Positions 1 through 64,000 of a DNA stretch of 64,000 bases are shown here, one piece after another; the first letter of the stretch is position 1, and every line of letters begins with the position of its first letter. The notes under the pieces were generated by a model, which searched no databases, had not been told where the DNA came from, and worked only from the letters and a program-made list of their open reading frames with translations. The DNA lies in the NCBI GenBank assembly GCA_947172415.1, contig OX359190.1, positions 1,736,001 to 1,800,000 on the forward strand, read 5' to 3'. A program made the position numbers and the translations under genes. Source of the stretch: Chondrosia reniformis. Lineage: Eukaryota > Porifera > Demospongiae > Chondrillida > Chondrillidae.

Positions 1-16
1 AATGGATGGGTGGATG

Positions 17-185
17 AATTGATGGATGAGTGGGTGGATGGGTGGATGGGTGGATGGGTGGGTGGATGGGTGGGTGGGTGGGTGGGTGGATGGGTGGATG
101 GGTGGGTGGGTGGGTGGATGGGTGGGTGGGTGGGTGGATGGGTGGATGGGTGGGTGGATGGGTGGATGGGTGGATAGATAGATGG
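17..185. repeat. Minisatellite of TGGA/TGGG tetramers
   Basis: The tract is built of TGGATGGG and TGGG units in irregular alternation, decaying at its right end into TAGATAGATGGACAGA-type units up to about 225. It lies downstream of the last CP2 exon seen here, so it is probably in another CP2 intron. Open frames across it are repeat artefacts. Confidence 0.9.
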
Positions 186-503
186 ACAGATAGATGGACA
201 GATGTAAGGATAGATGGAAAGACGGATGGGATGGACTATATTACCTCTTTGAGCAGTGTAATTTGGTAGGCTGGTTTATATTTATTCTACACAGAGAAAG
301 TCAAAGCATGCAGTAGTTAATATTACGTATATTAAGAACACGACCAGAGTCACTCTAAAATGGCCGAGCATTAACAGAGTAGCTTTTTTCAGGATTAGGA
401 ATCTTATTTAATGTGGGAAGTCTTTAGCCAAGAGGCTACTCTTCCAGGCACCCACAATAGTACAAACAACAGCTAATTAGGACTCATCCACTGTGGCACT
501 TAC

Positions 504-3500
504 TATTTCGTCAGAAGATATTTTTCCTAGTCGCTGCTGATCCATTTTATGTTTTCTTTCCGCCCCCTTATCCTGTAGATGCAGACAGCTCATGTGAGCA
601 CATTAAAATGAACAAACCTATATATACCGTAGTTCGGGAAATTTTCGTGTTAAAATATTTTCGTGGTCTGGGGGTTACCACGATATTGTACAACGTGTTA
701 TTATTCGTTGTTAAATATATTTCGTGTGATAAATTTTCGTGGTTTGAGCCAACCACAAAAATATTTTAACAACGAAAATTTCCCGAATTACGGTACCATT
801 TTTTATCATGCTATGCCTATTCTGTAAAAAAGCCTATAGGGGAAAGAGAGCTTTGGATGAAGATACAGGGGTCTTTTCTTCCTCCTTTTCCTTTCTTTCA
901 TCTTCTTCTCCACTGGGTCAGACAGCTGTTTCTGGGAATTCCACCCTTCATCAGTGATCCTGGGAGTCTTTGTCTTTTTCTCTAGATCTTCTGTGAATCC
1001 TTGGCTCATACATACCCTTATGTTTAAATGGAAGTGAGCCGTGCAAAGACCATAATATACAGTGGAAGATTTAAGGGAGGGGCGGGGGTGCTCTGAATGC
1101 TAAAGTCTGAATACATCACTATCACGGGACACTAAATGTTAACCTTAAAGACTTTGATCTGACAGTAGGATCTGTGAATGTGTTTCTGAGGTTCTCCATC
1201 AGAGTTCACCAGAAATGTGTCCACCATGATCTGGAGGGGAACTCCCTTTTCCCCACCTGAGGAAATTAAAAATGAGAATCTATACTTATTTTGAGGGAAA
1301 TTCCCCTGTCAGAGCCAATCACCTTCATATACATGGTTAATAGTAACTATAATCATCATCCACATCCATTCTACATCCCATTCCAACCATATTCCAACCT
1401 CACTCCACATCCATATTCCAACCTCACTCCACATCCCCATTCCAACCTCACTCCACATCCATATTCCAACCTCACTCCACGTCCCCATTCCAACCTCACT
1501 CCACATCCACATTCCAACCTCACTCAACATCCATATTCCAACCTCACTCCACGTCCCCATTCCAACCTCACTCCACATCCACATTCCAACCTCACTCAAC
1601 ATCCATATTCCAACCTCACTCAACATCCCCATTCCAACCTCACTCCACGTCCATATTCCAACCTCACTCCACGTCCCCATTCCAACCTCACTCCACATCC
1701 ACATTCCAACCTCACTCCACGTCCCCATTCCAACCTCACTCCACATCCACATTCCAACCTCACTCCACATTCTATTCTTACATACCATGTTTCCTTGCTG
1801 AAAACTCGGTACTCAGGCAGTTAACCTAAAAATATTGAAATATTAAAGAAGATGACCAATCAAATAATCACCTAGTGTAATAGGGTAATAGTACACGTGA
1901 CGACACTTTAACAATAAGTTTTAAAATTATAAAACTGTAGTTTTAAAACACAAGTACAAAAGGTTGGCTGGTACACACAAGGTGGGCTGGTACACACAAA
2001 GGTGGGTTGGTACACACAAGGTGGGCTGGTACACACAAAGGTGGGCTGGTACACACAAGGTGGGTTGGTACACACAAGGTGGGCTGGTACACACAAGGTG
2101 GGCTGGTACACACAAGGTGGGTTGGTACACACAAGGTGGGCTGGTACACACAAGGTGGGTTGGTACACACAAGGTGGGTTGGTACACACAAGGTGGGCTG
2201 GTACACACAAGGTGGGTTGGTACACACAAGGTGGGTTGGTACACACAAGGTGGGTTAGTACACACAAAGGTGGGTTGGTACACACAAGGTGGGCTGGTAC
2301 ACACAAGGTGGGTTGGTACATACTCTGATAGCAAGTATAGCTTCCTCTTCAGGTGACCATAAAAAATGAACCACATTGACGTTTTGCTCGTCTTGTACTG
2401 CCTTACTCATTCCATAGCACCCAGATGGATCTGTGGGGGAGAGGAGATGGATAAGGGGAGAGGAGATGGATCTGTGGGGGAGATGAGATGGATAAGGGGA
2501 GAGGAGATGGATAAGGGGAGAGGAGATGGATCTGTGGGGGAGAGGAGATGGATCTGTGGGGGAGAGGAGATGGATAAGGGGAGAGGAGATGGATAAGGGG
2601 AGAGGAGATGGATCTGTGGGGGAGAGGAGATGGATCTGTGGGGGAGAGGAGATGGATAAGGGGAGAGGAGATGGATCTGTGGGGGAGAGGAGATGGATAA
2701 GGGGAGAGGAGATGGATAAGGGGAGAGGAGATGGATAAGAGGAGAGAAGTTGGTATATATAAATCCTCCGTAGTGGTGTATTTGTATATATATACGTACG
2801 TTTACATAAATAATACTGTTACACGATGTCATGTGACATAGCAGTTGGTTATATAAGGCCCACCTAACTGCAACATTCTCTCTCCGATGTGATCCATTTG
2901 CCAGGTGATGATCTGCTCGTTTTCACTAAACTGATACTTTCTCTCATAAAAGCACAGCCTCACGACACTCTTGTACAGGTTCTCTTTAGAGTCACCTTCA
3001 GCAGTAAAGAGCTTCATCTCGTAGACCTGCCCCTTGTTGAGGTAGGTTACTGCTTCATCAGACTGCTTGGTGCCAAAGGCAGTCTGAGCGAGCAAAACTA
3101 TAACAATTCTACACAACAAGGAAGTAGGGAATCTCACAACAGCTACGTATGCCATTATCCAAGTAACCAAAGGTTTCCATGGTAACCATTGTCTCCTCAT
3201 TAGTGTATGTATCACTGTAATAGGAGATGTTTCTAGATGTTAATTACAACTACAACACATTCCAGAGACCACATTGAATATTGAGGCAAGTTATTAATTT
3301 AACTTGTAAGGGCTATATAATGCTGACAATGTAGCAACGTCTCAAAGACAATTAACACCAGAATACCACATTTTCAGTATACAATTTCTAACCAAACTCT
3401 TCCAATCATGTCTCTTCATTTTTCTCCTTCCATCCCACTTGCTTCTAACTACCCCTAACCCCTCCCATCTTCCCCAACCCCTCCCATCTTCCCTAACCCC

Positions 3501-5715
3501 GCCTATCATTCCCTGACCCCTCCCATCTTCCCTAACCCCGCCTATCATTCCCTGACCCCGCCTATCATTCCCTAACCCCACCTATCATTCCCTAACCCCG
3601 CCTATCATTCCCTGACCCCGCCTATCATTCCCTGACCCCGCCTATCATTCCCTGACCCCGCCTATCATTCCCTGACCCCGTCTATCATTCCCTAACCCCT
3701 CCCATCTTCCCTAACCCCACCTATCATTCCCTGACCCCGCCTATCATTCCCTAACCCCGCCTATCATTCCCTGACCCCGCCTATCATTCCCTGACCCCGC
3801 CTATCATTCCCTGACCCCGCCTATCATTCCCTAACCCCGCCTATCATTCCCTGACCCCGCCTATCATTCCCTAACCCCGCCTATCATTCCCTGACCCCGC
3901 CTATCATTCCCTAACCCCACCTATCATTCCCTAACCCCGCCTATCATTCCCTAACCCCACCTATCATTCCCTAACCCCGCCTATCATTCCCTAACCCCAC
4001 CTATCATTCCCTAATCCCGCCTATCATTCCCTGACCCCTCCCATCTTCCCTAACTACATACATATATACAAATACGTATGTATAAAAACTACTGCTAGAT
4101 AAGGCAGTTAGACTATAGAACATACTTATCCATAGAACATACTTTTCTAAAGATTGTGATTTCTCCTCCTTCTTGCCCTTGCCGATGGGGAAGGGCAGAG
4201 AGGAGCCCTGACTCAGTACCGTTGTAACAGGTCTGTATGTAAAGGTGGTCCCGGTGGAGCTACTGCTACTGCCGGACTTCTTCTCCCTGTGGGGGGACTG
4301 GAGGACCACAGGATTCTGAGATACGTCATGCTCAGATGATCCTTCATTGAACAATGGTAAAGAGAGGACATCACTACAGAGCCAAACAGAAACACAAACG
4401 CATTAATTGTAAATATAGACTATCACAGGACATCAAACATGTACAGCAAATGCCCATAATTGCATAGCCTTGGGAGCCGGTCTGAGGGAAGTGTGCATTT
4501 AAATTTATTTTTTGCATAAAATCTGAGAAATTTATGCAAATTTATGGACCTTGCATTTAAGCGTTAATTAAATGGAGTCCACTGTATACATTAACAAGTA
4601 AATAAAAAACATTTACAAAAATGATGTTAGAAGTAGGAATGGCAGTGTTCACTAAGATATCTGCAAAAAGTATCGAAACAAGACAGTGCTTATATGATAA
4701 GGCTAATCATATAGAAGTTGCATGTATACTGAAATTTAAGTAACTTAACCATACACTTCTGTGTTTGGGTGCACTAAGCTGAAGTAGGAATGGTGCACCC
4801 AAACACAGAAGTGTATGGGCATTTAAATTCCTTCTACTGTTGGAAATTTTAGCCCTAACATTCAATGTTAAAGGGTAAAATATTTTGTACGACAAGTCTA
4901 TTAAGTCAATTGCAAATTATTTCTCTTTTATCGTACACTTAATAAGATAATCCAGCAATATAAAATTTTTTATCAGGGTTTCTTTCAGGGCAATCCCCCC
5001 CCCCCTTTGAAAATGACAAAAGTTATATACTATATATGTGCCAGAATGAGCATTGGTGCACTAAATATGTTTCCCCCCTTCATTTCTATTATCATCATTT
5101 TGCCCCCCTTGCTAAATACTCTGAAAGAAACACTGCCTGTTTATGGTTCTAATGAGTCAAATGTAAACATCACATAAGGTATTCTGGATGATTAAATAAT
5201 TTACACACAATAACCGGGAATTTCTCCTCAACAGGCTCCCAAGTCCACCTATTAGCTCATCGAGCTCCTCAGGAGACATGAGTGGGTGGAGTAAATCCAG
5301 AATCTACTGGTTAGTCACTATATTTGTGGTTTAAAATACAGACATTTCAAATGACCATGTTCTTGTTTTCTCAGATAACTTAAATACATTAATTACATTT
5401 TCTTGTTTCATCATGTAATACGGGAAAGTGAATAAATTACTAAAATATGTGCTATTTTCACAGTGCACTATGTTAGTACTTTAATCTTAAACAGACTTAC
5501 TATTCGCTTATATCTATTGTATGAACGTCTCTAACAAGACTTCCTCGAATCTAAAGAAGCTCTCACCTCATATTGTAGGGCTGGGAGTCTTTATTAAGAC
5601 CTATTTCCAAGTCAGAAAATCCGGATGCTATATCGTAGCCCAGCGCTTGTTCAAGTTCCTTTAAGTCCTCAAGTTTCCATGAGCTATTGGAGTATTCGCC
5701 TAGAATACCGGCCAT
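504..5715 (-). CDS. TFCP2: CP2/LSF-family transcription factor (3' part beyond window)
   Basis: This is a DNA-binding transcription factor of the grainyhead/CP2 superfamily, LSF/TFCP2 branch, expected to act in the nucleus. Exons (minus strand): 5715-5564, 4373-4126, 3097-2864, 2430-2324, 1825-1786, 1256-1144, 572-504. Family landmarks appear in order: [11 protein letters not shown] across the first intron (vertebrate MSDVLALPIF), [54 protein letters not shown] and [11 protein letters not shown]. Phases match at all junctions except exon 2 to exon 3. There I used donor 4125 with acceptor AG 3099-3098; donor 4142 or acceptor 3084 are alternatives, so about 14 residues are uncertain. The start at 5715 (MAGILGEY) was chosen because TFCP2 proteins begin MA a similar distance before MSDV; an in-frame ATG at 5826 would add 37 residues. 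The C-terminal SAM-like and oligomerisation regions lie left of base 1. Introns are packed with minisatellites. Confidence 0.93.
624..796. mobile_element. MITE family M1, copy 1
   Basis: Long terminal inverted repeats (TACCGTAGTTCGGGAAATTT at the left, its complement with one or two changes at the right) surround a short AT-rich centre. No coding capacity. A second copy sits at 23047-23360 in an NCAPG2 intron, which shows that it is dispersed. Superfamily not recognised. Confidence 0.8.
800..1015 (-). mobile_element. R1 hammerhead element, CP2 intron copy
   Basis: A near full-length member of the R1 dispersed family in minus orientation, recognised by TCTTCATCCAAAGCTCTCT-type sequence, the stretch around CACTGGGTCAGACAGCTG and the end near CTTGGCTC. 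It lies in the intron between CP2 exons 6 and 7. Its ribozyme motif is listed separately. Confidence 0.85.
915..960 (-). ncRNA. Hammerhead ribozyme motif (R1 copy)
   Basis: Read on the minus strand: stem I 5' side GGATCA, core CTGATGA, stem II GGG/CCC around a TGGAATT loop, GAAAC, palindromic helix III ACAGCTGT, cleavage triplet GTC, stem I 3' side TGACCC. All conserved core bases are present. Stem I has one mismatch (A opposite C). Confidence 0.78.
1377..1775. repeat. 24-bp minisatellite filling CP2 intron 5
   Basis: About 16 copies of a 24-bp unit (CCATATTCCAACCTCACTCC plus ACAT) with CATATT, CCCATT and CACATT variants. It starts within about 10 bp of the exon 5 donor at 1785 and occupies most of the intron. 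Because 24 is a multiple of 3, both strands show long artefactual open frames. Confidence 0.95.
1963..2319. repeat. 19-20 bp minisatellite filling CP2 intron 4
   Basis: About 18 copies of GGTGGGCTGGTACACACAA (19 bp, or 20 bp with an extra A), with GGGCTGG and GGGTTGG variants. The array ends directly beside the exon 4 donor at 2323. Confidence 0.95.
2434..2746. repeat. 19/22-bp minisatellite in CP2 intron 3 that reiterates the splice acceptor
   Basis: Two unit types alternate: GAGATGGATAAGGGGAGAG (19 bp) and a 22-bp version with GATCTGTGGGGGAGAG. The 22-bp version equals the exon 4 acceptor and the first exon bases (minus strand CTCCCCCACAG then ATCCATCT), so the array looks seeded on the real 3' splice site at 2431. 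Confidence 0.93.
3436..4056. repeat. 20-bp minisatellite in CP2 intron 2
   Basis: About 30 copies of CCTATCATTCCCTAACCCCG and its CTGACCCCG variant, with scattered CCCATCTTCCCTAACCCC units at both ends. The strand asymmetry is strong: the plus strand is pyrimidine-rich. Confidence 0.95.
4623..4830. mobile_element. Dispersed repeat R6, copy 1
   Basis: It shares about 200 bp with 37563-37770 (opposite orientation) and a diverged copy at 32690-32890. Its end has an internal inverted repeat, CACTTCTGTGTTTGGGTGCA against GTGCACCCAAACACAGAAGTG. Non-coding; class unknown. Confidence 0.75.
4975..5145. mobile_element. MITE family M3, CP2 intron copy
   Basis: Inverted ends CAGGGTTTCTTTCAG and CTGAAAGAAACACTG flank a C-rich run and a segment resembling ATGAGCATTGGTGCACTAAA. 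Related copies are at 25625-25815, 40970-41160, 50210-50315 and, degraded, 24270-24400. Confidence 0.75.
5216..5305. mobile_element. Dispersed repeat R5, fragment
   Basis: It contains CTCCTCAGGAGACATGAGTG, which is shared with longer R5 copies at 17935, 19540, 20090 and 38030. No coding capacity. Confidence 0.65.
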
Positions 5716-5827
5716 TGAGGCTTCATTTGGAACGATTTTTCTAGACCGGATTGTTGGTTGGTTACGCGTAAGCGTTAACGGAATTGAAACGTAGAGCGGA
5801 AGAAAGAAAACGGTGGGGCAACGCAAG
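5716..5827. promoter_or_regulatory. Short bidirectional CP2 / NIFK promoter region
   Basis: The inferred CP2 ATG (5715, minus) and the NIFK ATG (5828, plus) are divergent and only about 112 bp apart, so a shared promoter must lie in this interval or within the 5' UTRs. No TATA box is evident. If CP2 starts at 5826 instead, the two coding regions nearly touch. Confidence 0.6.
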
Positions 5828-8800
5828 ATGGCCGATATGAAACAAAGTGAATCATTCTATTCTTCTAGAAAGAAGAGAAAGACAAAACTTGTAAGATCTA
5901 ATAGGTTGTTAATTAAATCTATTTACCGATACATTATCTGCCGCACATAGTGACACGAGGGATACGTGCACAATATCAGACAGTCGTACGATGATTGTCG
6001 CTAAGGCAAAGGTTGAAATGGGTTTAGATTAGGCACAGTTTCTAATTGTTAAATAGTGTCCGAGTTATGCTTGAATATTAGCAGCATACAAGGCAGGTCA
6101 ATGTAGTGATGGCATTAAGTTAGTTAAGACATTTAACACTTAAAAATGGCTGATTTACTTTTTAACATCTCAGCCAGGAGATATCAGAATGTTATGTCGT
6201 ATTGGCTGTTTTGGTTTTTCATTTTTAAGATAAATAAGACACAGTTTGAAGGAATCCTTTTTTTATTAATCCTTGTATGCAATGGTTTGTGTCTCCAGTC
6301 TCCAGCAGCCAGCAGTATCAGGTCGGAAAGAGGTGTGATATACATCGGCCATATTCCTCATGGTTTCTATGAGAAGGAGATGAAAGGCTACTTTTCGCAA
6401 TTTGGTACAGTCACTCATGTCAGACTAGCCCGAAGCAGAAAGGTTAGTCTTCCACGTCATGCTGCACTTCCAGAAGAAAGTATTTTAATTATCATATACT
6501 GGGTTTGAATTCATTCATTCATTCATTCATTCATTTAACCAGGAAAGCCCCATCAGCTCAATAAGGCTGGTCTACCTGGGGGTCCTTACATACAACATAT
6601 AAACACATATACACATACAGTAAATCAGTAATTAAATTGGTCAGTAATCAGTTTGTTATCAGTTCAGTGGGTTTGTTATCAGGGGGCGGTTGTCACGGAA
6701 AATTTGCTGCCATGGCCTGGGCTTGAACTTGGGACATCCCATAATCACTGGATCTTGAATCTTGAGCCTTAGTTCTAGACCGCCAGCACCCCCATATGTT
6801 TCAATTACATTTCCAAGAGGTCCGAGAGATCTAGGTAGATTTATATTTTCTAGTGCAATTTAATGGAAAATGTAAGCCAGCATAAAGATTGTCTTTAATT
6901 TGTATATACACATTCATGTACAAGTGTATTAATCACTTTAAGTTATCTCAGCAAATACAATAAGTTAATGGAATAAGGATTTCTTCTAACTGCATTGAGC
7001 TTATCTTTAAGATGGTACATCTTTCGACTCTTTGAGCATCTAAAAACGCAGTTTGTCTTGGTAAATCTTCTGATCAGATGTTTCAATCCTGAGGGTGTTC
7101 TTCAGCGACTGACATGATACAATTTATTAGGAATCTCTTATTACTGTATTGTCATTATAATAATTTAGTAATGGATTAACGGAGTGCAGTAATATGGTTT
7201 CTGTAATATATCTCAGAACATGCCGAGGTCATCTATTTTATGTGGTACTTTGCCACACTTTTATAATTTCATAGGAACTTGAATTCCTTATCTTCTCTTT
7301 TGTAGACTGGTGGTTCTAAAGGATATGCTTTCGTGGAATTTGAAGACAAAGAAGTTGCCAAAATTGCTGCTGAGACAATGAATAATTATTTAATGTTTGA
7401 CAAGTTACTGAAATGTATGAGTGTTCTCCTTAAAATCTTGCCACCTCTCTAATGTGACCACCTCTCTAATGTGACCACCTCTCTAATGTGACCACCTCTC
7501 TAATGTGACCACCTCTCTAATGTGACCACCTCTCTAATATGACCACCTCTCTAATGTGACCACCTCTCTAATATGACCACCTCTCTAATGTGACCACCTC
7601 TCTAGTGTGACCACCTCTCTAATGTGACCACCTCTCTAATATGACCACCTCTCTAATGTGACCACCTCTCTAATGTGACCACCTCTCTAGTGTGACCACC
7701 TCTCTAATGTGACCACCTCTCTAGTGTGACCACCTCTCTAATGTGACCACCTCTCTAATGTGACCACCTCTCTAATGTGACCACCTCTCTAGTGTGACCA
7801 CCTCTCTAGTGTGACCACCTCTCTAATGTGACCACCTCTCTAGTGTGACCACCTCTCTAATGTGACCACCTCTCTAGTGTGACCACCTCTCTAATGTGAC
7901 CACCTCTCTAATGTGACCACCTCTCTAGTGTGACCACCTCTCTAGTGTGACCACCTCTCTAGTGTGACCACCTCTCTAGTGTGACCACCTCTCTAGTGTG
8001 ACCACCTCTCTAGTGTGACCACCTCTCTAGTGTGACCACCTCTCTAGTGTGACCACCTCTCTAGTGTGACCACCTCTCTAGTGTGACCACCTCTCTAGTG
8101 TGACCACCTCTCTAGTGTGACCACCTCTCTAGTGTGACCACCTCTCTAGTGTGACCACCTCTCTAGTGTGACCACCTCTCTAGTGTGACCACCTCTCTAG
8201 TGTGACCACCTCTCTAGTGTGACCACCTCTCTAGTGTGACCACCTCTCTAGTGTGACCACCTCTCTAGTGTGACCACCTCTCTAGTGTGACCACCTCTCT
8301 AGTGTGACCACCTCTCTAGTGTGACCACCTCTCTAGTGTGACCACCTCTCTAGTGTGACCACCTCTCTAGTGTGACCACCTCTCTAATGTGACCACCTCT
8401 CTAGTGTGACCACCTCTCTAGTGTGACCACCTCTCTAATGTGACCACCTCTCTAATGTGACCACCTCTCTAGTGTGACCACCTCTCTAATATGACCACCT
8501 CTCTAGTGTGACCACCTCTCTAGTGTGACCACCTCTCTAATATGACCACCTCTCTAGTGTGACCACCTCTCTAGTGTGACCACCTCTCTAATGTGACCAC
8601 CTCTCTAATGTGACCACCTCTCTAGTGTGACCACCTCTCTAATATGACCACCTCTCTAATGTGACCACCTCTCTAATGTGACCACCTCTCTAATGTGACC
8701 ACCTCTCTAGTGTGACCACCTCTCTAATGTGACCACCTCTCTAGTGTGACCACCTCTCTAATATGACCACCTCTCTAATGTGACCACCTCTCTAATGTGA

Positions 8801-11800
8801 CCACCTCTCTAATGTGATCACCTCTCTAATGTGACCACCTCTCTAATGTGACCACCTCTCTAATGTGACCACCTCTCTAATGTGACCACCTCTCTAATAT
8901 GACCACCTCTCTAATATGACCACCTCTCTAATGTGACCACCTCTCTAATGTGACCACCTCTCTAATATGACCACCTCTCTAATATGACCACCTCTCTAGT
9001 GTGACCACCTCTCTAATGTGACCACCTCTCTAATATGACCACCTCTCTAGTGTGACCACCTCTCTAGTGTGACCACCTCTCTAATATGACCACCTCTCTA
9101 ATATGACCACCTCTCTAGTGTGACCACCTCTCTAATGTGACCACCTCTCTAATATGACCACCTCTCTAGTGTGACCACCTCTCTAGTGTGACCACCTCTC
9201 TAGTGTGACCACCTCTCTAATATGACCACCTCTCTAGTGTGACCACCTCTCTAGTGTGACCACCTCTCTAGTGTGACCACCTCTCTAGTGTGACCACCTC
9301 TCTAATATGACCACCTCTCTAGTGTGACCACCTCTCTAGTGTGACCACCTCTCTAGTGTGACCACCTCTCTAGTGTGACCACCTCTCTAGTGTGACCACC
9401 TCTCTAGTGTGACCACCTCTCTAGTGTGACCACCTCTCTAGTGTGACCACCTCTCTAGTGTGACCACCTCTCTAGTGTGACCACCTCTCTAGTGTGACCA
9501 CCTCTCTAGTGTGACCACCTCTCTAGTGTGACCACCTCTCTAGTGTGACCACCTCTCTAGTGTGACCACCTCTCTAGTGTGACCACCTCTCTAGTGTGAC
9601 CACCTCTCTAGTGTGACCACCTCTCTAGTGTGACCACCTCTCTAGTGTGACCACCTCTCTAGTGTGACCACCTCTCTAGTGTGACCACCTCTCTAGTGTG
9701 ACCACCTCTCTAGTGTGACCACCTCTCTAGTGTGACCACCTCTCTAGTGTGACCACCTCTCTAGTGTGACCACCTCTCTAGTGTGACCACCTCTCTAGTG
9801 TGACCACCTCTCTAGTGTGACCACCTCTCTAGTGTGACCACCTCTCTAGTGTGACCACCTCTCTAGTGTGACCACCTCTCTAGTGTGACCACCTCTCTAG
9901 TGTGACCACCTCTCTAGTGTGACCACCTCTCTAGTGTGACCACCTCTCTAGTGTGACCACCTCTCTAGTGTGACCACCTCTCTAGTGTGACCACCTCTCT
10001 AGTGTGACCACCTCTCTAGTGTGACCACCTCTCTAGTGTGACCACCTCTCTAGTGTGACCACCTCTCTAGTGTGACCACCTCTCTAATGTGACCACCTCT
10101 CTAGTGTGACCACCTCTCTAATATGACCACCTCTCTAGTGTGACCACCTCTCTAGTGTGACCACCTCTCTAATATGACCACCTCTCTAGTGTGACCACCT
10201 CTCTAGTGTGACCACCTCTCTAATGTGACCACCTCTCTAATGTGACCACCTCTCTAGTGTGACCACCTCTCTAATATGACCACCTCTCTAATGTGACCAC
10301 CTCTCTAATGTGACCACCTCTCTAATGTGACCACCTCTCTAGTGTGACCACCTCTCTAATGTGACCACCTCTCTAGTGTGACCACCTCTCTAATATGACC
10401 ACCTCTCTAATGTGACCACCTCTCTAATGTGACCACCTCTCTAATGTGACCACCTCTCTAATGTGACCACCTCTCTAATGTGACCACCTCTCTAATGTGA
10501 CCACCTCTCTAATGTGACCACCTCTCTAATGTGACCACCTCTCTAATATGACCACCTCTCTAATGTGACCACCTCTCTAATGTGACCACCTCTCTAATGT
10601 GACCACCTCTCTAATGTGACCACCTCTCTAGTGTGACCACCTCTCTAATGTGACCACCTCTCTAATATGACCACCTCTCTAGTGTGACCACCTCTCTAGT
10701 GTGACCACCTCTCTAATATGACCACCTCTCTAGTGTGACCACCTCTCTAATGTGACCACCTCTCTAATATGACCACCTCTCTAGTGTGACCACCTCTCTA
10801 GTGTGACCACCTCTCTAGTGTGACCACCTCTCTAATATGACCACCTCTCTAGTGTGACCACCTCTCTAGTGTGACCACCTCTCTAGTGTGACCACCTCTC
10901 TAGTGTGACCACCTCTCTAATATGACCACCTCTCTAGTGTGACCACCTCTCTAGTGTGACCACCTCTCTAGTGTGACCACCTCTCTAGTGTGACCACCTC
11001 TCTAGTGTGACCACCTCTCTAGTGTGACCACCTCTCTAGTGTGACCACCTCTCTAGTGTGACCACCTCTCTAGTGTGACCACCTCTCTAGTGTGACCACC
11101 TCTCTAGTGTGACCACCTCTCTAGTGTGACCACCTCTCTAATATGACCACCTCTCTAGTGTGACCACCTCTCTAGTGTGACCACCTCTCTAATATGACCA
11201 CCTCTCTAGTGTGACCACCTCTCTAGTGTGACCACCTCTCTAATGTGATCATCTCTCTAGTGTGATCATCTCTCTAGTGTGATCACCTCTCTAGTGTGAC
11301 CACCTCCGATCTCTAATTTGACCACGCTGCACATTTCTTTAATAGGTCAGTTTATTCCGGCAGAGAAGTGTCATCCAAAGTTATTCTTCAGAAGAAGACC
11401 AGTTATAACAGACTTTAGTAAAAGAAGAGAAGCAATGAGAATTTCGTTTAATAAAGTATGTAATAGATAAAGTACGTATGTAAACACACAACTTGTTGTC
11501 CTATAATGACGTGACACATTGTTATTGTATTGTTGCATGTACACACATCATAAACAACTTATTTACATAATATTCCTCCGTCCCGAGGCTCTAAAATTAA
11601 GAGGAGCCCATTGTATTAGAGGTTATACCTCAGAGGTAAGTAGCTGTCTTTGTAAATTCCCTTTTTTAGAATTAGATTTAATGTGCTCACGCACCGCCAC
11701 ATTTATTGGTAAAGTTAGATAGTGGCAGTGTATATGTGGCACATATGACTGGAGGACTGTATTACTTTTAACTAAAACTTTATGTTGAATAATTCATATG

Positions 11801-12427
11801 TACATATTACAATCAAAAGTAAAACAGATCCCTCAATTTCATGTGCCAGTGAGTATGGGCCAAGTACTCACAAACGATTAAAGATTCCCAGGGTCACTGA
11901 TGAAGGGTTGGCCCAGTGGAGAAGAAGAAAAGTAAAAGGAGAAAACCTCTTGTATCCTCGTCCAAAGTTTATAGGTTTTACTCTGGGTTAGGTTACTTAT
12001 GCACATGTGAAGTTTTAAGGAAGACATTGTATGTTTGTTTAGCGACCTGTATCTATGAAGAATTATCAAAAACGTTTGCAAAGGATTGAGCAACATGATA
12101 AGAAAATAAAAGATAGATTGTCTCAACTTGGAATTGAGTATGACTTCCCAAGTGTTGTGAGTATGCATAAGAACTCACATAATATATAATGCATTTACAT
12201 AATATATAATACATAAGAACTCATATAATATATAATGAATTTACATAATGTATAATACATAAGAACTCATATAATATATGATGCATTTACATAATATATA
12301 ATACATACATAAGAACTCTCAATAGATAATTTATTGTAACTATTGTATACTTAATATACTGCTGTAGAGCGCTGCATCTTTTAAAGTTTCGCAACACACC
12401 AGATTCACAAGCTCTGATGATGAATGA
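5828..12427 (+). CDS. NIFK: NIFK / MKI67IP-like nucleolar RRM protein
   Basis: This nucleolar RNA-binding protein is the orthologue of animal NIFK and yeast Nop15, which act in 60S subunit (ITS2) processing. Six exons: 5828-5890, 6299-6442, 7306-7414, 11346-11455, 12043-12156, 12368-12427, all GT/AG with matching phase, about 199 residues (human is longer). The N terminus is basic (SRKKRKTK). One RRM spans exons 2-4: RNP2 is VIYIGHI, RNP1 is KGYAFVEF, followed by [15 protein letters not shown]. Exon 5 gives the family signature IEYDFPS (human IDYDFPS). The last exon ends SSDDE then TGA. The human Ki-67 FHA-binding extension seems absent; the tail is very short. Intron 3 (7415-11345) is almost wholly a minisatellite, yet its donor (GTATGAGT) and acceptor are intact. 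The ORF starting at 6146 is intron sequence running into exon 2. Confidence 0.95.
6511..6720. repeat. Dispersed repeat headed by an ATTC microsatellite, NIFK intron 2
   Basis: A (CATT)n tract is followed by TTAACCAGGAAAGCCCCAT, a sequence type that I recall as a dispersed element in many animals. No coding sequence. The right boundary is uncertain. Confidence 0.5.
6965..7130. mobile_element. R2 hairpin element, NIFK intron 2
   Basis: It begins GGAATAAGGATTTCTTCTAA, then has the TTTGAGCATCTAAAAACGCA arm and a centre that reads on the minus strand CTGAAGA ... GAAAC. The right arm is mostly lost. Related copies are at 17140, 17365, 27583 and 47612. Confidence 0.65.
7437..11310. repeat. 3.9-kb array of a 17-bp unit (about 227 copies) in NIFK intron 3
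   Basis: The unit is ACCACCTCTCTAATGTG with two common variants (AGTGTG and AATATG in place of AATGTG); period 17, almost no indels. The variants are not random. Long pure AGTGTG blocks (about 7918-8380 and 9250-10080) alternate with mixed blocks, and one mixed pattern recurs 1632 bp (96 units) downstream. The last few units (11240-11310) degrade to GATCATCTCTC forms. Confidence 0.98.
11875..11980 (+). mobile_element. R1 fragment with internal deletion, NIFK intron 4
   Basis: It carries CCCAGGGTCACTGATGAAGG joined directly to TGGCCCAGTGGAGAAG. The bases between stem II and the ribozyme cleavage site are missing, so the right edge of the deletion is the predicted cleavage site. It continues into the TCGTCCAAAG part of R1. 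Confidence 0.7.
12170..12312. repeat. Short AT-rich tandem repeat, NIFK intron 5
   Basis: Three to four imperfect units of ACATAAGAACTCATATAATA plus ATAATGCATTTACATAATAT-type sequence. Confidence 0.8.
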
Positions 12428-12659
12428 CTTTGCAAACCTCATTCAGTAGTTGATACAACTTCCTGTTGCTGTTGTGATGTATTTTTATTTGAAAAATTAA
12501 TAATCTAACACACCATTTGTTAACATGTCCTTCAAATCGTCACTGTCACCAGCTGTAATTACAATGGAACATACTCTCTCTCTCTCTCTCTCCAAGTCGA
12601 ACAAGAACAGCCGTAGCAGTGCTCTTTTTTTCATGTCCTCTGGAGACTTAGTAGCACAT

Positions 12660-12905
12660 GTACACATACTAGATTTAGCATAGAGAGCCAAGGATTCACA
12701 GAAGATCAAGATTAAGAAAAAGACAGACTCCCAGGATCACTGATGAAGGGTGGAATTCCCAGAAACGGCTGTCTGACCCAGTTGGAGAAGAAGATGAAAG
12801 AAGGGAAAGGAAGGAAGAAAAGACTCCTGTATCTTCATCCAAAGCTCTCTTCAGGTTTAGTTCCCCTAGGCATATAGCATGTAGGAATCTTAGATTTTTC
12901 ATGTA
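12660..12905 (+). mobile_element. R1 hammerhead element, full-length type
   Basis: It starts near CTAGATTTAGCATAGAGAGC, passes through the hammerhead motif and ends near TTAGATTTTTCATGTA. Opposite in orientation to the next R1 copy 120 bp downstream. Non-coding. Confidence 0.85.
12734..12779 (+). ncRNA. Hammerhead ribozyme motif (R1 copy)
   Basis: GGATCA, CTGATGA, GGG/CCC stem II, GAAAC, helix III ACGGCTGT (one G-U pair), GTC cleavage triplet, then TGACCC. All core bases are intact. Confidence 0.78.
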
Positions 12906-13023
12906 CAGGGACTCTACAGATCGGTAGATACACGACCAAGGGCAAAATGTGGTGTCCCTGAAGTTACATTTGTACATGTTAATATGTAACAGTAACATGT
13001 ATAAAATTCACCTCCCCACAACA

Positions 13024-13155
13024 CATGAAAAATCTAAGATGCCATTTTCCTACATGCTATGCCTATTCTGTAAAAGAGCCTATAGGGGAACTAAACCTGA
13101 AGAGAGCTGTGGATGAGGATACAGGAGTCCTTTTCCCTTCTTCTCCACTGGGTCA
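13024..13155 (-). mobile_element. R1 copy starting exactly at the cleavage site
   Basis: Read on the minus strand the copy begins TGACCCAGTGGAGAAG at 13155, the base predicted to follow hammerhead cleavage, preceded by unrelated sequence. It runs to the usual R1 end (AGATTTTTCATG). Confidence 0.8.
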
Positions 13156-13417
13156 TGCTTTGACCAACAACCCACCTGACAATTGATGGCATTACTGTGT
13201 GTATTCCTTGAAAACTGGCCTATTGTCACTATGTGATACGCTAGTGTCACTAATACTGTTTAAAAATGAACCAGTATTACAAAAATATAAGCAGTGTCAT
13301 ATGCAAAAAACAGATGTATTATGGTCATACCCAATTTCATGTTTGTTTGGGTTTATATGTAATAGGAACAATAAAATATATACATATATAGAGGTAGTAC
13401 AAAGAAGAGGAGTAATA

Positions 13418-16400
13418 CTAAAAAGAGACAACTGTCCTTTCATTTAACAACTTCAATCCATCTCTTGTCATTGATAAAGAAACATCTAATCTAAAAAGAA
13501 AAAAAGAGAAAAAAGGCTATATTATAGAATGAACAAGTATTTAAAAGTAATTGAGTAATATGGATGATCGGTGTGAAATTATGAAAACAACTGTTACGTA
13601 TATTGAGGGAATTTTAGGATTGGTTCTAAAAATAAAATGAACATTACTTCCTAGATGTTCAAAAAGACTACAAATGAGCCGTATCAAAGATTGGCACAGT
13701 TAGAAAAGAAATCCCTATCATCTAGCCAAACAAGCTTGACTAACCAAAAGCAATCCAAGTGTTCATAAATGATGCCCGAAAGCAAGTTTCTACTGTAAAA
13801 CAAACCTTTGAATCCATTCATCTGAGAGTCCTTCAATATAAACATCTAACTCTTGACATATTTCTTCTACAGTTCTTTTTCTTATAACCCTCCTTGACAG
13901 AAGAGATAATGTAATATACACCACAGCAAGATTAACAAGGACTTGTTCTGTCACATCAACATTCATCTTTGGTTTTGAAACTTGAGAAAACAAAAAGCCA
14001 TTTATGAATCTGAAATGGGAATGGAAGCAGAAGGGAAAGACAAGATTGGGTAAATGTACGTATGTGTAGATAGGAAAGCTACGTATTAGTGTAATATAAT
14101 GAACATTTTTAAAGATAGTACAAATTATTGAAAATGTCCTCAGAACAAATGATTCTATTTTCACCATTGTAGAGAGTTAAGCTAAAACACGTGACATGTG
14201 AAACTCAAAAAATGGTGGAAAATTTTTGGTTAGCTTGCGGAAAACACTAAATTATAGTCCAGGTGAAAATTTCTCGCTATATGGTAATAATTAAATATAA
14301 TTGTACATACGTATATATACTTACAAGAATTCACATACATTTATAGATGTAGCTGCATGTAAAGTAAAATGGTGTATATATACAGATGTACTGTACATAC
14401 GTATATGTAAGTATATGTACTTTTCTAGGCCTTGTTTCTTTAGCAGAACTTGTAACAGATTTTTACAAGTTTCACTCAAATCCTCTACACTTGACGGCCA
14501 ATTAAGAGAGGGATTCTAATATAAAACACACACACACACATAATATGGTTTGACAGGTGTGAAAAGATGATGTGATGGAAAAAGTGTGTAAATGAAGATA
14601 AAAATGAATTTATTAATTAGTGTCTAATTAAAATGATAATTATTTAATTTATTTAATTAAAATGATAACTTGTACATTTGAAACTTACCAGTTTAATAAA
14701 ATTGGTAGCTTGCTCCAATACTGAATTGAGGCAAATTTTCACCGTTGGGACCATATTTAAGGAAGGATCTGATACTAAATAGAAGAACTGTATTGACCTG
14801 TCAATTACAGCACTCATTATGGGACGGATGTGAGAGAAAGGCTATAATAGAGGATAAGAAGAAGGATGATAAAAAATGGAATCTATTTATGTACCAATAC
14901 AGGACAAATATGCAAGCTAATTAAAGTAGATTTATTGAGCATCGTCAGCGCACTTATTGAATCACTGAATGATCTAGAGATCTTATAATGATAAGACCTC
15001 TAGGTGGAAATAAATGAAAATTCAAATATTGATTATTTGTACTCTGAAGAAGGCCACAGTAAGTGGTCGAAACGTCAGATTGTGAATTAATTGAATTTTC
15101 ATTTGTCGCTGGTTGGAAGAGAGTTACCCCCTGAGTTATGAATTACAACCAACCGAAATCATCACTCCGAAAAGTTTTTAAATAATAGAGTGTAGGTGAT
15201 GAGGCTCATTAAATAGAACCATTGTCTCCTATCATTTTATAAGTTAATGAGTAAATAATGATTTGTTTCAACAAGAAACAAGAGCTGGAGACAGATAAAT
15301 AGATTAGTTCCTGCTTATCTGGCTATTGGACCTATCAGAATTGGACCTGTTCAGTGGAACATCTGGGTTAGTGAAACTCAGTGGCTATCATAGTTAATAT
15401 ATTTGAAAGAATCATCTTTTGACTATTAGAGCGTCTAAAGACGAAAGATGATCCATTCAATAGATAAATTTGAGGCAGTTAGAAGAAATCCTTACTCTAT
15501 TAATACACAGTATTAATAGCTCAATCACATATTATCTAAGAAGGGTTTTCCCCAACTCACAACTGGTGTAGTCCAGGTTTGACTTTTTCTGTAGATAGAG
15601 AGGATTGATTCGACAAGTGGCTCCGTCCCAGTGAACATGGAAGGTCGACGATCATCCTTAAAGGTCAAAACAGCCACCTCTGATAACTGATAGAGCAGTT
15701 TGCATGCTTCTTTCACCAGTCCACTTCCACAAGGCGTTCCCAACCAAATGGACAACATCCTTGGAAGAGGAATTCTCAGTTCTTCCGGAAATGAACCAGA
15801 CAGAACAGCCTCACTTAAAGAATTTAGAACAATCTACAGACATGGGATTAAATAGAAGATACGTTAGTAAGATTAGAGTATATAAAATTGAGGGAAACAT
15901 TGTATGTTATCTTTTGAAAGGATCATCTTTCGAATTTAGAACGTCTAAAAACGAAAGATGATCCTTCTAAAAGATGTGTTCGACAAAGTTAGAAAAATCC
16001 TAATTCCATTAATATTGTACGTATGTGCTGTGTTCCTGATTAGCCTCAGCTACATACACCAATTTCAGGTATGTACAAGTAAAACATTGTGGTTATGGGA
16101 ATAAAGATAAGGCTTAAGGTGTACAGACTACAAGTAAAACATTGTGGTTATGAGAATAAAGATAAGGCTTAAGGTGTACAGACTACAAGTAAGACATTGT
16201 GGTTATGAGAATAAAGATAAGGCTTAAGGTGTACAGACTACAAGTAAAACATTGTGGTTATGAGAATAAAGATAAGGCTTAAGGTGTACAGACTACAAGT
16301 AAAACATTGTGGTTATGAGAATAAAGATAAGGCTTAAGGTGTACAGACTACAAGTAAGACATTGTGGTTATGAGAATAAAGATAAGGCGTAAGGTGTACA

Positions 16401-19400
16401 GACTACAAGTAAAACATTGTGGTTATGAGAATAAAGATAAGGCTTAAGGTGTACAGACTACAAGTAAAACATTGTGGTTATGAGAATAAAGATAAGGCTT
16501 AAGGTGTACAGACTACAAGTAAAACATTGTGGTTATGAGAATAAAGATAAGGCTTAAGGTGTACAGACTAGTATACCGCATTACTAAGGTGTCAAATTCA
16601 AGCAAATCAAAAGATTGCAGAAGAGGTCAAAACTCACAATCTTGCATTCTTTAGACACACAATTCAATTCCCGTATACAGTATTATCATATGTGTACATA
16701 CATACATACGTATGCATATACGTACCCTAGCTATATCTAAAGCAATGGTGACATTTTGAGCAGAATCATTTTGTTTCTGTTTTGTTGTTCTCTTTTTTCC
16801 AGCCTTGCCCTTCTTCTCACTTTCTGAAGATTGAGCCGACGACACCTTCCCTAAAGCACTGCCCAACACTCTGTCACTCCAAACTACATGATCTTCAAAC
16901 GCCTCACAAAATAATTGAGTATGCTACGTAGACACAAAAATGGACGAGTCAATTTGATAAGAATTTGGAAGGCAATCAGCTAGAGACTAAAAATAAACAA
17001 ACAAGTACGTAGCATTATGAAACAACGCTACGGCAAGCTCAACAATTAACTGCCATACGTATTTATAACATAGCAATGAACCTCTATTCTATCAATACAT
17101 CATATACGCAATATGTATGTAGTTGTTGCACAACCTTTTAAGAGGTTCATCTTTCAAACATTTTGAGCATCTACGTAGATGCAGTTGGTTATTATATTGC
17201 AAATGTTAGACATTTTGACCCCAAGGGTCTTCTTCAGTGACTGAAGTTTGAAGGTTTGAAAATTCAAAAGATGAACCTAAGTTTGATGCAATTACATGTA
17301 GAAGAAATCCTTATTCCATTATATATAATTTGTATTATTTGCAAATTCTTAATACAGATGATAGGGATTTCTTCTAACTTTACCAAACTTATCTTTGAGA
17401 GGGTTCATCTTTAGTCTTTTGAGTGTCTAGAGATGCAGTTTGTTTTTCTTGAGAATCAGACTATCAATCATCAATCACTGAAGAAGACCTCCAGGGTTGA
17501 ACCATCTGATTATTAAGAAACAAACTCTGTCTCTAGACACTCAAAAGACAAAAGGTGAACCTTCTTAAAAATACTTAAGTTCTTAAATGTTTGTAAGTAT
17601 GAATAGAAGCGGCCAGTATCTATCATCACATTGCAGGTGTACATGACTCCATACGTACGTATACTGTACCTCTGTAGCTTGTAATAATGTTATTCTCCAG
17701 ATCAGTTCAAAGGAGGTAACGAGAAAATGTCTCTCTTCCTCGCTGCAGGGAGAAGGGCCTAGAACTTTGTGCTCTAACTGAATAGTGCTCTCTTTGAGGA
17801 TATCCTTTAGATACCAAAACTTGCTCAATTGAACAATCTCCCTCAAACACTTGCTATTAGACTACAAAATACGTATGATGAAAATGAAACAATATAATAA
17901 TAATAATTATAGATTGAGAAATAGGAGACTTTAAGATCTAGAACTGATCTTAAAGCTACGATGTTTCATCATATGACTCTGGATGATGAAATATCTAGAT
18001 TTTTCCATATTAGTGGTCAGCCACACTTTTGACTGTACCACTTATCTGCTGATAAGGAAACCACAAGCTTTTTTGCTTTTGGGAGTACGTACTTATTAGC
18101 AGACTAGCCACTCAAACTTCCATCGTATGCCATACTGATGATTCCTAATAAGGATGAAACAGCTGTCTATGGCTTGACCATCTTTTTGAGTGGCTAGGGG
18201 GAGACTCTGGTTCCCATTAAGTGAACTTCGGTTCCGCCCATTAGCTCATTGTGCTCCTCAGGAGACATGAGTGGGCAGGGGTAATACCCAGAGTTCAATG
18301 ATGATGATATAGATTTATGCTTCGTACAGAGCTACGTACGCGCGTATACGCACATACGTACAAACTGAATATGTTTGCATGTGAACATTAAAAACAGTCA
18401 AATTCATACAGGTACAGGTACTTCAGGTATATAATCATGTTAGGGGTATAATATGCATGTACGTACATAAGTACGTATCTACGTATGTATCTATGAATTG
18501 GTTAAGATTTGAGCATCAGTAACACTCGTTATTAATCAACGAATTAAATTAAGGACATTTCAACCCGAATGTCTTCTATAGCAGTAAATGAGGAGGAAGG
18601 CATACAATAAGTATAAATAGAGGGAGGTGACAGGTGATTCTTTGATTAATAATAAGTGTTACTGATGCTCAAATCTTAACCAATTCATTATGAACGTACA
18701 AGTATCCCTTATCTACGTATGTACGTACGTACATATACTGCAAGTAATATAGGTACATATACAGTAAATGAAAAGGGGAGTTTATTGCACTTGAGCCTGT
18801 GCTAGGCTATTGTTGCAAACAATAAACAACTAGCCAAGTAGACGATTGTCACTTGGTTGGTTGGTGTAATTATCCAGTGTTGTTTATTATTTGCATATAC
18901 AGTAAATGTACACATCAAATAACTTACAATTAGAAAATCCAGTAGTTTAAGAGCAACAGTAGGATGTAACATGTGGTGGTAGCTACTATTTGTTGCCACT
19001 TTTTCATCCTTTGTGGTAGCCATTTTCTTCTTTCTTCCTCTTTTTGTAACTCTTCCTTTCCCCTTCTTAGAATGAATAACGCCATCTTCTACAAGAAGAA
19101 CAAAGAACAAGTGAAAACTCCTCAGGACCATCTCATTAACTGAGGAGGCCATTAGTCTACAGATATGAAAAATCTAATACACCATTTTCCTACATGCTAT
19201 GCCTACACTGTAAAAAAAGCCTATAGGGGAACTAAGCCTGGAGAGAGCTTTGGATGGAGATACAAGAGTCTTTTCTTTCTTTTTCCTTCTTTCATCTTCT
19301 TCTCCACTGGGTCAGACAGCCGTTTCTGGGAACTAAGCCTCCACCCTTCATCAGTGATCCTGGGAGTCTTTGTCTTTTTCTTTATCTTGATCTTCTGTGA

Positions 19401-22400
19401 ATCCTTGGCTCTCTATGCTAAATCTAGGGGCCTTATATACACTATTTTGGCGCCAAATACGTATGTACACAAAACATATACGTATGTATCTACATGTAAA
19501 CAGTCGGTCACTGTATAAAACATGAATTATGTAGGGCACTCCAAGATCTGAAAGCTTTGATGTCATCATCATTCAACTCTGGATTTTACCCCCACCATCT
19601 CTTTAATTGGCTAAGGGTCTCAAGAGACTCTGGTTCCCATCAAGCGAACTTCAGTTTTACCCTTTGCTCATTGTGCTCCTCAGGAGACATGAGTGGGCAG
19701 GGGTAATATCCAGAGTTTGACAATGACGTGAAATCATGTATTGTTACATGTTTCATAGTCCAACAGCTGTAATCAGCAAGCGTTTGAGGGAGATTGTTTA
19801 ATTGAGCAAGTTTTGTTATCTAAAGAAGATGCACCTTTGACTTGTTCATCATTTATTGGCGCTGTCTCTCTAGCAGTGTGATCATTTTTTGAAAAACCAC
19901 TCTCCAACCATGTTGCTATCATCTTCAGTACTACGTCTGACTGTTTCCACATCACCATGGCAACCAAATAGGACCCATACTTATGAATGTCATCTCCTGG
20001 CTGTAAGCTCTCAAGAATGGCAATGAATCCACCACTAACAGGGAACCAAAATTAAATACGTACATTATGTACGTATGTATATGAATGTATTGATATCATC
20101 ATCATTGAACTCTGGATAACAGGACCCACACCTATGAAAGCTGTCTATAGCTCGGCCATCTTTTTGAGTGGCTAGGGGGAGACTCTGGTTCCCATCAAGC
20201 GAACTTTGCTCATTGTGCTCCTCAGGAGACATGAGTGGGCAGGGTAATATATCCAGAGTTTAATAATGATGATATCAATGCTTTAAGATCAGTTTTAGAT
20301 CTTAAAGTTCCCTATTTTTCGTACATACGTACCTTATTCTAGAAACAGCTTTATAAGGAAGATATGAAGCCAAAGTGATGGTTGCTAAGCGACAGGGTTC
20401 TTCAGGAAAGCTATTGAAGAGAGTGGGGACACTCGAAGTGAACTCTGAAATCAGTTTGCTTTTCACCTTTTTACTGGAAGGCTAGAGAAGTAAACATATC
20501 ATACGTATGCACATACGTATACATATGTATACACTACATGATGTAAACATATTATGTACATAGGAAAAATTTTCAGGCGGGGCAAACCAGAAATTTTTAT
20601 AGTGGGCGTGGTCAGTGGGTGTGGCTAGCCCTCCCCCACCCTGGTTCTTACACCAGTGAAATAGGGATTGCTGTTTGACAATCAAAACCATTTACATGTA
20701 TTGATTATTAATAATTTCCTAAATAATTGAAAAATTTCAAGTGAAAATTGGCTAAAGCTTGGGGGACAAAACCATTTACAGGGGGGGGAGCGAAATGCCC
20801 ACCCTCAAACCCCCTAAAAAACTGGTATACACTACATGAATATTCTAACACACCATTCCTCTTAAATGTTACATACATCTACGTACATAATTTAGAATAA
20901 AGACTTATAGGAAACTAAATCTAGTGAAAGTTTTGGATGAGGATACAAGAGATTTCTCCTTCTACTCTTCTTCTTCTCCACTGGACCAGACAGCTGTTTC
21001 AGGAAATTCCATCCTTCATCAGTGTCCCTGGGAATCTTCGTCTTCTTCTTGATCTTTTGTGAGTCCTTGGCTCTCTATGGTAAATCTAGGTGTCTTATAG
21101 ACAAAATTTTGGTGCCCATAGTTAAATACATTTCAAGCTTCTAGCCAGCATACATATGTAGACAAACATTTTGAATTTACTACATATAATAGCAGGACTT
21201 TATTTACTATATACATATGTATAGGACTGTATGTATCTGGTGCTTGTAATTTAATGATATTCATTCACCATCTTTAAAAACCACATCAATGAAGATCTAC
21301 TCTGTGTGTACCTTTTCCAATTCTTCAATCTTTCCTTCCCACAGGATGACTATAACCTCAATCAAACCAGCTAGGACTACTGTGGAAATTTCTTCTTCTT
21401 CTTCTTGTTCTTCTTCTCTTTCTTTCTCTTGTTTATCCTCCTTCTTAGCAGATATTCTCAAAAGGTAGCTATTAATTGACAACATAAACCTACCTACAGG
21501 GAGTCACAAGTGCATAAGTACTTCACTGCCAGTTTGCCATTTACCCCATGCATTACAGCTATCTTCTATGACTAATACATAAGTATGTATGTATGTACGG
21601 ACATATGTATACTACTGAAGGGTTAACTGAGCTATTAACTATTAGTTAAAATACAGAGATAGCACATACGTACAAGGATTCACAAAATAAAAATAAAAAG
21701 ATTTCCGGGGTCACTGATGAAGGATGGAATTCCCAGAAACAGCTGTCTGGCCCAGTGGAGCAAAAGAAGAAAGAGAAGACTCCTGTATCCTCATCCAAAG
21801 CTCTTACGAGGTTTAGTTCCCTATAGTCTTTTTACAGAATAGGCACAGCATGTAGGAAAATGATTACGTATGTACGTATATATTCATGTACTGCAGTTGT
21901 AATACACAGTATAATACGTACATAATATACATACGTATGTGTGTATATGTATACATACCAGCTTCAGCTACTGTTAGCTGTTTTAGAGCCTGTTCATAAA
22001 ACCTTCTTGCAGCTGCTGGGTTAGTTTTGATTAAATCTATGCATCGGTCGACCTACGTACAAAAGGTTGACAGGTACAAACATACGTAAGTACATATAAC
22101 AAATGCATACACATACGTAAACAGGCTCGTACATTAATCCTGGGGAGCAAGGGAGAATGCCCCCCATCTATGCAGCCCTGAATGTTTTAGGGTGTGGCAT
22201 TTGGGAGTGTGACATTTGGGGTGTGACACTTGGGGGTGTGGCATTTAGGAGTGTGACACTTGGGGGTGTGGCATTTGGGAGTGTGACACTTGGGGGTGTG
22301 GCATTTGGGAGTGTGACATTTGGGGTGTGGCACTTGGGGGTGTGGCATTTGGGAGTGTGACACTTGGGGGTGTGGCATTTAGGAGTGTGACACTTGGGGG

Positions 22401-25400
22401 TGTGGCATTTGGGGGTGTGGCATTTGGGGGTGTGGCACTTGGGAATGTGGCATTTGAGAGTGTGACATTTGGGGTGTGACACTTGGGGGTGTGGCATTTG
22501 GGGTGTGGCACTTGGGGTCTTTACAGAAATACCAAGCAATGGTCTTACTTTTTCTTGTTTTCCAAGTTCTTTAGGCTGTAGTGAATCAAAAAGAAGAGCT
22601 ACAATTCTCTTGATCACCAGAGGGCTGTCACTCTCCATCCTCCGTAACAAATCATTTAGACTTGCAATGTCCCAAAACTACACTCGTAAAGTAAAGGAGA
22701 AACATACGTACATTGGCCAAATTTTACCTCACATCACATATGTATGTATGTATATACTATGATGATAAGCAAGTGCTTACTTATGTACGTATATACAGTA
22801 CTTATGTACGTATATACAGTACTTATGTACGTATATACAGTACTTACTTATGTACGTATATACAGTGCTTATGTATGTACTTGGGAGGATAAAGTGCATT
22901 CGTTGGACCCGTTGTAGCAGTCAGTTGGAATCTAGCTGTACAGAAAAATTTAGTTGGGTCTGGCTCAAAAACTGGTACGGCTCTGACCGTACCAGCCGTA
23001 TCGTTTCAGACGGCCTTGTTATGTACGTATATACAGTACTTATGTACGTACCATAATTCGGGAAATTTTCGTTGTTAAAATATTTTCGTGGTTGGCTCAA
23101 ACCACGAAAATTTAACACACGAAATATATTTAACAACGAATAATAACACGTTGCACAATCTACGTATATGTAAACGCGACACAGCTGAGCGCGGCCAAAA
23201 TGGCTCTACTGCGATACCTGCAGCACAAGGACGGTTTACCGGACCCAAAGGGGTGACTTTCGTCCAAAGTACCAGCAGCAACAATCGCTTGTCCAATCAG
23301 ACCACGAAAATATTTTAACACGAAAATTTTTCCCACGAAAATTTCCCGAACTACGGTATATACAGTGCTTATGTATGTACTTTGATTGACTTGAGTTCTT
23401 TGACTTTGATCAGCAGATCCATGAATGCTATTCTGACTCTCTCAGCAGTGTCGTTTATGTGGTCACTTAGCAACGGTAGTAGCTCCTTCATGATTGGGTG
23501 GCTAAGTGTGTTCTCCAAAATCACACACAAACCCTAACACAATTATACATGTATGTAAGTACATACGTACATATAACCTTATACACATGAATATGTGCTA
23601 CCTACGTATATGTATAACTATGTACATATATCACGTTACCAGGGCAACCGGGTGATATCTGGGGTGTTATAAACCTTATATTTAACACTTGAACTAGTGA
23701 TAAATGTTATATCACCAGTAGGCCTACTCGTGTTTACTTATCATCACCTTTACAATTGATTCAAGTCTTATGTGATATAATTATACGTACATACATACAT
23801 ACATACGTATACTCAGGTCAAATAATCAGCTACGTACGTACAAAACAACATTTGGGAATTGGCCATGTTCCACTAATAGTAGAAAATGGCAGAACAAGAT
23901 GGCGGTAGCATGTAGCCTTTGGTTGGTTCAATTAACTCTATTTAACAATTAAATGAAATTAATTAATCAATTGATTAAAATTAAACAAGTGTAGAACAGC
24001 GTCTGTCCCTTGTAAAGTTACGTAGCTCACTTGAATGGTGGCCACTCTTGTGTTGATCGCTGCTGTATCTCTGGACAGGTCCTTTATGAACCTCTTCAAG
24101 AAGGACTTGATCACACTGACTGGTATGACCTCCCAGAAACCACTCACCACGTGACACACTCCACTCACAGCTGCACACCTCACTATCACAGAAGAATCAA
24201 TTAAAAGCTCCTATACACAAACAGGAGAGAGGAGTACATGTAAATACGTATGTACAAATACATATGTACAGGGCTGCATGCAGAACTTGGGGCCAGAGGG
24301 GGGCAAAATGAAAATTTTCAAAATTTAGGGGGGAGCAATGGTTAGGAGTGTCGAAGCAGTTTAGGGTTTTTTCAAAATGTAAGGGGGGAGCAATCCCGGG
24401 GGTTATTATACGTACTTACGTACGTATATACTGAATATTTACCCACCGCACAAAATATATTGTGACCTAAAATTTATTGTTTGATTTAAACCTTACATCC
24501 ATCAAGTCAAATTGCTTCTGTAGCGATACATCTCTCTCTTCACGAGTCATGTCAAATTCTTGAATTGGGAATGCATCCAGGAAGAGTGAAGTAGCGTTGG
24601 CCCTTACCATTGGATTGGCTACCTATATGTACGTAAGTACACATACGTACATATGAATTGGCCTACCTACCTACCTACATATGTACAATGTATACATGTA
24701 CGTATGATTCTGTACATTCTCTTAGTACGGTACATTTCACAATAAAGTTAACGTTCTACGCCCGTAGCCGTAGATGTTCTACATCCGTACCAGTAGTTGT
24801 TGTACGCCCGTAGCCGTCGTAAACCCGTATATTAACGTACGTAGCTCTAGCCACACCCATTGTGACAGCCATATTATGTACGTACTACTTTTGAATATTT
24901 CGGCGGGCAACACCCGTAGCCTTTAGTGCTTATGTTCGTACTTGAATCCTTCGTACGCCCATACCCATAGACGTCCTACGGCCGTACATTAACTTTTGAC
25001 TTGTACCGTATGTGCAGAATCTGAGATTGATAAGCTACCAATATAAGTTTATGCCAGACTATGTTACGCACATACCATTTCAAAATATCCTTACGTAAAT
25101 GAATTCAAAGATACGTATGTTTGTATGCAACCAATTATATGTACCTTCAGAGATCTCCACAGAAAAGGCCGATATAATTTACACAAGGTGTCTGAGACGC
25201 CTCTGGTATTCCGCTGTTGGTTGAAGTGTGATAGAAGTGTTCTGACAGCAGAGAAGAGAGAGGGTGTCCCTCTCGGAGCATGCACACAAACATACATCAG
25301 ATCCTGGATACACTTCTCCTCTATGACCTGCATACGTATATACAGTGCAAGTTACAATATATCAATATATCAAGATAATCTAATATAATTAACAAATAAA

Positions 25401-28400
25401 TAAATAATTCATATGGCTCCAAGAAACAGGATGAGTACATTAGCATAAAATTCAGGGTAAAAAACTTATTTTAAATTAAGGATTTTATATTTAGGTCTCT
25501 GTTTGGTAGAAAATGGAGGACAAAATCTGCATATAAAAGGCCATAGGACTATAGAAAAGCTATATGAAAATTATATTATATACATATACAGTATATAGTA
25601 TGCATCTTGGGCTAATCAGAATCATCAGGGTTTCTTTCAGGGGGGCAGAGGGGGCAACTTGTCCCCCCCCCCCTTTAAATAATTTGTACCTCCCCTCATG
25701 AATGACAAATTATATATATGATTCATCACTATATATGTATGTACCAGAATGAACATTGATGCACTATGCCCCCCTCCTTTTCTATTATCATCATTTGTCC
25801 TCCCTTTACAGTAATACTTGTCTCATTGGTTCCTTATGTATTCTCCATATTATGATATCAATGCTTTGGTCCACCAGCCAAGATTAGACTTACGTAGGTC
25901 ACTTGACTGGTTTGGGGTAATACTTCCAGTGATTATTTTTTGTTTATCATTCAGTAAAAAATATGAAGGTTGCCCAATCAGTATCCAGAATACTACGTAT
26001 CAGTCAAGTGACCAAAATCTTATCTTGGTCCTGAACCTTATATACGTATGTACGTATCTATGCTTATAGATCATGACATATGCACAATACGCACGTACCT
26101 CTAGATGGACACCAGAGGCTGCCTTCCACGCTCTAAAGTATACCTCTCCGTAAGCCTGTAACTTCACCCTATATACGTACATGTATACGTAGTAGTTATA
26201 CCACACTTGAGTGTGGTGTGGTATAATTAATATATATCACATATGACTTGAATCAATTGTAAAGGTGATGATAAGTAAACACAAGTAGGCCTACTGGTGA
26301 TATAACATTTTTCACTAGTTCAAGTGTGAAATATAAGGTTTATAACACCCCAGATATCACCCGGTTGTCCTGGTAACGTGATATATATAAGGTATATAAG
26401 TAGGTTCTCATTATAAAGAGCATGTCATTATAGAATATGCATGTAGTCAAATATGACATACGCACATGTGTAAAATTAGTATGTACATACGTATACTGTG
26501 TATTTTAAATCTATAGTAAAAAGTATACGACGAAAATGTATAAAGATATATACATATGTACGTATAATATATTTTGCTTTATCTAATAAAATGCCGCAGG
26601 CCCATACACTAATACAGTACTGGAATATACTTCCACAAAAGGCATTACGCAACATTTCTCACAAGTTCTAGAAGTGTGTGTTATGATAACTGCTTATACG
26701 TAGCATCATAATCAAAAAGACCATTACAGGTACTCCTTATTATGAGGCTCATTGCTGCAATAAATGGTCAAGATTGTGCAATTTGATAATTCTATTGCAT
26801 AATTTCTCTATCACCATCAATTTTAGTGCACTTAACATCATTTCACACATTTACCTATGTACGTACGTATGTATACTAGAAGGAACTGACTTCGAAGCTC
26901 GCAAGAGCTGTTCTTTGACTGTGTCATGAATGACTGGAATGAAACTGCACTGCAGGCCAAAGCAGTAACTGAGAAACTTCTTTCCCTTTTAGGAGCAGAA
27001 ACACACACACTTTAAGTCAGATTTTTCAGGTGCACCTACATTTATACACTCAACTGGCAAATCCAACTTTTATATCTCATAAATTTGGCTGATTCTATTT
27101 ACACAATTCAACTTTACATTAGATTAATCTGTAGTATAGCCTTCTTTTATAGTGACTCATGGGTCTCAACTTGGCCTTGTGCTTTTGTCACTTTAATAAA
27201 TATGTAAATATTATTATTATTATCTCTTTGATATGTAATTGAGTTTGATTTCAGTACATTAGTATAGTGTATGTACGTGCATATGTACGTATATACATAT
27301 ACTGTACTAATATACCATATACGTACGTAGATTTCTCTACAATACTGCTGTCAAGCCAGGCTTCCTTATAAGGGTTGGTTCTGTCCCTTGAAGAAAGCTA
27401 AACGTCCAATTTTTAATAACGAATAACATATGTACGTACGTACGTAGGTGGCCGCCTCAATATTTTACTTACGTACGTACGTATATTGTATCCCCCCAAT
27501 CCCCCCAGTTATACGTATTTTCAAACAGAAACCGTGCAAACCACTACATATGTACGTACGTACATGTATTTTCAAGTTTAATAGAATAAGGATTTCTTCT
27601 AACAACGTCGAACTCATCTTTGGAAAGGATCATCTTTCAATTTTTAGAGCATTTGAGTCGCTAAAGAAGACCCTCAGGGTTGAAACGTCTGAAGATCAAG
27701 AAGAGACAACAAAACTGCGTCTTTAGATGCTCTAAAAGTTGAAAGATGATCCTTTCAAAAGATTTAATGTTCCAAAATTGGAGTGCTTTAATAAAACTCA
27801 CTTCTTCTGTTGAGAGAAATAAAGGATGGACGAAACAGAGGAGAATAAACTCCTTTATAGAAATAGCACTAGAATCCTCAAAGTCTAAAAGAAGCAGACA
27901 CTGCTTGACACTATACAGTCTCTTTACATCCGTAAGCTGGAGGATTAGAAACAGTGAACATAATACAGATATTTGCCTGTTAAATTATACGGCATAGACA
28001 TCAATCAATCTTATTTTAGGTGGTAGGGCCTATTAGTCACTACTCTACAAGGAGCCCACCATAATATACATATACAATAAAATTGAGAATTTAATGTGTA
28101 TTAAATGATAAGCTCATTAACAGAAAAAATTATGAATACGTACGTTACATACATAAATAATGTTTGATGGATTTATTATTATTATAGATATAATACATAC
28201 ATACGTACATATATAAGATGAAAGAAGGGAAAAGAAGAAAGAAAAGACTCCTGTATCTTCATCCAAAGCTCTCTTCAGGTTTAGTTCTGCTATAGGCTCT
28301 TTTACAGAATAGGCATAGCATGTAGGAAAATGGTATCTTAGATTTTTTATGTAAGAAACAGAGACAGAAATTACTGTAAACAGGCAATGAACTTGTTCAA

Positions 28401-29533
28401 TTACTTGCCTGGAAGTCTTAATCACATACAATTACATATGTGCAATACATAAATTCCTAAATACATTGCATTATCGAATGAGAGTGGACACTGCGTTGAA
28501 AGTACTGGTTTTATTTTGAAACTTTAGCATGACCAGAAACTCTTCAAGAAGTATGTATGTACATATACGTATGTACAAGGAAGAGTCTGGTGTTGAAAGT
28601 ATTGGTTTTAAAACTTTAGCATGACCAGAAACTCTGCGAGAAGTATGTATGTACGTACATATATGTACAAGGAAGAGTCTGGCAGGGTGAATGCTAACAA
28701 TTAATGGAAATTAATACACTTTTTCATCTGTAGCATAATGTTATTCACTCACTACTGAATTTTGGTCTACTGAATTGATGAGTAGAAATAAGACCATATG
28801 AGGCACAAGGAGATCTTTATTTGGGAGGTCACATTTCCACCACATCTCACAGATCTTTATAATCTCTTCGACACAAAAGTCGACTCCGTCAGGTAGGGCC
28901 GTAACGACATCTAAATATGAAAAGGACAAGAAATGGGATCATTATGCCTGTTCAATGCATTCAGACACATTCTTCATTTTGTGGTTAGCCAAGTATTTAC
29001 GAGCGTTATACATGCTAAAAACCTTACCATGTAGCATTTGGACGCATTCTTCTAATTTAGAAGGAATAATTGGCTTGTCTTGAGTGATGGCGGAGTGGAT
29101 AATGAGACACATTCCCAATAGCAACTCCAAATCGTGACAGGCACCATCCACGTCTTCTGCTGCTTGTAGGCGAGTTATACAGTGTTGGGTTAATTCTTGC
29201 AGCAAAGTCCAGAGAGATTCATGTTGTTTCTTTGAAAGGACTTGAAAAAATTCAAAAAAGTTGAATGACTCGTTTCGCGAATTCTAACAACGTAAATATG
29301 AGAGGCTAGCAAACGTAAACAAATATTTATCTCTAAACCAAATAAGCATGACTATGTTACCATTCTATATTGTTATAAAACAAACTCGTCGTATGGTTGT
29401 TTAAAATGAAATTGGTTTTATCACTAGTCTTACTCCACAACCAACTTACATGCTTGTCGATTAAATTTAAAAAGGGTAAAGGATCTTTTAAAGATTGGTG
29501 CACAATCTTGGTTACTGCATCGAACTTAATCAT
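13418..29533 (-). CDS. NCAPG2: Condensin-2 subunit G2 (NCAPG2)
   Basis: This is the HEAT-repeat subunit of condensin II, which compacts mitotic chromosomes in the nucleus. Exons (minus): 29533-29450, 29283-29028, 28910-28753, 27936-27802, 26985-26891, 26168-26099, 25327-25145, 24622-24497, 24210-24031, 23533-23381, 22677-22549, 22052-21959, 21493-21312, 20481-20333, 20034-19835, 19088-18928, 17861-17670, 16923-16726, 15833-15561, 14841-14689, 14515-14421, 14009-13806, 13490-13418. Phases agree throughout, giving about 1180 residues (human about 1143). Close matches to human include GEVYFRAWKAASG, LYRPFLWRSLK, ANPMVRANATSLFLDAFPI, LSHPIMKELLPLL, NPAAARRFYEQA and LAGLIEVIVILWEG. Exon 13 encodes a Glu-rich low-complexity stretch; exons 16 and 18 encode Lys-rich insertions. 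The donor of exon 15 and acceptors of exons 16-17 are the least certain. The last exon (LDVSLSMTRDGLKLLN, stop) rests on phase and splice signal, not on clear similarity. Introns are loaded with TACGTA repeats and mobile elements. Confidence 0.96.
15030..15110 (+). ncRNA. Hammerhead-like motif, NCAPG2 intron
   Basis: CTCTGAAGA, a GGCCAC/GTGGTC stem and CGAAACGTC resemble the core, stem II and cleavage triplet of a hammerhead with minimal helix III. The stem I partners flanking it pair poorly, so this may be decayed. Confidence 0.45.
15398..15502. mobile_element. R2-type compact hairpin
   Basis: GGATCATCTTTCG-type arms face each other around AGAGCGTCTAAAGACG, and the right end has AGAAGAAATCCTTACTCTAT as in R2. 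The ribozyme-like centre is absent. Confidence 0.6.
15900..16014. mobile_element. R2-type compact hairpin
   Basis: The arms TTTTGAAAGGATCATCTTTC and GAAAGATGATCCTTCTAAAA form a near-perfect foldback; the right end is AGAAAAATCCTAATTCCATT. No centre is left. Confidence 0.65.
16073..16571. repeat. 55-bp minisatellite in an NCAPG2 intron (about 9 copies)
   Basis: The unit runs ACAAGTAAAACATTGTGGTT, ATGAGAATAAAGATAAGGCT, TAAGGTGTACAGACT. Copies are nearly identical (A/G at one position, one GGCGT variant), which suggests recent expansion or homogenisation. Confidence 0.95.
17140..17325. mobile_element. R2 hairpin element
   Basis: The arms AGGTTCATCTTTCAAACATT and AATTCAAAAGATGAACCT face a centre that reads on the minus strand CACTGAAGAAGACCC ... 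GGGTCAAAA. The end AGAAGAAATCCTTATTCCAT is shared with the family. Confidence 0.65.
17365..17580. mobile_element. R2 hairpin element with hammerhead-like centre
   Basis: It begins AGGGATTTCTTCTAACTTTA, and its arms end in AAAGGTGAACCTTCTT. The centre at 17472-17507 has AATCA before CTGAAGA and TGATT after the GAAC..ATC stretch, which could form a 5-bp stem I. The core GAAA reads GAAC. Confidence 0.65.
17935..18305. mobile_element. Dispersed repeat R5, long copy
   Basis: It starts with a TTAAGATCTAGAACTGATCTTAAAG-like hairpin and ends near GGGTAATACCCAGAGTTCAA. The middle carries GGAGACTCTGGTTCCCAT and CTCCTCAGGAGACATGAGTG. Shared with 19540-19735, 20090-20280 and 38030-38255. Confidence 0.7.
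18490..18695. mobile_element. Inverted-repeat element in NCAPG2 intron 16
   Basis: ATGAATTGGTTAAGATTTGA with AGCATCAGTAACACT at the left recurs inverted at the right. The centre (minus strand) has CTATAGAAGACATTCGGGTTGAAATGTC, a decayed version of the GAAGAC ... GAAAC core. Confidence 0.7.
19160..19465 (-). mobile_element. R1 hammerhead element, longest copy
   Basis: Read on the minus strand it starts GGCGCCAAAATAGTGTATAT (a TATA-like stretch), passes AAGGATTCACAGAAGATC, the hammerhead and the poly-purine segment, and ends TTAGATTTTTCATATC. About 300 bp with no ORF of note. Confidence 0.85.
19309..19360 (-). ncRNA. Hammerhead ribozyme motif (R1 copy, longer stem II loop)
   Basis: GGATCA, CTGATGA, stem II enlarged by a few bases (loop around GGAGGCTTAGTT), GAAAC, helix III ACGGCTGT, GTC, TGACCC. 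Core intact. Confidence 0.75.
19540..19735. mobile_element. Dispersed repeat R5, NCAPG2 intron 15 copy
   Basis: It contains GATCTGAAAGCTTTGATGTC, GGAGACTCTGGTTCCCATCA and CTCCTCAGGAGACATGAGTG in the R5 order. Confidence 0.7.
19776..19829 (+). other. Inverted copy of the start of NCAPG2 exon 17
   Basis: The plus strand here (GCAAGCGTTTGAGGGAGATT onward) matches, with few changes, the coding (minus) strand of exon 17 at 17855-17802. It therefore lies antisense to the gene, within about 5 bp of the inferred exon 15 donor. A short local inverted duplication of exonic sequence. Confidence 0.85.
20090..20282. mobile_element. Dispersed repeat R5, NCAPG2 intron 14 copy
   Basis: Same segments as the other R5 copies: CATCATTGAACTCTGGATAA at the left, CTCCTCAGGAGACATGAGTG and the CCAGAGTTTAATAATGATGA end. 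Confidence 0.7.
20560..20830. repeat. G-rich M3-related sequence
   Basis: G-rich and C-rich runs (AGGGGGGGGAGCG, CCCTCCCCCACCC) with AT-rich joins, similar in style to M3 elements. No coding sequence; boundaries unclear. Confidence 0.4.
20915..21120 (-). mobile_element. R1 hammerhead element, diverged copy
   Basis: It shows the R1 order in minus orientation up to a TATAAGACACCTAGATTTA upstream part, with many substitutions relative to other copies. Confidence 0.8.
20983..21028 (-). ncRNA. Hammerhead ribozyme motif (diverged R1 copy)
   Basis: CTGATGA and GAAAC are intact. Stem II here is AGGA/TCCT, which pairs the base next to the core that is an A-A mismatch in other copies. Helix III is ACAGCTGT with GTC. 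Stem I (GGGACA with TGGTCC) has one bulge. Confidence 0.72.
21675..21865 (+). mobile_element. R1 hammerhead element
   Basis: It runs from AAGGATTCACAAAATAAAAA through the ribozyme to GCACAGCATGTAGGAAAATG, with a short deletion in the poly-purine segment. Confidence 0.82.
21708..21753 (+). ncRNA. Best-preserved R1 hammerhead ribozyme motif
   Basis: Stem I GGGTCA/TGGCCC (six pairs, one G-U), CTGATGA, stem II around GGATGGAATTCCC, GAAAC, palindromic helix III ACAGCTGT, cleavage predicted after C21747. Confidence 0.8.
22187..22522. repeat. 15/16-bp minisatellite in NCAPG2 intron 11
   Basis: It alternates GTGTGGCATTTGGGA with GTGTGACACTTGGGGG, giving a 31-bp dimer for most of its length, and sits about 27 bp from the exon 11 donor. 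The predicted proteins on both strands are artefacts. Confidence 0.95.
22775..22880. repeat. TACGTA-type 21-bp tandem repeat
   Basis: Four copies of CTTATGTACGTATATACAGTA. The same unit reappears at 23020-23045 and about 23350, on either side of the M1 MITE, as if the MITE and its neighbours inserted into this array. Confidence 0.85.
23047..23360. mobile_element. MITE family M1, copy 2 (with extra internal sequence)
   Basis: The left end CCATAATTCGGGAAATTTTC and right end GAAAATTTCCCGAACTACGG match copy 1. The centre is longer, with a GC-richer block (23165-23290) absent from copy 1. It sits just inside the intron after exon 10. Confidence 0.78.
23628..23785 (+). mobile_element. MITE family R4, copy 1
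   Basis: It starts ATATATCACGTTACCAGGGC, has TAGGCCTACTCGTGTTTACT in the middle, and ends near TTATGTGATATA. A matching copy in the opposite orientation is at 26228-26395, also in an NCAPG2 intron. Confidence 0.78.
24270..24405. mobile_element. Degraded M3 element
   Basis: GGGGGGCAAAATGAAAATTT and GGGGGGAGCAATCC runs recall M3 elements. Boundaries unclear. Confidence 0.45.
24745..24990. repeat. GC-richer cluster of CCCGTAGCCGTA repeats
   Basis: Five or so imperfect units (GTTCTACGCCCGTAGCCGTA and relatives) in both orientations, with AACGTTCTACG at the left mirrored by CGTCCTACGGCCGTACATTA at the right. It stands out in base composition. Function unknown. Confidence 0.7.
25625..25815. mobile_element. 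MITE family M3, NCAPG2 intron copy
   Basis: CAGGGTTTCTTTCAGGGGGG at the left and AATGAACATTGATGCACTAT in the middle match the M3 consensus. The right inverted end is lost. Confidence 0.72.
26228..26395 (-). mobile_element. MITE family R4, copy 2 (inverted relative to copy 1)
   Basis: About 160 bp complementary to 23628-23785: AAGTAGGCCTACTGGTGATA and GATATCACCCGGTTGTCCTG are easily recognised. The pair could form a long-range foldback in the NCAPG2 pre-mRNA. Confidence 0.8.
27583..27770. mobile_element. R2 hairpin element, NCAPG2 intron 4
   Basis: It starts GAATAAGGATTTCTTCTAAC; the arms GGATCATCTTTCAATTTTTA and AAAGTTGAAAGATGATCC are complementary; the centre has GAAGACCCTCAGGGTTGAAACGTC. 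The core CTGAAGA is mutated to CTAAAGA in this copy. Confidence 0.75.
28205..28475 (+). mobile_element. R1 fragment plus unique tail, duplicated at 51.3 kb
   Basis: An R1 piece starting inside the purine-rich segment (no ribozyme) is followed by GAAACAGAGACAGAAATTAC and CTTGCCTGGAAGTCTTAATC. The same tail follows the R1 copy at 51225-51585, so R1 and flank moved or were duplicated together. Confidence 0.8.
28545..28690. repeat. Two-copy direct repeat, NCAPG2 intron 3
   Basis: ACTTTAGCATGACCAGAAAC through ACAAGGAAGAGTCTGG occurs twice, about 80-90 bp apart. Confidence 0.8.
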
Positions 29534-30135
29534 TTCTTGGTTTGAAGGAGTCTTGCACCTAAAATTTTCCCGCTAAAATACGAAACGTTAAAAAACGCAA
29601 AGCTAACGTGATAATAAGAAATTGACTAAAAGTCCATTTAGTAGAGTTTCAGAAATTACGGCCTCTCGTTGTATGGTGCTCACCAATAATACTGCTCAGC
29701 TGCAGGCTTAAAATCCTCAACTACTGCATAGATAGTAGCAGTTTATATAGATAGCAGAAGTGTAGCGCTATAAAACTGCTAATTCAGTCACTCCAATTCT
29801 ATATTAAAGGGGTATATAGTTGGTTGCATGCATTGACTAATCAACAATAATAATTAACAATTTACAATAAATAATAATTGTGTAACATTATAAATATTAA
29901 TATATTCATAGGCAATCATGTTACAATATTTCATATTCAAATGTCAAATAAGTCAGTAACTGTTAAACTTGTGGACAACTTTAAGGAATATACCATATAC
30001 ACATAATTTACTTTTCACAAAATAGCTCAAGACACAACAGCTCTTCCATATCCTAGAGAATGAAAATGCATGAAATAGAATGATGTAATTAGATGTTTCA
30101 TAAGTGAAGCTCGTGGTGTATGCTAATTCATATTC

Positions 30136-30328
30136 ACAGGATCAAATTTCAGGTTTCAGAAGGCATGAAATCTATTTGAAACTTCTTGAACAGCCAGGTT
30201 TTAAAGGATGCTCAAGAATGTGCTAACAGATAAATTTCACTGGTTTCAAATTTTAACAGCCCCCTTTCCGAGTTTTATACATACTGTACTTGCATACCTT
30301 TTGAAACCTGAAATTTGATCCTGTGATT
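30136..30328. mobile_element. MITE-like element with 33-bp inverted ends
   Basis: CACAGGATCAAATTTCAGGT (continuing TTCAGAAGGCATG) at the left is mirrored by CATACCTTTTGAAACCTGAA at the right. No counterpart was seen in duplication copy B, so it probably arrived after the duplication. Confidence 0.75.
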
Positions 30329-30535
30329 GCTATATAGATTGCTAAATGAATTTATATGGCCAGTAGCTATATATATCTCACCATATATATTAGCTTTGTA
30401 GATTAGAATTCTATATATATTATTATTATTAATATTATTATTATTATTAAAGTGCCCATGCATGTACATACATTGAGGTGTAGATATATGCCAACCAGTT
30501 CTGGCTAAGGGGCACATGCAGGGCTATACCTGGAC

Positions 30536-30640
30536 ACGTATAAACCATCGCCACTTAAGGCTACCAGGCCGTCCGCCCAGGTACATAGCCCGACTGCTTG
30601 GGCGCATTAAGCCCTCGCCACTTAAGGCTACCAGGCCGCA
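30536..30640. repeat. Two-copy repeat
   Basis: CGCCACTTAAGGCTACCAGG appears at about 30549 and 30613 with similar flanks. It lies in sequence unique to duplication copy A. Confidence 0.7.
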
Positions 30641-30982
30641 CTTCCCAAACAGTCACATACACAAGCACCGAGTTCGGAGGTGCATATCAGTCTCAATTGG
30701 AAGCACTTCATAAGGAGTGCAGAGATGACAGGGAATTCGAAGCATCTAGGATGTCTCAGCATTTCCATTATTACTCATATACATATGCCATAATTCATTA
30801 ATTCACATGAATGTACAGTACTGCATGTAGCTAAATTGGTTTCAGTTATTTCAGACAAGTATAAACATTTCCAATGATCATTAGTTTTAGAAATCTTGAC
30901 TTCTCTACAATTAATAAATATACTGCAAAATAATGTTGCAAAATACTAATAAATCTGTATCATGCTAATAGGATATAGAGAC

Positions 30983-31765
30983 TCAGTTTATATGACTTTT
31001 ACAAGCTAGCACACAATTGCCAAACTGAACATCATTTCTTATGGCAACACTTTCTGTAAACACTTCATGTTCCTTCAAAACAAAACCAGCAGCTTGAAAG
31101 GCACTGCTTATATCATCTCTACTCAAATTAAACAGCTTAACTTTCTCTTCTAAAGTCGGCAAAAGTTTATAAAAATTCCCTTCTCCGCAAATTATAGCGA
31201 GAATAAACCCATTTTCTTTCAATAAGGGAGATATTCGTTTCAGTCTCATTGTCAAGTTGTCGCCGATATCGTGATCGATAGACAGACAATAAATAGCCAC
31301 TACCATTTGAAATTTCTCTTCTGGTACATATGCACTGTCAATAACGCCGTCCTCCAAGTAATTCCCATGAATTACATGAGCAAGCTTTCCTCTAAGCACC
31401 TCCTGTTGCCTTACAACATCTGCTGGATTCATCCCCATGAGATCGCCGTACACGAAGCTGAAGTAGGGCGACCAGTCAAACATGTCTGAGTGCTTTTCTT
31501 TCCATTCAGTTACCTTTTCTCTCAGTCCTGAATCATACTCTGAAAATACAATTTTGTTAAAATATGGAGCAGCAACAATGGAGTTTAGTAACGAAGGACC
31601 TCCTCCAATCTCCAACAGGCTAGCCTTTGATATATCCCACTCTTTGCTATACTTTTGGTACAGATCGAATAGTAAGCGCATCTTATTGATTTTATGGTTG
31701 TTTATTTCTCCATTTTGAAGTCCGTAGCGTTCAGCTAGGAATGCTAAAGCCAACTGCCTATTCAT
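30983..31765 (-). CDS. NNMT/PNMT/TEMT-family methyltransferase, copy A
   Basis: A single-exon gene of 260 residues encoding a class I SAM-dependent small-molecule methyltransferase of the nicotinamide / phenylethanolamine / thioether N- or S-methyltransferase family, expected in the cytosol. The SAM-binding motif I is LLEIGGGPSLLN near residue 51; FDWSPYFSFVYGDL and the late GFILAIICGEG match the family order. The start at 31765 (MNRQ) is shared with copy B, and similarity between the copies stops there; upstream in-frame codons to 31825 are unlikely to be translated. The acceptor substrate cannot be read from sequence. It differs from copy B at about two dozen residues, concentrated at both ends, with a long identical stretch in the middle. 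Confidence 0.88.
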   Translation of the reverse strand: MNRQLALAFLAERYGLQNGEINNHKINKMRLLFDLYQKYSKEWDISKASLLEIGGGPSLLNSIVAAPYFNKIVFSEYDSGLREKVTEWKEKHSDMFDWSPYFSFVYGDLMGMNPADVVRQQEVLRGKLAHVIHGNYLEDGVIDSAYVPEEKFQMVVAIYCLSIDHDIGDNLTMRLKRISPLLKENGFILAIICGEGNFYKLLPTLEEKVKLFNLSRDDISSAFQAAGFVLKEHEVFTESVAIRNDVQFGNCVLACKSHIN

Positions 31766-32889
31766 GACTAAAATGACGACACCCTTCGAGAATATGCAGA
31801 TTATACCGTAAAACAGTGCTGCCAAAGTTTCGGATTTTGTCCTAATTAGGTAAACGCATCGGAAATATATACGAGGCGCGGCGCTTATGGCTTAGAAGCA
31901 TGTCGGGCGAATAAAAAGTGACTTAAAATCAAGTCATAAACTAGGCAAATGATAATATCATCGTGGGGGCGAACCTGAGCGATTTATTATAAATTTATAG
32001 GCGACTGGCTGTGATCATAAGTAGACACGCTACAAAAGCAACAAAGGAGAAGCCTGCATGAGGTGGCGATGGTTAAAATAAATGCATGAAAAACTTACAT
32101 CTGTAATGTGGGTAATGTCAGCACCAAATTTATAATATCAGAGAGTACGGTAGTACTCTCTAAGTAGGGATGGCCCGAAAAAAAAGGATGCCGTATTTAA
32201 TGTATTACGGGTTAACACCTTATAAGTAGGCAGCGAATGCGTTTTTACCTCTTTTAAACTCGTAATGTGTCTTTTTTGTACGATTTCAATTGAGGGAAGC
32301 TGTTTTCAAGAGCGCATAAAGGCTCTAAGTTTGTAAAACGGTTTCAGGCCTACTTCCGGTTTTCCTCATTTTCTTCCTTTTATTTTACGCTAGTGCATAA
32401 ACGCACTTGTAGATAAATACATCTTAGGGGCATATCGTCTAAACGTTTTAGCAACAAGGGAATAGGCACCTTTCTGTCTTCAAACGATTTGTGCAAAGAC
32501 GGTTTTCTGTGGCGTGTAAGAAGATTGGAACCTTTTTGTCGCCATTTTCTAATTAGGAGTTTCTTGGTCATATCCTCTTTATCTTCGACTATGACGTTAT
32601 TTCGAGTTATTGCCAAAAAAAACTTACAAACTAGTTTTATAAGTATAAAAAAGAAGGAATACAAGTAAATAAAAAATGAAATGAGAAATAGGGATGGCAG
32701 TCCCTACAACAGTACCTATCACATCTAGAAAAAGCAATGAAACAAGACAATGATCAGATAATAAGGCTAACAATACACAAATGGAATATATACTGCCTCA
32801 AATTTCAGTGACTAACAATACACATCACTTCCATGTTTGTGCGCACTCTATCCCTATATCAGCCATCATGGTGCACCCATGGCAATAGT
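31766..32889. other. Unique spacer between the duplication copies
   Basis: It holds a diverged R6 copy (about 32690-32890) and otherwise unremarkable AT-rich DNA. The only ORF of note is listed separately. Confidence 0.55.
32380..32664 (-). CDS. Hypothetical small basic protein (doubtful)
   Basis: A 94-codon open frame: hydrophobic start (YSFFFILIKLVCKFFLAITR) then a Lys/Arg-rich part (MTKKLLIRKWRQKG). I recognise no family. The basic part from the internal ATG is not repeat-derived, which is the only reason it is listed. It could be an isolated exon, a short gene or chance. Confidence 0.2.
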   Translation of the reverse strand: MYSFFFILIKLVCKFFLAITRNNVIVEDKEDMTKKLLIRKWRQKGSNLLTRHRKPSLHKSFEDRKVPIPLLLKRLDDMPLRCIYLQVRLCTSVK

Positions 32890-32993
32890 CATGATGTTAC
32901 CATTCTATATTGTTATAAAACAAACTCGTCATATTAATGGTTGTTTAAAATGAAATTGGTTTTATCACTAGTCTTACTCCACAACCAACTTAC

Positions 32994-33077
32994 ATGCTTC
33001 TCGATTAAATTTAAAAAGGGTAAAGGATCCTTTATAGATTCGTGCACAATCTTGGTTACTGCATCGAACTTAATCAT
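32994..33077 (-). pseudogene. Duplicate of NCAPG2 exon 1
   Basis: The same 84 bp as 29450-29533 (start codon, 28 codons, GTAAGT donor) with three amino-acid changes (Q to E, L to I, D to E). It is intact but separated from NCAPG2 exon 2 by methyltransferase A. It could act as an alternative far-upstream first exon or be a relic. Confidence 0.8.
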
Positions 33078-33164
33078 TTCTTTGTTTGAAGGAGTCTTAC
33101 ACCTAACATTTTCCCGCTAAAATACAAAACGCTAAAAAACGCAAAGCTAACGTGATAATAAGAA

Positions 33165-33913
33165 CCACTCAGACGACACCTGTACTTCAGAAGCCAGCTG
33201 CCACGATCACCCTACCTTACATCCAAGGTCTATCAGAACCCATCAGGAGAGTTCTTGACAGCCTCAACATCAGGGTCTGTTTTCGTCCACACCAGACACT
33301 ACGCCGACTGCTTACCAGACAAAGGATCCTGTACCCCAGGAGGCACGCAGTGGGATAGTGTACAGAATCCCATGCAAAGACTCTATGTTGGACAGTCCAA
33401 GAGGTCCTTGGCCGCACAACTGAAGGAGCACCAGCGAGCAGTGTTCACAGGTAACTCAAACTTGTCAGCACTAGCTGAGCACACCATGAACACTGGTCAT
33501 GAGGTGGATTGGTCAAGTGCCATGGTTTTGGACTCTTGTCAGGTTTTCTATCAAAGATCATACCTGGAGTCTTGGTACATCCACAAGGAGTGAGCCCCCC
33601 TCAACAGGGAACGTGGTCCACTTCCATCTGTGTACCTGGCCTTGCTAAATAGCCAGTAATTACTTATACTGCTTAGTATAAGTATTAGTATTTAACCACA
33701 CACAGTTAATTGTTTTGATCCAGTTTGAACTGGTTAACGCTTTAATTTGCTAGCTATATATTGTCACAACATCACTGTTTTTTCATTCCCTGATGATGAT
33801 CCCTGTATAGGTTTGGAAACGTTGGAATTTTTTTATAAATTGTTCAGGCTAGAGACGAATGATTAGCTACATGGAAAACCTACCTAGCCACACAGGCCTA
33901 TTCAAAGATATTT
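33165..33913 (+). mobile_element. Penelope-like retroelement, 5'-truncated and frameshifted
   Basis: Flanked by a 13-bp target duplication (GTGATAATAAGAA at 33152-33164 and 33914-33926); copy A of the duplication has the empty site. It encodes the end of the reverse transcriptase (LPYIQGLSEPIRRVL) and a GIY-YIG endonuclease (RLYVGQSKRSLAAQLKEHQR, then LSALAEH and LESWYIHKE, stop at 33594). At least two frame changes lie between these parts, so it is dead. A hammerhead motif sits near its right end. Confidence 0.9.
33785..33828 (+). ncRNA. Hammerhead ribozyme motif of the Penelope-like element
   Basis: Stem I ATTCC/GGAAT, core CTGATGA (33790-33796), stem II TGATCC/GGTTTG with one mismatch, GAAA, two-pair helix III (AC/GT), cleavage predicted after T33823. 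Hammerheads are known in Penelope-like elements. Confidence 0.8.
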
Positions 33914-35511
33914 GTGATAATAAGAAATTGACCAAAAGTGCACTTGGTCCATTAGTAGTTTTTAAAAATATAAATAGAAATTAACCTCTCATGTGTATGG
34001 TGCTTACCAATAATACTGCTGCAGGCTTAAAATCCTCAACCACTGCATAGACAATAGCAGTTTATATAGATAGCATGATAGTGTAGCGTTCTAAAACTGC
34101 TAATTCAGTCACTCCAATTCTAGATTAGGCGTATATAGTGGAACTAAGGGGTATATAGAAAACATGGCCTACCAATTATTATTTTACACCTTAGTATAGA
34201 CAGATGATCGTTATGCATCTAGATGCAATATATCAACAAAACTCTATATCCAATTATAGTTTCTTGACTACCCCACTTTCGCAATAAATACAAAATGGCT
34301 GACGAACCGAAGAGAGGCGCGACAACAATTTTCATCACAGTCCCTGGAACTTTACAAATTTGTGATCTATAAAAGAGTCGTCTATCGAATCTCTCCGAAG
34401 CTTTTCTAGAATAAGGATTTTTTCTAACTGTCGTTTCTTAATCACGCTAACCTGGTCTGAGTCATCAGACAAACGCTAACCAGCAGTTAAATGTTAATAA
34501 GTCGATTAAAGCGAAAAAATCATGTGTATTCACCCGCTCAACATTAAGCAACATGCTTACAGTCTCCATTAGCTACCTAAAAATTCACTTATCTAATAAA
34601 TCTACAAAATGCTCTAAATTAAGTCATGCAAGAGCGATACAAAGTTGTCTTTAAAATCCTTGTACTAGAACACTAGACAAATCAAACTGTCATTCCTGGA
34701 TGAGAACAGAGAACAGTGTACCATTCTCGTCAGTCACTCGCACCTGTTCCAAACAGAGCCAAGACTGAATATATATATACCTTCCTACAGACCATCACAC
34801 ACCACTGAGTCGTCAGTATCACTGTGAACCTTTCGAAATTCTCTACTTTTCATTCCTCTCTGAAGCATCTCCATGTCAATCTAGAACTGTCTTATATACA
34901 ACCTTGTTCCAGAGCTAAGATTCCTGCAGACCATCATGTACAACCTCAAACAATCCAAAATAGGATGGTTACATGTGTAGGACGCATATATATATTAAGT
35001 ATACTCCATGTGCTATGCACACTAGGGCTATGTTGTAAGCTCCATATATATATAACACTGTACACAGAAAACATAGGTTCATATGAGGTATATAGGTATA
35101 GAAATATATGTCCCTCCTTGCTGATAAAGCCTCTGGTTTGTTAAATTGACCTTGCATGTCCATTTTCCCAGCAACTTGTCATACAAATTCATGGGTGCAT
35201 GCTGTGAGTGTATCAATATTGAAAAATTCATTGCTATAGATAATATATTGATTGCTAAATGAATTTATATGGCCAATAGCTATATATCTCTCTCACCGTA
35301 TATGTTAACTTTGTGGATAAAAATTGTAGTGCCATAATTTATTAATTCACAAGCATATACAGTACTACATGTAGCTAAATTAGTTATTTCAGAAAAGTAT
35401 AAACATTTCCAATGATTATTAGTTTTAGAAATCTTGACTTCTCTACAATAAATATACTGCAAAACAATGTTGCAAAAATACTAATAAATCTGCATGTATA
35501 TAGGTTTATGA
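33914..35511. other. Rest of duplication copy B before methyltransferase B
   Basis: No gene is recognised. A 25-codon frame begins at 34296 (MADEPKRGATTIFITVPGT), which may be a stray first exon or chance. An R2-like end (AGAATAAGGATTTTTTCTAA) lies at 34409. Confidence 0.5.
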
Positions 35512-36294
35512 TCAGTTTATGTGACTTTTACAAGCTAGCACACAATGGTCAAACTGAACATCATTTTTTAACGTCTTACTTTCTGTAAACACTTCATGCT
35601 CCTTCAAAACAAAACCAGCAGCTTGAAAGGCACTCCTTATATCATCTTTACTCAAATTGAACAGTTTATGTTTCTCTTCTAAAGTCGGCAAAAGTTTATA
35701 AAAATTCCCTTCTCCGCAAATTATAGCGAGAATAAACCCATTTTTTTTCAATAAGGGAGATATTCGTTTCAGTCTCATTGTCAAGTTGTCGCCGATATCG
35801 TGATCGATAGACAGAGAATAAATAGCCGCTACCATTTGAAATTTCTCTTCTGGTACATACGCACTGTCAATAACACCGTCCTCCAAGTAATTCCCATAAA
35901 TTACATGAGCAAGTTTTCCTCTCAGCACCTCCTGTTGCCTTACAACATCTGCTGGATTCATCCCCATGAGATCGCCGTACACGAAGCTGAAGTAGGGCGA
36001 CCAGTCAAACATGTCTGAGTGCTTTTCTTTCCATTCAGTTACCTTTTCCCTCATTCCTGAATCATACTCTGAAAATACAATTTTACTAAAATATGGAGCA
36101 GCAACAATGGAGTTTAGCAATGTAGGACCTCCTCCAATCTCCAACAGGCTAGCCTTTGATATATCCCACTCTTTGCTATACTTTTGGTACAGATCGAATA
36201 GTAAGCGCATCCTGCTGATTTTATGGTTGCTTATTTCTCCATTTTGAAGTCTGTAGCGTTCTTCCAGGTATGCTGAAACCAACTGCCTATTCAT
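35512..36294 (-). CDS. NNMT/PNMT/TEMT-family methyltransferase, copy B
   Basis: A paralogue of the 30983-31765 gene: same length (260 residues), same single-exon structure and all motifs (LLEIGGGPTLLN, FDWSPYFSFVYGDL, GFILAIICGEG) intact. The start at 36294 matches copy A; the 51 further in-frame codons up to 36447 are not conserved. Many changes are conservative (K/R, S/T, L/M), as expected if both proteins are still under selection. Upstream sequence differs from copy A, so the two genes probably have different promoters. Confidence 0.88.
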   Translation of the reverse strand: MNRQLVSAYLEERYRLQNGEISNHKISRMRLLFDLYQKYSKEWDISKASLLEIGGGPTLLNSIVAAPYFSKIVFSEYDSGMREKVTEWKEKHSDMFDWSPYFSFVYGDLMGMNPADVVRQQEVLRGKLAHVIYGNYLEDGVIDSAYVPEEKFQMVAAIYSLSIDHDIGDNLTMRLKRISPLLKKNGFILAIICGEGNFYKLLPTLEEKHKLFNLSKDDIRSAFQAAGFVLKEHEVFTESKTLKNDVQFDHCVLACKSHIN

Positions 36295-36821
36295 GCCACA
36301 TGCATCTATTTTTTCGATTACTCGTACAAAAGAAGGGAAAAAAAAAATTGTCCTGCTGCTGTTGAGCACTACTTCACGAGGCAGCATAGATAAAGGAGTC
36401 GTATATCTATGGAGGCAGTGACTGCGCATGCTCGATACAGCCCTCAATCAAGGTATAGCGGATGCGACCGGTTCAGTTCATTAACCCCCTTTAATCAATA
36501 AGGCACATAAAAGTTATGGTCACGTGTTAAGATAACGTCAGCGTTAAAAATTAGATGTCTAATGCATGTCAACCCTAATCTCCAAAAAGTTACAGCCCTC
36601 AATATACATTAAATTCAGGAATACAGAGTTAATGTATGGTGAGAGATATATAGGGCAAATTTTAAATATCATCAAAATTTCAAAATCTCATTGGACATAC
36701 TCTATAGGTCTCTGTGAATGCTGGCACAAAGTCACAGCTTCATATCTTTCAGTTTGATAGAGTTACAGCCCTCAATGTACATTAAATTCTGGTATACAAA
36801 GTTAATGTATGAACAAGGAAA

Positions 36822-36870
36822 TTATTAACCGTTTTAATTATTAACCGTTTTAATTATTAACCGTTTTTTA
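36822..36870. repeat. 18-bp triplicate
   Basis: Three units of AATTATTAACCGTTTT, immediately before the R7 element. Confidence 0.85.
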
Positions 36871-37025
36871 AATGTGTTTTGGCCAATCCTTTGTCGAGAG
36901 ATAAAGAATTGGTAGCTTGGTTACTCTAAAGAATTGCTACCCATTGCTACTGATGAGGAGTGATATTCTCCGAAAAGGCCTTATAGCACAGTGGTAAACT
37001 TGAGTTTTATGACGATTTTTACTAC
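36858..37025 (+). mobile_element. R7 hammerhead element, copy 1
   Basis: Shares CCAATCCTTTGTCGAGAGAT, GAATTGGTAGCTTGGTTACT and the ribozyme core with 61740-61905 (opposite strand), and the ribozyme part with 46945-47050. Confidence 0.8.
36945..36988 (+). ncRNA. Hammerhead ribozyme motif (R7 copy 1)
   Basis: Stem I TGCTA/TAGCA, core CTGATGA at 36950, stem II GGAG/CTCC with loop TGATATT, GAA, palindromic helix III AAGGCCTT, cleavage predicted after A36983. Every core base is present and every stem is Watson-Crick. Confidence 0.82.
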
Positions 37026-37562
37026 TGTATATAGTCTATAGCTATTTTACAAACTGTGAACTATTGCTCAATGCATATAAATGTGATGATCTCAATGTCA
37101 AATTTGTTGATATAACAAGCAAAGGATCCTGTTGAGATGTATACATATATATGCTTGACTTGGACACTCAGGTGGTGCTTTTTGATTTTATTTATCATGT
37201 GATGGATTTATATAGCATATGCATTTTTTACCTGCTACATCTACTATATGATCGAGTAAAAGCCTCTAGGGAACTAATTAACAAACTAATCATATATATA
37301 TATATATATATATATAGATTCTGAAACCAAAAAGGTTCAACCAAACATTGTAATTTTATCCTATAAACCTGAACCACTTAACCAATTAGCAGGAACTCTG
37401 TAGGATAGAGAAATCCTACGACTCAGTATATATACATATGTGGAAACCAGGCATATTAAAAGGCATATATATATGTAACTCTATATAGTTTATGAGGTGA
37501 CTTCAGGGAATTCGATCAGCATCTGTTGGTAGGAAACTTATATTATGGCTTTGGGATTTCTA

Positions 37563-37770
37563 TCTTCTGTGTTTGGGTACACCATTCCTACTTGAGGTTA
37601 GTGCGCCCAAACACAGAAGTGTATGATTAAGTTACTTAAATTTCAGTATATATGCAACTTCTGTAGGATTAGCCTTATCATATAATCACTGTCTTGTTTC
37701 GATACTTTTTGTTGATGTATTAGTGAACACTGCCATTCCTACTTCTAACATCATTTTTGTAAATGTTTTT
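37563..37770. mobile_element. Dispersed repeat R6, copy 2 (inverted relative to copy 1)
   Basis: GCGCCCAAACACAGAAGTGT, then TTAAGTTACTTAAATTTCAG and AACACTGCCATTCCTACTTC, the reverse complement of 4623-4830. Confidence 0.78.
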
Positions 37771-37867
37771 TATTTACTTGTATATATATTGATATGCCCT
37801 TTTTGTTTCTAGGTCCTTTCTTGGAGCCATATGAATTAATTTTAATTATTTATTTATATTAGATTAG

Positions 37868-38003
37868 ATTACCTTTAATTGTAACTTGTACTGTATATAT
37901 TGTAACTTGTACTGTATATATTGTAACTTGTACTGTATATATTGTAACTTGTACTGTATATATTGTAACTTGTACTGTATAATATTGTAACTTGTACTGT
38001 ATT
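37868..38003. repeat. 21-bp minisatellite
   Basis: Six copies of ATTGTAACTTGTACTGTATAT, divisible by 3 and hence open in several frames. Confidence 0.92.
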
Positions 38004-38029
38004 ATATATAAATATATATAATAGGATCT

Positions 38030-38255
38030 TAAAGTTCTCCCCATAACCATCCAGACTTCCACCAGAAGCAACATTGATACTTCTATATACATAAAAACTA
38101 GATGTCTATATAGTTGGACCATCCTTTGAGTGCATGGCAAAGGGAAAACTCTAGATCTGAAGCTGGTTCCCATTAGTTCAATTTTCAGTTACATCCATTG
38201 TGCTCTTCAGGAGACGTATATATATATATAGACATGGGTAGGTGGGATAATCAAC
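38030..38255. mobile_element. Dispersed repeat R5, degraded copy
   Basis: TAGGATCTTAAAGTTC at the left, then the GGGAAAACTCTAGATCTGAA and TGTGCTCTTCAGGAGAC segments of R5 with many changes. Confidence 0.5.
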
Positions 38256-38508
38256 TAACAAGTAGTATATTATTAAACCTTACAAGGCACACAAAAGTTA
38301 TGTACATGTACACACACACAGCTTTATATTATCTGTATACTGCATGTTACTATTATATACTATTGTAACTTACACTGTATATACAAATGAAGCCTTAAAT
38401 GTATCGATCCTAATTAGATTATGGTAATTGGAATGTTATATATAGGAGCTGTATATATAGTTTAACTAATCTTAAAGAGCTGTATGCAATTATCATCTTG
38501 ATGTGGGC

Positions 38509-41500
38509 ATGATTGCTAGTACTCTCACCTCACTGAGCATAGCTACCGTGACTGTTCAGCTCTCGTTCTTAAATGCTTTAGCCTCTGGTAAGTAGAAAAG
38601 AAAATTGAGGACTTAACTCCATTCAAAGGCTATGATAAAATGTAAAGAATCACAGGAAATAAAAATGTCAATTGTTAATATAATAAAGACAAAGTAATTA
38701 ATATGATAAAATGTAAAGAATCGTTGGAATTTTTTTAAAAATGTCAATTGTTATATATAATAGTAATTAATATGGGTCCAGACCATGCAGTTATGTCTGG
38801 ACTTTCCATTGTATAGTGTGTCAAACTGAAGTAAATGGAGCAGTTCGCTTGATTAATGGAGACAACTACTATGAAGGAAGAATACAAGTTTACTATGATG
38901 GCTCCTGGCAAACCGTGTGTGATGATCATTGGGGCATTGATGATGCTAATGTAGTCTGCAAACAGCTTGGCTACACTGGTGCCCAAACTGCCCACTACTC
39001 TGCTCACCATGGTACAGGAACAGGAAATATTCTACTTGATAATCTTCACTGCGACGGGTATGAAAGTTCACTGCTGAACTGCCCACATAATGGGCTTAAT
39101 GTCCATGATTGTAGTCTCAGTGAAGCAGCCAGTGTCACCTGTAAGTCCAAAGGGACCAAAAATTTTAATACCAATTTTATTTATGTCCATATATATATTG
39201 AAGGTTATTCTAGCCGAGTATCTGAAGGTTCTCTAAGACTAGTTGATGGAGGCAGTAATAGGGAAGGACGGGTTGAAATCTTTATACAAGATCACTGGCA
39301 CACTATTTGTGATGATTTTTGGGATGATTCTGATGCTTTGGTAGTATGCAAAAATCAAGGATACATTACTGGTACTGCAAGATCTAGTGCTTATTTTGGT
39401 GGAGGTGTTGGTGAGATTGCCATGGACAATATTGCATGCTCAGGATATGAATATTCTTTGACTTCATGCTCCCACAATGGTTTTTTTGACCATAATTGTG
39501 GCCATTCTGAAGACGCTGGAGTTACTTGCTCATGTAAGTTTAGTAAATTAGAAGTAAACATATAAATATTTGTTACGAGTAATTATGTATGCATATGTTT
39601 ACACTTTATATAAATATTTTCATTTTCATTACATACGTATTACTAATCATGAATATATTTATAGGTAATACTGTTAGACTGGTAGGAGGCAGTGCTAATA
39701 GCGGTAGAGTCGAACTCTTTCACAATAATCAGTGGAACACTGTTTGTGATGATTATTGGGACATTGCCGATGCTACAGTAGTCTGCAGACAGTTGGGATA
39801 TTCAGGAGCTGTTGAGGCCCATAAAAGTGCACATTTCGGTCAAGGAACTGGATCTATTCTCCTGGATGATTTACATTGTAGTGGAACAGAATCTACTTTG
39901 TTTTCTTGTTCTCATCAAGGCACTTACTCGCACAATTGTGGACATCATGAAGATGCAAGTGTTACATGTACGTCAACCAGAATATTTACATGTACAGTAT
40001 ATGTATAGCCTACGGGTCAAACATCTTAATCCTTTGCAATTGTTTGAAGACATGTTATTGATTGCTCAATAAATAATTTTTTCAGAACAATCACAACAAA
40101 AATATATCCCTTATCTATTGGCCCAGTGGAAATAATGAAGAAAAATTATATATACGCATATGAAATCGTAACCCTTATCTAAAGCTCTCTCTCTCTCTAT
40201 ATATATATACGTATATATATATATAGGTTTTCTCTAAGTAACTATATGAGCTAAAAACAGTCTATATCTAAACATTTTCCCTTTGTGTCAACTAGGAATA
40301 TAGTGTTCTATATACATATAGACTATTTTATATAATATCCTCAGCATGCAATGGTTTATATTATGTATTGATATCTAAAGCATGGCATCTTGAATTTTGT
40401 AGGCTCTAATAAAAGAATTACAAGTCGCTTAGTTGATGGGACTTCCTTAGATAATGGAAGAATAGAACTGTGGCAAAATGATTGCTGGTACACCGTTTGT
40501 GATGATAGTTGGAGTATACCTGATGCCAAAGTAGCTTGCAGGTCTTTGGACGATGACTGGTATGCTTATGCAGTGGAAGCGCCTTGCTGTGCTGCCTATG
40601 GTCAGGGAAGTGGAGAAATTATCTTGGATGACCTCGGGTGCAGTGGTACAGAAGGATCCCTTTTCTCCTGTTCTCATGGTGGACTGTTCTCACATAATTG
40701 TGGCCACAGTGAAGATGCAAGTGCTGTGTGTAAGTATGTGAAATATCATATATAATATAAAATCCAATAAGGGGCTTGCATGCATATACATGTATATGTA
40801 AGCCTATTTAGTACAATCCCTCCATTATACATGTAAATGATCTTACGATCATGAATATATTAAGCAGAACAGCAACGATTACATGTGTGGAAATATGTTG
40901 ACAATATAATCATGTAATGATGTATAATTTATAATGTATTATACTTTATAATTAATTTGGCAATCTCGCAGGGTTTTTTCAAGAGGGGGGGGGCAGAGGG
41001 GGCAATGCCCCCCCCCTCTTGAAAAATTTCTCCCCCCCCTGTAAATGACAAATGTTATATGCTATATATGTGTTAGAATGAACATTGGTGCACTAAATAT
41101 GTTTGCCCCCTTCATTTCTATTATCATCATTTTGCCCCCCTTGCTAAATACTGCCAGGAACTTATACAAATTATTTATTTAACTGACAAGATGAGCCAAG
41201 GATTCACATAATTCCAAGTATATACACTACGGAAGGCTGAAAAAAGATGGCTGCCTTATTCAATGTATCATCAATCAACACCTCAAATTAATAACAGAGC
41301 AATTTTTGGTTATATATAAACACCATGCATGCTGTATATCAGTTCTCTTGATCCATGTACTGTATATATTATATATTATGCAGGTGGGAATGATGGCAGT
41401 GTTAGGTTGGTTGGGGGAAGTACAATTTACCATGGTCGTAAAAGTCTACTACAGTGAGGCATGGCACACGGTTTGTGATGATGGCTGGTCTTTGGATGAT

Positions 41501-42186
41501 GCCTCGGTTGTATGCAAGCAGCTAGGATACAGCGGTGTAATATCAGTACACTCAAGTGCAGCATTTGGAGAAGGTAGCGGAGGTATTCTTCTGGATGACT
41601 TGTCCTGTAATGGCAGAGAAGGAAATCTCCTTGAATGTTCTCACAGAGGTATTGGTTCACACAACTGTGGTCACCATGAAGACGCTGGAGTCACATGTGA
41701 GTTATATATATATATAGGTGTTTATATAGGTATGGTTTGGCATAAAACAGATGTCAGATATGTATATATATATAGCCATGCATCACAAACTTCATTGTGT
41801 ATATTGATTATGACATTTTGTATGTTAAATAGCATGTATATGCCCCTATAGGTTACACTTCTAGATTCTCAAATGGAAATGTTCGTCTTGCTAATGGACC
41901 AACAGCTAATGTTGGAAGAGTTGAAATCTTCTTTGGTAATTCCTGGCATACTGTCTGTGATGACGCTTGGGATGTCAATGATGCAAGAGTGGTCTGTAGA
42001 CAGCTCGGATGGAGTGGTGCCTCATCAGCTCCTCATTCGGCTACATATGGGCAGGGAAAGGGACCAATCATTTTGGATAATTTGGGTTGCTCTGGTTATG
42101 AAAGTACTCTCTTTGATTGCAGCCATATCGGTCTCTTTTATGAAAACTGTCAGCACAGTGAAGATGCCAGTGCTGTTTGCTATTAA
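38509..42186 (+). CDS. Secreted protein with six SRCR domains (frameshift in domain 5)
   Basis: This is a scavenger-receptor cysteine-rich protein, probably extracellular; SRCR proteins in animals act in ligand recognition and, in sponges, include aggregation-related receptors. Exons: 38509-38587, 38817-39140, 39204-39533, 39665-39967, 40403-40729, 41384-41696, 41852-42186. Exon 1 gives a moderately hydrophobic leader (MIASTLTSLSIATVTVQL). Each later exon is one SRCR domain bounded by the same phase-1 introns, with landmarks such as WQTVCDDHWG, VVCKQLGY, ILLDNLHC and HEDASVTC. Most domains show six cysteines (group A pattern), although one exon per domain is the group B arrangement. Exon 6 (domain 5) is one base too long near 41440 (CGTAAAAGTC) and hits a stop if read strictly. 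Exon 5 (domain 4) has an altered core (CRSLDDDWYAYAVEAPCCAA). The last domain ends CY then TAA, with no membrane segment. Confidence 0.88.
40119..40205 (+). mobile_element. Degraded R1 fragment starting at the cleavage site
   Basis: TGGCCCAGTGGAAATAATGA then TTATCTAAAGCTCTCTCTCT. The first base of similarity is again the base after the predicted hammerhead cleavage. Lies in SRCR intron 4. Confidence 0.55.
40970..41160. mobile_element. MITE family M3, SRCR intron 5 copy
   Basis: CAGGGTTTTTTCAAGAGGGG at the left, GAATGAACATTGGTGCACTA and TTGCTAAATACTGCCAGGAA at the right. Confidence 0.72.
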
Positions 42187-42577
42187 AGGGCAGAACATAT
42201 ATAATTTCTTTAATCTACATAGCTATAGCTTAAGATGGATAGTGTGTGTGTGTTTAAACTTACTATATATATATATAACTTATTATAGTAACAAAACTCA
42301 TAAGTATACATATTTATACCACTGGGGGACGCTAGGGGAAATTCCCAAGGCACTTTTTCAAATAAAACGAGTATACTATCTTCATGCAGCGCTTCAATTT
42401 GAAATACATATAATGTGGACAACTTTGAAATTGAAAAAAATGAACATGAAGCCATTGATTGGATGTACCAATGACACAAAATATTAGCTGAAAAAGGTAA
42501 ATATAATAATTAGCACATTTGAGCCGCATTGGGTGACAAGTAAAATTGAGTGAAAGTAAAATGACTGCATGAGTCGC
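42187..42577. other. Tail-to-tail gap between SRCR and FBXL20 genes
   Basis: A 391-bp gap between the two stop codons. AT-rich; no gene, tRNA or clear repeat recognised apart from a short TG/TA microsatellite at 42240-42280. Confidence 0.7.
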
Positions 42578-45500
42578 TTAAAGGATGGTACAACATCGGC
42601 ATATCACTGTTCTAGTTGGGTTGGCTGGCGGGGTCTGAGCAGTTGATGGAGCAAAGTATGCTTGTACATGTAATTCTGGTCTTTGTAGCTGAAAGAGAAG
42701 AGAGAATGCCATATATTGCGAGACTAAAGGATGAACCATATCAAAGATATTACAGGCTATAATAATAAAAATGGCAGAATAATTTCAATGATTATTTCCT
42801 TTATCAAGATATAATATAAATAACGCTTCACTAATCACTAATCAATCATCTATTGTACATTAGAAGGCCTATAGGGAACTAAACCTAGTGAGAGCTTTGG
42901 ATGAGGATACAAGAGTTTTCTCTATTCTTCTGCTCAACGTACGTATATACATATTATACAGATGTGATAGAAATGATCGCTGGGAGACATTACACCTAAC
43001 CAATCAAGTGACCGAAGCCTGATCTTGGTTGGGAGACTGAAGTCCTATTGAATGACAACCAATGATCACCTCCCAGTCATCCAAAATGACAAAAAAAGTT
43101 ACAGCTCTACTCCATGTACGTATACAACACAAGGTACTAGTATTATATAGGCCCACTGTTTTTTTAGTGTTTAGTAATTGGAGCCCATAATTAAAGGATT
43201 TTACTCACTTTTAGTCTCTCAATGGCTTCCCTTGAAACATGCTGGCAGTCAAAGACTTCGAGTCTCCTTAGAGAAGTACATTGACATAAGAGAGATAAAC
43301 TTATGTCAGTTATGAGAGGACAGTTATCCAGTTCAAGGACTTGAAGACTCTCTGTGGCACAAGTTCCATTCATCAGTTGTCTAACTCCTTCATCAGTTAC
43401 CCGTTCGCAGTGAGAACAGACTAAGCTTTGCAGGTCGTGACATTGTTGTGATAGATGGAGTAATGTTACATCCGTTATCTGCAAAAACGATTATAAATGT
43501 ATAACTAATATATTCATATCTCTACATAGGTAATATTAAGATATGTATCCAGTATAGCTATATCCTGCTTTATACAGGGATTACACCTATGCCACTGAGG
43601 ACTACAACAATTCTGTCAATTTTAATGTTATACAACATTAAATAGTTGTACAGTTTTAAAAAGATATCTCTTTATTGATCACTTTTTACTGAATATTACA
43701 TGGCCCAGTGGAGCAGAAGAAGAAAGAAAAGAAATGCAGACTCCTGCATCTTCATCCAAAGCTCTCTCCATGTTTAATTCCCTATAGGCTTTTTACAGAG
43801 TAGGTATAGCATGTAGGAAATTGGTGTATTAGATATTTCATGGTGGGTAAAACCCTGTTATTTCAATGAAGGTGGAATGGAGCCATACAACTGACCAAGA
43901 TGCACTCTTCTAAGTCTAGTTTCTGCAGAGAAAGACATCCTTCTGTCAGTGCCTTGAAACCAGCATCAGAAAACTGACCACATTCAGCAGCTTCAAGAAT
44001 CCTACAAAAACAGGTAAACAACAACAACAATAACAACATCAACAACAAAAAAATCAACAACAACATAAAGAATAATATCAACAAAATTTCCACAATAATA
44101 TTTACCCTAGATCTGTTCCTTTAAGGAGCAGAATGGTATAGTATATAGGTAAGGGGTAGAGCATGTGACGCAATAATAACATCCCTTAGCATGTGATGCA
44201 ATAACACACCTTAGCATGTGATGCAATAATAACACACCTTAATTGTGGACAGCTTGTTCCAAGTGCTCTTAGTGTTGCATCAGTCAGTCTTTCACAGTTT
44301 GATATATCTAATCGCTGTATTCTGGGACAGCCAGCACAGAGCATTTGAAAGCTAACATCAGTGACATTCTACAACAAGATATATAATATATTTTCTGAGA
44401 ACGCAATTCATTCAACAAGGTTTTATTTTTCTTTAGTGCTGCATGGGGCATATAGCCCTAGTGTGTATTTTGCACATAGTGCACTTAAATATATAATAAT
44501 AATAATATATTGGTACGAATACATAAGGTGTTACTGATACACAGGGTCACACTATCTCACAGTCTCAATGATAACACAACCACAATCCTTGTCATTTCTA
44601 TACATTATACAACAAGGCATATAATAGGCAGAGGTATTATACAAGGTATATATAGGCAGAGGTATTATACAAGGCATATAATAGGCAGAGGTATTATACA
44701 AGGCATATAATAGGCAGAGGTATTATAATAGGCAGAGGTATTATACAAGGTATATATAGGCAGAGGTATTATACAAGGCAGAGGTATTATACAAGGCATA
44801 TGATAGGCAGAGGTATTATACAAGGCATATAATAGGCAGAGGTATTATACAAGGCATATAATAGGCAGAGGTATTATACAAGGCATATATAGGCAGAGGT
44901 ATTATAATAGGCAGAGGTATTATACAAGGTATATATAGGCAGAGGTATTATAATAGGCAGAGGTATTATACAAGGCATATAATAGGCAGAGGTATTATAC
45001 AAGGCATATAATAGGCAGAGGTATTATACAAGGCATATATAGGCAGAGGTATTATAATAGGCAGAGGTATTATACAAGGTATATATAGGCAGAGGTATTA
45101 TACAAGGCATATATAGGCAGAGGTATTATAATAGGCAGAGGTATTATACAAGGCATATATAGGCAGAGGTATTATAATAGGCAGAGGTATTATACAAGGC
45201 ATATATAGGCAGAGGTATTATACAAGGCATATATAGGCAGAGGTATTATAATAGGCAGAGGTATTATACAAGGCATATAATAGGCAGAGGTATTATACAA
45301 GGCATATATAGGCAGAGGTTGTACTATATAATATAATTTTTTTGGTACAAGTTAGTGACTGATGTAAGAGTGAGGCTAAGTTGAAGGCATTGCTGTGGCA
45401 ACAGTAGCTCAGTGGCACTGGCAGCTTAAACCAGCTGTGCTATGGATGAATATGGAAACCTGGCTGTATAGATTAAAAATGGTTGATTGTTAGTTTAATT

Positions 45501-48500
45501 TGCAGGTTTACAAAATCAGCATCCCCTATTATTTATATTACAGTCACTATAATCAACCTCTAGTGTGATTTCTATAGTGCGTAGAGACTTAATTGAGGCA
45601 GTTGTTTACAGCGCTAGATGATATTATCAGGTGACAAGGCAGCCCATAGTTGGTACTGGCTCAGGCCAATCACAAGATCACACTAGAGCAGAATTGAAAT
45701 CAATGTAATCTCTGTTGCTAGGTACGTAATTACCAAACACTTCGAACTCTTTAGCTCTACTCCCTGAAGAACACAGTTTTAGAGAATTGGACCAACTGAC
45801 TGACACACATTCATGTCCCATCTCACACTAGCACCAACAGCCCACACTATAACACTCACTTAATAGTCTTAACATTGCAAAACAGCCATGGCCAAAGATT
45901 CACAAAAGATCAAGAAAAAGAAAAAGACAAAGACTCCCAGGATCACTGATGAAGGGTGGAATTCCCAGAAACAGCTGTCTGGCCCAGTGGAGAAGATGAA
46001 AGAGAGGAAAAGAAGAAAAGACTCCTGTATCTTCATCCAAAGCTCTCTCCAGGTTTAGTTCCCCTATAGGCTCTTTTACAGAATAGGCATTGTAGCATGT
46101 AGGAAAATGGTGTATTAGATTTTTCATGTTCATGCGGTGTCATTGGACTAACTCCACCCACAAACAACTCCCCAGAAGTGCAATGAGTATGGATAAGGGG
46201 AACCATGAGGGGGTGGGGTATTCCCCAGCCACACGTCACTGTTCACTGTTATAATATCAGCTTTGATATCTACATATTACCCATCTTTTTTATAGCTACT
46301 GGGTAATTGGTTATGATTGGACTACATTAACCTATTAACTGAGATGGTATCTATTACAAACACAACCATGAAGGCAGTTATATAGAAGGACCAGCTCAAC
46401 TCACTCTGCAACATCTTATTCTCAATTGTTGTAATTTTTGACAGTTTTGTGCAATGCTCCTTATGGCATGGTCGCCAACTTCAGGACAAAAGTTCAATAC
46501 GAATGTCTTCATAGAGGGACAACCCTTGGCTAGTTCATCAATGCCCTCACTGTTTATCTAAAGTCAAATGAAATCATTCTGGTCGCTAGGATAGTAAATA
46601 TCTACTAATATAATGCATGTACACATATATATTTGAATATATACATTTATTTAAGTATGTACTATATACTGTACTATATATTATTATGCAGAACAGTCTA
46701 TATATATATTCCTAATAACTGATATAATTGAAGTATTTTTATCATTGTACGTAACAGCGACCTCCTACTGAGGAGAAGAGCTGCATGATTAATTGACAGT
46801 TGGTCAATTTAGTATGTGTATACATTAGTATTAATCAATACAAACATCCTATCAGTTTGTCACAAAGGCATAATATAATATTTTAAAAGACCAAGACAGG
46901 ATTCTCGGGGTCACTGATGAAGGATGAAGGATGGTTTTACTGACTCCAGAATACCCAGTGCTACTGATGAGGAGTGGTATTCTCCAAAAAGACCTTCTAG
47001 CACATTGGTATAGTTGTGAGTACTTATAGTCTACTGTTCTAAGACCTTTCTTTCAGCATGGTTTTACTGGGAACAACTTGCTAGCCCAGTGGATAAAAGG
47101 AAGATAGTCTAACTGTAACCTCTCAATGGAGGAGGTGCTTATGAACTCATCAAAAATGTTTCGTTTGTATGCACATTCTAGTCACAGTCCTCCTGTGAGA
47201 ACTAGCACTCACTCCAAGCTTACCTTAGTACAATGCGACAGGTCAACTGACTCAAGCTCGGGACAGCCATTTCTATATTTGTGGAGGGAAATTTTATTAC
47301 AGTTAAATGACCCTAATATATATGTACATATACAAATATACGTATATATTATATATATATACAGGTATGAAATAATAATGTTGTGGTGCTCATAATGAAC
47401 ATGGGAGGTATCCACGTATATATTTGAGCATCAACAACAGTATATGATTTAAAACAGAAATTTGGACATTTCCACCCACAGGACCTCTTTAGCAATGGCA
47501 TATAATACAGATATATGTAATGGTTATACACATAAAACATTCATTACATTACAATCCATCTGTTACAATACTACATATAAACTGCAAGAACTTGGGACAA
47601 TCTATATCTATCTTTTAGATGATACGTACATCTTTTGATTTTTGAGCGTCTAAAAATGCACGACCCTGATGAAGACCCTCAGGGTCGAAACATTTGACCA
47701 AAAGATTTATCAAGCCAAAGTGCATTTTTAGACGCTCAAAGAATCAAAAGATGTACCATCTAAAAGATAAGTTCAACGAAGTTAGAAGAAATCCTTACTC
47801 TATAATCTATATCTAGAAAAATGGCTTCCAAAAAACATGTATAGGTGTTGGGACATATAGTAATCAAAAGATGTGAGACGACAAAGTGCAACTAAGTGAA
47901 AGTTATAACTATAAAGTGTACTCACCGAAGATATCTACAGGAGTGGTTAGTGATGTTCTTGCAGGACGAGAGATCCAGTAGTTTCAGCTCCTTACAGAAC
48001 TGACTAATACTTTCAATTGTCCTACATTTTATACATTATACAACAGAGAGTAGAGAACAGGATGTAATATATGTAGTGTACACTGTATATTGAATATGTA
48101 CCTACATACCTATATGAATGTAGAAAGGAATTTTATAAATTTTAATTCAGGTAATATGGCTTATTCAGCGGCTTCCTAATTTTACAACTGTAGTATGTAT
48201 AATATATATGGATGAATAGACAATATTTAAAGTATGGCTAGTTCAAACATTTTACTTGCCTGAATGGGTTGGACTTAACAATTTGTACATATCATATTTT
48301 GTACCTATATGTACCTATATGTATGTACGTATCTATTGTACATGAAAAATCTAAGATACCATTTTCCTACATGTTATATGCCTATTCTGTAAAAGAACCT
48401 ATAGGGGAACTAAACCTAAAGAGAGCTTTAGATGAAGATACAGGAGTCTTTTCTTCCTTCTTTAATCTTCTTCTCCACTGGGTCAGACAGCCATTTTTGG

Positions 48501-51500
48501 GAATTCCACCCTTCATCAGTGATCCTGGGAGTCTTTGTCTTTTTCTTTATCTTGATCTTCTGTGAATCCTTGGCATGTATTTGTTGACATGTATTTATAT
48601 AATAAAGGGAGTTAATTGCACTGAGCTGTGCAAAGGCTACAATGATAAGCAAAATTAGACTTTGGTCACTCGACTGGTTTGGCATAACACTTTCCAGTGA
48701 TTATTTTTCCTTATCATCATATATCATTATATTCTTTAATATTATATACCTGCCTACTGTACACTCGTGTAATTGATAAACAGGTATACTTATGTACATA
48801 CATACCTATCCGTAATCATTACACAGTGACGGAGAATTAATTCGTTGATATTTCGACAGTTCCGGGCAAACGTAATTAAAGCTTGATCTTCTACACTTCT
48901 ACAGTTCTGCAGATTAAGGTGGTGTAGAAATCCACCACATCTCCGTGACAACTGAACCACAACTTGACCCTACAGAAGTAGAGTTGAACAATGCCTTTTA
49001 GAATGTTCATGCTCAGTGAGAGATATTACAATAAATATACTTCTTAGTTCCCTGAGCTTGGGTAATAATACTGAATGGTTTCGCAATACCCAAAAGAGCT
49101 TGGGTATTAATACTGAATGGTTTCGCAATACCCAAAAGAGCTTGGGTAATAATACTGAATGGTTTCGCAATACCCAAAAGAGCTTGGGTAATAATACTGA
49201 ATGGTTTCGCAATACCCAAAAGAGCTTGGGTAATAATACTGAATGGTTTCGCAATACCCAAAAGAGCTTGGGTAATAATACTGAATGGTTTCACAATACC
49301 CAAAAGAGCTTGGGTAACAATACTGAATGTAGTAAATTATAAGGACTAAGGACTCTCAACAGCTGCTCAGTTCGAAGGTCAGGGATAAGGAGAGAGGTAC
49401 ATAGTGTCCTTGACAGCTTTTACAACAAAGTACTTTTTTATAGATAGTTTTATTTTCAAACTAGAGAGCTGCATCATGTGTGGGTTTTGTGTTGGTAGAG
49501 TGAATATGTATATATGTATATAGGTTTGGAATACACTTTATTGGATTGGCTCACTTCAATAGATGTTTGAAAGTCAAAAAGATTAACTCTTTGCCAGTTA
49601 CTTCCATCTAGTGCAAGGGAGTGCCATTTCTACATTAACATGATAGAAGTTAGTGTATAGTAGATATAATCCATATATGGTGGATATACAGATATATGGT
49701 AGATATAGTTCCATATATATAGACCCATATATGGTAGACATGATCCATATATGGTGGATATAGTTCATTAAACCATTCTCAATAGTTAATTAATTACAGA
49801 GACTGAACAAAAGAAAATTTAAGTTCAGGAGAGAAGTCTATATTAACTCAATTACAAGATGGAGGAGACATGGCGTATGTATGTCCCTCAACACTTTGAC
49901 CTAAGGGCTCTTATCTGAGGCACGTTACCTTGGTGACGACCTCATTGTGTGTCTATGCTTACCTGACAGACTTGAGCACATCGGCACTTTGAGATTACAT
50001 CAAGGAATGAGAAAATCCTGTAACACAAAAAAGATTCAAACAGTTACTGTGGGAGATATAAGTCAGTGGTAGAACACCAAGAATTAACCTGTATATCCAT
50101 TTTCAGTGACAATATACGTATATACATATATACGTATGTACGTTTACATAGATGTACCTTTTGGTAGACATATATATGTATACTTTTTCTTATATCGATT
50201 TTATAACAGGGTTTCTTTCAGAGGGGGGAGGCAGAGGGGGCAATTTGCCCCGCCCCCCCTCCTTTTGAAAAATTTGTGCCCCACTTGTAAATGACCAATG
50301 TTATAGAGTATGTATAATAATATACATGAAACACTTCCACTTAATCAGCCAATACTTATAAGCGGGTAATATACATATATAATAGCAGAATATCGATTAT
50401 ATATGCTTTTATATTCTGATTTTGTGACCCTAAACGAATAAGATCCATGGCAATTCCAACTATTGAGAGATCTATCCAAATATTCGCATGTAATCAAATA
50501 TGACCAAATAACAGTACAAAATCCAACACTATTCAATGCTACATAGAACATATGCGGATCACATGTAACCTCTAGAAGGGAACATTATTATGAATGCTCT
50601 CAAACCATTCCACTGCACTTTGGGATTACAAACACTTCTACAACTAAAATTCACATGTAGCATTCATTACCAGAGAGTGCAGAGTGAAAAGTGTTAAATT
50701 ACTGCTTCACTTTCAAAGTTACAATTCACGTCATCTTAAATCTTTCCTAACAATGTGGCAATCCCAAATGCAATTGAACCCACTTTCATTTTTTATACAT
50801 ACATATAAATGGTTTCTTGAAGGAATAAGGAGTGCTTGTTGCGATCATTATGAGAATAAAGTCTTATTGAGCATCAGCAACATGAATTTACTAATTCTGG
50901 ACGTTTCAACCTAGAGGTCTTCATCAGCAATATATTTATTCTCATAATGATCGCAACAAGCACTCCTTATTCCTTCATTGTAAGCTCTGAGCAAGTTTAT
51001 GCAAGTGACATCTACAAAATGGTTTCTTGTACAATATATTCAAGCAATGTGGAAATCAGGTGACTTTGCCATGGTTGTCATTAGACATGCTCCACCCACA
51101 CATTAGATGACCCAGTCATAAAATTACACTGAAAATTCAATTCTATTAGATTGCTAACCCACAAACCACAAGACCATTTCAATTTGCAAATATGAAAGTA
51201 CGAATGAAATCAAGCTACATAGTGTGCAAGGATTCACAGGAGATCAAGATAAAGAAAAGACAAGATCACTGATGAAGGGTGGAATTCCCAGAAACAGCTG
51301 TCTGACCCAGTAGAGAAGAAGATGAAAGAAGGGAAAAGAAGGAAGAAAAGACTCCTGTATCTTCATCCAAAGCTCTCTTCAGGTTTAGTTCCCCTATAGG
51401 CTCTTTTACAGAATAGGCATAGCATGTAGGAAAATGGTATCTTAGATTTTTCATGTATGAAACAGAGACAGAAGTTACTGTAAACAGGCAATGGACTTGT

Positions 51501-53117
51501 TCAATTACTTGCCTGGAAGTCTTAATCACATACAATTACGTACATATGTGCAATACATAAATTCCTAAATACATTGCCTCTAATAAGAACTGAACGTTTT
51601 GACTGAACTGATTTCAAATAGTAATTCTGTGATCTTGTTATCTGGTACCAGGCATCAGTTGGGATCCATCAGTTGGGATCCATCATTTGGGAGCCATCAG
51701 TCGGGATCCATCAGTTGGGATCCATCAGTTGGGATCCATCAGTTGGGAACCATCAGTCGGGATCCGTCAATTGGGATCCATCAGTTGGGAGCCATCAGTC
51801 GGGAGCCATCAGTCGGGAGCCATCAGTTGGGATCCATCAGTTGGGAACCATCAGTTGGGATCCATCAGTCAGGATCCATCAGTTGGGATCCATCGATTGG
51901 GATCCATCAGTTGGGAACCATCAATTAGATGTTATAGATTACAGACACAGTATCAGAGAAAGAAGATCAACTTATCAATGGTAAACATCCTCAATGAGGA
52001 AGATGTAAAGGTTTCATAACACTATTGTTATCAGGGTTTCAGTTGGAAAACCTTTTAAGGGGGATAAAATCATGGTATGCTGAAAGAAGGGGGAGGAGGG
52101 GATGCATTAATGTTGTCCCTGATTAGGACAGACACACCCTTCTTGCTAGAATAATGTGTGGGACATGGGAGGGGAGGGGGGAGGGGCAACCATATTGTAC
52201 CTATCACTCATTTTAGTGCTCATTTTAAAGTTAAAGTGATCAAATTGACTCTATCATGAAGAGTACAGGACTCAGTTGGGTCCCTAATTAGTCACCCTAA
52301 AGGAGAGCGGCGTCAATTTACAGGTTAATCTTGCAAGTTAACTAAGAACCCATCATCACCATCACCATCACCATCACCATCACCATCACCATCACCATCA
52401 CCATCATTATCATCATCATTATTTAACAACAGGAATACTGCATCCACCATAGTGGGTTTTCATGCAGGTTTTGGGAGCAAGTTACAAACACACAAAAACC
52501 GCACAGTAAGATAATAGTTGGAATAAGTAATTCAGTATTATGAAGGGTCCCTAGGAATACTGCTGATATATGTAAGATTCAGGCTTTCATTGCACATTCC
52601 AGTTGTTCCCGGGTTCCGCGCAGGAGTACTTTTAACATCGTTAAAGTCTGCCTTAGGTAATTAAATATAAATGAATACTAGGAGAATGTATTTAAAGGAG
52701 TTAGAGAACGTCACAAATCCAGGCGGAAAACGGTACAGGACTGGAGGAGGCTTGACGCTTTTTAGAAGATTAACGAATTATCGTTATTACCCACCCAAAT
52801 TTTCTATCCTGTTAAATCTGTCCATCTAGAGTTTTAGTCTAGGCAAAAATATCTACATTTTAGAATGCCATTACATTATGTTCCACCATACGTTATCTAA
52901 CTAATAACTATTTAACTCACCTGAGTAATAAGTCTTGAGGTAAATCTCTAATGGGAGATTCGTCCGCCTCTTTTCTCTTCGAAGACGTTCTCATCGATTC
53001 TGATACTCCGTTCATACTCGGCGTACTACTGCTTGAACTGTCACTAGTTCCGTTCGTCAGTTCCACCGTCTCCTCTCCACGAATGGCTAACCGTATTCGA
53101 CCTAAAGTCATTCCCAT
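42578..53117 (-). CDS. FBXL20: FBXL20/FBXL2 F-box and leucine-rich repeat protein
   Basis: This is the substrate-recognition subunit of an SCF (SKP1-CUL1-F-box) ubiquitin ligase. Exons (minus): 53117-52921, 50017-49963, 49629-49555, 48969-48806, 48021-47926, 47272-47224, 46557-46405, 44368-44238, 44001-43896, 43478-43209, 42688-42578; phases agree, about 468 residues (human FBXL20 436). A Ser-rich N terminus precedes the F-box, which spans exons 1-2: DLPQDLLLRIFSFLDVISK, then CRCAQVCQ. Cysteine-containing LRRs follow (CGGFLHHLNLQNCRSVEDQA, LDLSSCKNITN, LELDNCPLITDISL, LEVFDCQHVSREA). The tail HVQAYFAPST ... RCCTIL matches the vertebrate end and finishes in a CaaX box (CTIL), so the protein is probably geranylgeranylated and membrane-tethered like FBXL2. 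The FBXL2/FBXL20 split is vertebrate, so one pre-duplication orthologue is expected. Intron 1 is 2.9 kb and repeat-rich. Confidence 0.97.
42862..42935 (-). mobile_element. R1 fragment, FBXL20 intron 10
   Basis: AGAGCTTTGGATGAGGATAC between the R1 flanks GCCTATAGGGAACTAAACCT and TTCTTCTGCTC. The ribozyme part is absent. Confidence 0.7.
43701..43848 (+). mobile_element. R1 copy starting exactly at the cleavage site, FBXL20 intron 9
   Basis: It begins TGGCCCAGTGGAGCAGAAGA, preceded by unrelated AATATTACA, and runs to the standard R1 end TTAGATATTTCATG. The first base is the predicted 5' end of the ribozyme cleavage product. Confidence 0.83.
44595..45322. repeat. Compound minisatellite in FBXL20 intron 7
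   Basis: About 27 units based on AGGCAGAGGTATTATACAAG, with spacers CATATAAT, CATATAT or GTATATAT or none, which mix as short and long units. Lies between exons 7 and 8. Confidence 0.95.
45895..46135 (+). mobile_element. R1 hammerhead element, FBXL20 intron 7
   Basis: From CCAAAGATTCACAAAAGATC through the hammerhead to TTAGATTTTTCATGTT. Near full length. Confidence 0.84.
45940..45985 (+). ncRNA. Hammerhead ribozyme motif (R1 copy)
   Basis: GGATCA, CTGATGA at 45946, GGG/CCC stem II, GAAAC, ACAGCTGT, GTC with cleavage predicted after C45979, TGGCCC. Core intact; stem I has one mismatch and one G-U. Confidence 0.76.
46945..47050 (+). mobile_element. R7 hammerhead element, copy 2 (partial)
   Basis: ACTGATGAGGAGTGGTATTC and the flanks match the other R7 copies; the left part is replaced by R1-like GGTCACTGATGAAGG sequence just upstream (46909). 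Confidence 0.72.
46956..47003 (+). ncRNA. Hammerhead motif with a core mutation (R7 copy 2)
   Basis: Stem I GTGCTA/TAGCAC (six pairs), CTGATGA, stem II GGAG/CTCC, but the next core base is A instead of G (AAAA for GAAA). Probably inactive. Stem I differs from copy 1 on both sides and remains paired. Confidence 0.65.
47612..47815. mobile_element. R2 hairpin element, FBXL20 intron 5
   Basis: The arms TTTTGAGCGTCTAAAAATGC and TGCATTTTTAGACGCTCAAA are nearly perfect complements. The centre (47671-47696) is CTGATGAAGACCCTCAGGG then TCGAAAC. The end AGAAGAAATCCTTACTCTAT is shared with the family. Confidence 0.78.
48340..48582 (-). mobile_element. R1 element, FBXL20 intron 4
   Basis: Standard R1 order from ATGAAAAATCTAAGATACCA to GATCTTCTGTGAATCCTTGG. 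Its ribozyme (48480-48525) has lost the GAAA core (reads AAAAT). Confidence 0.84.
49055..49332. repeat. 42-bp minisatellite whose unit is a hairpin, FBXL20 intron 3
   Basis: Six to seven units from TTGGGTAATAATACTGAATG to GTTTCGCAATACCCAAAAGA-GC. TTGGGTA and TACCCAA in every unit are complementary. It is 42 bp (14 codons) long, so all units stay in frame on both strands; no coding evidence. Confidence 0.95.
50210..50318. mobile_element. M3 element fragment, FBXL20 intron 1
   Basis: CAGGGTTTCTTTCAGAGGGG with CCCCGCCCCCCCTCC and GTAAATGACCAATGTTATAG. The right half is lost. Confidence 0.7.
50818..50992. mobile_element. Inverted-repeat element R8 with hammerhead-like centre
   Basis: GAAGGAATAAGGAGTGCTTG and TTGCGATCATTATGAGAATA at the left are mirrored at the right. 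The minus strand of the centre has TTGCTGATGAAGACC ... GGTTGAAACGTCCAG. A single arm recurs at 56533-56585. Confidence 0.7.
51225..51588 (+). mobile_element. R1 hammerhead element with the tail shared with 28.2 kb
   Basis: R1 from AAGGATTCACAGGAGATCAA to TTAGATTTTTCATGTATG, followed by the same about 125-bp tail as at 28350-28475. Both sit in introns of different genes. Confidence 0.83.
51263..51308 (+). ncRNA. Hammerhead ribozyme motif (R1 copy)
   Basis: AGATCA, CTGATGA, GGG/CCC stem II, GAAAC, ACAGCTGT, GTC, TGACCC. The core is intact; stem I is weakened at the outer pairs. Confidence 0.72.
51655..51928. repeat. 14-bp minisatellite, FBXL20 intron 1
   Basis: About 19 copies of CCATCAGTTGGGAT with GAGCC, GAACC and AGTCGG variants. 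Three reading frames are open because 14 x 3 gives a 14-residue repeat. Confidence 0.95.
52350..52412. repeat. Hexanucleotide microsatellite (CCATCA)n
   Basis: Pure CCATCA tract decaying to CATTAT/CATCAT at its right end. Confidence 0.95.
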
Positions 53118-53495
53118 GTCGAAACCGCTATCCGGAAAGAGGAGATTAGGATGAGGGAATTACAATAATGCCACCATTTTACTGTTTACATGCCATCAAA
53201 ATTTGTACGGGTTCTCAAAAATTATATCTCGGATTGGGTTTATATGGTAATCTTCCGTATACTTTTGAAATTAGCAATCCATTCAGGGTTCAGTTCAAGA
53301 TTATTCATCGATCTCGCACTTCAGTGAAACATGTCGGATTGTGCCCGAGGAGAGTAGGAGAACGCGTATAGTACAAACGAATTGTTGTTGCAAAGGATAT
53401 CAAGTAAGACAGTATAGTGTCGTGTTTATCTGTTCGTGTTCATCTAGGTATGGCTTCCTTTGTCACTTTTAATTTGCAGCTGTTTGCAGTTCACT
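53118..53495. promoter_or_regulatory. Divergent FBXL20 / GLI promoter interval
   Basis: 378 bp separate the two start codons, and both 5' UTRs and promoters must fit here unless there are upstream UTR exons. An acceptor-like AATTTGCAG at 53472-53480 suggests a short 5'-UTR intron for GLI. No TATA box stands out. Confidence 0.55.
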
Positions 53496-56400
53496 ATGAG
53501 TCTATCGGAGGTGATTCAGCCGCCTTCTGCAGTCATTGGTAAAGTACCAAACCTTTCCGCGAGTACTAGTAAGGGAGGCATGTCCACTACTGGTCCGTCC
53601 GGCGGAGTGAAGTTGGAAGGAGGCAAATTGACATCTTGCCGTAATACGAGCAGGAACGGCTCTTCGATGGAAATGGAACCGTTTGTCCAACCAAGTGTTT
53701 CAAGGCCAATGGCTAATGTTCGTCTCCCGTCTATTACGCCAGACCGTGGTCTTACACCTTTTCTGGCAGATTTTGGGTCTCCCTTTCAAAGCCCAAGGCA
53801 TTCAGCAAGAAAGCGTCCATTGTCCTCCACCTCTCTTACAAGTGGACCGTCTATCGAGTCCATCATACGCGGTTCACCGAGCGGCTCGCTATTCGCTTTC
53901 CTTGGCAATCAACCTGGGAGCACTGGCCGCCTCCTCGATACAGCAGGCAGTCGTCATGGAAGCATGGGCCATTTGACTCCCAATCTATACTTTGCAGTCA
54001 GCGGTAGTAGTCAAGTTGACGGATACACCCCCATTGACCAGGCTGCTGCAAACTGCGGCTTTCTGAAGCAACAACCTAGCGGGAGCATACGACCTTCCGT
54101 CTTAGGATCCATAGATTCTGGACCTTTTGGCAGCGCGAATGGAGAAGAGAGTACGTTTGTTAAGAACCAAGCCAATTTGGCGTCGCACAGTGCAGTTGTT
54201 ACGGGTAACAGGACGACCAGGTCCAAAGGCCATTACTACAGGTATCCCCCAACTGAAGAGCCGCACAATAACTGTTGTTTGTGGCAGGGGTGCGACGAAC
54301 ACTTTCCATCTCTGGAAGACCTAGTGGCACATTTAAACACTCTTCACATACATAACGAGAGCAAGAGAGAGTTTATCTGCAAGTGGAAAGGGTGCATTCG
54401 CAAGCAGGAACCCTTTAAGGCACAGTACATGCTTCTGGTACACATGAGACGTCACACGGGTGAAAAACCACACAGATGTGATGTAAGCTTGTTAGTGTAT
54501 GAATGTTGTTCCTATTGTGTTTTGTCTTCAGAGAAATTTGGGTAACGAAATTTGAGGTTACATTTTTCTTAACGTTAGGTGGGCGGAGTTATTGTTTTCA
54601 GTACATATGAAAAATCTAAGATACCATTTTCCTACATGCTATGCCTATTCTGTAAAAGAGCCTATAGGGGAACTAAACCTGAAGAGAGCTTTGGATGAAG
54701 ATACAGGAGTCTTTTCTTCCTTCTTTTCCCTTCTTTCATCTCCTTCTCCACTGGGCCAGACAGCCGTAGTCTGACTCAGTATGTTTAACAATGAGACTGA
54801 GTTATAGGCTAGATTTTTGCTATAAATTGGCTCCAGCCATTTATTTCAGAATTGAGGGTCTTTGTATGTGTGCATGTTTTCTTCCTCAGTAATCCAGTGT
54901 GTGTGAATCTGTTATGTTTTCTGCTGATTCAACGTATAGATCAATGGAATTACAAATCAGCAGATGTACACCTTAATGACAATCCCATGATAGCTGTCAT
55001 TTCAAACTTGTACCTAAGACAATATACAATGCTCCCTCAATCCATTGCCATCACTTGACCCCTGTATTGAGAAGGTCTTGTAGTACCTTTCAACAGCTGC
55101 CATGGAGCCTCATAACAGTGTACTCTACAACCTACTGGCTCTATGTGGTAGAATAGCATTATGGGATGTTTTTGACTTGATAGGAAGTATGCCTTTAGTT
55201 TGTTCCTCATTATAGTGTTTCTGCTACTTTGGGTGATTTAATCTCTTGTTTTTCTAACTTGCATGTTTTGTTTTTAAATATTGTTGTACTATATTAAGTG
55301 CTGTTGTTTTGTTTTGGCTGGTAAAAGGTTGTGAATTTATAAATGGCCGTCAACTTGTTTGGGATCATTCATTGTAGGCGTACATAGGCAGTTAATGGAA
55401 TCCTGGCACAAACCCCTGTAGTCATCCAGCCCAAAAAGAAATCTATTTATTAAGCGGGTTTCATTTAGAAAATATCTCAAGAGGTTGGGCAGAATAGAAT
55501 ATACTTTAATGTAGTAACATAGTGTTTAATACCTGCTTGCTATTAAAAATTGACAAGGAGACTTTCTTCAAGTAAGGGCACACCCCCGCCATGCCACGCC
55601 CCCTAAAAGGAAAGGGTTAAGACAGAGGTTAGATAAATGCTGTAGTTTGGACTATGTACTGGCTGCAATCCAATTAATCCCATTTCTGTAGATTGATTCT
55701 TCTTCATTAAAATGTATTCTTCTGTCTACATGGTGACACTTGAAATGCTAACTCATTTTTGTGTTAGTGTCCATTGGAATAAAACTCTCTTCTTGATCAG
55801 TCTCTGTAGTCTCTGTTTGCTGAAAGGGAATAATATGATAGACAAATGATTTAGTTTGGAAGAATTGACCTACTTGTGAAAATGTTTTCCTGCTCTACTC
55901 TTTTGTACCAAATCCATATGTACAGTTTTACCTTAGTCACTTTGCTATTCAGCAGAGAATCAGGGAAAGTCCCCATTGATGTAATCGCAACCTTAATTAT
56001 CAAGAACAAGTTAGTTAAATTTCTAGAACCTCTCTCTCCTACAAATGGGTCATACCAACTTTCTACATGTTCACAGCAACGCTTACAACGCTAACTCACT
56101 TCTGTGTTAGTGTTCATTTATGGGATAAAACTCTTTAGTTCTAAACTGATAGCAAATATGTCAGTTATAATAATGCCTTTGTATTTTACATATCCAGAGT
56201 ATCCACACATGCTGAAGCAGTTTATGTCTGTTATTCTCTGCTTTCAAGTAAAATTGATTCTACAGAATTAGCTTTCAAGTGACCATGTTGTAGACTTAAT
56301 CTCTAGTTTGACATTCAAAGGCCAAGGCTTCTTTAGAAATTACCACAATGAGGCTATGTTCGTTTGCTATTAAAATTGGGCAATTTCACTTTCTTCAAAG

Positions 56401-59400
56401 AATTGAGGCAAATTATTTTTAAGAGGGACAGATACCCCCCTTTTCCTCCCATATCCAATTTTTGTAAGCTCTTTAATGTTTAGCCATTCAACGAAGAACT
56501 GGAGTGTCGCACACATTTAACTACATGTGTGAAGGAATAAGGAGTTCTTGTTGCGATCATCGTGAGAATAAGACTTTATTCTCTTAACTACATGTATGTA
56601 CAATATTAAGTGACCGTACATGGAACTATACGTATATGCATCTAATATAAAGCTGCATATTCAAAATACATGGACATGCACTGGTAAAAGTATTGTACTA
56701 ATGGGGGTACTATATCTGTGTAAGTAAACTACTTAAGGATTTATGAAGTATTTTAAATCAATACCTGCACTGTTTACACCTGAAGTGTCTTAATAATGAG
56801 GGCAGACATATATTTCCACTTAGTAGTGTTGATGAAGTTTGCAATTGACTGCCATATACGTAATATCCTATATGAGAAGAATTAGTAAATGATTTCATAG
56901 AAACAAAGCCTTTGTTGGAAAGACAGATGTTAAATTTTAATCTTTTAGGGTCTTCCCCTTTTTATTCTTACCTTGGGTTATTACACCCATTGATATTATA
57001 TATATATCCATACTTAATTATTGCAACACTTTATTTATACATATTTGCAAGTAATTCGAGTGCTGCCTTAAATGCCTTTTTAACTTGAATTACTTGTTTG
57101 TTTGGCAGCCGTCAACCATCATTCCATGTCCAGCAGGGATGGTTCTATATTTACCCACAAAATCAAGCTTTTGGTTCAGAAATTATTCTTACATTTTGAT
57201 AGTTAAGAAGGATTCATTGATCAACCTAGTTAAAATAAATCCTTGAAAATTAACAATTTTTTGTTAATTAAAATATTAATTGTTTATTACTCTGGGGCTA
57301 TTCACCATTTAAAGCTAGTGTTAATTATTTAAAGTCTATACAGAGGTCATCTTGTTGCTATATGAATGTGCTCCAATAGGATTGTAAGCAGGCTATCAGG
57401 TACACACATTGTCTGTATTCACAAGGCAGCATCCCATCGCCTGTGATGTGATCTTTTTCACTCCCATGAAAAATCTAATACACCAATTTCCTACATGCTA
57501 TGCCTACTCTGTAAAAAGCCTATAGGGGAACTAAACTTGGAGAGAGCTTTGGATGAAGATACAGGAGTCTTTTTTCTTCTTCTGCTCCACTGGGCCAATC
57601 TTTCACTCTCATCCTAATCTATTTTTTCATCTCACATATTGTTTTCTTTATTAATTGGGTACCTAGAATAGCAGCCAAGGGCCTCCCCAGTCTAATTAAG
57701 GGCCCGAACGTACATTGTTGTTGACATGACTGTAATTCTCTCTTTCCGCATGGGTTAAGGATGTGATGTACATGTGCAATGTACGTACAGTATATTTGTG
57801 ATGCTGGCAGTAGTGGGTTTGTGTGCTTGGTGGAATGTGTAAAAATGGCTAACCAGTGGATAATTTTACCAAATTCTCCTAATGGACTTATGTGGGTGTA
57901 GTCCATCAGCTCCTGTCACACCATTAGACTCATGCCGGGGTAAATCCGGGATTGAATGACTTTACTTTAAAAGCTCTTAAGATTAGCTTTAGGCATAAGT
58001 CCACCAGATCCTAGCTGTTATATGACCATACAGATTACAATAACTTTGCTGTGGTATATACATAGTCTTAAGTCAGTGACAGACACTGTAGGGCAAACCA
58101 GTGCCCCTACCTATATGGATTCCCAGTGACTGCTGCTTCACTGATTTTTTCATGGTTGCTTTAGTAGTTGAACTGTTTGAGATACTTGTGGTTTGATTAT
58201 CACTGGTTGGAATACAGTAGACTGTCAATGAGCTAAAAGTCAATTACACATCTTATCCTACTAGTGTGTGCTGTATTATATTCTCTATGTTGAGTGTGAT
58301 TATAGATCTGGATGTTTTTTCCCAATCCTGCTCAGCACCCTGGATGCTCCAAGGCATATTCACGATTGGAGAACCTGAAGACACACAAGAGATCCCACAC
58401 GGGAGAAAAACCATACGCGTGTCGAATTTGTGGGAAATGTTTCACAAGCGCCTCAGACTGTGCCAAACATGAGAACAGGACACATTCAAATGAGGTATGC
58501 TCCTTGACAGCACCATGTATATTTATATATATATATCACCTGTAGCAGCTACCTATATCTCATATTCCATATATATCAGCTACCTATATCTCATATTCCA
58601 TATATATCAGCTACCTATATCTCATATTCCATATATATCAGCTACCTATATCTCATATTCCATATATATCAGCTACCTATATCTCGTATTCCATATACAT
58701 CAGCTACCTATATCTCATATTCCATATATATCAGCTACCTGTATCTCATATTCCATATACATCAGCTACCTATATCTCATATTCCATATATATCAGCTAC
58801 CTATATCTCATATTCCATATATATCAGCTACCTATATCTCGTATTCCATATACATCAGCTACCTATATCTCATATTCCATATATATCAGCTACCTGTATC
58901 TCATATTCCATATACATCAGCTACCTATATCTCATATTCCATATATATCAGCTACCTGTATCTCATATTCCATATATATCAGCTACCTATATCTCATATT
59001 ACATTTGTTGCAGTTGAGAATATAAACTGAAGATTAGGTCATGTACAGTTAAAAATATGCTTAATCTCTTAATCTTTTTCTGGAATGTCAAATATGGTAG
59101 CTCATGTATATATACATAAGAAACAAATGCTTTGTAATCTTTGATTGATTCAGTTTTCTGTAACATATATACCACTTAGATGGTAGAGTATATTTTGAGA
59201 GAACTTTGACCCTTACATATACAGTTTGGTACAGTAGGGTTATGCATACCAGACAGAGGTGGAACTGTTGAGTGTGCCGTTTGAGAGTATTATGGTCTGT
59301 GGTTTGGCATATATGTCCTTTAGGTTAATAGATTTAGGTTACACAAGGACTATGAATCTATTTTAACAGTCTGTTTTTGAATTAATTGTATTCATATGTT

Positions 59401-60926
59401 TTAAAAAGGATGAATCTCATTATGATGTAAGTATGAGGCTTGGGGGAGTTTGTTTAAAATGCAGTCAAATCAATTTGTTTGTTTGTTTGTATGCTATTAT
59501 AAGAGTCACATGGAATGTCTATATAACAATAGGCTATATGTGAATACAGTTGAACTTGCATATAATTGATGCTGTATCAGTGTAGACAGTGTAATAATCT
59601 CTTCTTTGTACACAGAGACCATATACCTGTGACTATCCAGGATGTACTAAGAGGTACACAGATCCAAGCTCATTGCGAAAGCACAAAAACAACACTCATG
59701 CTAACACCAAGAAGGCTCGTCCAGACCCTTCTAGCAAAGACATTTCAGAACCTAGCTCAAAGCAAAGCAGTAACACCTCAGGCACCAAAGGAAAGCAAAG
59801 AGCACCACATTTGAGAAAGAATTCTCTCCCTGTGATTTCAACTAGGCAAGTTTCACAAGATGCACCCTCTTCATTTGGAAGTCAGCAAAGCATTAAGCGA
59901 GAGCCATTTTATTATCAAGAAAAACAGGAAGTGCCTAATACACTCTCTAGTTTTGGAAGTGAGGGAGCTCAGCCTAGCATTAAGCGAGAGCCATTTTATT
60001 ATCAAGGAAAACAGGAATTGCCTTTTGTAAAGGCAAGCACAGATCCAACCCCACAATCTATTCAGCAGGTGAGGAACAGTATTGTGCAATATCATGAGAC
60101 TGAAATGGAGAGGTACAGGAACTCCTCATCCTCCTACCAGCCAGTGGACTATAGCTCCCTTCCCAGCTGGCCGCCCTCATCAGGGGGAATACCAATGTCG
60201 GTAATCCATTCAACAGATGATGTCTCCAATCAGTTTTCTCCAAACACCCTTCCGAGTTGGAATGAGGTCAAAGCTGAGAAGACTCCAATTGCTCGTAAAG
60301 GTAGTAACGGTAGTTGCAGTCTCACCATTCCCTCACCTGCTGAATCCATGTTTAGCTCAATCAGTGCCAAAACTGACCGCACAAATTGGACTTACCCGGG
60401 TACACTGCGGCCAGTCGGAACAAGGAGTCCCCTCCCAACCATCCGAGCCATTGCACCCAGTGACGGAGGCCACTCCCACACGGTGACATACCCACTGTCT
60501 AATCCATCTCTGGGGCAGTACCCCCTACTGCCCTCTCTCCAGCACTCATCCTCCGAGATGGACTTTCCTGTCCACACAGGTCTGGAATCAGAGTATACTG
60601 ACATGAATGGGGACTGCCAGTCCATTGACACTGTCTACAATTCACCACATTCCATAAATCCGACCTCTCCAGGTGTTTCCAGCCAAGACCAGCAGCAGTC
60701 CATTGGTAATGTACCCTCTCCAGCATACATTGGCACCACAGCTGCTCCTCCCTTCCACAGGAGCACTGTTGCCCCGACAACAGCACGGTTGCCTAGCTAC
60801 AATGAGTACATGACTTCCTCAAACATGGTAATGGGTCAAAGTGCCCACAACATGTCCGCTTTGCTTTACGAAAATAACACTTATCTGTCGGAGATGAATG
60901 GTCAGACCCATTTTGGGGGATATTAG
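53496..60926 (+). CDS. GLI: GLI-family zinc-finger transcription factor
   Basis: This is the nuclear effector of Hedgehog-type signalling in animals. Exons: 53496-54482, 58336-58494, 59616-60926, phase 0 at both introns, about 818 residues. An N-terminal region matches vertebrate GLI ([19 protein letters not shown], then [11 protein letters not shown] against SPNSLVAFI), followed by a SUFU-binding-like [10 protein letters not shown] (vertebrate GSYGHLS). Five C2H2 fingers run from [10 protein letters not shown] (near residue 274) to [19 protein letters not shown]; finger 2 has the GLI signature [20 protein letters not shown], and finger 4 has a short CRICGKC knuckle. The intron in finger 3 falls just after its first Cys. 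The C-terminal half is low-complexity, with two tandem IKREPFYYQ segments, and ends THFGGY. I saw no clear PKA/CK1 cluster. ZIC and GLIS share the fingers, but the N-terminal blocks favour GLI. Intron 1 carries two R1 copies, intron 2 a minisatellite. Confidence 0.94.
54597..54772 (-). mobile_element. R1 copy, GLI intron 1
   Basis: From TATGAAAAATCTAAGATACC to CTCCACTGGGCCAGACAGCC, where similarity stops about eight bases beyond the cleavage site. Confidence 0.82.
54773..57464. other. GLI intron 1 interior
   Basis: No exon recognised. It is ordinary AT-rich DNA with one arm of R8 at 56533-56585 and a diverged pair of similar segments (GCTAACTCATTTTTGTGTTA at 55748 and GCTAACTCACTTCTGTGTTA at 56089). 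Confidence 0.6.
57465..57597 (-). mobile_element. R1 copy starting exactly at the cleavage site, GLI intron 1
   Basis: On the minus strand it begins TGGCCCAGTGGAGCAGAAGA at 57597, preceded by unrelated GTGAAAGAT, and ends at the standard TTAGATTTTTCATG. Confidence 0.82.
58545..59000. repeat. 31-bp minisatellite, GLI intron 2
   Basis: About 14 copies of ATCAGCTACCTATATCTCAT plus ATTCCATATAT, starting some 50 bp after the exon 2 donor. It is open in all frames but out of frame with exon 2. Confidence 0.95.
59966..60022 (+). other. Second of two IKREPFYYQ repeats inside GLI exon 3
   Basis: [15 protein letters not shown] (from about 59891) and [15 protein letters not shown] (from about 59981) lie 90 bp apart, both after SFGS-type sequence. 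Both match a SUMO consensus (hydrophobic-K-x-E). Confidence 0.8.
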
Positions 60927-61739
60927 CCATGTTGTATTGAAAGTATCTCTCTATATGCTATAGTCATACTGCAGGACATTGCACAGTCATTTTGTATCCA
61001 TTTTTGTAAACCTTCTGTATATGTACATTTATTGAATACAAAATGGCTCTAATTGGCTTACATTGTAATTTTAACTGCAGCCCAAATGTGTAATCTGTAA
61101 AGCATTAATTGTTATGGATTTAATTAAACACATTCAGGATATTAGCAGTTTTCTTACAGTACAATTGGTTATCGTTGGCTATTGATGCTTTTGATCATGA
61201 TAAAAGGTATTTAGTAGTATATCAGTGGACTATAATATGGATATATAGCTATAGTTTAAGATGTCTACATTGGTGAGTATATAGGTATATTTCTTTCATG
61301 ATCAGCTGTATGGTTCTCATCAATAGATTGTGACACCGTTATTATGAAAACAGTTTGCACAAATTTCAAATTAAAGATTATAACCATACTGAACTAAATT
61401 TTAATATAATTAGCTATATAGTTTTCTTACAGTAGCTATTTTATATAATTAGTTGCAATATATATACATGTATCATAGCTTTTAGGTGTGCATGTATAGC
61501 TATGTAGGTTTAATATACATACGTACGTATATCTACATTGGTAAGGAGCTAGGTAAATTCATTCAGCTATATGGCTCTCTTCAATTGAAATAGCTGCAGT
61601 CATATATATACCATCCAAAGAAGGACATTAATTCATATATTAAGCATGCAATTGTATACACATGTAATTGCTTCATTTTAACTAGGAAGATAACTATGCT
61701 TCCTGTTTTGATGAAACAAAACATCATAATTCATAGTAA

Positions 61740-61906
61740 AAATCGTCAGAAAACTCAAGTTTACCACTGTGCTATAGCTATAAGGCCTTTTCGGAGAATA
61801 CCACTCCTCATCAGTAACACTGGGTAGCAATTCTTTAGAGTAACCAAGCTACCAATTCTTTATCTCTTGACAAAGGATTGGCTGAAACACATTTTAAAAA
61901 CGTCAA
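61740..61906 (-). mobile_element. R7 hammerhead element, copy 3
   Basis: The reverse complement of 36858-37025, including the CAAAGGATTGGCTG segment and the ribozyme. Confidence 0.8.
61776..61819 (-). ncRNA. Hammerhead ribozyme motif (R7 copy 3)
   Basis: Core CTGATGA (61814-61808), stem II GGAG/CTCC with loop TGGTATT, GAA, palindrome AAGGCCTT, then A and TAGC. Stem I TGTTA/TAGC pairs with one G-U and is shor­ter than in copy 1. Confidence 0.72.
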
Positions 61907-62356
61907 ACCTATAACTCAGAAAACTCTATAACAAACATCAAATGTCATGTAGGCTAAAGTAGGCTTGTTCATACAAAACATCATAATCATCATATACAAT
62001 TGCAAATTCATGTAAAACTTTTTTAGTGCAATGGGGAAAATTAGATCTAGAGTCATGCAATTAAAATGTTTATGCACACATCTTTGAAGTTTCAGTATAA
62101 GGTATATACTTAGGCTTAGGATATAAGAATACAAGCCCATGACCGTTTATTACGTACTGTGTATCAGTGATATATATCTCACAAGAAAGTAATTAGGTGT
62201 TTACATGCAACCAGTCAGCTGTGCAAAACACTATTACCTATATAGATGACCATGGCTGTCTGATGCAGGAATAAATAGTATATCCAAAAATATCTACATG
62301 CAGCTGTAATACCAATTACATGTTAATTAAATGTACATAGAGACAAAGTGTAGTTT

Positions 62357-64000
62357 TTAAAAGCTAATGTTAAAATCCTCTTTCAGCTTCTCAAGAATCT
62401 CTTCATGCACTCCGTAGTCACCAGATGTTTGATGAAGCACTTTACAGAACAACCAGAACTGCTTTACTGTACCAGCAGTCAGCAAGTGTCTCATAAAGAT
62501 CGTGTTTGCTTCTTTATTGCTCTTGGCATTTCTGATTTCATCATACACCTGATGAGTGATCAGTGGCACTCCTTCCACTCCTTGATAGAGCTCATCAACT
62601 ATCTTGTTGATAGCCAAATTGTTTAAGAGGTAGAGCCAGTATTTAGCCTGTAAGGTCTCTCGCCAATTGCCAAAATCTACATAAGTGTAAGAAACAGCAG
62701 TTTTAAAACATAACATTATATTTATACACTCATCTACATGAATAGTTACCAAAAACAGCTGTTGTATATTTGAAATATAAAAGAAACGACAAAATAAAAA
62801 TCAAATGAAACATTGCATATACTGTTGTTCATGTTGTATACACTTACTTTCTAGATCTCCAAGTCCAGAGCTAGGATACCCTCTTGGGTCAGTAGAGATG
62901 TCACACCCTCTTGGGTCAGTAGAGATGTCACACCCTCTTGGGTCAGTGGAGTTTGGGTAGGAGGAAAGCCCATTCGACAAAGATTGGTCATCAAGGACTA
63001 GAAACTGGTATCCATCAAATTCAAATGTACCAGTCAAACAAAGCTGCAAAGAGAAAAACAAAAGTAGTTAGATGCAGTCATGTGATATACATATAGTAAC
63101 CAAAGAATTCAGTTAAACACTGCTAGTAAAGCGTATCTGCTGAAATATGAATCATGACTTACAGAACTGTCCTGTTCCTTGGCAACCCAAACAGACTCTC
63201 TTGGAGTTAGTCCAGTCATCTTGTTCAGTCTGGTACACAGACCTGTTCTCTGGTTGTCACCTTCAAATCGCAGAAGATGCAAGCTGGAGGTCCTGCAATT
63301 CTGGTGATGGCAGATGACACCTACTTCTAAAGTAGCTTTCTCATCAAGAAACCCTGAACCAAACACTCTTTTGCTCACGTAGTGAATGCGTTCTTCCATT
63401 TCCTCTCTTATTTGCCTGCAGAGTTCAGTCACAGAGAGGCCAAGAGTTAAAAAATGCTTAGGAACCAGCAGTTGGAGTTGAATGAGGTCCTCCTTTTGGG
63501 AAAGGACAATGTGGGCATTCTCTTGGGAGAAAATAAATTGAGTACTGTCAGATTGACTGGGACAGTACTTCCACTGCTTTCCTCTCAGCTGGATTGGGCT
63601 CACTACCTCCTCCTTGAGTGCTTGTCTGCCACTTGCAATATCCACAGCCAGTCTGTGGAATAGACCAGTTGGTATGCAGGTATACCTCTGATCTTGGACA
63701 GAATGGAATGAGAAAGTGAATCCCAAAGTGGCCACTGATTCAGTAGGCAAACTGATATTCCTTTCGGGAAGGACTGTGGGAATGAAGAAGTACATCTTTG
63801 TCTCCTTTACCACTTTGGCTGCAATACCAACACGTACCAGGACCTCCAGGAGCCATCTTGTTGGGATGTCAGGATCAATGCCTAGCTGTTGAAACAAAGC
63901 TTCAGAAACAGCTTCAGGAATTACTCCCTTTTCTTTGAAGATGCGCAACTCTGGAGCCAAGGATTCATTCTCCAGACCATACTGGACTGATAGCACTTTG
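62357..64000 (-). CDS. CARD-containing protein, C-terminal part (5' part beyond window)
   Basis: Probably an intracellular signalling or innate-immune type protein. Exons (minus): from beyond 64000 to 63163, then 63043-62848, then 62676-62357, with matching phases. Exon 1 here encodes a mixed alpha/beta segment (SEALFQQLGIDPDIPTRWLL, MYFFIPTVLP, TGLFHRLAVDI) that recalls the C-terminal COR-like / winged-helix part of ROCO or related STAND proteins; this is a resemblance only. Exon 2 carries three tandem STDPRGCDI units. Exon 3 has the features of a CARD: WLYLLNNLAINKIVDELY, then VYDEIRNAKSNKEAN and FMRHLLTAGTVKQFWLFCKV. The stop follows NISF. A leucine-rich or NTPase part may lie off the window. 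Confidence 0.75.
62878..62949. repeat. 27-bp exonic tandem repeat in the CARD gene
   Basis: Two full and one partial copies of ACCCTCTTGGGTCAGTAGAG plus ATGTCAC. The first two are identical, and the length is a multiple of 3, so the coding frame is kept (STDPRGCDI on the minus strand). Confidence 0.95.

Follow-up and report, generated by a model that had tools for sequence, protein, structure and literature searches.

The dispersed repeat R1 of the sponge Chondrosia reniformis is very likely part of the leader of an autonomous Penelope-like retrotransposon

The window analyzed here is a stretch of 64,000 nucleotides (C2:1736001-1800000) from the genome of Chondrosia reniformis, whose 117,379,552 bases in 15 contigs were used for the genome-wide searches. 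It contains a 227-copy array of a 17-bp unit at 7441-11306 (96% matches), two similar neighboring genes of the NNMT/PNMT/TEMT methyltransferase family on the minus strand (30983-31888 and 35512-36444), two stretches of SRCR domains on the plus strand at 38771-39562 (E = 1.8e-56), a plus-strand C2H2 zinc-finger frame at 53448-54542, and, at 59598-60923 on the plus strand, what appears by eye to be a zinc-finger continuation, for which no Pfam match was found. Besides these, the window holds copies of a frequent dispersed repeat, R1, with a length of up to about 240 nt.

The preliminary description placed a hammerhead motif in seven R1 copies, and inspection of the sequence showed that all seven bear it. 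The motif occurs at 915-960 on the minus strand (R1 copy about 789-1007), and on the plus strand at 12734-12779 (R1 copy 12669-12905), 45940-45985 (R1 copy 45891-46129), and 51263-51308 (R1 copy 51218-51458). The minus-strand motif at 19309-19360 has a 6-nt insert in loop II, and its R1 copy (19165-19457) extends upstream beyond a TATA box and contains an exact match of the promoter 30-mer at C2:1755410-1755439. Two motifs lie in older R1 copies: that at 20983-21028 on the minus strand (R1 copy 20899-21128) has an A-U pair at the base of stem II and one broken stem I pair, and that at 21708-21753 on the plus strand (R1 copy about 21661-21870) forms all six stem I pairs, one G-U included, and only two of four stem II pairs. 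An eighth motif, overlooked at first, was found on the minus strand at 48480-48525 (R1 copy 48339-48574) and carries a G12 to A change. Six further R1 pieces in the window are truncated at the 5' end and lack the whole motif. These are located at 13023-13146 (minus), 28215-28353 (plus; its likeness to the copy at 51 kb and the flank of that copy continues to 28452), 42867-42931 (minus; a short fragment), 43701-43842 (plus), 54607-54767 (minus; starting about at stem III of the motif), and 57465-57581 (minus). The piece at 43701 starts at, or 1 nt past, the predicted cleavage point, an ambiguous case as its flank ends in ACAT.

In the order of its parts (stem I, core, stem II, GAAA, stem III, NUH, and stem I), the motif matches a minimal type I hammerhead whose stem III is very short, as had been proposed. 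Some of the sequence details given with that proposal need correction. The 5' arm of stem I, given as GGGTCA or GGATCA, is GGGACA in the 20983 copy (with TGGTCC as the 3' arm) and AGATCA in the 51263 copy; the palindrome ACAGCTGT is replaced by ACGGCTGT in the 12734 and 19309 copies. With a descriptor composed after R1 had been seen (CTGANGA, GAAAC...GT[ACT], at least five of six stem I pairs, and at least three of the first four stem II pairs), we found six matches in the window and none in 40 dinucleotide shuffles of it, nor any in 20,000 shuffles of one R1 copy; the combination of core and arms is beyond a chance match. The 21708 copy fails the descriptor because of its two unpaired stem II positions.

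The pairing is weaker than the layout. Pairs were counted in 84 young, 38 old, and seven window copies with an ungapped motif (129 in total), leaving out seven loci as overlaps or duplicates, one of which, L060, actually held a separate copy. The base of stem II (10.1-11.1) is A.A in 82 of 84 young, 36 of 38 old, and six of seven window copies, i.e., a standard pair is absent there from 118 of the 122 young and old copies, and the fourth stem I pair is A.C in 82 of 84 young copies versus G-C in 31 of 38 old ones. The AGGA/TCCT pairing noted earlier in the 20983 copy is real, while its reading as a hint of selection on structure was dropped: the change is nearly private, with only one of 38 older-type copies scored having another standard pair (A-T) at that position, and differences between subfamilies are not depleted in the motif, although the latter test is weak. 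Of the young copies spanning the core (CTGATGA/GAAAC/GTC), 30 of 38 have it intact, as do 10 of 20 and 13 of 19 copies in two older sets; it is also present in full elements with open frames (see below).

Folding predictions give a similarly mixed picture. The minimum-energy fold of the young type does not contain the hammerhead arms, and those of the older type and of the 21708 copy contain stems I and II plus an extra CUG/CAG helix through the core, as does the fold of a canonical hammerhead from the same genome (L001). Compared with shuffled sequences, three window R1 stretches of 84-86 nt had z-scores of +1.13, +0.12, and +0.51, the 46-nt motifs of 20983 and 45940 had -1.77 and +1.08, respectively, and canonical L001 had -3.16. 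When the hammerhead fold was forced, energies (in kcal/mol) were -11.8 for the older type, -10.6 for L001, -8.5 for the young type, -5.9 for 21708, and -4.7 for 20983. The covariance-model check suggested in the preliminary description went against it, with no match of Rfam RF00163 in the window either at the gathering cut-off or at E up to 10. Likewise, no Rfam hammerhead was found in an 821-base stretch that includes the 20983 and 21708 copies (E up to 10), or in L057 and 13 other loci; elsewhere in the genome, 51 of 65 reported places scored above the cut-off. We did not take this miss as final, because hammerheads of Penelope-like elements are described, in the portion of the source drawn on here, as usually minimal, without helix III and tertiary contacts (PMC6155905). 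The R1 motif is thus best described as a putative ribozyme, a hammerhead by its layout and a weak one by its predicted pairing.

A genome search with one R1 copy (40 places scored from 2292 candidates) revealed that some copies extend further upstream, through a TATATAA box, and that a GIY-YIG stretch lies upstream of R1 in locus L034. Searching the genome with this protein stretch gave 136 matches (150 candidates scored), eight of which lie in 997-aa open frames. In three of four regions around such matches (L057, L058, and L059), the frame is preceded and followed by a pseudo-LTR (pLTR), the pLTRs being aligned over 625-666 columns; the fourth region (L060) has a 922-aa frame and one pLTR. 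GIY-YIG is at residues 126-159 of the 997-aa frame (E = 2.2e-4, 21.9 bits versus a Pfam cut-off of 22.6) and precedes a reverse transcriptase (RT) in the same ORF, which was matched by RVT_1 when the RT stretch was searched alone (E = 2.9e-5, 24.3 bits versus a cut-off of 29.6) and not reported when the whole protein was searched against Pfam. Both scores are slightly under the curated cut-offs; in addition, we recognized by eye what we take to be the letters of the RT motifs. A PDB sequence search returned no chain at E 0.01; with the limit raised to E 10, it listed three chains, all unrelated. Upstream of the first pLTR in L046, L050 (the same locus as L058), and L051 is the end of a 215-aa frame, which looks RT-like by eye in L058. 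Among 13 further GIY-YIG loci, a descriptor search for hammerheads found one only in L124, which has a closely similar leader.

In full elements, R1 makes up the last ~240 nt of the pLTR and of the 5' leader, and its 3' end sits inside the leader, 50-55 nt upstream of the start of the open frame. An RT and a GIY-YIG endonuclease in one ORF, pLTRs in partial tandem, and short target duplications (described below) are hallmarks of Penelope-like elements. We therefore regard it as very likely that an autonomous Penelope-like retrotransposon carries R1 as the 3' portion of its pLTR, which doubles as the 5' leader, and that an RT start inside the leader yields the R1 insertions. The earlier tie to Penelope-like elements was thus correct, and the label "non-autonomous" is unsupported, since the genome has intact 997-aa frames of the element to which R1 belongs. 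Across the genome, 30-mers with up to two mismatches were counted 549 times for the promoter, 1477 for the leader start, 2718 for the hammerhead, and 2166 for the 3' end, with zero counts for the reversed-pattern control of each.

To locate the insertion ends, we used 60 copies from the first 62 places in the list of 3'-end pattern matches (two in L057 were omitted), all on one chromosome and all exact 3'-end matches. Their common 3' end is partly a matter of choice because the sample was picked by that match; the 3' junction itself varies by only a few bases. With the G of GCCAAGG numbered +1, the 5' ends of 25 of these young copies fall within an 8-nt window (-1 to +6), 13 lie beyond -40, two at -39 to -3, and 20 at +11 to +204. 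The clustering is highly significant against a uniform distribution (p = 1.8e-26 for the 47 copies with an end not beyond -40). The cluster is about 30 nt downstream of the TATATAA box, which starts at -30, and 44-51 nt upstream of the hammerhead motif. Three copies (L084, L085, and L086) have identical flanks and are 1.1-1.2 kb apart, representing a local duplication that includes an R1 insertion; as they share one flank, 23 of the 25 clustered starts are separate events. Target duplications have a mean length of 3.48 nt (71 usable of 88 loci) versus 2.39 (sd 0.16) in 500 shuffles, none of which reached 3.48, and of 59 distinct 5' flanks, 30 have CAT among their final 9 nt, compared with 20.1% of control windows (p = 1.5e-7). 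Directly beside the R1 copies in L075, L110, and L114, small parts of R1 ends are duplicated, perhaps by template jumps.

The same genome has a second family, of canonical type I hammerheads, to which the 51 places over the Rfam cut-off belong, and a search for which gave 100 matches from 40 scored candidates. It consists of 355-bp units in direct and head-to-head inverted repeats (six regions; e.g., L041:3164-3886 and 3886-4140), and 14 of its loci (L039-L044 and L001-L008) revealed no Penelope-like ORF belonging to it; of these loci, only L042 and L043 have pLTR tails, which are of the R1 family. Copies of both hammerhead families adjoin or lie in minisatellite arrays of a 13-bp unit of the TACATACAACTAG type (L038, L041, L042, L043, and the 3' flanks of L057 and L058), possibly because this unit offers a CAT target.

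The motif occupies about +50 to +95 of the leader, and cleavage is predicted after +89. We looked for a peak of 5' ends at this site and found that all 60 copies start more than 3 nt away from +90. As only 20 of them are truncated downstream of the start cluster, about 0.6 chance starts are expected in this 7-nt window, so that there is no peak, without depletion being demonstrated, and there is room for up to about 5% of insertions starting at the cleavage site. On the other hand, 46 of the 60 copies start upstream of the predicted site, and their template was therefore uncut there. With no insertion end at the cleavage site among these copies, the earlier suggestion that R1 is "ribozyme-dependent" is unsupported.

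No selection on the hammerhead structure was detected at the diagnostic sites of the subfamilies, in what is a weak test. In 41 young full copies, substitutions number 47/1857 in the motif, 45/1950 before it, and 107/3736 after it, a similar load in and around the motif as expected of dead insertions. Diagnostic differences among the three subfamilies number 3/46 in the motif, 4/41 before it, and 10/72 after it (14/113 for both flanks), which does not differ from young-copy polymorphism (p = 0.77), with only 17 diagnostic sites in total. With alignment gaps included, the motif seemed strongly conserved between subfamilies (0 to 3 of 46 columns versus 28-33 of the other compared columns), an effect that vanished when only substitutions were considered; for this reason, the excess of the hammerhead 30-mer over the 3' end (2718 versus 2166) was not read as selection either. 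Three diagnostic changes affect paired positions and, if the older subfamily shows the ancestral state, two of them strengthen pairing (T-G became T-A in stem I, and T-G became C-G in an outer arm proposed here). None of the 15 core positions differs between subfamilies, and the young subfamily has lost one stem I pair held by the older one.

We propose that RNA polymerase II would start about 30 nt downstream of the TATATAA box, and that reverse transcription would begin not at the RNA 3' end but inside the leader, at ...AGATTTTT, on a nicked CAT target site and proceed to the RNA 5' end; both starts are deduced from insertion ends only. If copying runs this way, an RNA of one unit would give the ~240-nt R1, and a read-through tandem RNA would give the full element. 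This is the simplest reading, and it accords with work on an Anolis element, as far as the part of that report used here goes (PMC11167929). Any cleavage by the putative ribozyme is probably slow, or dependent on a dimer or on a protein of the element, and cut RNA would probably be an insertion template only rarely. A more specific version, in which a Penelope-like enzyme copying inside its own leader makes SINE-like 240-nt by-products and the mismatched putative hammerhead is kept as a template selector switched by dimer formation or protein, is speculative, and we consider it unlikely as a whole.

Several other explanations of R1 and its motif were weighed. R1 could be an independent non-autonomous retrozyme or SINE, whose hammerhead RNAs are cut from multimers, circularized, and reinserted by a Penelope-like enzyme. 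Its ~240-nt size and its copy number do resemble those given for animal retrozymes in the sections of PMC7229834 drawn on, leader starts outnumber promoters (1477 versus 549), and the partial duplications of R1 ends in L075, L110, and L114 could be taken the same way. However, R1 is the leader of full elements, where it is joined to an ORF; moreover, circles should yield tandems or ends at the cleavage site, but no whole direct dimer of R1 is among the matches listed, and the observed cluster of 5' ends lies 44-51 nt upstream of the hammerhead, with none of 60 within 3 nt of the site. We rejected this explanation and regard it as highly improbable.

Within the preferred reading of R1 as a Penelope-like leader, the motif itself may be either a working ribozyme or a remnant of one. 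A hammerhead active in the cell, trimming or separating tandem transcripts before insertion, fits the core being intact in 30 of 38 young copies and in full elements with open frames. The forced fold of the older type (-11.8 kcal/mol) is comparable to that of the canonical L001 (-10.6), the young type being at -8.5. In addition, an axolotl hammerhead with U.U at the base of stem II still cuts, 22% in an hour as a monomer and better as a dimer, and an Anolis hammerhead cuts only with protein, according to the excerpted accounts (PMC7229834 and PMC11167929, respectively). Against these stand the A.A at 10.1-11.1 in 118 of 122 copies and the A.C in stem I of 82 of 84 young ones, the lack of hammerhead arms in the young type's minimum-energy fold, window stretches folding no better than shuffles, and the lack of both an Rfam match and insertion ends at the cleavage site, so that such putative activity, as judged from the sequence, is possible but on the doubtful side. 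The other possibility, a relic that was once an active hammerhead and now persists without a function, is close to an even prospect: diagnostic substitutions fall in the motif as they do in the flanks (3/46 versus 14/113, p = 0.77 versus young-copy polymorphism), and the young subfamily lacks a stem I pair present in the older one, whereas the test has 17 sites in all and is weak, two of three changes at paired positions strengthen pairing if the older subfamily shows the ancestral state, and the core shows no subfamily differences at 15 positions.

The preferred reading of R1 as a Penelope-like leader accounts for the frequent dispersed repeat without a new non-autonomous element. Further, such a young family, present in thousands of copies in an animal genome that is small and well assembled, preserves a record of the RNAs that were copied, and this record points to internal RT starts and to templates that reach the 5' end of the transcript and are uncut by the ribozyme.

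Cervera and de la Pena reportedly described, in 2014, Penelope-like elements whose pseudo-LTR holds a minimal type I hammerhead, and the R1 element appears from its sequence to be a previously unlisted member of this already known class; judged by title, none of the few papers listed on sponges or hammerheads together with Penelope is evidently on the R1 family, which is not proof that it is undescribed. A Penelope-like clade with permuted domains is said to have been reported by Craig et al. in 2021; this clade, Naiad, has an N-terminal endonuclease. The R1 element, with GIY-YIG ahead of RT, fits this clade, to which it is likened by domain order only. As portrayed in parts of PMC6155905 and PMC7761336, the hammerhead Penelope-like elements are similar to the R1 element in having RT and GIY-YIG in one ORF, pLTRs, partial tandems, a hammerhead with a very short stem III upstream of the ORF, and a common 3' end near the ORF start. 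In contrast to these elements, whose GIY-YIG follows RT, that of the R1 element precedes it, and R1 has an A.A at the base of stem II and has its 3' end inside the leader, 50-55 nt short of the open frame. What the conserved minimal hammerheads do for Penelope-like elements is described as a mystery in one source (PMC7761336).

Penelope elements of the rotifer Adineta vaga are described, in the portion of the report used, as having pLTRs, partial tandems, tails, a TATA box, and short target duplications (PMC3846280), and the R1 element shares with them the pLTRs with a TATA box, partial tandems, solo pLTRs, and short target duplications. The animal non-LTR retrozymes, as outlined in part of PMC7229834, also have a type I hammerhead and a unit of 170-400 nt, but full copies link R1 to an ORF, a TATA-type promoter lies upstream of R1, and of the direct tandem repeats of 150-450 bp without an ORF that characterize retrozymes, no whole R1 dimer was found among the matches listed. 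The Anolis Poseidon element PAc, as far as the passages of PMC11167929 used here describe it, has an internal RT start near the start of the ORF, and its hammerhead mutants still insert. It resembles the R1 element in the internal RT start, the hammerhead near the ORF start, and the use of uncut RNA as a template. Unlike the R1 element, PAc has a C-terminal GIY-YIG and an RT start inside the ORF, and this start is said to be non-homologous to the cleaved DNA, whereas R1 shows a CAT match to its target (PMC11167929).
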